Positions 1 through 64,000 of a DNA stretch of 64,000 nt are shown piece after piece (the stretch's first letter is position 1; the number at the start of each line of letters is the position of its first letter). This DNA is from Undaria pinnatifida (taxonomy: Eukaryota; Sar; Phaeophyceae; Laminariales; Alariaceae). The position numbers and the translations under genes were made by a program. The notes under the pieces are model-generated. The model was given only the letters and a program-made list of their open reading frames with translations. It made no database searches and was not told the origin of the DNA. The DNA is taken from positions 4,400,867 through 4,464,866 of the forward strand of contig JABAKD010000017.1 in assembly GCA_012845835.1 (NCBI GenBank), written 5' to 3'.

Positions 1-1092
1 ACGTTATCCCATCATATTCCAGCTCGCCCTTTTGTTATTTTCTCCCATACAGCACTATCAGCTATGGCTGGCAACCTCTTTTCTGGCATATCCTTTACTT
101 TATACTGCATTTCAACTTTCTCACGTCCCTATATATTTTAAGTGGGTGCAATCGTAGTTCTGCTCTTAATACTGTATTACTCGTCGTGCTTGAGCATCCT
201 AGTATATTTTTAGCTGCTGTCATCTGCACTGTTTCCCATTGTTTTTACGACGTTCGCGTTTCCCTCCCATACTTCTCCTGCATTCTCTAACTTCGGTACA
301 ATTACATTAATCAGAATACACATTTTAATCCTAGTGTCAAGGTGCCAGTCTGTTTGGGGGCGCATCCATCTTGCCTACTTGTGATTTACCCTTTCCTATT
401 ACTTTCGCTATGTGTGCATCCCAAGAGCAGTCCTTTGATATCTTTACGCCACGGTACGTATACCGGTCTACGATCGGTAGTTCATCTTCTCCCCACCTCC
501 ATTTGAAACTTACCGGATTCAACTTATCTTCGATACATACAACTGCTACAATTACTGCGCATTTTTCCACGTTCGCTGTCACTCCCCATTTCTCAGTGTA
601 CTCTGGTGCTTTCTCTGACTGTTTCTGCAATCCTTCGGGCGTTTCTGGTGTGCCCACGAAACCAACCGCAAACATCAACCCCGACACCGCATCTTCCCCC
701 GCCGTGATTCCTTGCTTTGCTGCTTCGATTGCTACTGTCATATCACCATTGTCTACCTTGAATAGATTGGTGATAGTGTGCAACTCCTTGAAAAATATCA
801 ACATGTGCTTATATTTCCCCGTCCAGCATCACAGCAATGCTCGCACATTCCGTCATATGTTTCATCATTCTCCACATCTTTCCTCTAATCCCCACTTCCC
901 ACACGTTTTCCCACAGCCCATTCCTCCATACTTCTGTGTTATAGGCCTTCTGTGCATCTATGGAGAAACAATACGTCGTTAGCCCGGCGTCTTTCCTACC
1001 TTGAATGATCTTATCTAATGTGTGCACATGGTCTACGCAGCTACGGGGGGGGTAACAAGGGAGGGATCGACCTGGTAATAGCCGTTGTCTAC
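1..1092 (-). pseudogene. Non-LTR retrotransposon (LINE) reverse transcriptase, 3' part, decayed
   Basis: Minus-strand reading gives LINE-type reverse transcriptase pieces in several frames. About 1092-809 holds the upstream palm part (VDHVHTLDKIIQGRK, then FSIDAQKAY). About 804-337 holds the catalytic region and thumb (VSGLMFAVGFVG, ETPEGLQKQ, WGEDELPIVDRYTYRGVKIS). About 336-1 continues, with frame breaks, through a region reading KMCILINVIVPKLE and WEKITKGRAGI. In an active enzyme the LMFA is followed by DD; here those residues read V-G, so the metal-binding pair is lost. A frameshift separates the two larger pieces. The element runs off the left edge of the window. Family knowledge: this RT has its finger, palm and thumb in this order. 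No intact copy is present. Confidence 0.85.
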
Positions 1093-2113
1093 GCAAGATG
1101 GGTGTCGTATTAAAAAATCCTTTCGAGCAAGGGCAAACACCAAAAAAAGCTACAGCTTAGCGGTGCGAGTGTGGAGGGTGGACGGTGTGGAGGGGGCAAC
1201 GTGGAGCATTGCAGGGAAGGGGATTTTTTTTTTTTTTCGGCGACAGGAGATGAAAGCGGGATCCCAAACTAATGCTCACAAGTTCAAACAACACAAATGT
1301 GCAGCAAAAGAAGAGGGTGGTGAGGAGGGGACAGGGGGTGCGGTAAAGGTGGGTGTCGGGTCGGAAAGTACTGTGCTCAAAAATCGTGTGAGCATAGCAC
1401 ATTCATAAGCACCAGCAAAACACAACAAAAACACAACGCAGCAAACGTACAACACAGCAAAAGCGAAGCACAAGCACGTGCAGAAGCCCAAGTACAGCCC
1501 AAATGCATCTCGAAACCCAACCGCTAAAACCACCTCCAATTAGTACAGTGCCGCAACACACAAGCCCACCCCAACCCCAAACAACGCAGCCAATAACAAA
1601 ACCACAGCCACCAGCACAACCACCAAAGCAACAATCATAGGCAAAGCGACCACCACCACCCCCACCACCACAACAGCACAACCGACAAAAAATTAGCCAC
1701 CACGATCATCACCATCTCCAAAAACACCGCAATCATCATCACCATCACACCACCAACACACGTTGACGTAGAATGGCTTGTGGCTGGCTTATGATACCAG
1801 AGAGGGAAGAACCAATTACTGACGCCATAACCATGAACACATCCATCACAACATCGCAACCACTCCACCACCACCATCAACACAACCCACCACTATAACA
1901 ACCCCCATCACCACCATCACTTCAGCAGCTACTACCATCAATACCACAACCACCACAACCACCACAACAACAACTACCCCCATCCCCACCCCCACCCCCA
2001 CCCCCACCCCCATCCCCACCCCCACCCCCACCCCCACCCCCACCACCATCCCCACACCAGCACCACCGCCACCATCGGCACAACCACCAACGCTACATAC
2101 AAGCAAACCTCAC
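1093..2113. repeat. Low-complexity CA/CCA-rich stretch downstream of the CHI-like gene
   Basis: No coding exon is recognisable. The plus strand is rich in CAA, CCA and CAC triplets, with a (CCCCCA)n tract at about 1976-2045. Long open frames here reflect simple composition. The missing last exon of the chalcone isomerase-like gene would be expected in or beyond this stretch, but I could not find one that continues the phase. Confidence 0.7.
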
Positions 2114-2238
2114 CTCTTAACTGTCCCCGCATCTTTGCCATTCACGCTGACGCAGAGCGCCCCCGGCTTGCAGACGAAGCCGAACTGCATTCCCGCTTTC
2201 GCCGCCCCCTCCTTTCCAACTGCCTTCAAAAGGATGTC
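2114..2238 (-). CDS. CHI-like exon 5 (penultimate, last one visible)
   Basis: The 125 nt exon lies between acceptor GTACAG and donor GTGAGG. It encodes DILLKAVGKEG through GALCVSVNGKDAGTVK and ends in phase 2. A good donor implies a further exon, usually carrying an AF..VYL-type helix in this family, which is not seen downstream. Confidence 0.82.
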
Positions 2239-5200
2239 CTGTACGAGAGCGAGGGCGGCGGCATCGGGGGCAGAGGATTCATCGAAGAATGCGGGATTGC
2301 AGCATGCGACAAACGTTGGGCAGGTTTTCATGCCAGGCATTTAACATGAATCGCGGATTCAACTCGATGCGCTTCAACACATGCCCTGGTGGAGTTTCGG
2401 GCCAGCTGTTGTCGGATCGCCGCTGACTCGCGAGTCGTTCGTTCGAACAAGCCGGCAAGCGAGAATCAAACATCCAACCATGTAAGCACGCCAAAGCTGA
2501 CATAGAAATCGTTTAGCGAGCTCTGGGTGCTACATCTAATGTACTCCAGCAAGCACATACTCGAATGAATAGACCACGACCAATCACCTAGCCAGCCAAT
2601 CAATCGATCAACCGACCGACGACCCAACCAATCTACCCAACAACTACACAGAAAAAGAAAACTGACCTGAAAGGCATCCAACGAGCCCTGAGAGCCGGAC
2701 AAGCGCGGCTTGACGCTCTCGGCCAAGGCGGAGACCATCTTCTCCGTCTGAACCTCCCGTGCCATCTTCAGCACCTATCCAACCAACGTCGACACAGACC
2801 GGGTGGATCAACGTGCGTGTGAGCGTACAAGTGCAATCACGCGCTTAACGAAAAAAAAAAAGTCCCCATAACTAAAACGCCTCCTACGTTACTTTCTCCC
2901 AGAGATCTCGCCTTACGATCTGGTTGCGCGGATATCTGGGGCAGCCATAGGCTGTTCGCGTGTGCGAGCTAGGAAGAACCTCCTGCTGGGATCAAGGTAC
3001 GCTCGTAGAGGCCCAACCCAACCCCCAACCCTAGCCCTATCTCTAACCCCACCCCGGACCCCAAAACGGGCCAGCAACGGGCGAGACATAAGGCTGCGCC
3101 GCTTTTCGTTTTTTTTTTCTTCATCATTCCCATCTGCGGACCACCACACAGCCCTCGACCAATGAGAGAGCGTAACGACTGCCCTCCAAAGTCCGTGCGG
3201 CCACATTGTTAGGCCTGCTGCTCCAAAATGTATCTCAGACTAATTCCAAAGCCATACTCCATCCCACAGCAGTGGGGGTCAGGGTGCGTGTACGCGTGCG
3301 CGCTCAACCCGCGCGCAGCGTCTCGTGTAAGCATGAGTACCGCCTGCACACAAAACCAAGCTCACACAAGTCCCACACCCCACTCGACGTCCGCGCAACC
3401 GTGTGTATCTCAGCGTGCCGTGTAAGCAAGCGTGCGCGAGTGAGCGTGCGTGTACAACAGGCGTACGCACAAGCATTGCATGCGTGTAAATCTGTGAGCG
3501 TGTGTGTGAGCGTGTGTGCGGGCGACGCACAGGACAGGCGAACCTCACGGAGTCAGACGAAGCAGCAGCAGCAGCAGCAGCAGCAGCGGCGGCGGCGGCA
3601 GCGGCAACCGCATAGACATTGACATATAATACGATAGCGGGTATATCTATAGTAGCTTTTCTGAGGTTCCTCGCCTAAGCTCTATCCCTCACCCAAAAAA
3701 CAAACTGAAAAATTCATGATAGTGCAACTTCACAAATAATTTCATGGCTTAGGCATCTAGGCATCAATTTTATCACGTTTTACGACACGTCATTCCAACA
3801 AATATTGGATAGTTTATCACTCGAGGAGCCCCATCGAGTCAAAAAATTTGGGCCCAAAAATACCAGCCCTACCCTTTCACGCAACAATTGCTGCAACAGC
3901 AAGCACAACCGCAACAGCAACAGCAACAGCAGCGGCGACGGTGGTGGTGGCGGGAGATGACTCACCAGAGTTTTCTCGAAGTTGGCTTTGGCCACTCGCG
4001 AGAAGAACCCGTCGTTCTTTCCAAGAGATTCCGCGTCATCCCCTCTGTTACCCCCCCCCCCCCCACCCCCCCGGCCCCGACAGCAGTTTTTCGTTTTCAA
4101 GTTGGTTTCAAATTTCATTTTTTCGTTTTCGATTTTGTTTGTATTTTGGGTGCGTGCCGTTTCATTCCGTTCCATTTCATGCCGTCAGCGTTCCAGTAGC
4201 GTGCCGTCAGCGTTCCAGTAGCGTGCCGTTAGCGTTCCGCCAATCCGATAGCGTTCCGTCAGCATTCCATTAGCGTTCCGTCATTGTTCCGATAGCAATC
4301 CGCAAGCAATCGTTAAGCGTTCCGTCAGCGTTCCGATAGCGTTCCAATATAGTTCCATTGCGTTCCGTATGCGTTCCGCAAGCATTCCGGCAGCGTTCCG
4401 ATATCATTCCGTTAACGTTTCGCAAGCGTTCCGTAAGTGTTCCGTAAGCGTTCCGTCAGATTGCCGTCATATTTCCGTTAGCGTCCCGTTTGCGTTCGTT
4501 CAGCGTTCCGTTTGCGTTCCGTCAAATATCCGATACAGGTTCCGTGAGCGTTCCCATAGCGTGCCATTCCGTTTTGCGTCCCGTTAGAGTTTTCGTCCCG
4601 GTGCGATAGCGTTCCGTCATATTTTCATAAGCGTTCCGTTTGCGTTCCGTCAGCGTGCCGTTAGCATTCCGCCAACGTTAGCGTTCCGTGACGTTTACGG
4701 TGGGGAGCACGGTTTCGTCCATTTCGGCAAGTGTGCCGCCAACGCGAGCGAACGGAGATGCAGAAAAAACAAACGAGTCGTGGGACGAGCAAAGGGGAGG
4801 GGGGGGGGAGGTAGGGATGGGTTACGACGCCAGGTTTAGATGCCCACTATCGTGGGTACTGTGGATGACACTGGTTAGGGACGCCAACATGACCTATACC
4901 GAAGTATGTAGCATAACGCTCTCCCTCTGTCTGTCTCTCGCTCGCCTGGTGGCTATTCAATGACTCAGATGGCTCACTTGTGTGTCTCTAGCTCCTTTGC
5001 CGCCCCCTTCTCTTCCACGTACAGACCGACAGCGTATACTTTCACGCCCGCGGGGCCAATCTTCTTCACGCGCACCCCCGTTCCCATTAGGCTTTTTCGA
5101 TGCGGGGTGAGGGGGAAACAGTGAAGAGGGACGACGGGGAATGGGGAACAGGATAAGGGGGGCTTGTAGGGGATAGGAGGAGAGGGAAAACGGGACCAAG

Positions 5201-6042
5201 TGAAAGACGCGGGGTACGATAGGGGTAGCTGCTATGTTTTATCTGGTTCCTCGCTTGCAGAGCTCGTTCCCTTCTGGTCTTTGCCCCTTCCCCCTCCCTA
5301 TATATCATCTATGCTCTCTTTCCCACAAACACTCCCCCGCACCCCCCCCCATGTGCAGATCATGCTATACTTCGAAGGAGATGTTACTGGTACTGCAATG
5401 CAGGTAGTATTTAGTGCTTGCTTTTTTGCCATTTTGCACGCTTTGTTTCGGCCTACTTTTTGTGACCGCACAGGTCAAAGTTCAGGAAAACTGGCTAGTG
5501 GGAGAACATCATCACATCATGACAAAATCACACAATCACAAGGTCAGTAAGATCGCTGACTGTAGGCCGCCGACTAGTTATTATCGCCGCCAAGCCCTAT
5601 CGCGAGAGCATCATCACAAACGCAAAGGGCAGCTTAACCCCTTTACAACCGGAAACCCGTTTTTGGAGACAAAATTACTCGGATTTAGTATAGGGACGGG
5701 TTCGGGGGCTCCAAAGGGGTTAACCCTTAACCGGTAATCGAGACAATGAGAGTCACTGTGTACGATATGAACATAACGAACCCCAGCCCTAATATCTAAC
5801 CCTCACATATTCAACCAACGTTTCGGGCTAGCTCTTCTCGTCTCGTATACAGTATGCGTCAACCATACTGCCGAATAAGTGGTAAGGCCTACTGCACAAT
5901 CGCACCTGCTGGCACTGCCGCCGGGGAGGCTGAGCTTCTCCCGAAAGGCGATCTTCGTCGCCTTTTCGATAACGTCCGCCTCCACGGACCCAGCCAGGAA
6001 CACGCCAACCATAGCCAAAATTGCCGCCGTTGCGAAATTCAT
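2114..6042 (-). CDS. Chalcone isomerase-like protein, 5 exons, 3' end not found
   Basis: Five minus-strand exons join in phase: 6042-5906, 5091-4978, 4044-3966, 2774-2667 and 2238-2114. All borders are GT-AG, and intron phases are 2, 2, 0, 0 and 2 (the last open). The product is 187 residues plus a split codon. Residues 1-22 are a hydrophobic signal-like leader ending SVEA. Then come LSLPGG (38-42), GTGVRVKK (49-56), VKVYAVGLYV (62-71), LKMAREV (112-118) and CVSVNGKDAGTVK near 175-187. This order matches the chalcone isomerase-like fold seen in bacterial and algal CHI-like and fatty-acid-binding CHI relatives. R53 and Y65 are candidate ligand contacts (inference). The start is the first ATG upstream and begins the leader. 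A last exon of roughly 30 residues is expected but was not identified, so the gene may be truncated. True CHI activity is unproven; a lipid-binding or accessory role is equally likely. Confidence 0.82.
2667..2774 (-). CDS. CHI-like exon 4 (VLKMAREV helix)
   Basis: The 108 nt, 36-codon exon has acceptor GGATAG and donor GTCAGT, phase 0 at both ends. It begins VLKMAREVQTEKMVSALAES, a helix and strand signature of CHI-like proteins, and ends SLDAFQ. Confidence 0.85.
3966..4044 (-). CDS. CHI-like exon 3 (small linking exon)
   Basis: The 79 nt exon lies between acceptor TAACAG, preceded on the coding strand by a long G run, and donor GTGAGT. It encodes GDDAESLGKNDGFFSR through FEKTL. It is needed: exon 2 ends in phase 2 and exon 4 must start in phase 0, and only this exon bridges them without a stop. 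It also fills the 25-residue gap expected from the family. Confidence 0.8.
4165..4690. repeat. Degenerate 10-11 bp satellite (AGCGTTCCGT)n in CHI-like intron 2
   Basis: About 45-50 imperfect tandem units of GCGTTCCGTCA or GCGTTCCGATA type run from just after the T-rich block at 4150 up to 4690, inside the intron between CHI-like exons 2 and 3. No coding potential is inferred. Confidence 0.9.
4978..5091 (-). CDS. CHI-like exon 2 (core beta strand region)
   Basis: The 114 nt exon lies between acceptor AAAAAG and donor GTGAGC and is in phase on both sides. It encodes GTGVRVKK and KVYAVGLYVEEKGAA, the most diagnostic part of the chalcone isomerase-like family in this gene. The acceptor has a weak pyrimidine tract. 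Confidence 0.85.
5634..5723. mobile_element. TTAA-flanked 90 bp MITE (family B, piggyBac-like ends)
   Basis: The unit begins TTAACCCCTTTACAACCGG and ends GGGGCTCCAAAGGGGTTAA. The first 11 bases of both ends are perfect inverted repeats. TTAA at each edge fits the target duplication of piggyBac-type transposases. It lies in CHI-like intron 1. No transposase is present, so it is non-autonomous. Confidence 0.8.
5906..6042 (-). CDS. CHI-like exon 1 (start, signal-like leader)
   Basis: The 137 nt exon runs from ATG (6042-6040) to donor GTGCGA. It encodes residues 1-45 plus two bases. The leader MNFATAAILAMVGVFLAGS is strongly hydrophobic with small residues before the likely cleavage site (SVEA/D). 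No earlier in-frame ATG exists, although the frame is open back to 6165. Confidence 0.8.
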
Positions 6043-7030
6043 GATGGCGTCGGAGCTGACTTTGCCTTTGACTTCTGTCTTTGGCTTTTGTCGTGTGCTT
6101 CTTGTGGTTTGACTCTGTCGTTGGCCTTGTTTAGTCTTGCCCAATGGCGTTCGAGATGAAATCACAAATTGGAGAAAATGCTCAAAGTTAGATAGTAACC
6201 GTCGCCGCCGCCGCTGCTGCTCCTGCCACTGCTGCTGTTGATACTTCTACTGGCTAAATGCTTGTTGCTGTTGCTCTGCACTCTTGGTGTGGCGTAAGGT
6301 GATGACTGTTTTATCAGTGAGGCTAATTGTCACTTTCCCCGTCCTGTTCTATCGCATGGTGGGGTTTCAGGAGGAGTCAGGCCAAATGAGGGGGGAGGGG
6401 GGGAGGGAGGGAGCATGGGGGCGGTAGGGGAGGGGCATGGAGGGGCGTGGAGGGCGAGGTTGGGGAGGAGGGACGGGGAGTGGCGAGGAGGTGCGGGAAG
6501 GGGCCAGTCAGGGCGACGCAGGAACAAAACCAAAATCAATAAAACAAGGCAACACGGTGGCAACTTTTTAGGGAGGGGGGACGGAAACTTTGCCAACAAA
6601 ACGGAATGCTGAAAAGCAGGCCGCAAGAAAGAGGGACATCAACGGTGCCTGCCACGCGTGCAAGTGCAGGGGGGCGGTCGACCAAGCAGGTCACACCGCG
6701 GTCACCTAGTTTATTAGCTCATACCAGTTCGATCGCAAAAATAGGGAGAAATTGCTGGAAATAAGTACCACCAATACTAATGTTGTGAGGGGATTGGGCT
6801 CTTGCACAATCAATATTCGCCTTAATTCGAACCGATTGGTGTTGTTTTTACACCAGGCACGTTTCTGAGCCTCGTTCTGTTGCTGAAAGTGCGGGAGCGC
6901 GAGTTGGAACAAAAACTATTGACGGGCAGCGGGCATGTTCGCGTACGCGACAAGTACGAACCCTCCTGGGACCCAGAGGTCTAGCGATCGAAACAAGCAC
7001 GAGGACGAGGTCGGTCCCCTCGCCCGTTCA
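6043..7030. other. Upstream of the CHI-like gene; no further gene seen
   Basis: The region holds CTG-type triplets near 6200-6270 and a G-rich block at about 6385-6520. It may contain the 5' UTR and promoter of the minus-strand gene, but no convincing core promoter motif was found. Confidence 0.5.
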
Positions 7031-7033
7031 GAG

Positions 7034-8440
7034 CTAGCGCAACGCGTTTCGCGGGTATTTACCACCGTATAGCACACAAGTCATAGCACACCGCCTACGA
7101 TAGATTTTCGAGTCGAGCATAACACGCAAGATAACACACCCCCCGCAACGATTTTTCCGAGTTGTTTTTGTCTCCATAACAAGGGGCACTCGCGCATAAC
7201 GACGACGGCAGCGTTGGAATGATCCCGTCGAGATGTGTCGATAGACGCATCGCTCGGCGTTTGCGCTTTCCCCGTGGACGAAAGATTGGCCTGGAAACCC
7301 ATCCGATGGGGGGGTTACCATGCCTGTTGTTCGGTATGCTGCCACATGCGTGTCGTGAATCGTGGGGTGCGTTATCATGCGTGTCATTCGGTATGTTGCC
7401 ACGTGCGTGTCGCGGATCGTGGGCTCCTTGCAGGTCAGTTCGGACACCTGACGATACCCGGTAGACCGGGCTGCGTTGTGCGGCCGTCCAATCTGTCAGG
7501 AGACGGGCAAGGCTAGCGTCAAGCTGTCAGTCACTCGAAGCTGTCCGTCAGGGCATTTCCACCCGTCAAGGAGTCATCCCACGGTAGGTTGCAGGTTTTG
7601 CCCCAAAACGTCCCTGGGCGATTGAGTTCCTCATGTGAGGAACTGCCGGTCAATGAATTAATTTCACGAGTACGTCATTTTTTTGGACTAAGGCATAGAA
7701 GCTTGGTCGGGTTGTGCGAACGAATGCCTTCGAAGTCATTTTTCGTGTGAGATATTGAGTTCCTCATGTAAGGACCTCAGGGACTGATGCTGCAACCCCT
7801 ACCGTGGGATGCCTACAAGGCGGATTACCCGCAGCCCCTATAGATAGAAAAAGCCCCGTGATATGTGTTGAAACTCCTATTACCGTGTTTTGTGCTACCC
7901 GGGGATTTTCCGTATCCACTCGTTTTCCCGTCAAAGCCGTACGGCATGGCGTTCTCCTTGACAGCGTCTTTCAATCACGTGTCAAGGAGTGACACCTGTC
8001 GTCTCCTGATTTATTTGATGGCCGTTGCTGTTAGCGTAATGCATTTTCAACGTTAATGCTTCTGGACCACCCAGCCTCGGGGGGGGAAAACGCGACACCC
8101 GAAACCTGTGACGATAGACCTTTGTCCACAAAGCCGCTCAGCAGCAAAGACGCCCAGGAACGACAGCGGTTTTTCGGTCTCTGGCGGACTACCATCTAGG
8201 GTTGCGTACCGCGCATACAGCAAGCACACAAGATAGCACGCCTCCGCAGGGGAGTTTCAAAGCTGATTTTTCTGGACAACGTGGAGAGAGCAAACGCCGA
8301 GCGATGCGTCTGCGGGAAGAAAGACTTGGACGAGATAGCCCGAAAGCCGCCATTTTTTTTTGTTGTTGTGTATGAAGGTACTGCTTTCGGGATACTTTGG
8401 TTATTGAAGGGGCAGTATGGCACAAACCTTCGTACTAAAG
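7034..8440. repeat. Repeat region with palindromic 236 bp MITE (family E)
   Basis: At 7575-7810 a unit starts CATCCCACGGTAGG and ends CCTACCGTGGGATG, a terminal inverted repeat of about 14 bp. It carries inner FR-type palindromes such as GAGTTCCTCATGTGAGGAAC. Relatives lie at 44522-44768 and about 48230-48746. A 50 bp tandem duplication containing GTGTCGYGRATCGTGGG occupies about 7335-7425. No gene seen. Confidence 0.7.
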
Positions 8441-10758
8441 CTGTTATGCAGGCTGTTTCAGTTCAGCTCATACTTGACTCACAGATTTGGCTACTGACTT
8501 GATTAAAGCACTTGCTATTCCTTCCTGGAAACGTAGATCTCTGCCAGCAGAGGGGGCCGATAATCGTCTCGCCTCCACAAAATACATAGACTATAGGGAA
8601 ACGGGGATACCATAACGCTAGCCCACCAAATGTGAAGATGCATAGAACATCAGGACGGTATCAAATGCACCCAGAAAGTTCTCAGGAACGAATCGAAGAT
8701 GCGATGCAGATTAAATAATAACGCCTACGACTCATACACACCATACATTGAGGCGAACGGGGATGCCATAAGATGTGCCCCCATGGTTGCAGGGGAAACC
8801 GGCTCCGAAGTTCATCACACAACGGGTAAGTTATGGTAACATCGTACTACAGCAGTAGTGCAGTGTGGAGAGTCTTAGGCTTGATATTTTGATATTTTAT
8901 TAGCGTGAGGATCGTCCGTCAGATGTCAAAACTGTTGTTGACTCCTGATACCTTTGCTCAGCAGCAGATGGAAGAATGGAAAACCGCTCACGAATTGAGC
9001 TGGCAGGAAAAAGTGATGAAACAAACACAACAACGCAGCTTGCAAAGATGAGTATTGACCTGAAATTCGTCGAACTCACGGCTGACGTCCTTGATTTTTT
9101 TTTATAAAACACAACGAAACGAACACCCAAAATCGTATCTTAGGTACAGTGCCACGTGCTACATGCGGTACGAGACAAAAAGTAGCACCCCGTAAAACTT
9201 AAGTTTTGCTGTGTTGCTGTGTATGCTGAGGGCTGTGTTAGGTCTGCGTTCAATTTTCGAAATTCGATGTTAATCTTGCGCGAGGTTGCAGCTTCTGCCG
9301 GCAGTTTCCACTTCTGCTTGCATGCATGTTGATGCAAGAGACATGAAAAACAATGTGCGAACACAATTCGTCACATCCGCCGTTTGCTTGAAAGTCACAC
9401 ATACCCAGGTATTTTACAATCGCAACTCCAACACTTGGCTTCTTCTCCTGCTAGGCCGTGCTTGCGCTTGCTGGTACAGAGTGGTACAGCACTGCTACTT
9501 ACATCATCAGCTGTCGTTTCATAAGCATTGATAAGTGTGTGAATTTCAAGATGAGGTTCCCCTACGGCCTGCTGCTCACTACTCGTACGAGTCGTACTTG
9601 GGGGTCGTATCTCATTCTCGTGAGACCACATGTTATAATGTGTCGTACTGCTGCTGTGCCCAACGTTGGAGGAACAAAGGCGATGTGAGTTGCAGACATG
9701 GACGCAAAGAGAGACCAACCCCAACGTTCCTCCGTGCAGGAGGGAAGCAAAAGGGTATCCAGCACAGCCCCGTACACGACAACTGAGAGACTCAACATAC
9801 CACGAACGTGCCTGACATGTTGATTTGGCATATCTCCCGTCTCTGCTCTCACATATTCGAGCACGCCAGCTGTCATGACACGCACAAAACACAGAGGCTC
9901 GATTGCTCGCACCAAAGGTCGCGCAAGCAACAATACTCACGGCAACCAGGAAGGGAAACCCGTGCATACCGGCACGCTACATGGGAAGACACGTCAACAC
10001 ACACTTACCGTAAATAGGTCGTAGAGTTGCCTGTGCTGTTCTCCGGGCACAGCTCACTGCGCCGTAGAAAAATCACTCTCAAGGGTTTTGTTTAAATAAC
10101 GGCGTTTTTGAAACCGTCAGTGTTTTTGAGCTCTTCCCACCTTTTCCGCCGCCTCGTTTCTTCGTTCCGAAAAATATTTTGGTAGTCTTGTCCCACACCA
10201 GCAAGGGCACCAATTAGCGCCTGAACGGAACCTCTTCCTCGGAGAGAGCGCGGCCAGTGCAACCAGGAGGAAGGGCCCTTACGCACGCCAAGAACTCCGT
10301 GCACAGCATATCCCCGGCACGGAAGGCCCAGCAGGTGACAATCATCGTCATGCTATGATGTGATAATGAAATATATCTCCTTCTCTTGGCTCTTGTCGTG
10401 TCTCCGATTATTGAGAAATGCAAACTTTGGAAGGACGACGAGTTACCGAGAGAGAGGTGCTTGCATCATGGCAAGGGCTGGACCCAACCACGCATTGATC
10501 GCCGCATCGGTGGACGAGCCGGTTGGTCGTGGCTCACTCGCTTCCGCCATCCCTACATACTCCGTCAGGATAATCTGCGTGAACACAATATCAACAAGTT
10601 GCGGCGGTTGCTTCTTTGTGTAGTAACATACGGCTCGCTGTGTGCATTCCTGCTGGCTGTTGAGCGATAAAGAACCACCTTTGCGAAGAGATCACGGCCT
10701 ACAACACTTGGCACTACACACGGCATACCAACTGCAGTGCTGTTTGTGCTCCTTGCTT

Positions 10759-10806
<48 letters not shown>

Positions 10807-13800
10807 GTGGTGGTGGTGGTGGTGGTGGTGGTACTGCTGCTGGAGGTGTGGTACCGTTCCCTATTCTCGAGAGGTCCAGTAGCGTCGGTACGAGTAGCCT
10901 CTATTTCCCCGTTCGTTTTTCCATGTTTCAGGTTTTGATTGGCATCGTCGGAGACGAGGTTCGTTCGTTCCTTTTTTTGTTTTGATTTCATGACTCTAGT
11001 ACACTAATTCCAAGTAGTTTGGAGCACATTTTTTCTCCTCGTGCATTTTCGGGGATATGTTCAAGCGCTTGGTACGATATCGTATGATACGGAGACCAGA
11101 GCAGGCTGCGAACGATAATCATAGCATGCATGTGCACAACAACCAGATGTAAAACCAGCGAGCAGCAGCAGAGCAGCAGCAGAGCAGCAGCAGCGGGAGC
11201 AGCAACGGAGCCAGAAGCTTGTGTTTTTTTGTGGGGTGTAGATGAATCTCTGTGTCAATGACGGGAGCCACGAGATCACAGGCAGAGCTCTCATCACCAC
11301 CGCGTATATCGTATATAGAGACCCCTCGTATGCACGATTTTTATCGAGAAAGGACTACGAGTACGTAGCCCTCCCGCAGAACATCATACCACCCGGGTTG
11401 TTTCCCCCATGAGCAAAAAAGCAACGATACAGAAGGATCAGTTTTAGATGCTTCAGTCTCTCCCCCCCCGGCGTTCTTGTGCCGGTGAGTCAGTTACCCT
11501 GGTAGGCCTGTTTACAGACGGCCGAACTATGTTGTGCATGTGCGGGACCTCCCTAAGCGGTGTGACTTTGAGACAACGCCAATACCCAGAAACTGCCAAC
11601 CTGCCGACATCCTTGCCCTTGCGGCTCTAGGAGCAGTAGTATGATGCACACGACCAGACTGTACGAGACTAAGCTATGTCTTTCCGTTTCGTTCTCTCTT
11701 CCGCTGCGTAAGGTACCCCCCCGCCTCTGACCCTCTGCTACTGTGTGATAAAAAGCCGAGGTACTGGTTTCGGGCTACAGCAGAAGTAGATTTTCTTATA
11801 TCCCTGGGCAAAGGTGTGTCCTATGCTTCAGCGCATCCATCGGTTGTCGATGGATGTTCTTATTCCCCCGCAAATATTAAAATTTGGCCTACGAGTAAGT
11901 TTCTTTTGAGACGCTCTTTCTTCTGAGAGGGATGGTAGCGTACGTCGGTACACAGCCCCCCCCCCCCCCCCGCCCCCCGCCCGCCGTTCTCCCGATATTC
12001 CGTGTCCTCGCCCTTCCTCACCATCGCCTGTAACCCTCGGCATCAGTCATCCTGCGCGACAAGCGGCCGTGCCCACCCGTTTTTCTTGCAGTGGAAATTT
12101 GGAATTTGCCTCGTCCTCCCTGCCAACCAACCCGCATTTTCGTGGAACCGTATTTTCGGTGCTGTAAGTCCAGAGTAGGCATTGCAACGTTGCAACATCA
12201 CAGCGGTTGGCAGCAGTAACCGCAACAGCAGCAGCAGCAGCAGCAGTCTGCATCACAGCAGCAGCACCACATGAACCCTGGTTTCCCTGGTACCTGATGT
12301 GAGATGTAGTCTTGATCGACCCTTTTAGCAAACAGCATAGACTAGAGCTCTGTAATCAGGTGTTGTCAAGCACCCCGGGTCTCAGGTTACCTCTGGTAGC
12401 ACGAAGTACTTATCAATACTGCTGTATTGAGTAAATCTGTGCTTGCTGGGTACCGGGCCCGCCCATAAGAACGTAACTGACAAGAACATCTGTCCGAATT
12501 TTTTAAACAAGAAAGCCCCCAGCCTTAAAAAACACATCCAAAACCCCAAGTATTACGAAAGTTTGACCCCTTGACCTCGAGTAGGGGCTGTTTGGTGCGG
12601 TGGAGGCGGCCGCGTGATACTCTTATTTCACTCACGACATGGAATGCCTAAAAAGGTAATCGTGCGTGGGCGGAAACTGCGTGTGCACTACCGCCGCATG
12701 TGACGGTGTTTAGCACACCCCCTCCGACGAGCTTCGGATGCCGATTTCTCGACGACCGGTCGAGTCTAAACACCGAGCGACACGTCTCTGGAAATATCTG
12801 GACGACATCCTCCCAAAACCGCCACCGTTGTTATTCGTGCCGCGCTGGTTTTGCAGGAAACCGGGTCAGCATTTCATCCCAGGGGGGGTGTTATACACTA
12901 TCCCAGGGGGGGTGTTATTATCCCAGGGGGGGTGTTTTTATCCCAGGGGGGGTGTTATTATCCAAGGAGGGGTGTTATACACTGCTATGATATACAGTGT
13001 TGTAATAGGAAAACCACCTTCTCGGGGGCCGAAATAAGATCGTGCGCTTTCGCGCGCGCCCAGGTGTAGGACTTGACTCATGTGAGACTGCAGACGGGAA
13101 CATCGACGACGAAAATACTGTACGACGTACTGCTGTGTAGGTGATTACGGTTGGCGATGATAAAATTGGTGTCCGAACGACGACGCGAACAATGCGAATA
13201 CTCGTACGGAGTGGACGGGCGCAGCACGATCCTACTGCTCGTGCTGCTGCTCGCTCACGCTGTGATGATACTGGTAGGCGCTTGATATATATGAGGATAT
13301 CGCTGACCATCGTCGCTTCATTTGGTCCTCACGCTTTGGGTGGAAAGGAAGCCAACATACACACGCACGCATGCATCGGTCCCGAGAGGGACAATATTTG
13401 CGAAAATAGTGTCGTTGTTGTCGTTATCCGGTGTCGCATGCAAGCGAGACAGCAGCGGAAGCGGAGCAAACAGGGTCGTATTCGTAGTGCCACCGTTTAC
13501 TACTGCTGTTGCACTGCTCTGCTGTGCCAGGTATAGTCTAGTCTCTCAAGTCTAGACTGTCAAAACCTAATGTGCCGGGTATATCATGTGTCCCAGGTCG
13601 CTACGAGTACTACTGCCGTAGTACCAGGACCAAGTATAACAGCAGGAAACGAACACGATCACCACCCTGAACGGTTGTGGCGTTGCAGCAGCACCATACA
13701 CCAGACCAGCAAACAGAACTTTCGAGTGGTGTGAAATTCAAATGTCTCCCCTACCACTTGCGACCTCCTGCCGCGACATAGAATTATTTCAACATATGTA

Positions 13801-14650
13801 CATGACGCGGGCAAGCGTATACAAATACGAGCCGCATGGCACTGCTGCTGCAGCAAATACGCGTCTATGATATACTTACACATGGATTCATAAAAGAAAC
13901 AGAACAAAAAAGAATTACGTAATCCTTCCACACCGAATCGCCGTTTTTTGTTTTTGCGCATTCCATCCATAATATTGACACTTCTCTCTCTTTCTCCCCA
14001 CTATCAGGGGCACTAAGCAGGCTCTTGGTCCCCCCCCACCCACTACGGTGGTACATGCCTTCATTTTAATGGCGAGAAGAGTTGAGCCCTTTCTTCCCTC
14101 GTCGACTCGCATGGAATTGCGCCTACCCGCGCCGCTAGGCGCTCTCAGAAGTAGATTGCTTTTCATTTTGCGTATACTACTACTCAAAAGTCGTGATATA
14201 CTCGTCGTATGATCAATGCGTTAGTATGTGTGCAGCAACAGCCGTACCGTACATCATATGTTTACGGTGGGAACAATAATATTGTTGTTGTTGTTTCACA
14301 TTAACTCTGTTCAAACAATACTAAAAAATACCAGCACTCTGCACACAGGTAACTCTGTACACAAGTCATTTGAAGGCAGGTAGTAAATTTTTCCGATCCG
14401 GCCAAATCAACCTGGTCAAGCACAGCATCCATGCCGGCCAAGTCCACCTGCTATGGCTTCACAAGCCACAGCATCCATCCACAGCTCACCCCATAGCCTT
14501 CGGGGGGGGGTTAGGGTTCTTGTCAGGTGGTCGGCGTGAAGGAGCATAGCCAAAGCCTCCCTAACGAGTTACTATTATCAGGCTTCAATAGGGGCTCAAA
14601 AGTACGAATGATATGTAGACTACACGAGTACTCACCCGTAGAATACGTCT
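8441..14650. other. Gene-free, repeat-sprinkled stretch
   Basis: I see no convincing exon. Contents: a family F repeat at about 9035-9095 (shared with 21946-22010, 26300-26360 and 43862-43955); (CTG)n-(GTG)n at about 10755-10840; CAG-rich tracts near 11160-11200 and 12220-12270; a C homopolymer at about 11957-11970; and a 20 bp tandem repeat at 12880-12985. A 190-codon open frame on the minus strand (9967-9395) has no recognisable domain. Confidence 0.6.
12880..12985. repeat. ~20 bp tandem repeat (TCCCAGGGGGGGTGTTAT)n
   Basis: Six head-to-tail units contain TCCCAGGGGGGGTGTT with slightly variable spacers. The G7 runs may favour quadruplex formation on the plus strand. Confidence 0.9.
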
Positions 14651-15234
14651 AATGTATGAATACAGTACAAACGGGGTTTTTCTTCTTTTCCAGGTGTATA
14701 CTTGTATAACAGCTACAAGCGTAGCTGATGCCTGGTACGTTTCCTTATTATTATTTTGTTTTTGTTTTTGTTTTTGTTTTTGTTTATTTCGTATTCTCTC
14801 TTCCAATGTATTTCTGTTGCTGACGTATGTATGTTGTGCCTGTCGTACCCAGTACTAGGGCATGACATTGCGTTGTCGAATGCATTACGATGCATTATCT
14901 CTGTGTCGTAGCTTGTGACCACAGAGCTGATCTTTCTAGGGTGAAGAATCAGTACGGACACTGGGTGTGCTGGATGTCGACGAGTAGAAGAACGGTTTAA
15001 TGTGAAGAACACACACACACGATACGATAAGGTATGATGTGGTATGATAACGTAAGAAAACGACGGACGGCAGGTTATGAAACAAGCTACACGGGCCTTA
15101 TGATGCGGGCATGCGGGCACAGCAAATAGCAGCCATTGAATATTTCCAGGTGTTACACCCATGACAGGACATGACAGAGGGCGTATCGGTGGTATAATAG
15201 AACCCAGATCACACATGTGATGGTACTAAGTACG

Positions 15235-16690
15235 TATAATTATATCCGTATCATATCGTATTCTCTTCAGGTTCATAAATAGCTGTTGAACCTTCCTTCC
15301 TTTTTCTCATCCGTCGTTGGCCAAACCATTCTCTTTCGCTCATCCATTCAATGCTGCTTCTGTTGTTGTTGTTGTCGATCATGATGATGAGATGATCGCT
15401 GTTGTTGTCGTGTATGATATGGCATGATCGTCGTCGTGTTGTCTTTGTCGTTGAGTTGGCGTTTTTGCCTCGCGTTTTCTTCGACTCTCTCCCGCCCATT
15501 TCTTGTTTTGCGTTTTGACAGCAGTGAAACACGTGATACGGACAGCCAACCCTGAAACCTCCCGCCCTAGCCCACAAGGACATCGACACTACAGCAGTAG
15601 TATCATACCTCCAACAGCCACCGTCGCATCACCACAACCACAAGCACAGCACCACAGCAACCACAATGCCCCAACAACGACCACAACCACAACACCCCAG
15701 GACTACTACAACAACCACAACCGCAACAGCAGCAGCATCACAACGAGGGTGGCGTTGGATTTTTTTTCTTGTCTTCTTTTTTTCTCGCACACTTCCACTT
15801 TCCAGCTTCTGAACAAGCCGTGGTCACAGGTGTCGTCCCTTCTTCCCCCCAGTTCTTGCCTTCAATTTTTATCGCGCATAGGGTTTAGCATTTCCACTGC
15901 TCGTCGATTTTTCATCGAGTGTTGCTAACTCACGCTCTCGCGCTTTCCGCAAGTCAATTTGTGCGCAAGAAAAAGTCCCTACGAATTTATACAAGTATGC
16001 ACTCGGGGGGATTCGAACTCACGAAACTGACCTATACCAGGCTCGAGGATAATCTGATACGCCACCGGGGCGACCGGCTACGTATACCAGGTACCAGGCA
16101 TCGTATGATACGACGACGTAAAACAACTACGTATAATTATACCCGTATCATATCATACGCTTTTCATGTCCATAAATAGCTGTTGAACCTTCCTTCCTTT
16201 CTCTCATCCATCGTTGGCCAAACGATTTTCGTTCGTTCATCCATTCAATGCTGTTGTTGTTGTTGTTGTTGTTGTCGGTCATCATGATGATGAGATGATC
16301 GCTGTTGTTGTCGTGTATGATATGGCATGATCGTCGTCGTGTTGTCTTTGTCGTTGAGGTGACTTTCCTGCCTCGCGTTTTCTTCGATTCTCTCCCGCCC
16401 ATTTCTTTTTTTGCGTTTTGACATAAGTGAAACACGTGATACGGACAACCAACCCTGAAACCTCCCGCCCTAGCCCACAAGGACATCGACACTGCAGCAG
16501 TAGTACCATACCTCCAACAACAACCACCATCGCATCACCACAACCACAAGCACAACACCACAGCAACCACAACTGCCCCAACAACGATCGCAATCACAAC
16601 ACCCCAGGACTACTACAACAACCACAACCGCAACAGCAGCAGCATCAAAACGAGGGTGGCGTTGGATATCGTATATCAGCTACCAGGTAT
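15235..16690. repeat. Tandem dimer of a ~590 bp unit, first copy interrupted by a SINE
   Basis: 15235-15758 and 16132-16660 are near-identical direct copies, with the motif AAATAGCTGTTGAACCTTCC near each start and CAACGAGGGTGGCGTTGGAT near each end. In the first copy the SINE at 15759-16075 follows GGCGTTGGAT. In the second copy the sequence runs on uninterrupted, giving an empty site for comparison. Confidence 0.85.
15759..16075 (-). mobile_element. tRNA-derived SINE (family D), full length
   Basis: Read on the minus strand, the element begins GGTCGCCCCGGTGGCG. It carries an A-box-like TGGCGTATCAG and, about 45 nt on, a B-box-like AGTTCGAATCC. A unique body follows (AGCGCGAGAGCGTGAGTTAG, then CACAGGTGTC-type sequence on the plus strand), and it ends in an A-rich tail. 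These are the hallmarks of a Pol III SINE with a tRNA-like head. Confidence 0.8.
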
Positions 16691-17229
16691 CGTTTGATAC
16701 TACGACGTCGTACTGCTCTCTTTTTTTTTCTGTGTAGGACCGATGCATCTAAAGCAAGTTTCAATGTGGAATCAGAATTTCGAATTCTGACATCTCCTTA
16801 TATATTATAATACGTATCGAGCGCCTTTTTCCTGCCCTCCATCCCCCTCTGGCACGGCTTGTCCTATATGCGGGACGGGCAGGCATGCGACGTCCTGCCG
16901 TTTGGTTTTGGTAAATTTCAATGTTGTTGCACGTCGACCCAGATCAACCGACCCCAGACCTACATCCCTAACCCTTACCCTATCCGGCCCTTTGGGGGTC
17001 TCGAGGTCAGCAGGGGCAGTCTCACGGTGGCGTTTTTCCAACAACACCCAGGGCGGCCAAATGGCCACAGCCTCGGCCAATCAGACCAGCGACCTGCAGG
17101 AAGGTGTTAGCGTACCCTTCCTGCATTTAATCGAATCCTTCGATGTGAAAAAAAATGTGTGTAACACCACCACCACCGCCGTGTAAACTAAACGAGCAAT
17201 AGCTTTTGGACGCCTTGTATTGGGTGCAT

Positions 17230-17545
17230 ATTTCTGTGTGGCACGATTTCGATACCAGAAGGAGGGGGGGGTGAGGTTCGTTCGGGGTGCGTTACTTGTT
17301 TTCGATTCTGGGAGCTCGTTGACAGTTGACCCTGTCTATAAAGCGCGAGAGCGGGAGTTAGCAACACTCGACGAAAAATCGTCGAGCAGTGGGATTGCTG
17401 AACCCTATGCGCGATACAAATTGAAGGCAAGAACCGGGGAGAAGGGACGATGCCTGTGGCCACGGCTTGTCCAGAAGCTGGAAAGTGGAAGTGTGAGAAA
17501 AAAATAAAGAAAATAAAAAATAAAAAATAAAATAATAATACTACG
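17230..17545 (+). mobile_element. SINE family D, plus-strand copy with different head
   Basis: It shares the body (GCGCGAGAGCGGGAGTTAGC, ACTCGACGAAAAATCGTCGA) and ends in an A/T-rich tail of AAAATAAA-type repeats. The head differs from the 15.8 kb copy and its B-box is weak (TTTTCGATTCT). Confidence 0.7.
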
Positions 17546-17699
17546 AGCAGTTTTGTACCACCGGTATTTGCCTTGTTAGGACTTGGAGCCCATGTATTGC
17601 AACAAAAAAGCGGTGATTGCGACACCGTCAAGCACGTAGACATCTATCACGGTTCTGCAGGAGTGTCACGCAGTCCCCTACGTCAGTAGAGCTTACCAC

Positions 17700-18850
17700 T
17701 TGTTCGAAGATTCACGTTCATTGGTCCAATCGTGATGTTTCCGATTGTTCAATTGGTCCAACAAAATCACCAAAATTGCACCATGATCGACCCGGACATG
17801 ACGTCGGTATAGGTCACCACTTATTCGAAGCTGCCTTTTGATTGGTCAAATCATGGTGTTTCGGGATGATTTATTGGTTCAACAACAAACGCGAAAAAAT
17901 CCGCGTAGCACCCTGATCGCACCCAGACCTGACACGGGTACGGCTTGCCACTAAGTCGAAGCTGCCCGTTCATTGATTGGTCAAATCATGGCCTTTCGGG
18001 ATGTTGGTCCAACGAAAGCACAACAATGAGCTTAGCACCCTGATCGCACCCAGACCTGACATCGGTAGAGCGTACCACTTACTCGAAGCCGTCCGTTCAT
18101 TGGTCAAATCATATGGTTCGGGATGTTTTATTGGTCCAACAACAAACGCACAAGAATCCACTTACCACCCTGATCGCACCCAGACCTGACATCGGTAGAA
18201 CTTACCACTTATTAGAAGATGCCCATTCATTGGTCAAACTATGGTGTTCGGGATGTTTTATTGGTCCAACGACAAACGCGAAGAAATCCGCTTAGCACCC
18301 TGATCGCACTCAGACCTGACACCGGTACGGCTTGCCACTTATTCGAAGCTACCCGGTCAATGATTGGTCAAATCATGGCCTTTCGGGATGTTTTATTGGT
18401 CCAACGAAAGCACAACCCTGCGCTTAGCACCCTGATCGCACCCAGGCCTGACATCGGTAGAGCGTACCACTTAGTCGAAGCTGTCCGTTCATTGGTCAAA
18501 TCATGATGTTTCGGGATGTTTTATTGGTCCAGCAACAAACGCACAAAATATCCAATTACCACCCTGATGGCACCCAGACCTGACAACGGTAGAACTTACC
18601 ACTTATTAGAAGATGCCATTCATTGGTCAAATTATGGTGTTTCGGGATGTTTTATTGGTCCAACCAAAACGCGAAGAAATCTGCCAAGCTCCCTGATCGC
18701 ACCCAGACGTGACATCGGTAGAGCCTACCACATATTCGAAGCTGCCCGTTCATCGGTCGAATCGTGGTGTTTCGGAATGTTTTATTGGTCCAACAAACGC
18801 GCAAAAATCCGCTCGGCACCGCCGTGATCGCACCCAGACCTGATCCTACC
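17700..18850. repeat. Satellite, ~9 units of ~120 bp
   Basis: Each unit contains TTCATTGGTCAAATCATGGT, TTTTATTGGTCCAACAA, CACCCTGATCGCACCCAGAC and a CCACTTATTCGAAG block. Units differ by point changes and short indels, so this is an old array. ATTGG (inverted CCAAT) occurs twice per unit. No gene seen. Confidence 0.9.
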
Positions 18851-20924
18851 CGGACCTGGGCCCTCCAAACTGACCCGCCTATACCCAACACCACGCGTAT
18901 AGTGAGTTCCTACTAGGTATACATTTTATGCGACCTAAGGCGGTTGGAACTCCCCCTACACACACACGCTCGCAAAAACACCCCCTCCCCCCCAGTACAC
19001 AGCCAGCCGCCGGCAGGGCCCACCGAGCACCCTCATCCCACGCTGGCCGAAGTCGACCTTCGGCGACAGCACATCGAGGGCCGGCAGAGGCCACAGCCAG
19101 CAATCAATTTTTTGTGGAATAAGGGGTATTGAAGCTTCCCCTTGCATTGTCGTTGCACTTCGGATGCACCGCCTACCCCAGCGACCCTGGCTGTTTCGTT
19201 TGGTCCATGCTGTAATTTTTTTTTTTCCCCCGCCTTCGGCGGAAGGCGAAAAATGAAAGCTTAACCAGTTTAGCACCGCAGTCCCGATATGGGGACAACA
19301 CACTTGGAATCAGACGGTGCTTTTTTTGTTGCGGTTTGAAATGGGCTAAGCTCACCACACTTTCACGTATTTTCATACCGGTGCATGTGGTGTGTTAATT
19401 TAACTCAGTTGTATTCGCAACCCAGCGCTAGCTGACGTATCTTCAGTTTCCGCGGTATCGCCAGCGCGAGCTGTCCCTACCGACGGTCACCGGTACTATT
19501 CCAGCAGCGCAAGCTGCCGTTGTATACGGATGCGTGAGTATGTCGACCCGACTTGATCCCTTGGGATCATGTACGGTGGAGGTAGCCACCCGGAATGACA
19601 TCGTTCCGGATAATGCAGGTAATCGTCAGTTTTTTTTTTTTTCTACGCTTTTTCCCCTCTGAATTTCCGTGAGGGGTTGATTAATCGCACAGCAGTGACT
19701 TCGGTCGGTTCCACCGCTATATACGGAATTGGCGGTTGCCATGTAAGAGTTAGCAAGTAACTCGCCTTTTCCCCCAAAAAGAAGCCTCAGGCTCATGCTG
19801 GGTTGTTTCTTGTTTCGCATGACCATACTTTTGACACACTGCTGTACGCCTGCGACACACGCTTTGGGGATCGACTGCTGTACGCTTGCTTGGGAGTAGA
19901 GGTGGGTCGTTTTCGCTTAATATGAAATGGTGTGTGTTGAGATAGAAAGCATGCACAAACACATCCGTCAAATGTTTTATGTTTATACGATGTACATGTC
20001 GGCGTATAATGCGTTCGAACCTCGAGACCCCTTCCTCTTCCTCGGACAAGGCCCAAGAGATCGCCCTTCTTTTTTTCCTTTCCTCCTTTCAGCCTTCTTT
20101 CACTCGTAGCCACCCCCTGCTCTTCGACCACATATATATGCCTATGTATAACACGGTCCTTACTCCTTATTACTTTCTGAAAGCAGCAACCGCGGCGACG
20201 GTTGTAACTGCAGCAGCAGCAGCAGCAGCAGCAGAAGCAGCAGAAGCAGCAGTATCAAGGGCCTGTTCCCGCTATTGCTCTGCGGCGCCGTCCAGGCGCA
20301 AAATAACTGACAATCGGATTGTAGGACGAATACAATCCCATGCCAGGGCTTGGTTTTGGTACGGCAGTAGCCGGCCTGTTTGGGGTTTTCTGTCGTGCAA
20401 GGCGAGTTTTTTTATTGTTTTTTGTTGTGGGACGCCATACATGGAGTGGCTGCCTTATTCTTACGGCGTGATATTTGTCCCACTGCTGCAGCAGCGCCCA
20501 CGCAGGCAGCACCAGCAGAGCAGGTGCCTACTCTTTGCTCTGGCGCAGGTCGAGCCCCGCAAGGTTAACCAGAAGAAGTGGCTCCCTCCCTCGCAAGAGG
20601 CGTATGCCACGGTAGCGGGTGGTCCTGTTTTTTCCTGATGCTCCTCCATTAACCCCTCCATCACTGGAAAGCCGTTTTTTGGGCACAAATAACTTGGAAT
20701 TAGTACAGGGAGGTTTTTTGGGGGGCTCTAAAATCTCTGAATCTCTCGCCCAAAAGCTGCCTTTGTGAAAAAGCATGAGAAAAATTGCCACCCGAACAGC
20801 AGTCCCATGGCCTAGTAATAACGCCAATGACGATGTAAAGCGGAATTGATATTCCAACGATACAGGGTAGGTGTTGCGGTCGTTTGTTTTAGGGGCACCG
20901 TATCATATCCCAAGAAGGTTGAAA
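18851..20924. other. No gene seen; one decayed TTAA MITE
   Basis: The stretch includes A/G-rich, triplet-rich (GCA)n at about 20210-20255 and a decayed family B MITE at about 20649-20740 (left TTAACCCCTCC kept, right TTAA lost). Open frames here are driven by the triplet repeats. Confidence 0.6.
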
Positions 20925-21480
20925 AGAAGAAGAGGTACAGTACCCCTATTGTGGCACGCGTACTATCCCAGAATTTGTATGTCCCAGAAATGTTTTCGCC
21001 AAAAAGAGGTACTGTACCCCTATCATGACATGCGTATTATCTCAGAGTTTGTATGTCCCAGAAATATTTTCGCCAAAAAGAGGTACTGCACCCCTATTGT
21101 GGCACGCGTACTATCCCAGAGTTTGTATGTCCCAGAAATGTGTTCTCCAAAAAGAGGTACTGTACCCCTATCGTGGCACGCGTACTATCCCAGAATTTGT
21201 ATGTCCCAGAAAGGTTTTCGTCAAAAAGAAGTACTGTACCCCTATCGTGGCACGCGTTTTATCCCAGAATTTGTATGTCCCAGAAAGGTTTTCGTCAAAA
21301 AGAGGTACTGTATCCCTATCGTGGCATGCGCACTATCCCAGAATTTTTGTATGTCCTAGAAATGTTTTTGCAAAAAGAGGTGCTGCACCGCTATCGTGGC
21401 ACACGTACTACCTCAGAATTTTTATTCCCAGAAATAGTTTCGCCAAAAAGAGGTACCACACCCCTTTCGTAGCACGCGTT
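20925..21480. repeat. 75 bp minisatellite, 8 units
   Basis: Units begin AAAAAGAGGTACTGTACCCC and continue TATCGTGGCACGCGTACTATC, CCCAGAATTTGTATGTCC, AGAAATGTTTTCGCC. The start of each unit resembles the terminal repeat of MITE family A. The array is open in several frames because the period is divisible by three in most units; this is not taken as a gene. Confidence 0.9.
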
Positions 21481-22230
21481 GCAAGCCCCTGTTATTGCCC
21501 CTGCACAGGAGTATGATAGCTACTCGTCACTGCTCTGAATACCCCGCTGGTAATCTGACAGCAGCACTCGCGCAAAAGCTTGTGAGCTCTGCCGCCGCCA
21601 GATAGTATCCCCTTCAACGCGGGTTGCGCAGTTTTCGTGTGCAGAATGGCTGTAGGCTGGACGTCTATGTAGAAATCGCTCGATTGACCCTGGTGCTAGC
21701 TAGCGCTAAGGGGAGCCACCGAGCTATGTCTTGCGTGAGGACATAGCACAACCCGGAGTGATGGAAGAATCACACACAGCTTGCCAGTGGCCCTAGCCTT
21801 GATTGGAAAGCTGTGTGTGCTGTCTTCACATTAACCCGTTCTTTCTACCCAACGGCATCAGTGCGCGTACCAGTGCACCCAGTGTCGTGCTGATTCTCCA
21901 TCGTAGAGATACACATTCTATAAATTTATATTACACTCGAAGCAGTGAGATCGAAGATTTCGTCGAAACTCGTGTTTGCAAGCTGTGTGCGGTACTCCGA
22001 TCGCGCGTGTTGCTGGGTGTGTGTCCTCATTAAGGATACGGATGGGCGACTCGCCTTAGAACTACAGTGTAGCTTTTACCAGGGTATGTGGCCACAGACT
22101 GTGAGCCAGAGCAAAAAAACAACCGCAAGTAGGCAAGGTGAAGGCAAAGCGAGCTGTGCACTGCTGTTACTTCTTTAAAATAATAATACTTGGTGTCAAT
22201 ACTGCCACAACTACCTCACCTATCACCTAT

Positions 22231-22303
22231 TACCCCCTTTAGAGCCCCCGAACCCCTCCCTATACTAAATCCAAGTAATTTTGTCCCCCAAAACGGTAGG
22301 TGT
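22231..22303. mobile_element. TTAA MITE family B, decayed copy
   Basis: Minus-oriented: CCCCCTTTAGAGCCCCCGAA, then CCCTCCCTATACTAAATCC, then GTCCCCCAAAACGG. The outer TTAA duplications have been lost. Confidence 0.65.
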
Positions 22304-22883
22304 CAACAGCAGTGACTATTGCATGTGTACGTAGACCACACTTGTGTATTCCGAGTTTATTCGCATGTTCTCAGAAATGGTAATATGAATAATATGACAC
22401 CTGCAAGAATTCACCCAGTCTGGGACAGACTGGTGTCATGGCATTTGCATTACACAGCATTCGCGACCGCGCCATGGCGGGCGAAGCGTGATGCGTGGCA
22501 TAAATAGTCCGTCGCGCACGCTCCGCATGATATTTCTTCCTCGTGAGAAGTCGTATGCACTACGATTACCTGTTGTTGTTTGTTGTTGTCGTTGTTCTCA
22601 CATTAGCTCGCGTGATCGAGTCCGTGGTCGCAGGACAGGCGCTAGTCACTCTGGAGTGGAAGAATATTCCAGGAAAAAAATAAAATATAACTTTAGTTGT
22701 TAGCCCTTGAGGAACTGCATGACTGAGGTTGTTGTCGCTGTCGTTCTCACATTACCTTGTCAGCGCCGTGTTTTAGAAATAGAGCGACCTCATAAGCAAC
22801 ACGCACGCGCGCCATACCAATTTTCCTTGTGAGGGGTCGTCCGCGCTACCAGGTACCTGGTAGTACCATTTAACTATTAACCC

Positions 22884-22940
<57 letters not shown>

Positions 22941-23070
22941 TTGTTGTTGTTTTTGTTGTTGTTGGTGTTGGTGTTGGTGTTGGTGTTGGTGTTGGTGTTG
23001 GTGTTGGTGATTGGTGTTGGTGTTGGTGTTGTTGTTGTTGTTGTCGTTGTTGTCGATGTTGCTGTTGTTT
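22884..23070. repeat. (TTG)n / (TTGGTG)n microsatellite
   Basis: A pure TTG run passes into GTTGGT repeats and back. Other TTG tracts lie at 29760-29820 and 57430-57660. Two of the three tracts adjoin a shared ~75 bp repeat (TCACATTAGCTCGCGTGATC type). Confidence 0.95.
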
Positions 23071-23258
23071 TCACGTCACCTCATCACCGCCACAATCTAG
23101 TTGTGGCTACCTAAATTATACATGTGCGGCGTCATTGTGTCAATGCCCTAAGGAAGGGCGTGCTGCAACCAAGTAGTATCGTGCTCAGCGCGTGCCGCAC
23201 TTCGGGTGTTATTTTTCAACCACGCCTAACTAATACCAACCCTAACCCAAACAAAACA

Positions 23259-23412
23259 CCGGTCCAATCGTCCCTTGTCACCGGTCCAATCGTCCCTTGT
23301 CACCGGTCCAATCGTCCCTTGTCACCGGTCCAATCGTCCCTTGTCACCGGTCCAAACGTCCCTTGTCACCGGTCCAATCGTCCCTTGCCACCGGTCCAAT
23401 CGTCCCTTGTTG
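23259..23412. repeat. 22 bp tandem repeat, 7 perfect-length units
   Basis: Seven units of CCGGTCCAATCGTCCCTTGT plus CA follow with no spacer and only a few substitutions. There are no spacers, so this is not a CRISPR array. Confidence 0.95.
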
Positions 23413-24105
23413 ACATCATATCAACGGCACGACGACAACAACATCAACGACACTCAACAACTGTACTTACATTGTTGTTGACGTTGTTGTTGGTCTCACA
23501 GTACCGTGCTGCTGTCATCATGGCTTGTGTTACCTTTCCTTTCTTTCCTATCGATTCCAACTCGTTGCGTAGTGTTTCTTTGTTTTATTCTCTGCTGATG
23601 TTCGCGTTGCGCAACCAACCTTCGCATGAAAATCTTTTCCTCACCCCTCCCCCACCTCCGACCCTTTTGCCGCCCACGCCTCCGCTCATTGAAACCTCCA
23701 CACGACTGCGCCAGGATCGCACAATATCTACTGCTAGCTGCTGCTTCTCATAGGCAGGAGGAATTAGCGGAAAGGAGGGGTCGAAGGGTTTGTTTTATTT
23801 GAGGGCCAGATAGAAGCGACACTGAAAAAAACGCACGCGCCGTTTTGTACGCCAATCATTTTTTAAACGCCACTCTTTTGTAAGGATTGTTGGCACATTG
23901 GGGATTAAAAAGGAGGCGGTGGTCTTTTTTTTCGATTTCCTTCGGTTTTATTTTCACCTTCCTAAGGTGATAACAAAGAACGGGAATTTTAAGACCCGGG
24001 AGGCGGTGTTCCATCGCGTAAACGGGCGGGGCAAGGGGAAAGAGGAGAGCGGAGAAACGCTTACGGGTGAAGCGAGGAACACGGTTTCACAGCCGTGTCT
24101 GTAAC

Positions 24106-24159
24106 ATGGGGATATGTTCGAGCACGCTGTCGGCGGAGGACAAGGAGGCGATGAGAAAG
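24106..24159 (+). CDS. G-alpha exon 1 (lipidation signal)
   Basis: 18 codons, [18 protein letters not shown], then donor GTGAGG (phase 0). A TRIM retroelement starts 6 nt after the exon ends. Confidence 0.95.
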
Positions 24160-26153
24160 GTGAGGTGTGGTGGAAACACGAGTTTAGAAGGAAATAACTC
24201 AAGCAGCATATGTTGTGCAACATTTTTAGTCTACTTCCTCACAATGGCGTCGCGGACAGGATGTGAGATTATGAACAGTGAGGTCGCTGGTTCGATTCTC
24301 ACCGTCTTTCCCAGAAAAAGAAAAAAGGGGACTTTCTCACGTTCAAGAATCTGTAAAACTCGACCACTTAAAAACAACGATGAGAGCAATGTATAGGATC
24401 ATCGCAAGTCACTCCAATACCGAAAAAGTGGCATTGGATCCTGGATATCTCATCGGGGTTCCTGACATAATGTGGGGAATATGTCAGGTTTAGTGGGGGA
24501 GAAATGTGGTGGAAAAACGAGTTTAGAAGGAAATTACTCGGGTAGCATTTGTTGTGCAACATTTTTAGTCTACTTCCTCACAGAGTGAGGAGGCTTTGTA
24601 TTCCAAAGGGGGAGTTGTACCAGGGAGATGAGTTTTTCCTGCTGTGGCACGGGCGGGCGTAATCATGGTACCAATGCATGGTCGTTGTCCGTAGGACTAT
24701 AGGCCCTTGCATCCGTCCAATGCCGGGGCGGAGCAAGTCGGGCTTTCACCAAGCATGAAAACGTTGCGTGCACCGCGAGGGGAGGGGGGATGTGATTGTT
24801 TGTGCGTGTTGTTTTGTATTTAGTAATTTCTGTTGTTTTGGCTCGTCGCTTGGTAGTGCTTCGGCGGAGGACTGGGCGGCGTGGGGTTGGGGTACGGTGG
24901 AAGTGGAAGAGCGGGAGTTTTTTTTTTCGTGTTGCTTGAGCGTTTGCTCTGTCTGAGCTCCGTCCGTGAACCCCTTTCGGACTTAGCCCCTTCAGGGCCT
25001 CAAAACCCCTCCGCATAATAATTCGAAGCAATGTGTCTAAAGAATAAACGGGTTTCCGGTTGTAAAGGGCGTTAAGACGCAAAAAAATGGCAGAAAAAAC
25101 TGACGATTACAGAGTCGGCGACGTGAAGCGACCCGACCTACTTCTGGTGTAGGAGATGTGCTCATGAACTGCATCGCAGGAAGCTGTTAGGCAAAGCAAG
25201 CGTGAGGCATGAAGATATTCCGATTGCCTCAAGCTTTTCCTATTAATAGACGTTTGATTAGATCGCGCTCGCCGCTTTTTGGTCAAGAGTATGTAACCAC
25301 ACGGCGCTTTACGCAATAGTGCCATGTAATAGTCACCCTTCCGTACGGGATTTCGTTCCATGTTTCTGTTTATTTCTGTTTTTTGCGGGATAGCTTGAAA
25401 ACCGTACCGTTACCGCTTGACACATGAAGAAAGTGGATATATATATAGTATCGTTAATTTAAATACTACCGATACACAGCCCTAATTTATAGTATGTAGC
25501 AGCACTGCGCTTTACGCAATACTACTATTGGTGACCCTTTCGCACGGGATTTCGTTCCATACTTTTATTTTTCGCGGGAAAAAAATGAAAACCGTACCGT
25601 TACCGCTCGACAGACGAAGGAGGTGGAGGCGGCTAATGCCACCGCCTTTCGTACATACGGGAGTTCGTTCCATATTTCCGTCTTTCGCGGGGGGAAAATT
25701 GAAAAACCGCACCGTTACCGCTCGACAGACGAAGGAGGTGGAGGCGGCTAATGCCGCCGCTTTCCAGAAGGAGCAGGAGAAGATCAAGCTGCTGCTGCTT
25801 GGGGCGGGAGAGTCGGGGAAATCTACGATCTTCAAGCAGATGAAGGTAGGATACTGTAGCAGCAGCCGTGCACTTGCTTTTAAACTGCACACGTTTGTGA
25901 GACTAAACGGAAATTGGTCCGTTTTCTAGCTGCACCCGTGTTTCGGCAGTCCTTTTTTCTGCAGTGGAAACGCTAAGCCGTACCATAATTTGCGCGATGA
26001 AAACGCAGGCGCACACATTTGTGAGACTGAACGGAACTTGGTCCGTTTCTAGCTGCACCAGTCTTTTTTTCTACAGTGGAGACGTCAGCCGTACTGGTAC
26101 CATAATTGGCGCGATAAAATCGCAGGCGTTTGCCGTGGGTGGGGGCATGACTA

Positions 26154-26184
<31 letters not shown>

Positions 26185-29100
26185 TATTTTGGCAGTCCAT
26201 TTTCTGCAGTGGGATGTAGATGGGTGAACATATCCGTGCAATGTGAAGGAATACACACTCATATATGACCTAATAAAAATAAAGATGCACTCCAGCTGTG
26301 AGATCGAAGATTTTGTCGAACTCATCTTTGCAAGCTGTGTGTGACACCCCGATCGCGCGTATTATACGAGAGGGCATGTATTTCGTATGCACGGAGGAAG
26401 TTTGTTCCCCTCAAAATCAACGCAGTGTTTTAGAAATGCCTGTTAGTAATTAGCCTTCCGTTGGAAAGTTTCGAGAACCCTTCCCCGTGCACTCCCAAAG
26501 CGATTTTTTTTCGAGATGTTTTTTTAGCTAACAGAGGACTTCCGTCGCAAACAATGTCATGCTATGCGCAAAACTTGATAGAACCTTCCTAATGTGGGGG
26601 CGGTGTCCCCAGAGCCCTATCGACGACGCCAAATGTAGGGCGGTGTCCCTAGAGTCCTGTCGACGACGCCAAATGTAGGGCGGTGTCCCTAGAGTCCTGT
26701 CGACGACGCCAAATGTAGGATGGTGTCTCTAGAGTCCTGTCGACGACGTCAAATATAGGGCGGTGGCGGTCCCCAGAGTCCTGTCGACGACGTCAAATAT
26801 AGGGCGGTGTCCCCAGAGTCCTGTCGACGACGCCAAATGTAGCACGGTGTCCCGAGAGTCCTGTCGGCGATTCCTGTCGGCAACGCCAAAATGTAGCGCG
26901 GTGTTCCTAGAGTCCTGTCGACGACGCCAAATGTAGCGCGGTGTCCATAGAGTCCTGTCGACGACACCAAATGTAGCGCGGTGCCCCTAGCAGGTTATCT
27001 CTTGTGTGGTTGTGGTGTGGAGGACCCGCCGAGGTGGGTTGATACCTTGGCTCCACACGGCATGGAGTGAGGGACGTCTGGTGACCTTGCACTTGTGTAT
27101 AATGAGGCGGTAGTATCTAGGGGAAGGGACCCTCATGTCCATGCACGCCTTTTGTCAAATTTATTCGACTTTTTAACTTTTACCTCTGCACTCTCAAAAG
27201 GGGTTGATGTATACCGGGTATGTGAAACCGTTATTTCCCAATTCTCGCGGGTGCGCTTAAACGACCAGATCTTGTACGGGGCGGTTTCAATGGACGAAAA
27301 GAAGCAAATAACGCCCGTTGTCTACAGCAACACCATCATGAGCATGAAGGTCCTCGTGGAGCAGGCAACACTCCTGGGAGAAGAGGTATGTTTTTCTTTT
27401 TTGTCTGACCAAGGACCTGAACCAAGCCTGGGACGATTTTTGATTGGTAGTTTTACACGAGGTGCCTTGTTGTTAAATATTCGATATTCGTCCCTCGTCA
27501 AGATATTCGGTTGGATACCTTTTTTCGGCCGTTCTTTTGGCTACGTGGAACATTCCTGGGAGGGGAGATACATGATTTGTGCCCGCGACCAAATACCTGA
27601 GACAAGACCCGTGACAATTTTGAGTGATTTTGAGTATCCTTATAAGACATGCAGTATCTTGGTGTTTTTCGGCCGTTACTGATCTCTCGTCAAGACGTTG
27701 TGCTGGATACCTTTTTTTCGACGGTTAATTTGGCTTCTTCACGAGACTCTTGGGAGAAAAGACATTATTTTTCTTTTGTCTGACCAAGTACCTGAGCCAA
27801 GCCCCGTGACAATGTTGGGTATCATTATAAAGGCATGAACTTGCCAGCCGTTAAACTGGTCTCTCGTCAAGATTTTGGTGTTGGATACCTTTTTTTCGGC
27901 CGTTATTTTGGCTACGCCAAGATTTTGGTGTCGGATACCGTTTTTTCGTCCGTTATTTTGGCGACGCCATGATTTTGTGTTGGACGCCTTGTTGTCGGCA
28001 GTTATTTTTGCTACGCCAAGATTTTGCGGTGAAAACCGTTTTTTCGGCCGTTACTTTGACTACGTCACGACATTCTTGGGAGGAGAGTATTATGCTTGTG
28101 GTTTGACCAAGTACCCGTGCCAAGCTCGTCACCATCGTGGATGCCCTCGTATCTTGTTTTTGGCTGTTGTATACTGGGCTCGTCAAGATTTTGTGTTGGA
28201 TCCCTTTTTTTCGGCCGTTAGTTTGGCTACGCCACGACAACTTTGGGTAGAAGAAACGTGCTTACGGTTTCAGCAAATGCCTATACCAAGCCCGTCACAA
28301 TATAGGATGCCCTTATTATCTTGTGATCCGGCTGTTGTGTACAAGACTTGTCAAGATTTTGTTTTAGATACCTTTTTTTTCGACCGTTATTTTGGCTCTG
28401 TCGCGATTAGGATAACCGTCACCGGCAGATGTTGGAGATTTTTTTGTGTCCCTTGTATCGAGTATGAATTCACAGCGGTTATTGCGAAAGGGGCAGGTTT
28501 TGGGAAAGGCACGTAAAATGATCGTCGCGTGACATGTTCGATCGGAAGATCCAACGGGCGGGCGAAATCATTCATCCCAAGATATTCCGATCATCCCGGC
28601 GAGATTTGCGTAATTGTGTTGACCGCCTTACATAGAAAAATGCACTGCTATTCACTTTTTTTTAGTGTGGAGATTTGTTTTGTTTAGCGGTGACTTGGAG
28701 TCGCGAGGGACGAGGTGGATGCTATGGTTTCCTTCCACCCTCCTCCTCCTCGTCGTCCTCGTCGTCTCACTTTTTTACAGTGTGGAGATTTGTTTTGTTT
28801 AGTGGTGGCTTGGAGTCGCGAGGGACGAGGTGGATGCTATGGTTTCCTTCCACCCTCCTCCTCCTCGTCCTCGTCGTCTCACTTTTTTTTTAGTGTGGAG
28901 ATTTGTTTTGTTCAGTGGTGGCTTGGAGTCGCGAGGGACGAGGTGGATGCTATGGTTTCCTTCCACCCTCCTCCTCCTCGTCGTCCTCGTCGTCCCCCTC
29001 CTTTTGCTTCGGTGGGTAACGAAACATATCTGCCAATGTCAGAGACCGCCTTGCCTTGCGCGCTCTTAAGACACCTTCACGTTCCTCACCCGCAACAAAG

Positions 29101-31480
29101 TGAAGGAACGCTCTCTCCTTGCCCCACATCGCGTACGAGAAAAGTGCCATTTGGGCCCTCTCCTACAAAAGGGGACCAGGCGTTTAATTGCACGTACGTG
29201 CAAGGTTTTCCGATTTGCACGTAAGCTCAAAGCTGCCCCTGCCGACCTCGAGAGCAGACCTCGAGCCCCCCTAAGGGTTGGGGTTAAGTTTGGGGTTAGG
29301 GTTGGGGTTAGGGTTAGGGTTAGGGTTAGGATCAGGGTTAGGGCTAGGATCAGGGTTGGGGTTAGGGTTGGGGTTAGGGTTAGGGTTAGGGATAGGGTTA
29401 GGATCAGGGTTAGGGATAGGGTTAGGATCAGGGTTAGGGTTAGGGTCAGGGTTAGGGTTAGGGTTGGGGTTGGGGTTGGGGTTAGGCTTAGGGTCAGGGG
29501 TAGGGTTAGGGTTAGGGATAGGGTTAGGATCAGGGTTAGGGTTAGGGTTGGGGTTGGGGTTAGGGTTAGGGTTAGGGTTAGACTTAGGGTCAGGGTTAGG
29601 GATAGGGTTAGGATCAGGGTTAGGGTTAGGATCAGGGTTAGGGTTAGGGTCAGGGTAGGGTTAGGGTTAGGGTAGGGTCAGGGTCAGGGTAGGGTTAGGG
29701 TTAGGGTCAGGTGTGGTGTCGGGTTAGTCTAGGTAGCGCAACCGTCGTTTTGTGCGGACCTGTTGTTTTTGTTGTTGTTGTTGTTGTTGTTGCTGCTGTT
29801 GCTGTTGTTGCTGTTGTTCTGCAGATTAACTCGCATAATCACGTCCGTGGTCACAGGACAGGCATCAGTCACTCTACAGAGCTGAGGAATACCCCCAGGG
29901 GAAAAACACAAGCAGACCAGTTTGAGATACGGTGCCACTCGTGGCAGTGGCCCACCTCCACAGTGGTGAACCATTGCGGAAGCTTCACATGGGGAGTCGC
30001 CATACATAAATCGCTGTTGAATTTACGTGCAACTCTGAAAGACCTTGCACGTACGTGCAACTTCGCGGGGGCCGAGAAAAGGGGCTTTGTTCTATCTCAT
30101 AGAATACTTGTAGGGGCTCCTCATAGAATATGTGCAGGGGCTTCGTATTCTCTCCTTGAATAGGGGCTTCATATTATCTGCTAGAATAAGGGCTTCATGA
30201 CGTCTCATAGGAAAGGGGCTTCGTGTTATCTCATAGGATAGGGGCTTCGTATTATCGCGTAGGATAGGGGCTTCGTATTATCTCGTAGGATAGAGGCTTC
30301 GTATTATCTCATAGGATAGGGGCTTCACGTTGGCGTCGACGTTGTTATTGTATCGGCTGTATCTGATACTTCTGTGTGTGTGTGTTTTTTTTTCTTCAGT
30401 AGTCCGTTTTTTTTTTTTTTTTTTTTTTTTTCCACTTTGCCCTGGAAATTGTGGCGAACAGGAAATCGTTTGAGATGGTCTCTCTCTCGCATGGTAGATT
30501 GTTTTTGATCGGTCTTAGGCTCGTCATTATATTTTTTTGTTGGGTAGCTTTTGTTTCCGCCGTTATTGGCTACGTTACGAGTTTGGATACCGTTTTTCGG
30601 TATCTTTTTTGTTTTTGTTTGTTTTCCTGAGGGGAAATATGCCGTGTGCAACGATATTGTGTTGCATTTTTTTTTAATTCGGCCGGTTTTGGCTATATAA
30701 GCCACGACTTAATATACTGTATACTGTACCTGGCACCGTTTTAGCGACTGTACCTTGTTTTGCGAGGTTACCCTTGTTACGAGTGTACCTTTTACTCGTT
30801 CTCTGTGTTCCGTCTTCAGGAAAAGATAGCATGCAAGGAATCGTTCGAGATGATCTCCAAATGTGAAGGCAGACCCCACGGTTTACGATACCTTACCTTT
30901 TTTGCGTTTTCTGTTTTTGTTTTCCCCACCCAAGAAATTGTGGGTGCAAGGAAGCGTTCGATACGATTGTCGACTGTCAAGACAGACCCCACCATTTACG
31001 ATGCTGCACCTTTTTTTGTGACTGTACCTTTTTTGCGTTGTCTGCTTTTTTTCCCACCCAGGAAAATGTGGCGTACAAGGACTCGTTCGATATAATCGTC
31101 AACTGTGAAGACAGCGCCCACTATTTGCGATACTGTACCTTTTTTGCGACTGTACCTTTTTTGCGCTGTCTGTTTTTTTTTCCCCACCCAGGAAAACGTG
31201 GCGTGCAAGGAAGCATTCGATATGATCGTCAACTGCGAAGACAGCGCCCCAATCGACATGGTACTCGGCCAGGCCATCAAGGACGTCTGGGCGGACCCAG
31301 CAATGCAAAGGGTCAGTTAGACGGAGGGAGGGGGGGGGGGGCTCGTTTCTTGCATAGCCGTAGTCTTGAAGGCCATCGCCGTAGTCTTGAAGGCCATCGA
31401 CCGTCTGGGGCGGAGGGAGGGGAGGGAACTCATTTCATGCATAGCCGTAGGTTTATAGACCATATACCTTTTTTTTTTTT

Positions 31481-31511
<31 letters not shown>

Positions 31512-34500
31512 AATAGACCTATGTCTGCGTATTAATGGAACACTCATCGACGATTAGTGTTCATACGTTCGCACTGCATCACGAGCAGGATTCCGTTGAC
31601 TGAGTCTTCACCAGAATGTTAAGGGGAGGAAAGGGGGAAGGGAGGGAGGGGAGGGAAGGGGAGGGAGCGGCGCGAAAACAGAGCACGACCTCACGTACAG
31701 GATAGCAACACCACGAGCGAACGCCAAGCGAGTAACCTTCGGCGAACCGCTGGGCCAAGTCCAACTAACTGCCTGGTGAAGCTGTGGTGGGTTTCTATTA
31801 AGGGGAAGGGGGGAGGGGGGAAGGGAGGGGAGGGGAGGGGGCGCGGGGAGTCATTTTTCACGTTCAGTTTTTCGCTTTCCTTTTCTTTTTGTCTTATGTT
31901 TTTGGCCTGTGATACATACGACCCTTCTTCTCTCCTCTATTTGTCAGATATGGGAGCGACGAGCGGAGTACCAGATCGTGGAATCGGTGAAGTTCTATTT
32001 CAACGAGATGGATCGGATCATGCAGGACGACTACCTTGCCACCCAACAAGACGTTCTCTTCTCCCGTGTTAGAACGTCGGGCATCGTCACTGAGCGGTGA
32101 GCCTTTGGTGGGCCAGGGGTGGGGGGTGGGGGGGGGGGCGTACTCATTTGTTGTATATTGCCTTAGTCATTTGACCATCGACCACAGGCCGGGGGGGGGG
32201 GGGGGGGGGGGTACTCGGTTTGTGCATGGCCGCAGCCGTGTGACCATAGACCCTTGCATCCCTACTATGCCGGGACGGAGCACATCGGGTTTTCACGAAC
32301 CAGGCAGGGCCGGGGGGTGGAAGGAACGGGGAAAGAGGTAGCCGACTCGACAGGTTTGGGTGGAGAGGAGCGGGGAGGGATCGGGGTGGGGGGATGGGTA
32401 AAGGGCGGGGGTGTTGGTGGAGGCGGGAAGCGGAGGGGGGAGTTGAAACTCGAACGGTTTCCCGGTTGTAACGCCGCTCTGCTATGTGTCGTTTCCCGTC
32501 TCGTTGTGTTCTCCGTTCCAATCCATCCCGTCCCGTCCCGTCCCGTCCCCGTTCCATCACGTTTCAATCCTTTCCGTCCCCGCGCCCCATCTGGCGCGAT
32601 GCGTTTGCGTTGCGGTGCAAATCAAATATGTCAGGAGACGGGGCTTTGACGCCTTGACCGACGGCAATTTTACGATACTTTGCGTTGACTGACGGCAGAC
32701 TACTAGGTTTTAGTGTGGAACGTTGACCGACGGCAATTTTCCGATAGTTTGCGTTGACCGACGGCAAACTACTAGGTTTTAGTGTGGAACGTTGACCGAC
32801 GGCAACTTTCCGATAATTTGCGTTGACCGACGCCAAAGTATTAGGTTTTAGTGTGGAACGATCGATTTTACAACCTTGACTGACCGCTGGACGTTTTCCC
32901 GTGACTGCCCGTCTCCTGAAATGTTTGGCGCAAATGCTTGGAACCTCCCCCCCCATTCAGGTATGAGATTGACGGGTCGACGTTCGAGATGTACGACGTC
33001 GGGGGACAAAGAAATGAGCGTAAGAAGTGGATCCACTGTTTCGATAACGTTACCGCCGTCATCTTCGTGGCCGCCTTGTCCGAGTACGACCAGTGCCTTT
33101 TCGAAGACGCATCCACTAACCGGTGAGAGACGCATACCACGGCAGAGGGTGTACTCAACATTCATGCATGGCCGTAGTGGTATGACCATAGCTATTGGGC
33201 CATCGCAATCTTACAATGCCGGGACGGAGCGGGTCGGGTTTTTACCGACCGGGCAGGCTTTGCTTGCACCGAGCGCGGAGCGCCGTGAGGTGTTCGGTGA
33301 GTATCATAGCATGCCTCGGTAGGGGTGGCTTTTCTCTCTGGACCAATTTTTTTCTGACTCCCGGACAGATCATCGATTTTTCCCCCCCCTGATGACCTGG
33401 ACCGTTCGGAGGAAGATCTGTATGGTCTAGCTCATGTTGCTGGGTGGGAGAGACGCATGCCGCAATAAGCGTGGTTTTTTGTTGGCCAATTTTTTCTCCT
33501 GACACTTGGGCAGATCATCGATTTTTTCCCCACTTGATGATCTAGATCGTTCGGAGGAAGATCTGTATGGTCTAGCTCATGTTGCCGGGTGGGAGCGACG
33601 CGTGCGCCGCGGTAAAGGAGTGGCGCTTTTTTGGCCAAATATTTTTCCGACTCCCGGACAGATCATCGATTTCTCCCACTTGGATGATCATCGATTTTTT
33701 TCCCGCTTGATGATCTAGATCGTTCGGAGGAAGATCTGCATGATCTAGCCCATGTTGCCGGGTGGGAGAGACGCGTGCGGCCGCGATAGGGGTGGAGCTT
33801 TTGAGCCAGAATATTTTTCTGACTCCCGGACAGATCGTCGATTTTTCGCACTTGATCTAGATCTTTCGGAGGAAGACCTGTATGTTCTAGCTCATGTCGC
33901 CGGGTGAGCGCCGTACGGTCTGCGTGATCTGTCGCATGCTTCCTCGGTTGGATGTGTGCGCCACGTGTACAGATCCTGCAGATCTTCTCACGACGGCAGC
34001 TATAGGATCTATACGGTAGAGGATATAGATGATCCACAGTAGATTGTCGTCTGTCCGAGGTTGGATTTTGTTTTTTTAACGACATCATGTAGAGCTAGTT
34101 TGAACGACAGACGAGCCCCCTGAAATGCGCTACTAACCAAGACGTTTCACGGATCATGATCCGACCCACGGGCTGGGTGCCGGGTCATTAGGTTTCTAGA
34201 CTCTCGAGGGTCGAGTCCGGGCGGGTCGGGAGGTCTCACGGGACGGTTCGGTTCGGCTCGGGAGGCTCTGACTTCTCACGGTGTTTTTTGGTCAGGTCGG
34301 GTCGGACCACTTTGACCCGACACGACCGGCGAGAACTGACCCTTACCCGTGAAGAACCCTGCTAATAAAACGTTTTGGGGCAAAAAGGTTGCGATATTTT
34401 TCACGCGTATACCAGTGAAGCGTGAGCGCGTAGCAATGCGGTTAGGGGTCCTGCTGCCTGCGCCCGTCCCGCACGGTTCTTTGTGCATTTTTGGCGTTCG

Positions 34501-37500
34501 GACACCACCTTTATTTGTCATCGCCAACCAGTACGTGGCGGATGCCGTGTTCGTCAATTTTTTCCATCGTCATTTTTTTTTTTTTTTGCTCGGAAGTCTT
34601 ACGAGTGGTAAGCAGCTGTTACCAAACTACTTGGTACTTGATATACTTTTGGTTTTGTTTGTGTTTTTTCCCCGGGGTGTTTCTCCACTCCAGAGTGACT
34701 GGAGCCTGTCCTGTGACCACGGACTTGATAGTGCGAGTTAATGTGAGAACAACAACAGCAACAGCAACACTATCAATAACACTTGGTTGTCATACCGTTT
34801 GTGTAGAAGAATGCTCCGTTACGTTAACCCGCAGTACGGAAATGTCCATCGGGTTTGTAACGTGTTTCTCTTTTTCTCAAGGCTTAAGTTTGGGCGGAGG
34901 TACAGAGCTAGCTAGCTCCCTATGCAAGAGGAGCCTCAGGGAAGAGTGGTCTCCCCCCCTGCCATTTTGATTTTATTTATTTTTTCACACACTTCTACTT
35001 TCCAGCTTCTGGAAAGGCGTGGTCACAGGTGTCATCCTTCTCCCCCCCGGTTCTTGCCTTCAATATTTATCGCGCATAGGGTTCAGCAATTCCATTGCTC
35101 GTCGATTTTTCATCGAGTGATGCTAACTCACACTCTCGCGCTTCCCGCAAGTAAATTTGTGCACAAGAAAAGCCATAGCCTGTGACGAGATGCGGCTAAG
35201 TTGGCTGATCGAAAAAGCCCCTCAACTCGTTGCTTTGTGAAATGGATGGTGGGTTGGATGGAGGGACGCATGGGTGGGCTTGGCTGCCTGTCGGCGAAAC
35301 GTGTTGGCATTTTTCTTTGTTGATGGAATCAACAGCTCACGTTTTTTTGGGTTCGACGCGCTTTCTGCGCGCAACGTCTGCCTTGGTCGGTGAAAACCCG
35401 ACGTGCTCCGACACGGCATTGCAGGACTGCGAGGGTCTATGGTCCTACAGTACGGACTACAGCCATGCACAATCGAATGATTACCCCCGTCCCCGTCCCC
35501 CGTCCCTCCCATCCCCTCGCTACCTGGACGATCACGCCGCTTAAATGCTGACACAAAACTCTGGCGAATATGATGGAGGCGGTCGACTTCTTCCATGAGA
35601 TTTGATGTTTCTCCCCCCTCTTCGTGCCTCCCTTCCACCTCCGATCCCCTGCATGATCACGCCATGTTACCCCTTTAGAACGTGGGGTTTATGGGAACGA
35701 ATTGCTTCGAAATAGTGTGGCGTATTTTTCGCAATGGTGCGAGGGTTGATTCACTGCCGACGCAAAACTCGGCCAAGATGGTTGATGCTATCTCGAAAGC
35801 GATTTTCATGTTTCGCCTCCGTCCCATGCTATCCCCCGTCGCTTGTATGGTTACGCCTCTTAAATGCCGAGTCTAAAATATTTTCGTCTCTCTCCTCCCC
35901 CACTCCCTCCTTCCTCCCCCTCCCTCCCTCCCTCCCTCCCTCCCTCCCTCCCTCCCTCCCTCCCTCCCTCCCTCCCTCCCTCCCTCCCTCCCTCCCTCCC
36001 TCCCTCCCTCCCTCCCTCCCTCCGCCCTCCCTCCCTCCCTCCCTCCCTCCCTCCCTCCCTCCCTCCCTCCCATCCCTCCCTCCCTCCCTCCCTCCCTCCC
36101 TCCCTCCCTCCCTCCCTCCTCCCCCCTCCCTCCCTCCCTCCCTCCCTCCCTCCCTCCCTCCCTCCCTCCTCCCTCCCTCCCTCCCTCCCTCCCTCCCTCC
36201 TCCCTCCCTCCCTCCCTCCCTCCCTCCCTCCCTCCCTGCCTGCCTCCCTCCCTCCCTCTCTCCCTCCCTCCCTCCCTCCCTCCCTCCCTCCCTCCCTCCC
36301 TCCCTCCCTCCCTCCCTCCTGCCTGCCTGCCTCCCTCCCTCCCTCCCTCCCTCCCTCCCTCCCTCCCTCCCTCCCTCCGTCTCTCCCTCCGTCCCTCCCT
36401 CCCTGCCTCCCTCCCTCCCTCCCTCCCTCCCTCCCTCCCTCCCTCCCTGCCTGCCTCCCTCCCTCCCTCCCTCCCTCCCTGCCTGCCTGCCTCCCTCCCT
36501 CCCTTTCAACTCTTGTCCCTTGCATGATCATGCCTCTGGAATGCCGGGAAAAAATCGGCAGGATGATCGAGGCGATCGATCTCTTCAACGAGATCTGCAA
36601 CAACCGATTCTTCAGCGAATCGTCTATGATCTTGTTCCTCAACAAGAAGGACCTGTTCGCCGAGAAGATCCGACGGGTGAGAGGATAACGTACTGCTGCG
36701 GATACTGTTGTGGGCCAGAGTGCTAATACAGTAGGTTCTACTGCTGTGGCTGTTGTAGCTGCTGTACATACTGCAGCTGAATACTGATTGCAGTGGGCAC
36801 CCCGATTTAAGAGCGCCCAGGATAAGAGCTCTCGGGACGTAAGAGCGGTCAAATCGGTATGTCCCGTCTATACTAAGAGCTATATACTTCCCACTACAGC
36901 TAAGTGCAACCTGTAGTTAAAAGCGTTGTATCGGCTTGTCACGAGGCGCTCTTAAATCGAGGTACCCACGATATATCGTGAATGTTGTAGCTACTGCGGC
37001 TACTCGGACGACTGCTAGCTACTGCTCTTATGCCTCGGCGGCTACTACTATCTGTGGCACCTTGTTTCACGAGTGTGTTCCTTCCCTTACTACTTGTTTC
37101 CCTACTGTTTTGGCTGTGTATCTGCCTACTGCTGTGACTGCGTGCTTGCCTATTGCTGCTGCTGCGGCACTTTTTCTTTGCTTAATTCAGTAGGGGGGAG
37201 GGGTGTACTCAGTTTGTGCATGGCCCTAGTCGTATGATCATAGACCCTCGCATCCCGAATCTGCCGGGACAGAGCACGTCGGGTTTTCACCAACCAGGCA
37301 GGTATTGCTTGCACCAAGCGCGAACGCCGTGAGGTGTTCGGCGAGTCGCATGAAGGGTGAACTGCATCCTTCCAAGAACCGCTCGCAAGACGCACTTGGG
37401 CACCTTGTGCCTTCTTTCTTGCTTATGCATGACAGCGCCAATGAGTTACTTTGTTTTCTGGTGTGGCCGCTCCAGAGACAGCAATGGGCATCACCATGTA

Positions 37501-39023
37501 ACGGCCTCGTGGATGCCTTACCATATTCACACTAAGTGATACGATCATCCCCTTCAGTGGGGGGGGGGGGGGGGGGGGCAGTAAGGCGGTGGTGTACCAG
37601 GGCAATATGGCCGCCATATTTTGGGAAACCCGCCGTATTCATTCCGGGTTATGAGTGCGATTTTTTCCAAGTCGTGCCGAGCGATTTTGACACACCTTGT
37701 GTCGGGATACCGCCTTACTCAGACCGCCTTATGTCGGCATACCGCCTTACTCAGGCGGCCTTATATCGAGATGCCGCCTCACTCAGGCCGCCTTATGCCG
37801 GCATACCGCCCTTACTCACACCGCCTTATGTCGGGATACCGCCTCACTCAGACCGCCTTATGTCGGCATACCGCCTTACTCAGACCGCCTTATGTCGGCC
37901 TTATGTCGGGATACTCCCTCACTCAGACCGCCTGTGGCACGTAGTTTCACTAGTTGCCTGCTGTGTGAACGCGTTTCACCCGCTGCTGCGGCTACGCGCT
38001 TGCCTATTGTGACTACCTCTTTGGCGCGTTTATCTCGTTTAAATGCAGTGTCGCCCACCCAGCAAGGCCGTGGTGTGCAGGGTGCAGGGATAATATGGAC
38101 GCCTTCATGGGGGAAGCCGCACTATTCATTCCTGCGTTCGATTCCAATTCCCCGGTCGCGCCGAGCGACTTGACCGCCTTATATCGGGATACCGCTTTGT
38201 ATTGGGATAAGGACACCGCCTTATATGGGAGACCCCTACCGTGCTGCTGTGTTCCTTGTTCCGTCCCTCCCACCGTTCCAACCTTAGGTGGATATTAAGA
38301 GCGTGGAAAAATGGGCTGACTTTCCCGGCGAGCCGGGGGACGAGGAGGCGGGGAAGAAGTACTTCCTCTCGCTCTTCTTGAAGGCAAGGCCAGGATGCCA
38401 GACGTAGACGTAGGAGACGAGGGCTGTGGGGGGCAGGCGGTGAAATCGAGAAAAAAAAGGAAAGCGGAAGGGGAGGGGTGATGACGGCGGGGGGGGGGGG
38501 GGGGGGGGGGGGGGCATGGTTTACTCACTTTATGCACAGCCGTGGTTTTAAGACCGTAGACCCTCGAACCCTTACAATTCCGGCATGGAGCATGTCGGGT
38601 TTTCACCGACCAGTCAGACTTCGCGTGCGTCAGGGGAGGGGGGCTGGGTCGTGGCGGAGGAGGGCTGGGGAGGGAGGGGGCGTTGGGGATAGAGAACCTC
38701 GTGTTGTTTTTGCTGGGGCGTGTGTATGTACTTGCTGTGTTCGTGTAGTTAGTGAGATTGCGTCAATGGTGTATACCCGCGAATCGAAAATGTGTCCTGA
38801 ATTGCGTGTCTGCATGATCGTACAATGGTAACGCGCTCCTCCCTTCCCCCCCCACCCCCGCCCTGTGTTTGGTTGTTGGCCTCCGAAGGTGAACCAAAGC
38901 CCGGAGAGAGAGGTCTACAACCACGTCACGTGCGCCACGGACACGGAGAACGTCAACTTTGTTTTCAATTCTTGTAAGGATGTTATCCTCAGGAGCAACC
39001 TGAAGGACTCAGGCTTTGTCTGA
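24106..39023 (+). CDS. Heterotrimeric G-protein alpha subunit, complete, 9 exons
   Basis: Exons: 24106-24159, 25729-25845, 27269-27385, 31192-31311, 31948-32096, 32961-33122, 36562-36676, 38288-38383, 38889-39023. They join in phase to exactly 354 codons, the usual length of the family. MGICSS at the N-terminus fits N-myristoylation (G2, S6) plus palmitoylation (C4). G1 is GAGESGKS (43-50), followed by the helical domain (about 58-170). Switch I is RVRTSGI with catalytic R176 and Mg-binding T179; G3 is DVGGQ with catalytic Q202; G4 is NKKD (267-270); G5 is TCATDT (324-329). The C-terminus SGFV lacks the cysteine four from the end, so pertussis-toxin-type ADP-ribosylation is not expected. Role by family: membrane-bound GTP switch coupling receptors to effectors with beta-gamma. 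Start: first in-frame ATG, with A at -3 and G at +4. AATAAA lies 17 nt after the stop codon. Confidence 0.97.
24166..24582 (+). mobile_element. TRIM: LTR-retrotransposon miniature in G-alpha intron 1
   Basis: Two 78 bp direct repeats (24166-24243 and 24505-24582) start TGTGGTGG, end CTTCCTCACA and differ at about six sites. One base inside the left repeat a primer-binding-site-like TGGCGTCGCGGACAGG begins at 24245. A purine tract GTGGGGGAGAAA (24493-24504) abuts the right repeat. The interior is 261 bp and has no coding potential. GTGAGG occurs directly before the element and two bases after it, a possible imperfect target duplication. The size and signals fit a terminal-repeat retrotransposon in miniature. 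Confidence 0.75.
24655..24760 (+). repeat. Family C repeat copy 1 (G-alpha intron 1)
   Basis: It carries the shared blocks ATGCATGGTCGT, CCCTTGCATCC, TGCCGGGGCGGAGCA and TCGGGCTTTCACC. Other copies lie in introns 4-8 and in the 3' flank of the same gene. Confidence 0.75.
24968..25075. mobile_element. TTAA MITE family B, diverged (G-alpha intron 1)
   Basis: The right end AAACGGGTTTCCGGTTGTAA followed by AGGGCGTTAA is well kept. The left half (AACCCCTTTCGG, CCCCTTCAGGGCCTC) is diverged. Confidence 0.6.
25302..25728 (+). repeat. Tandem copies of the exon 2 acceptor and exon start
   Basis: Before the real exon 2 (acceptor CAG at 25726-25728) an upstream copy has the same acceptor CTCGACAG at 25606-25613. 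It is followed by about 35 nt nearly identical to the start of exon 2 (25614-25648), then diverges. A third copy at about 25348-25435 has CAC in place of CAG. Each copy is preceded by ACGGGATTTCGTTCCAT and ACCGTACCGTTACCGC-type sequence. Confidence 0.85.
25729..25845 (+). CDS. G-alpha exon 2 (P-loop)
   Basis: 39 codons from [12 protein letters not shown] to [13 protein letters not shown], carrying G1. Acceptor GACAG, donor GTAGGA, phase 0 at both ends. An upstream tandem copy of its first 35 nt with an intact acceptor is a potential decoy. Confidence 0.95.
25880..26140. repeat. ~125 bp tandem duplication after exon 2
   Basis: CACACGTTTGTGAGACTAAA and its downstream sequence to AAAACGCAGGCG recurs as CACACATTTGTGAGACTGAA through AAAATCGCAGGCG. 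A pure G run follows at about 26154-26182. Confidence 0.85.
26599..26995. repeat. 40 bp minisatellite, ~10 units, in G-alpha intron 2
   Basis: The unit is GGCGGTGTCCCTAGAGTCCT then GTCGACGACGCCAAATGTAG. The array ends 270 nt before exon 3. Confidence 0.95.
27269..27385 (+). CDS. G-alpha exon 3 (helical domain)
   Basis: 39 codons from [12 protein letters not shown] through [17 protein letters not shown] to LLGEE. Acceptor GACCAG, donor GTATGT, phase 0. Confidence 0.95.
27386..28400 (+). repeat. Intron 3 tandem copies of the exon 3 end and donor region
   Basis: Diverged copies of the exon 3 end (ACTCCTGGGAGAAGAG) and of the donor-downstream motif (TCTGACCAAGGACCTGAACC) recur near 27551, 27741, 28071 and 28236. 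They are separated by repeats of TCTCGTCAAGATTTTGGTGT and TTTTTTCGGCCGTTATTTTG. The copies have lost the GTATGT donor in different ways. Confidence 0.75.
28645..29010. repeat. ~110 bp tandem repeat, 3 units, in intron 3
   Basis: Units contain GTGTGGAGATTTGTTTTGTT, GGAGTCGCGAGGGACGAGGT, TGCTATGGTTTCCTTCCACC and a CCTCCTCGTCGTCC tail. Confidence 0.95.
29270..29712. repeat. Interstitial telomere-like (TTAGGG)n array
   Basis: About 440 bp of GGGTTA with variants GGGATC, GGGTCA, GGGATA and GGGTTG lies inside G-alpha intron 3. The degeneracy shows it is not a live chromosome end. Confidence 0.95.
30090..30335. repeat. ~28 bp tandem repeat, ~8 units, in intron 3
   Basis: Units read ATAGGGGCTTCGTATTATCT then CATAGG, with gradual changes. 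Confidence 0.9.
30444..31191 (+). repeat. Four upstream tandem pseudo-copies of exon 4
   Basis: Copies start near 30444, 30820, 30933 and 31062, before the real exon 4 at 31192. Each has the counterpart of GCAAGGAAGCATTCGATATG and of AACTGCGAAGACAGC. The copies at 30820 and 31062 keep a pyrimidine-rich tract and a CAG acceptor and read open for about 20 codons ([34 protein letters not shown]). All change to TTTRCGATAC-type intron sequence where the real exon continues. Confidence 0.9.
31192..31311 (+). CDS. G-alpha exon 4 (helical domain)
   Basis: 40 codons from [17 protein letters not shown] to [13 protein letters not shown]. Acceptor CACCCAG with a T9 tract, donor GTCAGT, phase 0. Only this copy continues to the [13 protein letters not shown] part. 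Confidence 0.95.
31320..31500 (+). repeat. Family C repeat heads just after exon 4
   Basis: Two partial copies follow G runs: CTCGTTTCTTGCATAGCCGT and CTCATTTCATGCATAGCCGT. GTCTTGAAGGCCATCG is repeated twice between them. Confidence 0.65.
31948..32096 (+). CDS. G-alpha exon 5 (end of helical domain, switch I)
   Basis: 149 nt: [18 protein letters not shown] then [24 protein letters not shown]. Acceptor TTGTCAG, donor GTGAGC, phase 2. It carries the catalytic arginine (R176) and the switch I threonine (T179). Confidence 0.96.
32139..32315 (+). repeat. Family C repeat copies (intron 5)
   Basis: A head at 32139-32190 and a fuller copy at about 32210-32315 (GTACTCGGTTTGTGCATGGC, ACCATAGACCCTTGCATCCC, TGCCGGGACGGAGCACATCG). 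G runs precede both. Confidence 0.8.
32640..32865. repeat. ~66 bp tandem repeat, 3 units, in intron 5
   Basis: Units contain GCGTTGACCGACGGCAA and CTACTAGGTTTTAGTGTGGA. Confidence 0.9.
32961..33122 (+). CDS. G-alpha exon 6 (switch II and core)
   Basis: 162 nt encoding the end of the split R186, then [35 protein letters not shown] and [14 protein letters not shown]. Acceptor ATTCAG after a C run, donor GTGAGA, phases 2 and 2. DVGGQR is intact. Confidence 0.97.
33148..33305 (+). repeat. Family C repeat copy (intron 6)
   Basis: TGTACTCAACATTCATGCAT, TGCCGGGACGGAGCGGGTCG, GGTTTTTACCGACCGGGCAG, TTGCTTGCACCGAGCGCGGA. This is one of the longest copies. Confidence 0.85.
33310..33905. repeat. ~145 bp tandem repeat, 4 units, in intron 6
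   Basis: Units contain CTCCCGGACAGATCATCGAT, CGTTCGGAGGAAGATCTG and CTAGCTCATGTTGCCGGGTG then GGAGAGACGC. The last motif resembles the exon 6 donor region (GGTGAGAGACGCATACC), so the array may be seeded by that donor (inference). Confidence 0.85.
34970..35185 (-). mobile_element. SINE family D, partial copy (intron 6)
   Basis: The body is kept (TTTCCAGCTTCTGGAAAGG, GTGGTCACAGGTGTC, ATCGCGCATAGGGTTCAGCA, TCTCGCGCTTCCCGCAAG). The tRNA-like head is missing. The A-tail side reads as a T-rich block at the left. Confidence 0.8.
35345..35505 (-). repeat. Family C repeat, inverted copy (intron 6)
   Basis: Reverse orientation: GGTGAAAACCCGACGTGCTC, CGACACGGCATTGC, AGGGTCTATGGTCC and CAGCCATGCACAA. 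It is the only minus-strand copy seen. Confidence 0.8.
35525..35880 (+). repeat. Upstream pseudo-copies of the exon 7 start
   Basis: Before the CCCT array, about 35545-35607 contains ATGATGGAGGCGGTCGACTT then CTTCCATGAGATTTG, a diverged exon 7 start, preceded by GATCACGCCGCTTAAATGCTG. About 35760-35812 has GGCCAAGATGGTTGATGC similarly. The upstream block of the real exon reads GATCATGCCTCTGGAATGCCG. Acceptors in the copies are altered or lost. Confidence 0.7.
35905..36508. repeat. (CCCT)n microsatellite, ~600 bp, in intron 6
   Basis: TCCC repeats are almost uninterrupted, with rare CCG, CTG and GTC variants. The array ends 53 nt before exon 7. The long proline/serine/leucine open frames here are trivial products of the repeat. 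Confidence 0.98.
36562..36676 (+). CDS. G-alpha exon 7 (NKKD)
   Basis: 115 nt: [38 protein letters not shown]. Acceptor TCGGCAG, donor GTGAGA, phase 2 in and phase 0 out. It carries G4. Confidence 0.96.
36793..36969. mobile_element. 177 bp palindromic element with ~23 bp inverted ends (intron 7)
   Basis: The left end GTGGGCACCCCGATTTAAGA then GCGCC matches the right end, which read in reverse complement is GTGGGTACCTCGATTTAAGA then GCGCC. There is no coding capacity. CAGTGGG at the left is reminiscent of pogo/Tc1-type ends, but a clean TA duplication is not seen. Confidence 0.75.
37195..37350 (+). repeat. Family C repeat copy (intron 7)
   Basis: GTGTACTCAGTTTGTGCATG, CATAGACCCTCGCATCCCGA, ACAGAGCACGTCGGGTTTTC, TATTGCTTGCACCAAGCGCG. 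Near full length, preceded by a G run. Confidence 0.88.
37590..38240. repeat. Family G: array of ~33 bp units (CCGCCTTATGTCGGGATA)n in intron 7
   Basis: A leader (GTTATGAGTGCGATTTTTTC, TGCCGAGCGATTTTGAC) precedes about eight units of CCGCCTTATGTCGGGATACC then GCCTTACTCAGA. A shorter second leader with a few units sits at 38095-38240. The same leader-plus-array structure is at 53290-53705, and inverted at about 44425-44521. Confidence 0.88.
38288..38383 (+). CDS. G-alpha exon 8 (followed by a GC donor)
   Basis: 32 codons, [16 protein letters not shown] then [16 protein letters not shown]. Acceptor CCTTAG. The only donor that restores the family sequence is GCAAGG at 38384 (AAG/GCAAGG). Reading on without splicing reaches a stop within about seven codons. 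Confidence 0.93.
38515..38635 (+). repeat. Family C repeat copy (intron 8)
   Basis: It follows a G run of about 25. Blocks: GGTTTACTCACTTTATGCAC, GACCGTAGACCCTCGAACCC, CATGTCGGGTTTTCACCGAC. Confidence 0.85.
38889..39023 (+). CDS. G-alpha exon 9 (TCATDT, C-terminal alpha5 helix, stop)
   Basis: 44 codons plus [47 protein letters not shown]. Acceptor CCGAAG. The last helix, which contacts receptors in this family, ends SGFV. Confidence 0.96.
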
Positions 39024-39040
39024 GCCTGAGGCGGAGAGAA

Positions 39041-39046
39041 AATAAA
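39041..39046 (+). terminator. Possible poly(A) signal AATAAA
   Basis: The hexamer AATAAA lies 17 nt past the stop codon (39021-39023). That would give a very short 3' UTR. A second AATAAA is near 39672, beyond the amplified copies. Confidence 0.4.
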
Positions 39047-39099
39047 GGGGGGCGGGGGGCGGGCGGAGGCGGTGAAGGGGAGGGGAGGGGGGGGGCGGC

Positions 39100-39780
39100 G
39101 GCTTCAACTTCTGTAGTGATCTTATCCTCAGGAGCAACCGTAAGGATCCGGGTTTCGTCTGCGCCGGAGGTGGCGGAGGGGGGCGGGGGGCGGGGTTGTT
39201 TTCGACTTCTGTGAAGATGTCATCCTCAGGAGCAACCTCAAGTATTCGGGTTTCGTCTTAGCCGGAGGTGACGGAGGGGGAGCGGGGGAGACTTCGTTTT
39301 TAACTCCTGCGAGGATGTCATCCTTAGGAGCAGCGGGGGGGGGTGGAGTGGAGGGGGAGGCGGGAGGGGGGGGGGGGGGGGGGAGTGTAATCATATAATG
39401 TATGGCTGTATCCTTGGGGCCATAGACCCACGCATCTCTACAATGCCGGGACGGAGCACGTGGGGTTTTCACGAACCAGACAGGCATTGCTTGCACCAAG
39501 CGCGAAGCGCCATGAGTTGTTCGGCGGCGGAGGAGCGGGGGGGGGGAAGGGGGTGGAGGCGGTGGATGGGGGGGGGGGGGGGGGGGGGATTGGGGGATTG
39601 TTTTCCCTCCTGTAAGGATGTCATCCTCAGGAGCAACCTCATGGCCTCGGGTTTTGCCTGAGCTGGAGGGGGAAATAAAGCGGGGCGGGGGTGGCGGCGG
39701 CGGGGGCGGGGATGCTGTCAACTCCTGTAAGGATTATATTCTTAGGAGGAACTTCGAAGACTCGGGTTTCGTCTGGGCAA
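39100..39780 (+). repeat. Five downstream tandem copies of the G-alpha C-terminal codons
   Basis: Copies at about 39104-39162, 39200-39262, 39299-39334, 39603-39661 and 39717-39776 each keep the counterpart of TGTAAGGATGTTATCCTCAG then GAGCAAC. In frame they read, for example, [48 protein letters not shown] with a stop, and CKDYILRRNFEDSGFV. None has an AG acceptor at its start. Most have lost the stop. Confidence 0.9.
39390..39525 (+). repeat. Family C repeat copy (3' flank of G-alpha)
   Basis: It sits among the amplified C-terminal copies, after a G run. Blocks: GACCCACGCATCTCTACAAT, CGGGACGGAGCACGTGGGGT, GGCATTGCTTGCACCAAGCG. Confidence 0.88.
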
Positions 39781-39839
39781 GAGGCGGAGGGAAAGTGGAG
39801 GGGGGGGGGAGGGGGTGTACTGCATGCTTATAGAGACGA

Positions 39840-42180
39840 AGATACAGAGGGAGAGGTGTCGGCCACGCTAAACGAGGTCAAGAAAGAGGGCGGGAGTGGT
39901 TTGACGGGGGAGAGATGGAACGGGAGCGTGGGGTAGAGGGAGGCGAGACGGAGGTGGACGTGGAAATGGGTGGGGCGCTCGATGGAACTTGACAGACGGA
40001 CGAAGCTAGGCAGGCGAACAGACAAGAGGGACAGGCCGACAGAGAGGCAGACAAGCAGCCAGCCAGACGACCAGCCAGGTAGACAGGCAGACATGCGGAG
40101 AGGCTGGGCGACGAACAGGCAGCGAAACAGGCAGGCAGGCTGGTATGCACACAAGAGATTCGAGCATAGCGCGGCATGGAGGGTAAATGCTGGTAGGACT
40201 GCTGCTGTAGAACGGAGAAACTAGGGATGGCTTGGGGTGGGGTGGATGGAAGGATGGGTCGATCTGCCAAGGGTTTTGGCTGTGCTCCTCCCGGACTGGG
40301 GCATGTGAAACGTTTTTCATGCGCTCTGGTTTGGTTAGCGTCGTCGTCGGTGGTGGTGGGGGCGGTGGTGATGGCAGTACAGTGGTGGTGGCAGTGATTA
40401 ATTGCTGCCCCATTGCCGCCCTTTGCTGCTGCTGCTGTGGATACTGCTGCTAGTGGATTTGGTGGTGGGGGGTGTTGCTGCTGCTGCCGACGCTGTTGAT
40501 GATGATGCTGGTGATGACTGCTGGTGCTGGTGCTCACCACGGCTGCTATGCAATGGCCAAAGCAGCGGCGACTGCTGCCGCTGCTGCTGCTGCTGCTGCT
40601 ACTGCTGCCAGTGCCGCTACGACTGCTATTGCTGCTGCGATTGCCGTTGCTGCTCCTGGCTGTTGCTGCTGCTGCTGCTGCTTCAAGCAGGCGACGCTAG
40701 ATCGTTGTTATCGTGTTGTAGGCGTGGTGCGTCTAAGGAGGGGGCGGGGGGGGGGCTGTGATGTAGGTTCTTATTTGTTGTTTACTTTGTTGTGCTGTAC
40801 TTTCTTCTTTTCTTTTCTTTTTCAAGTCCGTTCATTTGTCGTTCTGCGTACTTACGTACGTATGCATGACGTGCATTTGTCGGGTTATTTTTTTTTTCTT
40901 GCCTCCCCCTCTTCTAGTCTCCTGTTTTTTATTCTCCCCGCACTCCTCTTTCTATTCATGTCGTGGTGTTTTTATTTTCTTCACGTTTTTGTTGTAGTTT
41001 TTTCAGTGTAAAGTTCTTCTACTTTTCTTTTTTTTCTTAGTGTTGCATTTTGCATTTTTGTGGAGTTGGTGTTTTTTCGGGTATTTTTCATTTTTTTGTG
41101 CCGTTCTTTCATTTTCATTTTTAGGTACTGGTGGGTGTTTTCATTTACTTTCTTGTAGTTTTTTTCATTCAAGTAATAGTTTTTTTTCTGTGAAGTTGTG
41201 TTTTTCATTTTTTGATGTATGTGTGTGCGTGTGTGCTTTTCTTTTTTTTCAGTTTTTATTGTCGTTTTCTTTTTACGGTCCGTATTTCATGCACTTTGCA
41301 TTTTTACGCGTTGCATTTTGACGTTTTGCGTTGTGCTCGAGCTTGGCATTGCCACCTCGTATCACGCTGAAGGGAGGACGAATGAATGGATGGACCGTAA
41401 AGTGACGGGTTAGCATAGAGATGGATGGAGGAGTGGAAGAATTGATCCGCGTGTTTCAGGGTGGGTGGAGGGACGGATCATCGATGAGTTCATGAGTCCA
41501 GGATTTGATGGAACGATGGATGGACGGATCAGTGATGGATTGATGAGATGAACATGGGGTGTTGGACGGATCATAACTGCATGGATGAGCGGAGGGGGGG
41601 GGGGTGAGCGAGGGACGAGGGACGACGGGACAAAGAGCCGGAGGGTGTACAAAGCATAGGGCTCTCGGTCCTTCGGGAGAGCAGAAATCGTTGTGAATTT
41701 CGGCGCAAGGTAGAAGATGAAGCTCTTGTCCTACCCTTCTTAGAGTTCGGACCTTCTCCCCCCCCCCCCCCCCCCCGCCCGCCCCCCCCCCCCCCCCTCT
41801 CTGAGCCTCGTTCACCCACCCAGCATAGTTTTCTCAAGAAAATGTATATGCAAGTTTTTTGTTTGCCATGATTTTTGGCCGTTTTTTTCTTCAAGAAGGT
41901 TTTCTTGCTCCTCGGACGGGAGGCGTTTTCGGGAGGCGTTTTGGTTTTGGTTTTGCCGCGACAACCCCCCCCCCCCCCCCCCCCCCCCCCTCTTGCTGAG
42001 GATGCGGTAGACGTTAGGGGGGGGGGGGGGGGGGGGGCGTTTTCTTCCCCGTGAACAGTGAATAAGGACACCCTATGCCCTCGGTCGGTAAGCGAAGCAG
42101 GGGGGAACGGACCCCCCCGTCCCCGGCAAATATGTCAAGAGACATGCCAAGCAAGGGGAAACCCGCGCTATCAAGGGTGT
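39840..42180. other. No gene seen; triplet repeats and homopolymers
   Basis: Contents: CAGG/CAGA-rich DNA at 39990-40140, (CTG)n at 40420-40690, T-rich DNA at 40790-41330, a GATG-rich degenerate repeat at about 41400-41600, and C or G homopolymers of 20-35 near 41757-41797, 41965-41990 and 42017-42038. Confidence 0.6.
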
Positions 42181-43860
42181 AATGGCCGGGTGCTCCACAC
42201 CACAGCCTTTCCAGGTACCTAGGTTGGCATCATCCAAGGCAAATGCAGACGATTTTTCTGTTTGGTCGTGGAGTGAAAGCGCTGCGGTGAGCCGTGTTTG
42301 CTCCAGGTTGCCTCGTGAGCAGCGAACACCTCTGCCCCTTTTGATGGGGTCGGCCCGAGATGTTTTTCTTTAAACTTTTGTTTCGACGAGAAGATCGTTT
42401 TGCACGCGTGCGCGTGAGTGCACACCGGCACGTACGTACATACCAATAAAGCTTTTTTCTGTGCTTCTTTCCTCCAGACCCTGATTTGTTGAGGCCATCG
42501 TTACATATTTTCCGACGCCGTGGCTCCATGATTGCTGAGGCTATCGTGCCGTTTACTGAGGGAGACTGTGGGGTCGAGCGGCGAGGGGGACGCGGCGGGG
42601 TTTTGTTAGCCACGTTTTGAAAAAAAAAAATGTCAGGAAATAGTACTCTTACGTACTTATACTTTACAAGGGGAAGATCAGATACGATACAAAACACAGC
42701 AGTAGATTTTTGTCAGAGTGGGTAGGCCACGACAAGGGCATTGTTTCTCCTACGCCCTCCCCCCCCGCCCGCCACCCCTGGCCGGCTGGCTTCGTTTTGC
42801 GAAACATGAAACGAAAGGGACGGGGAAATGGAAGTGATGTATCGGTGGGATACTACGGGGAGGCGTTGTCGGTGAGGGGATGGGGGCAAACATGTCAGCG
42901 GACATGCAAGTCAAGGGAAAATATTTCCTGCCCCAGATGGGTTTAAGGCCGAGTTCCTCCCTGAAACCTACTCCACCCTGTCCGCGGATATAAGGACCTT
43001 TCTGATATTAATATGTACACAAAATGGTCATTATATTTTCGCACATAGTGGTGGTAGAAGCCCCACCCTGTCCGCGGATATAAGGACCTTTCTGATATTA
43101 ATATGTACACAAAATGGTCATGATATTTTCGCACACAGTGGTGGTAGAAGTTTGGCGCCAGCCAAAGGCAATGGGAATCCCGCGACAGGACGGGAACCTG
43201 TCAAGGCGAACTGTTGAGATGAATTTGAAAATTTGCTGCTACTTGAAAGCGAAATTAGGGGAAGCTTGTTATTGCCTGTTTTGAAAATGTTGGAACGAAG
43301 TGGTAAGAATCCCTCCTGGCATCTTTCGTGATGAGCTGGGAGGCTGTTCGGCCGACTCAAGAGAAGCAAGAGATCGTAGTCTTTACGAGGCAGTTGGAGG
43401 GAGGTGGATGGGTGCGACACATTCTGTACATGGAGCGGAGAGGGGATTTGGGATTTTAATATATTAATATTGAAAGAATGAGACCGATCCTTATTACATG
43501 ATGATACAAATAAATGCTGTGATACAAATGCTGATTTTATTTTTATTAGATGCTCGGCGCACACTCGTTGCCAGCCATGGTCTCACGTGGCCCACGCACC
43601 AACGTATCCACCACTCAACTGGTCGAATTAACCGCTGACGGTATTAGAAATTATGTTTATAAACAACAGAGAGAACTCGCTCCCTATTGCCCCGCGCACA
43701 GTATAGTTCCTAGATACGCAAATGTCTGTCACGGCAGTAGCCAGCGTGTTCGTCAAACGCTGAACAACAATCTGAAAGCGGTGTTGTATGTATCCTAAAC
43801 CGTTGTTGCTTACCCCAGTCGACCGTTTTTTTTCCCCCTTTATCATCACTTTAAGTCCAT
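42181..43860. other. Lower-GC stretch without an assignable gene
   Basis: A 90 bp unit (CCACCCTGTCCGCGGATATA, then AATATGTACACAAAATGGTC) is duplicated in tandem at about 42970-43150. Open frames at 43564-43118 (minus) and 43550-43798 (plus) lack known motifs. Part of a family F repeat is at 43862-43955. Confidence 0.5.
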
Positions 43861-44054
43861 TTATTTGTTTATTTTATAAAAATATTTCAAGGACGTCAGC
43901 CGTGAGTTCGACGAATTTCGGGTCAATACTCATCTTTGCAAGCTGCGTTGTTGGTACTTGTAATATACTATGTGGGTGAGTTTTTTCATAGTGGGAGGGG
44001 TCATATTGTTCTGTTAAAAAAACAAACACATATATACACGAGTATATACATATT

Positions 44055-44375
44055 TATTTTTTTCGCGCACTTTTTTACTTTCCAGCTTCTGGACAAGCCG
44101 TGGTCACAGGTGTCGTCCCTTCTCCCCCCCCCCCCCCCCCCCCCGGTTATTGCCTTCAATTTCTATCGCGCATAGAGTTCAGCAATCCCACTGCTCATCG
44201 ATTTTCTCATCGAGTGTTGCTAACTCACGCTCTCGCGCTTTCCGCAAGCCAATTTGTGCACAAGAAATATAAAAGTCCCCACCAATTTATACGAGTATGG
44301 ACTCGGGGGGACTCGAACTCACGAAACTGACCTATACCAGGCTCGAGGACAACCTGATACGCCACCGGGGCGACC
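44055..44375 (-). mobile_element. SINE family D, full-length copy
   Basis: Ends match the 15.8 kb copy: tRNA-like head at 44300-44375 (GGTCGCCCCGGTGGCGTATC on the minus strand, B-box-like GAGTTCGAGTCC) and a T-rich left end corresponding to the A tail. A C run of about 18 interrupts the body. Confidence 0.85.
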
Positions 44376-44521
44376 TAAATACCCCACCTCAACTCGTTGA
44401 AAGCTTCATTTTGAGTAGGGGGTCGCCCAATAAGGCCGTCTGAGTAAGGCGGTATCCCCACATAATAAGGCGGTCAAATTCGCTCGAGGCGCGATTGGAG
44501 AGAGATACACTCATAACGAGC

Positions 44522-44768
44522 CATTCCACGATAGGGTTGCTGCAGCAGAACGTCCCTGAGCTCCTCACATGAGGAGCTCAATAACTCACCCCCAAAATGA
44601 CTTCGAAGGCATTCGTTCGCACAACCCGACCAAGCTTCTATGACTTAGTCCTAAAAATAAATGTATTCGTGAAATTACTTCATTGACCGGCAGTCCCTCA
44701 CATGAGGAACTCAATCGCCCGGGGACCTTTTGGCGCAATCGTACAACTGCAACCCCTACCGTGGGATG
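44522..44768. mobile_element. MITE family E
   Basis: Inverted ends: TTCCACGATAGGGTTG at the left and CAACCCCTACCGTGGGAT at the right. Inner motifs AGCTCCTCACATGAGGAGCT and CCGACCAAGCTTCTATGACT are shared with the 7.6 kb copy in reverse orientation. Confidence 0.75.
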
Positions 44769-44890
44769 ACTCTAACCTGGAACACGAAAAAAAAGACAGC
44801 TTCCCCCGATAATAACGCGGTCACATTGCTATCTATAGCACACCACCGCCTTGGTGAGGGACCCCTGCTGTACCCTCCACGACCGACGAC

Positions 44891-45172
44891 GCGTGCTACG
44901 ATAGAGGTATACCTTTTTTTGGCAATTTTGTTTTCTGAATGACGGGGGCTCCTTAACCCAAAATCGTCAGAAAATACGGCCCCATTTATTTTTTGCATGA
45001 TTCTCGTGTTGTTGTGTCCCCCAGGCCATGTGGGATTTTTCGTCCGGGGTATGTAGCAGTTCCCCCCCCCCCCCCCCCCCGCCTCCAAATCATTTTTTGG
45101 GAGAGGTCTTATGCTCCCAAATTGAGGTGGGTAGTGTTGGGAAAGAAACTGCTGCACCTCTACCGCGTGATG
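44891..45172. mobile_element. MITE family A, copy 1
   Basis: Left end GCGTGCTACGATAGAGGTAT, right end reading TGCACCTCTACCGCGTGATG. Inner landmarks: CTGAATGACGGGGGCTCCTT, AACCCAAAATCGTC, AAATCATTTTTTGGGAGAGG. No coding capacity. Confidence 0.8.
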
Positions 45173-45295
45173 AAAGAAAAATAATGGGCAAAGGACGCGG
45201 TCAAATGTTACGTACGCTGCATGACTGTGTGCTTATCACGCGCCACAGCAGTCAAGATGTCATACTCGTCGTGTTTTGGTCGTTTTCAATGGGGA

Positions 45296-45694
45296 CGCGT
45301 GCTGCGACACAGAGGTAGCAGTTTTTTTTCGTCTGAAAATGGTGTCTGAACGAAGGGGCTTCTTCCTTAGCCCCAAAACGACCGGAAATTTAAAAATGTG
45401 TATGTACGTATGCACTTTTTTTTGCACGATATCAACTCTCAGTGTTGTATATACGAACCTTTGGCCAGATGGAATGTTCTATCCGAGTGTTGCGAGGGCG
45501 GTTTGATTTTTCTCCCCGAAATCAGGCTAAGCCCTTTAGAGCCCCCTAACCCCTCCCTATACTAAATCCAAGTATTTTTTCCCCAAAAACGGGTTTCCAG
45601 TTGTAAAGGGGTTATGACCTTTTCCAAATCGAGGAAACCCCAAAAGCAAAAAAAAAAAGTTGTGCACCTCGATGATCGTGTACGTAGCACGCGT
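45296..45694. mobile_element. MITE family A, copy 2, carrying a family B insertion
   Basis: Left end GCGTGCTGCGACACAGAGGT, right end GTGCACCTCGATGATCG then GTAGCACGCG. A family B MITE (45527-45615) interrupts it at the place where other copies read GTCTTAAGCTCC. Confidence 0.7.
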
Positions 45695-45695
45695 G

Positions 45696-45790
45696 TTAAC
45701 CCCTTTACAACTGGAAACCCGTTTTTGAGGGACAAAATTACTTGGATTTAGTATAGGGAGGGGTTCGGCGGCTCCAAAGAAAGGCGTTAA
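45696..45790. mobile_element. TTAA MITE family B, 95 bp, intact ends
   Basis: TTAACCCCTTTACAACTGG at the left, GGCTCCAAAGAAAGGCGTTAA region at the right; both TTAA copies are kept. Confidence 0.82.
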
Positions 45791-45894
45791 ATGGGGTCCA
45801 CAAGAGCAAACAAAGCATACCGTGTCTCGGGGCAGCGTGCGTGTGGTAGATTTTGCACCCAGCATATGGTGTGCCGAGATGGCAGCTATACTAC

Positions 45895-46537
45895 TTCGGA
45901 GTATATACAGAGGCATCTCAGGGTCTAGATTTTTTTTTGCATTTTTTTTTTGCCTTGTTTTTTTTCTGAATGACGGGCGGTCCTTACCCTCCAAAATTGT
46001 CCCTGAGACATACTTTTTCTTTGGCGCATGGCTTTCGTTGTGTGCCTAAGCCGTAGGGGATTTTTCATCCGCGATAAAGCAGTTTTTTTTTTGTCTTGTT
46101 TTGTTTTTTGTTTTTTTCAAATATCTCAGCTTTTGGGGTCAAGAAGGTTTGTTTCTTAACCTCCCAAAGAGAAGAGGAACCTAAAAAAAACAAAAAAAAG
46201 TGGTACACTTCTATATCGTAGCACCCTTTCTCCAGACGCGCGTGCTACGATATAGAGGTGTGCACCCCCCCTTTTTTTTCTGAGGTGGTTCCTCAAAATA
46301 AATGGGAGCTTAAGACCACTTCCAAAAACCGATTTTTTGGGGAGAAAAATGAAAATTGCTAGATGACCCCGGACGAACGATCCCGTGGTCTAGGTACACA
46401 ACCAACGAGAGAACTATGCAAACGAAACGGTCTATTATTTTTTTTCCCCCCCGACAATTTGGGGTTAAGGAGCCCCGTCATTCAGAAAGAAAAATAGCCA
46501 AAGAAAGGTACAATACCTCTCTATCGTAGCACGCGTC
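45895..46537. mobile_element. MITE family A, copies 3 and 4 back to back
   Basis: Copy 3 ends GTACACTTCTATATCGTAGC at about 46222. Copy 4 runs 46237-46537 with both ends clear (CGCGTGCTACGATATAGAGG; CCTCTCTATCGTAGCACGCG). Confidence 0.75.
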
Positions 46538-46724
46538 AATGTACAGAGGCATTTCGCGGTGGGGGCTTTGCATTTTTTGGGCCAGACGCGTGCTACGATG
46601 TAGAGGTGTGCACCTTGTTAAGATACGGCCTCGAAAGGCCTGTGATTATTATCCGAATTTGAGATCATTTGGATGGGGTTCGTATGATAAGGTTGGCGTT
46701 TTATATTCGGAAAAGTTAGGAAAT

Positions 46725-46750
46725 AGATCGGAGGCACGTGCCTCCGATCT
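46725..46750. repeat. Perfect 26 bp palindrome
   Basis: AGATCGGAGGCAC followed by its exact reverse complement. No spacer. Confidence 0.9.
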
Positions 46751-46789
46751 TAGAAGCCATCCGGGGCTCTGGTGGAATCGAATAAAGCT

Positions 46790-47625
46790 AGTCGATCGGG
46801 ATCAGGGGCTACCGTCTTTCTAAGGGCGAGGCCTGTAGACTCAGCCAGAACCATCCCTGCATTAGAGTTCGTGACTGCGGGGAAGGGATTTCTGGGGATG
46901 GAGGAATTCCTGGTGGCAAGGTGCCCATTTTACGGTGAAGCGGAGGTTAATACGCGACATGCACGATTGTTTTACCGATCGGGCGCGCAAGTGAACCAGC
47001 ACCAACCCCTTGTGCCAACAGCTCTCCCGCACTGTTATGAGCGTGTTTATCCGCCACCAGGTGGAAAGCGGAGCCCCGTTCCACGCAGACAGGGATTTGC
47101 GAATGGACATCGTGATTGAGGCAGGTGGACTGAGAGATGCTACGGCATCGGAGTATCGCGACAAGTCGATGCTCCTCGACGTCACGTATGCGGACCCACA
47201 AGCAGGGGGTCCACATGCGCGCAGGAAGCGCGGATCGAAACGGACTAGCGGCTTCCACTTCCGAGGCGCGCAAGCGCAACCACTACGCTCGTCCGGGACA
47301 GGTGTCTTTCGACGAGCGCAGCTACAAACTCGCCACCCTCGCGGTGGAAAGCTTTAGGTGCCTCGGTAAAGAAGGCAGCGACCTGATCGATCAGGTGGCG
47401 CGGCAAGCGTCGTTGGAGGGACGGACGCATCGTCCCTAGCGCGGAAAGGCGTGTGCAAGGATCGCCTATTCCAGATCATCTCAGTGACCACTCAGGTCGC
47501 GATTTCGCGGAGAGTTCATCGGTATAGGCTATATCTGAGGAATCGTCAGGCCGCGCGGGGAAGGGAGGAAGAATCGAGAGGATTACGGCCACTGGCCTGG
47601 GGTGGCAATGTTGATGAGGATTAAG
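46790..47625 (+). pseudogene. LINE 3' end: zinc finger and restriction-like endonuclease region, frameshifted
   Basis: Three reading frames give one continuous family sequence. It begins with a decayed zinc finger, CPFYGEAEVNTRHARLF, where the usual second and last cysteines are Y and F. Then come RHQVESGAPFHADRDLRMDI, DKSMLLDVTYADPQAG, MRAGSADRNGLAASTSEARK, FDERSYKLATLAVESF and finally RLFQIISVTTQVAISRRVHR, with the frame ending GNVDED at a stop near 47623. Frame changes fall near 47010 and near 47205 (an extra G in a G run). A zinc finger followed by D..V and LLDVTY fits the C-terminal restriction-like endonuclease of R2-type LINEs (inference). Confidence 0.75.
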
Positions 47626-48229
47626 ATAGAATCTCAGCTTAAACATATATAGGGAAAGTCTCAGCTAAAACATATATAGGGAAAGGAAACAGTGGATAAA
47701 AGAGAAGATGTGGGGAAAGGAAATGGGCAAATGGTTGGCGGAAGATACCACTGCGTTATGGTGCGATCATTCGACTTCATATACTGTACTACTGCTGCTG
47801 CTTTATGGAAGGATGTTCGATTTACATCGGAACGGCATCTACGCTATGTTGTCGGAGGGCGAAAATAATAATCAAGGGGGCGTATTTCATAATGAAATTT
47901 TCATCATAACATCCCCCCGTGTCGTACCCTTGGCCAGATGCGAAAAAAAATGCGAAAACAAGCATTTGTGTGACAGCATTTTCCCGCGATATTGAGCGAA
48001 GGATTTCCGACGTTCAGGATATGTGTTTCATTTGCCTAACAAGCCTCTGTCGTGTAGCAGCCGTCAGTATCTGGTGCGTGCGATGAAAAGCGCTTCTTCT
48101 CTCACATGACCTCTGTCCACGCAGTGTACGGGCACGCTCTGGTGCGAGGGTCCCACCGTGATGCGGGCATTGCCTCCTAGCAAAGGCACCGCAGAGAGTC
48201 ATTCCTTGCGCTAGCACGGTGCGGCGGTA
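47626..48229. other. No gene seen
   Basis: A short direct repeat (CTCAGCTTAAACATATATAG / CTCAGCTAAAACATATATAG) lies just after the LINE end. Open frames here carry no recognisable motif. Confidence 0.5.
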
Positions 48230-48746
48230 AGTTTCCGAGCTCGTAACACGAGGAGCTCAATAATTTTCTCCCCCCCTGAAACATGACTTTCAAAGACATT
48301 CGGTCGCGCGACCCCCCGCCCCCCGACCGTATATTTTTCTCTGCGCTCTAGCTAGTCCTAGAAGAGCAATCACTCCCGTAAAATTATCATACCGAAGCTT
48401 CTCTAACCCCCATAGTTCTACATTTGGGGAGCTCGACCGGAGGCGCACGGTAGAGGTGTTTACAGCGGAAACTTTTGAGCTCCTATCATGAGGAGCTAGC
48501 TCAGTATCTCACCCGATGGTACTACATGACTTCATCGACACGAGGCACCCGTTTTGTTCGCACAACCCGACCAAGCTTGTACTATGCCTGCCTTTGTCCT
48601 AAATCACGTGCGTGTACCCTCTGGTGAAACGATTTTAGACCACAGAGTACATACAACTGATAGCTCCTCGCTCGAGGAGCTTCGATCGGACAACCAGGTA
48701 CATTGTTAGTTTATCCGACAACTGCAAACCCTACACCGTGGGATGG
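48230..48746. mobile_element. MITE family E, expanded copy
   Basis: The right end CCCTACACCGTGGGATGG and several inner GAGCTCCT/AGGAGCTC palindromes are kept. It is about twice the length of the other two copies and the left end is unclear. Confidence 0.55.
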
Positions 48747-48879
48747 CTCAAACGTCTCGCTCGAAAAAGTGCTACCCGTACCGGAGAATAACTCGAAGCG
48801 CGTCTCGTCCGCCGGCAACTATAAATGACGCCCACAACTTGACGGCAGTTACAAAACGTCCTGCGGCGATAGCGGCGCG

Positions 48880-49185
48880 CCTCTTTTTTTTCGGAGGTGT
48901 GTTCCTCAATTTGGGTTCGGAGGTTTGTTCCTCAATTTGGGAGCTTAAGACACGTCCTTCTTGACCCAAAAAACTGTTTCTTTTTTGGGGGAGAAAAACA
49001 AAACTGCTATGATACCCGGGAGGGGGGGGGATAAAAAAAATCCCGTGAGTCGTCCTCCCACGGTGCACAGCGAGAATCATGCAAAAAATTAATGGGGCGT
49101 GTTTTCCAACAATTTTGGTTAAAGGAGCCCCCCCGTCGTTCAGAAAACAAAAGACTGATTCTACGATAGCCCCCCCAAAAACCAG
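48880..49185. mobile_element. MITE family A, copy 5
   Basis: Inner order: TTCCTCAATTTGGGAGCTTA, TTTTTTGGGGGAGAAAAAC, AACTGCTATGATACCCGGGA, TTTTGGTTAAAGGAGCCCCC. Ends are degraded. Confidence 0.7.
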
Positions 49186-49969
49186 CGATTTTGTTTAACC
49201 AACGTTTCATGGCTGCTCGACACAAGGAAGGATACTATCGAAAACATACCATCCACACATTTTCTTGTGTGCAAAGGTCTTTCGATCGATGACGTCGGGG
49301 GGTCGAGGGACACCGTCTTTCAGGAGAAACAATCGAGAGCTGGTTTTGAAACCAGCGATTTCGTTAAAGAAAAGGGTGTTGGGGGGGCTACCGTAGAACG
49401 ACTCAAAATAGTAAAAAAAAAAATGGTATACCTGCTATCGCAAAAAGGGTCGGGCGGGTACCAAATGTCCTGCTGCGCAAACTCCTCGCGACAGAGCTAT
49501 TCTATCTTGCCAGGGAAATGGTGCAAAACTTACACCGAGGGGAGAATAGTGAAGGGGGCGGGGGGGCGGGGACTAGGGGTGGGGGGGGGGGGGGGGTATG
49601 GGCTTGAAAGTAGACCGACGAGCGCCCAAGTGTAGGCCTCTCTTGCACGCAGACCGAAAGAAAACACGTTCCGCGCTTGGATCCGCGATCCGATTTTGAG
49701 AGCCCGTTCAACCAGGCGCCTTGCCTTTTACTTGCGGGCGTTGTCGCCGTCTGGAGGACAATAACGATAAGAAAAGCTTACCCCGATGTTTTTGGGTGTT
49801 TGCGATTCCATTCGTCGGGGTACGGCTTACGCCGCGCCGTCGGATCGTTTGAACACACCATCGGAAGTTTTTTCGCATCCGTGTTTTAGATCACAAGTCT
49901 TTTTCTGTGTTCCGTGTATGTATGGACCTTCTGCACGGAGGAGTTTTCAGAAAGCCAGGGTGCACCGGT

Positions 49970-50247
49970 ACCACTTTTTTTTTTTCCTGTAAATGTTCCT
50001 CAATTTTGGGAAGGCTTCAAAATACCTCTCCTACCAAAAAAATGTTTTTTTTTTGGAGAGAAAATGAAACTGCTATGATATACCGGATGAAAAATCCCAT
50101 GCCCTATGTACACAACGAAAATCATTTAAAAACGAATAAACGTCCTATTATTTATTTTTTCCCGACGATTTTGGGTCAAGGATCCCCGTCATTCAGAAAG
50201 CAAAATTGCCAAAAAAAGGTATACCTCTTTATCGTATCATGCGTCCA
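49970..50247. mobile_element. MITE family A, copy 6
   Basis: TTCCTCAATTTTGGGAAGGC, AACTGCTATGATATACCGGA, CGATTTTGGGTCAAGGATCC, and the end TATACCTCTTTATCGTATCA. Confidence 0.78.
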
Positions 50248-50439
50248 GACCAAGGTTTTGGGGTGTCGGGGCTTGCCCCCATTTGCACGAGCGACCCCGT
50301 ACAACACGCGGGGGCTGAAACGCTATCTTAGTAGGCGATTTTTTTTTGTTGTTGAAGCTTGCGCGCGCGCGCGGCTCACCCATTCATTCCTAATTGCGGA
50401 TTCATATCGCAAAGTTTATGCAGCTCACGAAAGCTTGAG

Positions 50440-50925
50440 ACCGCAAAGAAAGAAAGGAACACGGGGGCCACTGGGGGCGAGTGGAAGACCGCAAAGGAAG
50501 GAACACGGGGGCCACTGGGGGCGAGTGGAAGACCGCAAAGGAAGGAACACGGGGGCCACTGGGGGCGAGTGGAAGACCGCAAAGGAAGGAACACGGGGGC
50601 CACTGGGGGCGAGTGGAAGACCGCAAAGGAAGGAACACGGGGGCCACTGGGGTGAGTGGAAGACCACAAAGAAAGGAACACGGGCCACTGGGGCGAGTGG
50701 AAGACCGCAAAGGAAGGGAAACGCGGGCCACTGGGGCGAATGGAAGACCGCAAAGGAAGGGAAACGCGGGCCACTGGGGCGAGTGGAAGACCGCAAAGGA
50801 AGGGAAACGCGGGCCACTGGGGCGAATGGAAGACCGCAAAGAAAGGGGACACGGGGGTCACTGGGGGCGAGTGGAAGACCACAAAGAAAGGAACACGGGG
50901 GCCACTGGGGCGAGTGACTGACCCC
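50440..50925. repeat. 44 bp minisatellite, ~11 units
   Basis: Unit: GACCGCAAAGGAAGGAACAC then GGGGGCCACTGGGGGCGAGTGGAA. Two subtypes alternate (GGAACACGGG and GGGAAACGCG). All frames stay open because the unit has no stop; 44 is not a multiple of three, so the frame rotates from unit to unit. Confidence 0.95.
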
Positions 50926-51054
50926 CAGCCACGACTAAAAGAGGCCCCAAAAGTGACCCCCCCTCTGCTGTAGCCCGAATGACTAAGGCAAGCAACAAAT
51001 GAGTACGCCCCAGTAGACTTTTTCTTGCAGACTGGGGTCGTTCGTCGTTTTTTT

Positions 51055-51400
51055 TTTGGCTTGTTTCATCTCGCTTTTATTTCTCCAGCTCAACTCGTGT
51101 AGTTGTTTACCCTCCGCGCGGCATTCTCAACATGCCGTGGTCGCAGTCGTCGCCCCTTCCTCTCCCCCCCCCCCCCCCCTTTCCCCACTCGTACGTGCCT
51201 TCGTTTTTATCGCCCCGTGTACGGCGGGTTTAACTTTTTTTTTTTTTTTTCGTGGTCGTCGATTTTTGCCGATTCGTGACTCTCTGGTACTTTCTGCGAT
51301 TTGCGACGACTCAGAAAGAAGGCCTGTCTGTGCGCAACGCACCAGCCGAGGTTCGAACCCCAGCGCAACTGCTCCGGCAAGGATTTTCTCTGGTCAAGTT
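51055..51400 (-). mobile_element. Diverged SINE family D relative
   Basis: It shares layout with family D: T-rich left end, CATGCCGTGGTCGCAGTCGT, CTTCGTTTTTATCGC, and a right-hand tRNA-like part with B-box GGGGTTCGAACC on the minus strand. The head differs from the other copies. Confidence 0.6.
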
Positions 51401-53289
51401 CTTACCAAAAATAGTAAATCCTGATTAAAATAACAAGAAAGTCACGCGGGGTCAATTTGTTTTTGTTAGTTTGCGTCGTGTCCCGTTTCTTTGGCACGAA
51501 TGGTGACGTCCTTCTTTTTTTTTTCAAATAGAACAGTTCTCGTTATATCATATGTCGCGCGGCTCACGTGACGGATATTACACCGATTCGCGAAATGGTC
51601 TCACCTTGTTTATGTGTTAGGATTCGTCACAATTTGTTTTGTTCCTTAAGGACGGTTCGTCGTTCCTAACGAGCGAAAAAAAAACACATTTTCGTCTGAC
51701 GAAAAACGAAACCTGTTTTATAATATTTTTAATTTCGTAGAGGCCACGTTTTCGGAAAAACAAGATCACGCGTTATTAACTCGAGAATCGGACCATCGTT
51801 TGTTTTTTTTTTGCCAGAGGTACATTTGTGGCAGTTTTTTTTTTTTCGCTTTTTCATTTTTGATGTGGGTCACGATTCGTGAGCGAACATCACGTTTCGC
51901 GCGAAAAAATATCACGAACACATTTATATTTTTGTTGAGATTCGCCAATATTTTGGTTTTGTTTCTCTTGCAGGACCGGTCCTTATCCGTGCATCGTCGA
52001 TCGACAAAAAAATCTCAAAGGCAGGGAATTACCACGGCAGCGCCGTTTCTCTTCTCCCGAGGACAAAACGCGCCGCATGACAGACGGAAATACTACAAAA
52101 ACCGACAGACAGAAAAAAAACCCGACACGGCAACGAGGACCGACGGACAGACAGATAAACACAGACAGACAAGAAATCAAGGAGGACTAAAGAGAGACGC
52201 ATTTAATCAGACGAATCGAAAGGCGTTGTAAGTCGATAGACAGCTGCAGACAAGGTCGATATTTATGACAGATCCAACGCGAACACGGAAATATATATAT
52301 ATATATATATCCCGTCCGACAAAAGCATGCAATGCAGCGCGCTGCTGCTTCCTTTTTGTTTGTACGTGTTCGTGTGCATGTGAGTGGGGAGTATCTGTGC
52401 AGTACACTGCCGCTGTTGCTAAAGTTCCTATAGCTGTTGCTGCTGCTATTGCGTCTACTTCTGATCCTATGCACCTACCTGCTGCGTCTGCTGTTTTTCC
52501 TAATCCTGTTTCTGCTGTCCCAGGTATGCTAAAACTGCTGAATCTGCCGTTGCTTCTTCCACTACTGCCTCTGCTGCCTTTGCTTTCTGCTGCTGCTGCT
52601 GCTGCTGCTTTCGCAGCATTCACTAACGTGGAGCGAGCACCGACCTACCCACCAACCCACCCACCAACCCACCATCCACAAACCCCCAAGCCAGCCCCAA
52701 CTTCCCCCACGAGCCATTCACAAGCCTTCCACAAGCCATACTACTAGCCATCTACTACGCCACCCACAACCCACCGTTCGGCGGTAGGTAAACAAACCCT
52801 TCGAGACCTCGCCGCAATGCAAAAATAAATAGCGTCTCGAAGAGGCCCGTCGTTGTCGTCGCCACCATCCCCCCCCCCTCGCCCGCTGGAGGAGATCGGG
52901 GACGGGAAGGAAGGGAGGGACATCCCCCCCCCCCATAAAAAAGAGCCTCCCGCACCCAAAAGCCGCCCCACTCTCTAAAAAAACCGGAAAAAACATACAC
53001 ACCCTCGTATATGCTATGGGCAGTATATCTGGGCTCCATCACCACCCATTGCAATCGTCATCGTCATCGTCATCGTCGCCGTCATGATCTGCCGGCGAGC
53101 TGCTGATTTGGACACAGCTCAGTAATTAGTACTGTACGGATCCCTCAATCAAGGAGCTTCTAGTTGGAGCATAGGAGGCTTGACACCTTGCTGGGACACC
53201 AGCCTTAAGGCTCTTTTTGTACTATACCAGGTACAGTAGGGTAGCAAGATGGCGGTGAGCCAGAAGAGCACTAAAACCGCCTTGTCGGG
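51401..53289. other. No gene seen; AT-rich then triplet-rich DNA
   Basis: 51400-52230 is AT-rich with many T runs. 52290-52310 is a short (TA)n. 52410-52620 has CTG-type triplets. 52640-53000 is CCAACC- and C-rich. No exon could be assembled. Confidence 0.5.
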
Positions 53290-53705
53290 GGACGCCGCCT
53301 GATTCAGTCTTGGTTGTGAGTGCGATTCTCCAGTCGCGCCAAGCGATTTTTGACCGCCTTTGTATCGGGATACCGCCCTACTCAGGCCGTCTTATGTCGG
53401 GATACCGCCTTACTAAGGCCTAAGGCCGCCTTCTGTCGGGATACCGCCTTACTCACACCGCCTTATATCCTGATACCGCCTTACTCAGACCGTCTTGTAT
53501 CGGGATACCGCCTTACTCAGACCGCCTTGTATCGGGATACCGCCTTACTCAGACCGCCTCATATCGGGATACCGCCTTACTCAGGCCGCTTTATGTCGGG
53601 ATACTGCATTACTCAGACCGCCTTATATCGGAATGCCGCCTTACTCAGACCACCTTGTATCGGGATACCGCCTTACTCAGACCGCCTTATATCGGCACAC
53701 CCCCT
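53290..53705. repeat. Family G array, ~11 units of ~33 bp
   Basis: Leader GTTGTGAGTGCGATTCTCCA, GTCGCGCCAAGCGATTTTTG, then CCGCCTTATATCGGGATACC then GCCTTACTCAGA units. Same plan as the intron 7 copy. Confidence 0.9.
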
Positions 53706-54179
53706 ACTGTAGGAGTTTAGCGAGACGCTCGCCGATGCACATGACGTTTTCCTTTTTTTGGACGACGAGTTGTGTCTTTTTCGCACACCTGCCGCCGTGG
53801 CAATATACTGGAACTTTGTAGCGCCCCCCCCCCAAAAAAAAACACGATAACCCCTGGCGTTTTTGTCAGAAGGCCATGTCTTAACCGCACGTCTGTAGTA
53901 GTATGCCGCATCGTTTCAACCCCCCCCCCCGGCCAAGAGCGTGCGCCCGAAGTATTTCCCGGTGGTCCCACTTGCCGATGTCTTGACATGTTCCGGATGT
54001 TCTTATTGCTCCCGAGGTTTATGATGCGGGGGCTATTTCTTTGTTCGTGCAAGCGTTATCGCTATTCTCATAAGGGGGGGGGCGTTATTTGGGTTATCCG
54101 TGGGCGAAGGGCTGGTCGATCAACCGGCTGCAGATGATGGGGTTCGTCCAACTTGGAGTGAGAGATCCTGTCTCAACCG

Positions 54180-54640
54180 TGAGTGGGGCAGGGCGGGGGG
54201 TGGAGGTGGTGGGGACGCGGGGACGAGAGGGGGACGGGGGGGGGGGGGACGGGTAATTGCGCAAGGAGGGAAGACAGGGGTGGGGGGGAGAGGGGAGGGA
54301 AAGGGGGGGCGAGGGGAAGAGTGGGGGGAATGGGGAGGAGGAAGGAGGAGCAAGGGGAGAACGGGAGAGGGGAGAGAGACGGAGGGGAGGGGGGGGGGGG
54401 GGAGGGCGAGGGAGAAGGGCAGGGTTAGCTTTAGCTTTCGAAATGATGATGGGACGGGGCGAAGGCGAAGGGAGAGGGGAGGGGAGGGGGGCGGGAAGGC
54501 GAGGGGAGAGCGGGGGCGGGAGGGTGGGGGGAGGAAATTTTTTGATTTGTTTATTAAATCTCGAAAGGAAGGGGCGGAGGGATCCAGAGGGGGGGGGAGG
54601 GGGGGGGGGGGGGTTATGTTGGTTTTGGAAGGGTGGATGC
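54180..54640. repeat. G-rich, strand-asymmetric low-complexity tract
   Basis: Nearly pure G/A plus strand (GGGGAGAGGGGAGG types). The long glycine/arginine open frames here are compositional. Confidence 0.85.
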
Positions 54641-54716
54641 GGGAAGGGGACAGTCCAGCTTAGGGTTTGCAGTCCTGGCCTGCCGAAACTAGGGGGGAGG
54701 GGTGTGTGAGGAGGAG

Positions 54717-54985
54717 ACGCGTGCTACAATAGTAGAGGTGCACTTTTTTTTTTCTTGATACTACCCCTCAATTTTGGGAGCTCAAGACCTCTCCCAAAAA
54801 CTGATTGGGAGAGAAACAAACCTGCTACATACCAGATGAAAAATACCATGAACTAGGTGTGCACAATGCGAGAACCATTGCAAAATAAACGGGGCGTATT
54901 TTCCGACGAATTTGGGTTAAGGAGCCCCATCATTCAGAAATCATTTCAGGCTAAAAAAGGTATACCTCTACCGTAGCATGCGCGT
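54717..54985. mobile_element. MITE family A, copy 7
   Basis: Left CGTGCTACAATAGTAGAGGT, right TATACCTCTACCGTAGCATG. Inner CCTCAATTTTGGGAGCTCAA, GGTTAAGGAGCCCCATCATT. Confidence 0.82.
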
Positions 54986-55926
54986 GGGGGGAAGGCTGGC
55001 GGGGGGGGGGGGGGGGCGCACTTATTCATTGTTTTAGCTTTCGCAACGTTGATGAGGGGAGGGGGGGGTGGTTGGAGGCGGGGACAGGGGGGGGGGGGGG
55101 TATTTGCTGTGCCTTGTTTTAGTTTTCGCAAGGCCGATTAAGGAAGGAGTTGGGGGGGGGGGAAGGGGGGGGGCATAATCGTTTGCAGGGGCGATGCGGG
55201 GGAGCGGAAGGGGGGGGGTATTCGGGTTCGGCATTCACGACCGAGTGAAGGACCCTCCTTGCTGGGATTTGGGAGTAAGCGTTGGGGGTACCGATACGGT
55301 TGGTGACAGCGTGAGGGCTAGCGCTACGGTCAGGATCATGGTCAGGACTAAGGTTCGACAATCACGAGAGAGTGAACGTCCCCGACTCAGGCTACCGTAG
55401 GGGGGGGGGGTAACTTTTCGTATTTGTTTTGCAGTGGGTCGGGGACCTTCGCGCGGGTTGTCCCCCCCCCAAAAGTGTTCGCGCTGTTTTACTTTTTTCC
55501 TATGTTAACCCGCGGGAACGGAACGCAAAGCTACGACGCTGCGCCAAGAAAATCGCGTGGAGTGCTTTTTTGTTTGTTTGTTTGTTTGTTTGTTTGTTTT
55601 TTCCTGCAGAAGTCACTCGCGCGAGTGACGCTGCGCCAAAGAAAATCGCGTAAAAAAATGTTTTTTTTCTAGTTTTTTAGTTTTTTTTTTCCCCCTCGGC
55701 GTGTGGTACAGAGTAACTCGTGCGAGTGACTCAAAAACCCGACGACGTTGGTGAAAGACTGGGGGGTTACCCCCCTGTACCTCCCCGTACAGGAGTATTT
55801 GTTTCTTGACAGGGTCTCAACCGTGGAGGAGCCATTCCCGTCGCGGAATATCTCCTCCCAACCGCTCAAGTAGCCTTGGTAGCCTGTAACACGGTCTCTC
55901 CCTGTTGTCGCCATGGTCTCCCGTAG

Positions 55927-56184
55927 CGGTTCGCGCTACAACTCGTGCTACAAGAGAGGTGATGGGGCTGCTGAACCCACAAAATCGTCAAAAAAATAGG
56001 CCATTCTGTTTTTCATGGTTCTCTTCGTTGTATAATACCTAGTGGCCGTGGGTAGTTTCATCCGGTTAGCAGTTTTGGTTTTTCTCCCAAATCAGTTTTT
56101 TGGGTCAAGAAGGACGTATCTTGAGCTCCGACAGTGAGGGACCACCTCAGAAAAAATGTGGTGCACCGCTATCGTACCACGCGA
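55927..56184. mobile_element. MITE family A, copy 8
   Basis: Left GCGCTACAACTCGTGCTACA, right GTGCACCGCTATCGTACCAC. It includes AAATCAGTTTTTTGGGTC, TTGAGCTCCGACAGTGAGGG. Confidence 0.7.
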
Positions 56185-56285
56185 GCTAGGGTCGGGGTGA
56201 AGGTTTTGGGTTGTGCTTCGACGTTCGCGAGTGGATGAAGGTTCCCCGCCAGGGTTGCTAGATACAGGGTTGCGATTCGATCGAT

Positions 56286-56480
56286 GCCGACGCTTGCTAC
56301 GATTGAGGTAGCACTATTAATAGCTTCTAAACTTCGGGCTTCCTTAACGCCTTCACAACCTTGGAAACCCCTTTTTTGGGACAATTTTACTTGATGTTAG
56401 TATAGGGAGGGGAGTTTTGGGGCTTCGAAAGGGGTTAACCTAAAATATCGCTGGAAGAAAAAAAATGAGGCTTTTTTGTG
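56286..56480. mobile_element. MITE family A, truncated copy 9, with nested family B at 56344-56438
   Basis: The family A left part (CGCTTGCTACGATTGAGGTA, CTTCGGGCTTCC) is cut at TTAA by a 95 bp family B unit. It resumes as TTAACCTAAAATATCGCTGG, where uninterrupted copies read TTAACCCAAAATCGTCGG. Confidence 0.78.
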
Positions 56481-56909
56481 ACGAAGGCCAGAGGTAAGGA
56501 GAAAAGTCACGTACGAGTGACCTTGTTTTTGTTGCTGTGTGGCTCGGGGTCACTCGCGCGAGTGACCGACCCCCTCCCTGTTCCCTTCGCGGTGTTGTTT
56601 TAAGGCTTTGACACTTTTTTTTGTGTTTGCTATATTAAGCCGTAAATGGAATGATTTAGCTACGCTGCGCCAAAACAAATCGCCTAAAGTTCCCCCCCCC
56701 CCCCCCCCCCTCCCCTCCCGCGAGGTACAGAGTCACTCAGGCGAGTCGTGGCTCAAAACCCGGGAGTGGGAACGGGGTATTCCCACCCCCCCACCGTAGC
56801 CTTTGTCTCCAAGTTTTCCATTTTTTCCCCCCGTTTTATACATAGGATATGGCGTTTTTCATCGGGGAGCACTTTGTTTCCCCCCCCTCCAAATCAGTTG
56901 TTTGGGTGT

Positions 56910-57230
56910 GAGGTGATATCGCTCCTCAAGTTAGGAAGGAGCCTTGCAGACAAAAAAAGGTACACCTCCACCCCACCGTACCGTGGGCGAGGTGATATAG
57001 CCCCTCAAGTGAGGAGCCTTGCAGCCAAGAAAAGGTACACCTACACTTCACCGTAGGGTGGGTGAGGTGATATAGCCCCTCAAGTGAGGAGCCTTGCAGC
57101 CAAGAAAAGGTACACCTCCACTCTCCCGTGGCGTGGCCGAAGTGATATAGCTCCTCAAGTGAGGAGCTTTGCACGCAAAAAAAGGTACACCTCTACCGCC
57201 TCTACCGTGGCGTGGGCGAGGTACGTGGTC
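56910..57230. repeat. ~77 bp tandem repeat, 4 units
   Basis: Units contain GCGAGGTGATATAGCCCCTC, AAGTGAGGAGCCTTGCAGCC, AAGAAAAGGTACACCTCCAC. The AAAGGTACACCTC stretch recalls the end of MITE family A. Confidence 0.9.
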
Positions 57231-57429
57231 AGGCTTGGAGGTCAGGGTTCGGCACTTACGAGTGTGTGAAGGTCCCTGACGATTTCAATGAAGGCATCTT
57301 CAGGAACGAGGTGGACACGTTAGACGACGCTGGAGCAGTCTCCGCTCTGCCAAAAACAAAAAAATGAACGGATACCAGGGGGACAGGGGGGTCAGAGTGT
57401 AAGACAAAGGAACATGTTCAGCATTGGTG

Positions 57430-57589
57430 CTCGTGGAGGTTGGTGGCGTTGTTGTTGCTGTTGTTGTTGTTGGTGGTGGTGGTGGTGGTTGTAGTTGTTG
57501 TTGTTGTTGTTTTGTTGTTGGTGTTGTCGTCGTTGTTGTTATTGTTGTTGTTGTTGTTGTTGTGGTTGTTGTTGTGGTTGTCGTTGTTG

Positions 57590-57621
<32 letters not shown>

Positions 57622-57665
57622 GGTGGTGTTGGTGTTGGTGTTGGTGTTGGGGCTGGTGTTGGTGG
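57430..57665. repeat. (TTG)n / (GGT)n microsatellite
   Basis: Imperfect GTT and GGT triplets account for the valine/glycine-rich open frames here. Confidence 0.95.
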
Positions 57666-59099
57666 TGCTCCCTTATTTTCGCTTCCAACACCACGCAGGG
57701 AGTTTGGCAACATTCAAGGTATTTTTCTGGTTGGAATTTCGCTTCCTACCTTTCCCTCTTTTTGCTCGAACTTGATGCTAACTGAAACATTTCAGCTTAT
57801 TGCGCTTACTTACGCCTTGGTCGTAGAGCGTCATACTGTTGCCGGAGTGTGCGTCGGATTTCTACCGTCGCTCGTTACCAATCGTTGTAGTCACACGATT
57901 CAGGGGTTTCCGCAAAGACTTACAGGCGTTGCGATAGACAACGTGGCGTCCGATAATCCGTTCTTTACCGTGGGAATCCCTGGGCACCCACGTCATACAC
58001 GTATCACACGCATGTTGTGGGTACTGTACCTTGCTGAAAGAGCCACGTTCTTGCCAGAGTGTGGCCTTGCGGCCTCTCGACGCCTTTCTCAATACTTGTT
58101 CTCATTTGTTCGTTTTCTGTTTTCTTTTTTTTCTTGTTTGTCATTTTCTTGTTTGTCATTTTCTTGTGTTCACTCTCTTGTTTGTCATTTTCTTGTTTTC
58201 ATTTTCTTGTTTTCATTTTCCAATTGTTCGTATTTTCGTTTGTGCATCATTTTTCGTATTGGGACATGAAGCAGGCGACGGAAGGGAAGGGGGTGGGGAA
58301 CGAAATATAACGTCACAGGGGTGTTGGCTTCTGGCGGCCGTCCCCTGATCATGGACGGCATCATTGGCCATTGTTTCTTTTTTCTTTTTCCATATTTTCT
58401 TCATTTTATTATTTTCCTTCTATTATTTGGAACCCTTTCTGAACTGTGAAGCGATGGAGAAGGCGGTTATTTGAAAAGAAGTCAGCAAACGTACTTGCAC
58501 GGTTGTTTCCGTCGGCCGCTCCTTGGTCATGTGGACGAAAGCATTTGCCACTTTACCATTTTGCCGTTGCCTTGCTTTTCATTTTCCTGTGTTTTCTTGT
58601 TTTGTAGTTGTATTTTTCCTGTTTGTCGTTTCTTCTTTCATTTTGTTATTTGCCCCTTACTTTTCAATTTATTGTTTGTGCTTCTGTATTTCGGTTAATC
58701 TAATAATGTGGCGTTTTTCTTAGCTGTGCTTTTCTTGTTGGGCATACTTTCCTTACTCCCGCTTTTCTTATTTCCGCTTTTGTTTCTTGTTTTGTCACCT
58801 CCTTATTTTGCTCTTTTCGTATCTTGTTTTTCGAAAAAAGACAACAAAAAACGACCAGGACTCACGGTGTTGATTCTGGCGGCCGTCCCCTGGTCATGGA
58901 CGAAAGCCTTCTTCGAAAGAAGCCCGCCCTGCGCGCGCGAACAAAAAAAACGTGCCGCATTTTTTTCGTTTTGTTTTCGTAAAACAGAAGAATCAGCATA
59001 GCCGCAGGCAGCTACGGTTATGATCGAGAGCGATCAATCTTTCGGCAAGAAGAGACGATGCATTATACTATTCAAAATTCTTTAAAAATCTGTTTTGTC
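57666..59099. other. No gene seen; T-rich DNA with a three-times-repeated ~50 bp block
   Basis: GGCGGCCGTCCCCTGRTCATG GACG-type blocks occur near 58333, 58511 and 58877, separated by T-rich DNA with TTTCTTGTTTGTCATTTTC repeats. Confidence 0.6.
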
Positions 59100-59950
59100 A
59101 TTACAGGAGAGGCTATGAGTTTAGAGTGGGTGCGCGTCAAGCTAACTAAGCACACCTCTGTCAAACAGGCAAGTGTCTCTAAAGTCGGAAAACGGCTGTA
59201 AGTTCTTGGTCAATTTCTGCTACGGGTTGGGGGGGCTACGAGTTAAGAGTGGGTGGTTTAAGCCAAGCAGACCTCTATCAAACCGGTACGTGTCTTAAAT
59301 CAGAGCACTACTTTAAGTTTTTGGTCTTCTATTCAGGGCGGCTACAAGTTGAGAGTGGGTGGTTCAAGCTGAGCAGATCTCTCTTAAAACCGGCACGTGT
59401 CTTCAATCAGAACATTACTGTAACTTCTTCATCTATGTTCTGCTACAGGAGGCTAAGCGCTAAGAGTGGGCGTGTCAAGCCAAGCAGATCTCTCTCAAAC
59501 CGGTAGGTGTCTTAAATCAGAACACTACTTTAAGTTATCGGTCTATTTTCGTGTCTTAAAAAGAACACTACTTTAAGTTCTCGGTCTATTTTCTATTCAG
59601 GGGGGCTACAAGACAACAGTGGGTGGTTCAAGCTGAGCTGACGTCTCTTAAAACCGGGACGTGTGTCTTAAGTCGTACCATTATTGTAAGTTCTTCATCT
59701 ATGTTCTACAACAGGAGGCTAAGCGTTAAGAGTGGGCGTGCCAAGCTAAGCAGACCTCTCTTAAACCGGTACGTGTCTTAAATCGGAACATTAAGTTATG
59801 CATATCTATTTTCTACTGCAGGGGGGCCACGAATTAAGAGTGGGTGTGTGTCAAGCAAAGTAATCATACCTGTCTTAAACCGCTACGTGTCTTAAATCGG
59901 AAGACAACTCTTACCGTAAGCTTTTTGGTCTCTATTTTCTACTACAGAGC
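59100..59950 (+). repeat. Array of ~7 exon-like units (107-140 bp) with splice-site-like edges
   Basis: Units have a pyrimidine tract and CAG (for example TTCTGCTACAG, TTCTACTGCAG), then a ~55-65 nt core (GGCTACGAGTTAAGAGTGGG, CAAGCCAAGCAGACCTCT), then CCG/GTACGT- or CAG/GCAAGT-like sequence. Only the unit near 59230 is open in the core frame (GGYELRVGGLSQADLYQT); others contain TAA or TGA. Confidence 0.75.
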
Positions 59951-59959
59951 CCCGTCATT

Positions 59960-60425
59960 CAAATAATATTTTTTATGAAAAATCTGCCACCTCTGTCGTC
60001 GTATGCATCCATGGTGGCACTAAATAGCAGGGGACAGTTAGTGCTTACCCCGACCCCGCGTGAGACATGCCATGTACGAAAAAAAATATATATATATATC
60101 GAAAAAGTGCTACCTCTATCGTAGTATGCGTCCGTGCAGTGGCATTAAATAGCAGGGGACAGCACTCACCCCGACCCCGCATGAGACATGCCATAGTTCA
60201 GTAAAATATTTTTCTTGAAAAAGTGCTACCTCTATCGTAGTACGCGTCCGTGTAGTGGCATTAAATAGCAGGGGATAACACGCACCCCGACCCCGCATGA
60301 GACATGCTAGAATGAAGAAAATGTTTTTCTCAAGAAAGGGCTACCTCTGTCGTAGCATGCTTTCATGGTGGCATTATATAGCAGGGGACAGCACTCACCC
60401 CGACCCCGCATGAGAAATGCCAGAA
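59960..60425. repeat. ~112 bp tandem repeat, 4 units
   Basis: Units contain TGCTACCTCTATCGTAGTAT, GGCATTAAATAGCAGGGGAC and ACCCCGACCCCGCATGAGAC. The first block again resembles the family A terminal repeat. Confidence 0.9.
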
Positions 60426-60693
60426 TGAAGGTGTCCCAGGTGCGAGAGAACCCGGCCGATGCCCATCACGGCTTTCCCAGTCCTTTTTAAGGCGTTATGC
60501 TCTCTAGGGGGCGCCGCTGTAAACGAACTCTCGCCCGTAAGCTGTACCACCTGGGATATTGGCGAATAGTCGGGCAAGGAGTTTGATATTGTGGAGGGGA
60601 TGGGGGCAGTAGGCGGTGGAGGGGAGGAAAGGGGGAGGGAGGGAGGGGGCGGGAGGGGCCGGGAGAGTGGGAGTTGTGATGGGATCACCTATA

Positions 60694-60898
60694 TTAGCTC
60701 AGAACCGAACATAACATAGCAGGCATGTTTCCATCGGTGTGACTGACATTTATGACATCACACCATCTTGACATCTCCATGTCATCCAATAGAATGCACT
60801 CATTTCCAAAAACCAAATATCCTGTATAATGCTCGTACATGTGTGATTCATGAATCATATCCTCGTAGATTACATGAACATACTGCTCATCAGGCAGG
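60694..60898 (-). CDS. Candidate coding segment, unidentified
   Basis: A 68-codon minus-strand open segment follows an acceptor-like ACTTGCAG and ends at TAA (60696-60694). It reads PDEQYVHVIYEDMIHESHMY, EHYTGYLVFGNECILL, DDMEMSRWCDVINVS, and so on. Composition is protein-like (acidic, His/Met/Tyr rich), not repetitive, and the DNA is less GC-rich than its flanks. No family is recognised. It could be the last exon of an undetected gene or a fragment of foreign origin. Confidence 0.3.
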
Positions 60899-61201
60899 CT
60901 GCAAGTACTAGGTATATCAAGTGGGCTGGAGGGTGGAGGGGGAGGGTGGAGGGGGAGGAAGGAGAGGAGGGGAAGGGGAAAAGGGAAGGGGTGGGGGGGG
61001 GGAGAAGGGAAGAGGAGAAGGGAGAGGTAGCGGGGGCGGTGGGAAGGGGGGGGTGGGGGGAAGGAGGGGCAAGGGGGAGAGAGGATAGCGGCCACACATC
61101 GGGGTTTTCAGCATAATTCGATGTTTTAATGGATATGTCTAACTTTTTCTTTGTTACTTAGTAGAGTGAGAGGAGGGGCACTGCCGAGGCCGTTCGTCCG
61201 T

Positions 61202-62537
61202 ATACAGCCATCCCCGCTTTAAAGACGCCAATCTCAAGCCAACTCCCCGCTTTAAAGCCGACATGTTATTTCCTCAGGCAGGGTGCCCCGCCGATAGACA
61301 TCACTCCGGGGTGGGGTAGCAGTTTTACACCACGGGACTTCCCCTCCCCCCCAAAAGCTACTGTAATCACACCTATAGAGCTACGCAGAGAGAGAGAGAG
61401 AGGTCTGCTGCCGCTGCTGCGTGTGGGTATGGACAGATTCCTCTCATCTGCTGATGGTTCGTCTGCTTCCGGCACAACGGCATGCGAAGAACCGACATGC
61501 ACACGATGGAGTCTATTTCCATGACGATTTTGAGAAAGACGCGTGCTACTACGAAGGAGGCGCGCCACGTTTTTCTTCCTGATACTACCCCTCAATTTTG
61601 GGAGCTTTTAAGACCTCTTCTACCAAAAACTGATTTCGTTGGAGAGAAAAAATAAAATCTCTACACCGGATAAAGGCTCCAATGGCCTAGGTACAAAACG
61701 GGAACCACGAAAACAAAAATGGCCTATTATTTATTTTTTTCCGACGATAGTATTAGTAGGTTAACGAGCGCCGTCGTTCAGAAAACGTGTTTTCGGCAAG
61801 AAAAAGGTATAGAGTGTCATGCGCCGAAGCACCAGTGCCCTTGCGGGCAACCCAGGCATGGCTTTTGCGGTCGGGGCATCGGGTACAAAGGCTACCGGCA
61901 GCAGAGAGAGGGCACCAATCACCGATATTTTGTGGCTTATGTGGTTGTGCTTCGGGCGCGTCGGCGGTTCTGTTTTGTCCGTGTTTGGTACGTAGCCTGT
62001 CTCAAAGAAGGTTGTATCGTGTCAGTTGCAATGGCAGTAGCGGTACGGTTATTTTCAGATGCTGACGGTGTGTCGGCGAGATTTTTCAGCGTGAGAGGAC
62101 AGCACAGACGAAAATCAAAAACACAAACAAACACAACAGCATCAACGCCAACAGCAGCATCAGCGACGACAACAGTAGTAGTACACCGTAATACAAAAAC
62201 GTCGTTCTGCAAAACCAGCTACTGCTTTTCGTGGTATTTTTTGGGAGGTCGAGTGTCGCTACAACGATCAACAAACGAATAACTTGGTCATCTAGTGCGT
62301 GAGACTCTCGACCGCCTGCCACGGTGTGATATTAATAGTACCGGGTATTTTTTTCGGTGTTTTCGCGTCGTGCTGGAGTATTCCTGCTGCAACGGCGCGC
62401 CTTTTGACGTATGTCACGCCTCCATTGACGCCGGGAATGGCGAGTTATCGTCCCCAGAATCCTAAAGATGGGTTCCCCGCGTTAAAGACGCTCTGAAAAA
62501 CTAAACCATGTGCGTCTTTAAGGCGGGGCCGACTGTA
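61202..62537. mobile_element. ~1.33 kb TA-flanked element with paired terminal motifs
   Basis: The left end TACAGCCATCCCCGCTTTAA then AGACGCC matches the right end, which in reverse complement reads TACAGTCGGCCCCGCCTTAA then AGACGCA. A second copy of the CCCCGCTTTAAAG motif lies 25-40 bp inside each end. TA at both borders and CAG...CTG ends fit Tc1/mariner/pogo-type elements. The inside holds a family A MITE (61538-61822) and no recognisable transposase. Confidence 0.6.
61538..61822. mobile_element. MITE family A, copy 10 (inside the TA-flanked element)
   Basis: Left GACGCGTGCTACTACGAAGG, inner CCCCTCAATTTTGGGAGCTT and GTTAACGAGCGCCGTCGTTC, right AAAAGGTATAGAGTGTCATG. Confidence 0.75.
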
Positions 62538-62648
62538 TTTCGATCTTCATGGTACTCGGCATGTTCTTGCCGTCACCACCACCACCACAACTACCACCAT
62601 ATCCTACGTTGTTGTTCTGGGTTCTTGCGTTGTTGTCAATATTTTCAC

Positions 62649-62762
62649 CTTGAAGTTGGCCTCCATGTCGTCCATGGCTTTGGACAGCCCCATCTCAATC
62701 CTCAGCGTCTGGGGACTGATGTACCGCCATGTAGAGAACCACTTTTGTTCATTGCTCGTTAC
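62649..62762 (-). CDS. Candidate internal exon, unidentified
   Basis: 38 codons between acceptor-like GATTAAG (after a T-rich stretch) and donor GTGAAA, phase 0 at both ends: VTSNEQKWFSTWRYISPQTL, RIEMGLSKAMDDMEANFK. The composition and the well-placed donor look like a real exon. I cannot name the family. Partner exons were not found within the window. Confidence 0.4.
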
Positions 62763-63234
62763 CTTAATCGTAGCGAAAACAATAAAGACGCACAAAAGAG
62801 GAGGAATTGAGAGGGGAGGGGAGGGGAGGGGAAGGGGAAGGGGAAGGGGGGGGAGAGAACAAAAGCGGGGGGGGGGGGGTAAGGGAGAGAAATCATGGGG
62901 GACAGTGGAGAGGAAGGGGGGCGAGGGGAGCGGATAGAGAGTTAAGTTGAATAAAGTGCAACGGTATTGAATCTATTCCCAGGTTAACCATTCACTACGT
63001 TTCAGAAAGTCGCCACTGAAATAATGACTGCAACAATAGAACTACTGCTATAGTCTATGCCAACAATATTACGTCCCAAACACCTTGAAATCATAAAAAG
63101 CAAAAAAACTAATAAAGTTACCTCGAAAGGTCGCTACCGGAATATTGACTCCGACAACAGACCTACTGATATGAAGTACCACTCTACCGCCCGTGAACAA
63201 CATTTTTTTCAGTATGAAATCTCGAAAGAAACGT

Positions 63235-63907
63235 GCGTGCTACGACAGAGGTATACCTTTTCTTGGCGAAATGCTTTTCTGAATGACGGGGCTCCTTGAC
63301 CCAAAATCGTCGGAAAATACGCCCCGTTTATTCTTCGTCGGAAAATACGCCCCGTTTATTCTTCGCATGATGATTATCGTTATCTATACCTAGGCCACGT
63401 GGGGTTTGTCATCCGCGATAACAAGCAGGTTTATTTTTTTTTTCGTGAAACCTCCGAAAGTGGGGTGCACCTCTGTCGTTATTTCTTGTTGGTGGTTCCC
63501 GTTGTACTGCCTAGGGCCACCACGGGACCTTTGTCGTCCGGTAGCAGTCTTACTTTTTCTCCAAAATCAGTTTTTGGGGGAGAGGTCTTAACCCCGTTAG
63601 AGCCCCCAAAATCCCTCCCTACACTAAATTCAAGTTAATTGTCCCCCAAAAGGGTTTCCAGTAGTTGCCAAGACGTTAAGCTCCTAAGGTGAGGAACCGT
63701 CCGGTGGCAGTCTTATTTTTCTCCAAAATCAGTTTTTGGGGGAGAGGTCTTAGCCCCGTTAGAGCCCCCAAAATCCCTCCCTACACCAAGTTCAAGTTAA
63801 TTTGTCCCCCAAAAGGGTTTCCAGTAGTTGTAAAGGCGTTAATCTCCTAAGGTGAGGAACCTCGTACATAGAATTTTCTGGGGACACCTCTATCGTAGAA
63901 CGCGCGT
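63235..63907. mobile_element. MITE family A, copy 11, with internal tandem duplication carrying two family B MITEs
   Basis: Left end GCGTGCTACGACAGAGGTAT, right end ACACCTCTATCGTAGAACGC. Inside, about 63536-63698 is repeated as about 63699-63861. Each copy contains a family B MITE (63588-63679 and 63750-63842) at the TTAA of the GTCTTAAGCTCC site. Confidence 0.8.
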
Positions 63908-64000
63908 CCAATGGTCGGGCACTTTTTCCTGACACAGAGTGGTTTTTGTCTTATGTGTCTTGCCAGGTATTATCTTTTTTTGTGTGTATAGCAACCGTGA

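Follow-up and report, generated by a model that had tools for sequence, protein, structure and literature searches.

Why do the introns of a kelp gene carry, beside several of its exons, partial and diverged copies of those exons' own edges? The gene encodes a G-alpha protein of Undaria pinnatifida and lies in a window of 64,000 nucleotides, the whole stretch of DNA analysed here, and the initial annotation attributed the copies to one process acting at many exon borders of this one gene. Rebuilt from the window sequence, the gene spans 24106..39023 on the plus strand and comprises nine exons (24106-24159, 25729-25845, 27269-27385, 31192-31311, 31948-32096, 32961-33122, 36562-36676, 38288-38383 and 38889-39023) encoding 354 aa. 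The reading frame is intact across all nine exons, and the splice sites are canonical, with the one exception of a GC donor in intron 8. The predicted protein matches the Pfam G-alpha family (PF00503, E=8e-113) and is colinear with brown algal orthologues, Ectocarpus included; among named proteins, those closest to it come from Ectocarpus (89%), Ascophyllum (84%) and Scytosiphon (90%, with 84% of the length aligned). G-alpha matches occur at six places in the 511,146,479-base assembly; the published Undaria pinnatifida assembly is described as 511.3 Mb with a GC content of 50.14% (PMC7058681). A second gene recognised in the window is chalcone-isomerase-like and lies on the minus strand (PF02431, E=4e-8), and Rfam and tRNA scans of the whole window returned 0 hits.

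Copies of the exon edges were sought by blastn, using each exon with 300 bp on either side against both strands of the whole window (E<=0.01), and a match was counted as a copy when its overlap with an exon reached 10 nt. This search returned two copies on the acceptor side of exon 2, one on the donor side of exon 3, three on the acceptor side of exon 4 and five at the end of exon 9, all in direct orientation and near their own exon. A more sensitive Smith-Waterman search, scored against 100 dinucleotide shuffles, added an acceptor copy of exon 7, two further copies of exon 3 (three in total) and a weak donor copy of exon 1. In alignments to the exons, the exonic stretch per copy ranges from 14 to about 65 nt, and the copies diverge from the exons by about 10-30%. 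Mis-assembly that repeated one stretch was considered and rejected because the copies are too diverged.

At exon 2, a tandem array with a period of 115 places two plus-strand copies upstream of the acceptor: a more diverged one at 25334..25437, with 14 exonic nt and the AG lost, and a less diverged one at 25536..25650, with 35-36 exonic nt (35/36 identical) and the AG retained. The three donor-edge copies of exon 3 (27547-27652, 27742-27820 and 28068-28142, plus strand), established by Smith-Waterman search and alignment, hold just about 16-21 exonic nt each, and only the third has a GT at the aligned donor. Upstream of exon 4, a tandem array with a period of 129 contains three plus-strand copies at 30759..31119 with 53-59 exonic nt each, the first and third of which retain an AG at the aligned site. 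The acceptor copy of exon 7 at 35497..35604 (plus strand) carries 36 exonic nt and has lost its AG; its aligned part, 35525-35604, is identical at 58/77 positions. Three more pieces follow on the same side and strand at 35620..35881, with exonic bases in 35753-35792 only, a weak piece matched or exceeded by 4/100 shuffles; two of the four exon 7 pieces therefore hold no exonic base at all. For exon 1, the donor edge has a weak partial copy at 24858..24902 on the plus strand (37/45 identical, z 4.6). Similarity by chance was addressed for these last two exons, and neither the exon 7 alignment at 35525-35604 nor the exon 1 copy was equalled in any of 100 dinucleotide shuffles.

A further array, with a period of 98, lies beyond the stop codon, where blastn and alignment identified five plus-strand copies of the exon 9 end and its adjoining non-coding DNA at 39098..39800. 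Four of them reach the position of the stop codon, which is retained in copy 4 only. In two of the five, the exonic part carries an indel, and the aligned codons acquire no stop. Within the array, at 39361..39520 (approximate limits, plus strand), lies a dispersed repeat headed by poly-G (families D9, D10 and D13). Copy 3 halts short of the exon end, at the start of the G-rich run that heads this repeat, and was therefore probably cut by an insertion.

The first observation was thus correct and careful in its essentials. Copies were seen at all five exons initially listed (2, 3, 4, 7 and 9), on the sides given there: acceptor for exons 2, 4 and 7, donor for exon 3, and beyond the stop for exon 9. 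The array at exon 7 proved weaker than claimed, and exon 1 joins the list as a weak sixth case.

Tandem duplication of a unit that straddles an acceptor must leave a truncated exon upstream, and one that straddles a donor must leave it downstream. In the window, the acceptor copies all lie upstream and the donor- and stop-side copies all lie downstream. Similarly, copies lay on the expected side in 11/11 cases with at least 15 exonic nt at the five other G-alpha-like loci of the genome, and in 16/16 cases at chaperonin (TCP-1) genes (3 on the acceptor side, 13 on the donor side). Each copy is a direct repeat that lies beyond the exon edge it contains, the position that a border-straddling tandem unit demands, and this tandem geometry is a direct observation. 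Local tandem duplication, which the initial annotation had proposed as their source, is accordingly supported, together with its two consequences, longer introns and some decoy splice sites. Dispersed mobile elements that captured exon pieces could in principle scatter such fragments, and the poly-G-headed repeat does occur several times, once inside the exon 9 array. When both strands of the window were searched, however, every exon copy recovered was a direct repeat adjacent to its own exon, and capture by mobile elements is very unlikely to account for them. Introners and transposable elements place copies at dispersed, unrelated sites; within the window, the queries of exons with 300 bp on either side matched only nearby sequence in direct orientation.

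Local tandem duplication could nevertheless be aimed at exon borders, for example through template switching at splice junctions or RNA:DNA hybrid damage. Six of the nine exons are affected (one of them weakly), as such targeting would suggest. The 17 G-alpha exon edges were compared with a 60-bp grid of points across the window, a hit being a local copy at most 1.5 kb away that extends 12 bases or more past the point on each side and is significant against 40 shuffles. A spanning local copy was found at 6/17 exon edges, against 99/214 deep-intron points of the same gene; random draws of 17 deep-intron points gave a mean of 7.9 and P(>=6)=0.88, a rough figure since grid points are correlated. 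Intron points close to the edges scored 8/16, exon points 2/16 near an edge and 0/2 elsewhere, and points outside the G-alpha gene 178/816. Nothing in these counts, which bear directly on border preference, points to an enrichment of copies at exon edges. Sets that start at different places and end part-way into an exon, as the initial annotation described them, are the outcome expected of random breakpoints, and its proposal of a process acting at exon borders is not borne out.

An unbiased scan detected 27 local-duplication clusters spread through the whole window, of which three overlap exons (exons 2, 4 and 9); the exon 7 and exon 1 copies come from targeted searches. Across the window, tandem periods range between about 20 and 180 bp, and at the exon edges between about 98 and 195 bp. 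Tandem repeats identified by TRF cover 27% of the G-alpha gene, 15% of the sequence outside it and 18% of the window overall. For Ectocarpus, a genomic share of 3.35% is described for tandem repeats, and autosomal introns are given a median length of 524 bp (PMC12477816). The Undaria values of 18% and 27% were obtained with the same TRF scoring, although they come from one window and overlaps with transposons are counted differently.

Edge copies recur in other genes, as was seen directly in a survey of two families in which exon ends are the ends of homology matches rather than proven splice sites. At the five other G-alpha-like loci, 8/20 exon segments are accompanied by partial copies holding 15 exonic nt or more, after exclusion of one tblastn segment that was itself a copy. 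Among chaperonin exon segments, for which the best 30 matches out of 57 were used, 6/30 have partial copies, against local copies in 26/60 same-sized windows beside those exons, although these neighbouring windows may contain unrecognised exons. The pattern is therefore not peculiar to the gene in which it was first noticed, and the chaperonin comparison, like that of edges with intron points, weighs against targeting of borders. The chalcone-isomerase-like gene showed spanning copies at 0/8 hand-placed edges and at 16/73 intron points; the absence at its edges indicates that the duplication rate varies.

Duplication density does differ with distance from exons. Across the six G-alpha-like loci, 25-34% of points within 1 kb of known exons are duplicated, against 15-18% farther away; restricted to the five paralogue loci, the comparison gives 22-24% against 12-14%. 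This excess, up to about twofold, is the further point in favour of border-aimed duplication, which the edge counts nevertheless render very unlikely. Such a density would be unexpected of a wholly uniform process, barring dilution by transposons elsewhere. Either transposon dilution far from genes or a link with transcription would explain it.

It is most likely that the mechanism is ordinary tandem duplication, neither confined to the G-alpha gene nor aimed at borders. Very probably, short tandem duplications blind to exons lengthen the introns, and those that happen to cross a border leave behind a piece of the exon, in some cases together with a decoy splice site. It is proposed that the kelp genome makes many short, direct tandem duplications, through slippage, template switching or unequal crossing-over, with breakpoints that ignore exons. 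A wholly intronic duplication unit would yield a longer intron and nothing else. A unit across an acceptor would leave a truncated exon copy upstream, and a unit across a donor or stop codon would leave one downstream; only the copy still attached to the remainder of the exon would remain functional. Survival may act as a filter, as a fragment that is spliced out or lies beyond the stop would be tolerated, whereas a duplication within an exon would alter the protein. The intronic fragments would be removed by splicing and would drift neutrally, some of them temporarily keeping a usable-looking splice site.

The changes accumulated by the copies bear on this last step. In exon 9, changes private to one copy comprise 8 synonymous and 20 nonsynonymous, close to the 21% synonymous that random change predicts. 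Changes common to two copies number 2 synonymous and 2 nonsynonymous, and those common to three or more copies 7 synonymous and 0 nonsynonymous, the pattern to be expected had the constrained exon 9 itself changed. On these substitutions, the exon 9 copies drift freely, and the exon itself has moved synonymously since their origin. Chaperonin copies differ from their exons by 59 synonymous and 111 nonsynonymous changes (35% synonymous); the expectation is 22% if the free copy alone changed, whereas a calculation that lets a constrained exon change alongside the free copy over equal time gives about 36%, close to the observed share. Indels are present in 8/16 chaperonin copies and stops in 4/16. 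Judged directly from such changes, the copies decay neutrally. Decoy splice sites do exist, although many have since been lost.

A simple clock does not fit the exon 9 array. The exon's 7 shared synonymous changes fall on about 13 synonymous sites, against about 10% private change per copy, and the synonymous change of the exon exceeds the clock set by the copies' private change. The mismatch could stem from the small counts, from a great age of the array or from the exon having been replaced.

The same data bear on whether the copies serve as functional alternative exon ends, providing alternative G-alpha C-termini or regulated decoy (poison) splice sites. An AG is retained in 2/3 exon 4 and 1/2 exon 2 copies, a GT in 1/3 exon 3 copies, and no stop is gained in the aligned exon 9 codons, all of which such a role would favour. 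The copies are partial, however, the private changes of exon 9 look neutral, the stop is lost in 3/4 exon 9 copies that reach its position, and an exonic indel is present in 2/5, and a functional role is highly improbable. Tandem exon duplication can yield mutually exclusive exons, and the Undaria copies resemble these in being exon-derived and lying in adjoining introns. Unlike the members of mutually exclusive clusters, which are full-length, have both splice sites and conserve their reading, they are partial, lack one border and behave neutrally.

Border-straddling tandem duplication has a precedent, although the initial annotation knew of no described mechanism that fits exactly. In a potato RdRp gene, a tandem duplication across an intron-exon boundary is reported to have created a new intron (PMC4974935), and the Undaria G-alpha gene shares with it direct tandem copies of a unit that straddles a splice border. 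The potato case is one event that gave a new, spliced intron, whereas the Undaria gene has several arrays of two to six units in existing introns, on the acceptor side, on the donor side and past the stop. Intron gain by tandem duplication of an exon segment bearing AGGT has also been described (Rogers 1989 and Hellsten 2011, as cited in PMC4974935 and PMC2891723), and five novel intron positions in Drosophila are reported as probably derived from tandem duplication within the reading frame (PMC2891723). The Rogers model likewise involves short tandem duplication of coding sequence, but its segment is wholly exonic and becomes an intron, whereas the Undaria duplications straddle existing borders. 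No independent duplication wholly inside any of the nine G-alpha exons was found by blastn, Smith-Waterman search or point scan. The truncated exon 9 copy 3, a wholly exonic exception, belongs to a border-straddling array. In literature on partial exon duplication, tandem duplication at borders and intron growth in brown algae or kelps, judged largely from the openings of abstracts, the pattern was not recognised.

Single events of border-straddling tandem duplication have already been published; their abundance in Undaria may be the new element. The residue of note is this apparent frequency: 8/20 and 6/30 in the two families surveyed, and in the present gene five or six of the nine exons. 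More tentatively, and with rather more doubt than confidence, short tandem duplication, which is denser near exons, might be a main driver of intron growth. One-fifth to two-fifths of exons genome-wide would then be accompanied by decayed partial copies of their own edges, the spliceosome would have to ignore near-duplicate decoys routinely, and the fossils could serve to date both the growth of introns and changes in exons. Should the rate apply across the genome, a brown alga would offer a direct record of intron lengthening and a large natural set of splice-site competition experiments, in which a true acceptor stands next to its own decayed copy. Gene prediction and homology searching in kelps will also encounter such partial copies next to genuine exons, and a tblastn search with the G-alpha protein returns several of them.

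Within 38959-39786, the seven changes that separate exon 9 of the G-alpha gene from at least three of its downstream partial copies are all synonymous (7/7). This number of synonymous changes exceeds the prediction from the copies' private divergence. Upstream of exon 9, intron 8 apparently uses a GC donor (38384-38385) in the gene model.

Extended repeat tracts lie in introns of the G-alpha gene. Intron 3 contains a 438 bp AGGGTT array (29274-29711), which in another register reads as TTAGGG, the telomere-type repeat. A four-copy array with a unit of ~150 bp occupies positions 33347-33911 of intron 6, and its copies can be read as peptides. A (CCTC)n tract of ~610 bp (35894-36504) lies a short distance upstream of the exon 7 acceptor, and separates exon 7 from its partial copies.

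A short dispersed repeat, assigned to families D10 and D13, also recurs along the gene (24716-24801, 32199-32330, 33212-33297, 37193-37324, 38509-38640 and 39375-39506). Several copies are headed by a poly-G run, and the repeat is possibly a small non-autonomous element.

Partial exon copies were also sought at other genes. None of the eight exon edges tested in the chalcone-isomerase-like gene (2110-6060, minus strand, at least five exons) was accompanied by an edge copy. In the G-alpha paralogue L013 (G000:C34:14754001-14764000), one middle exon is flanked by partial copies, three on the acceptor side and one on the donor side.
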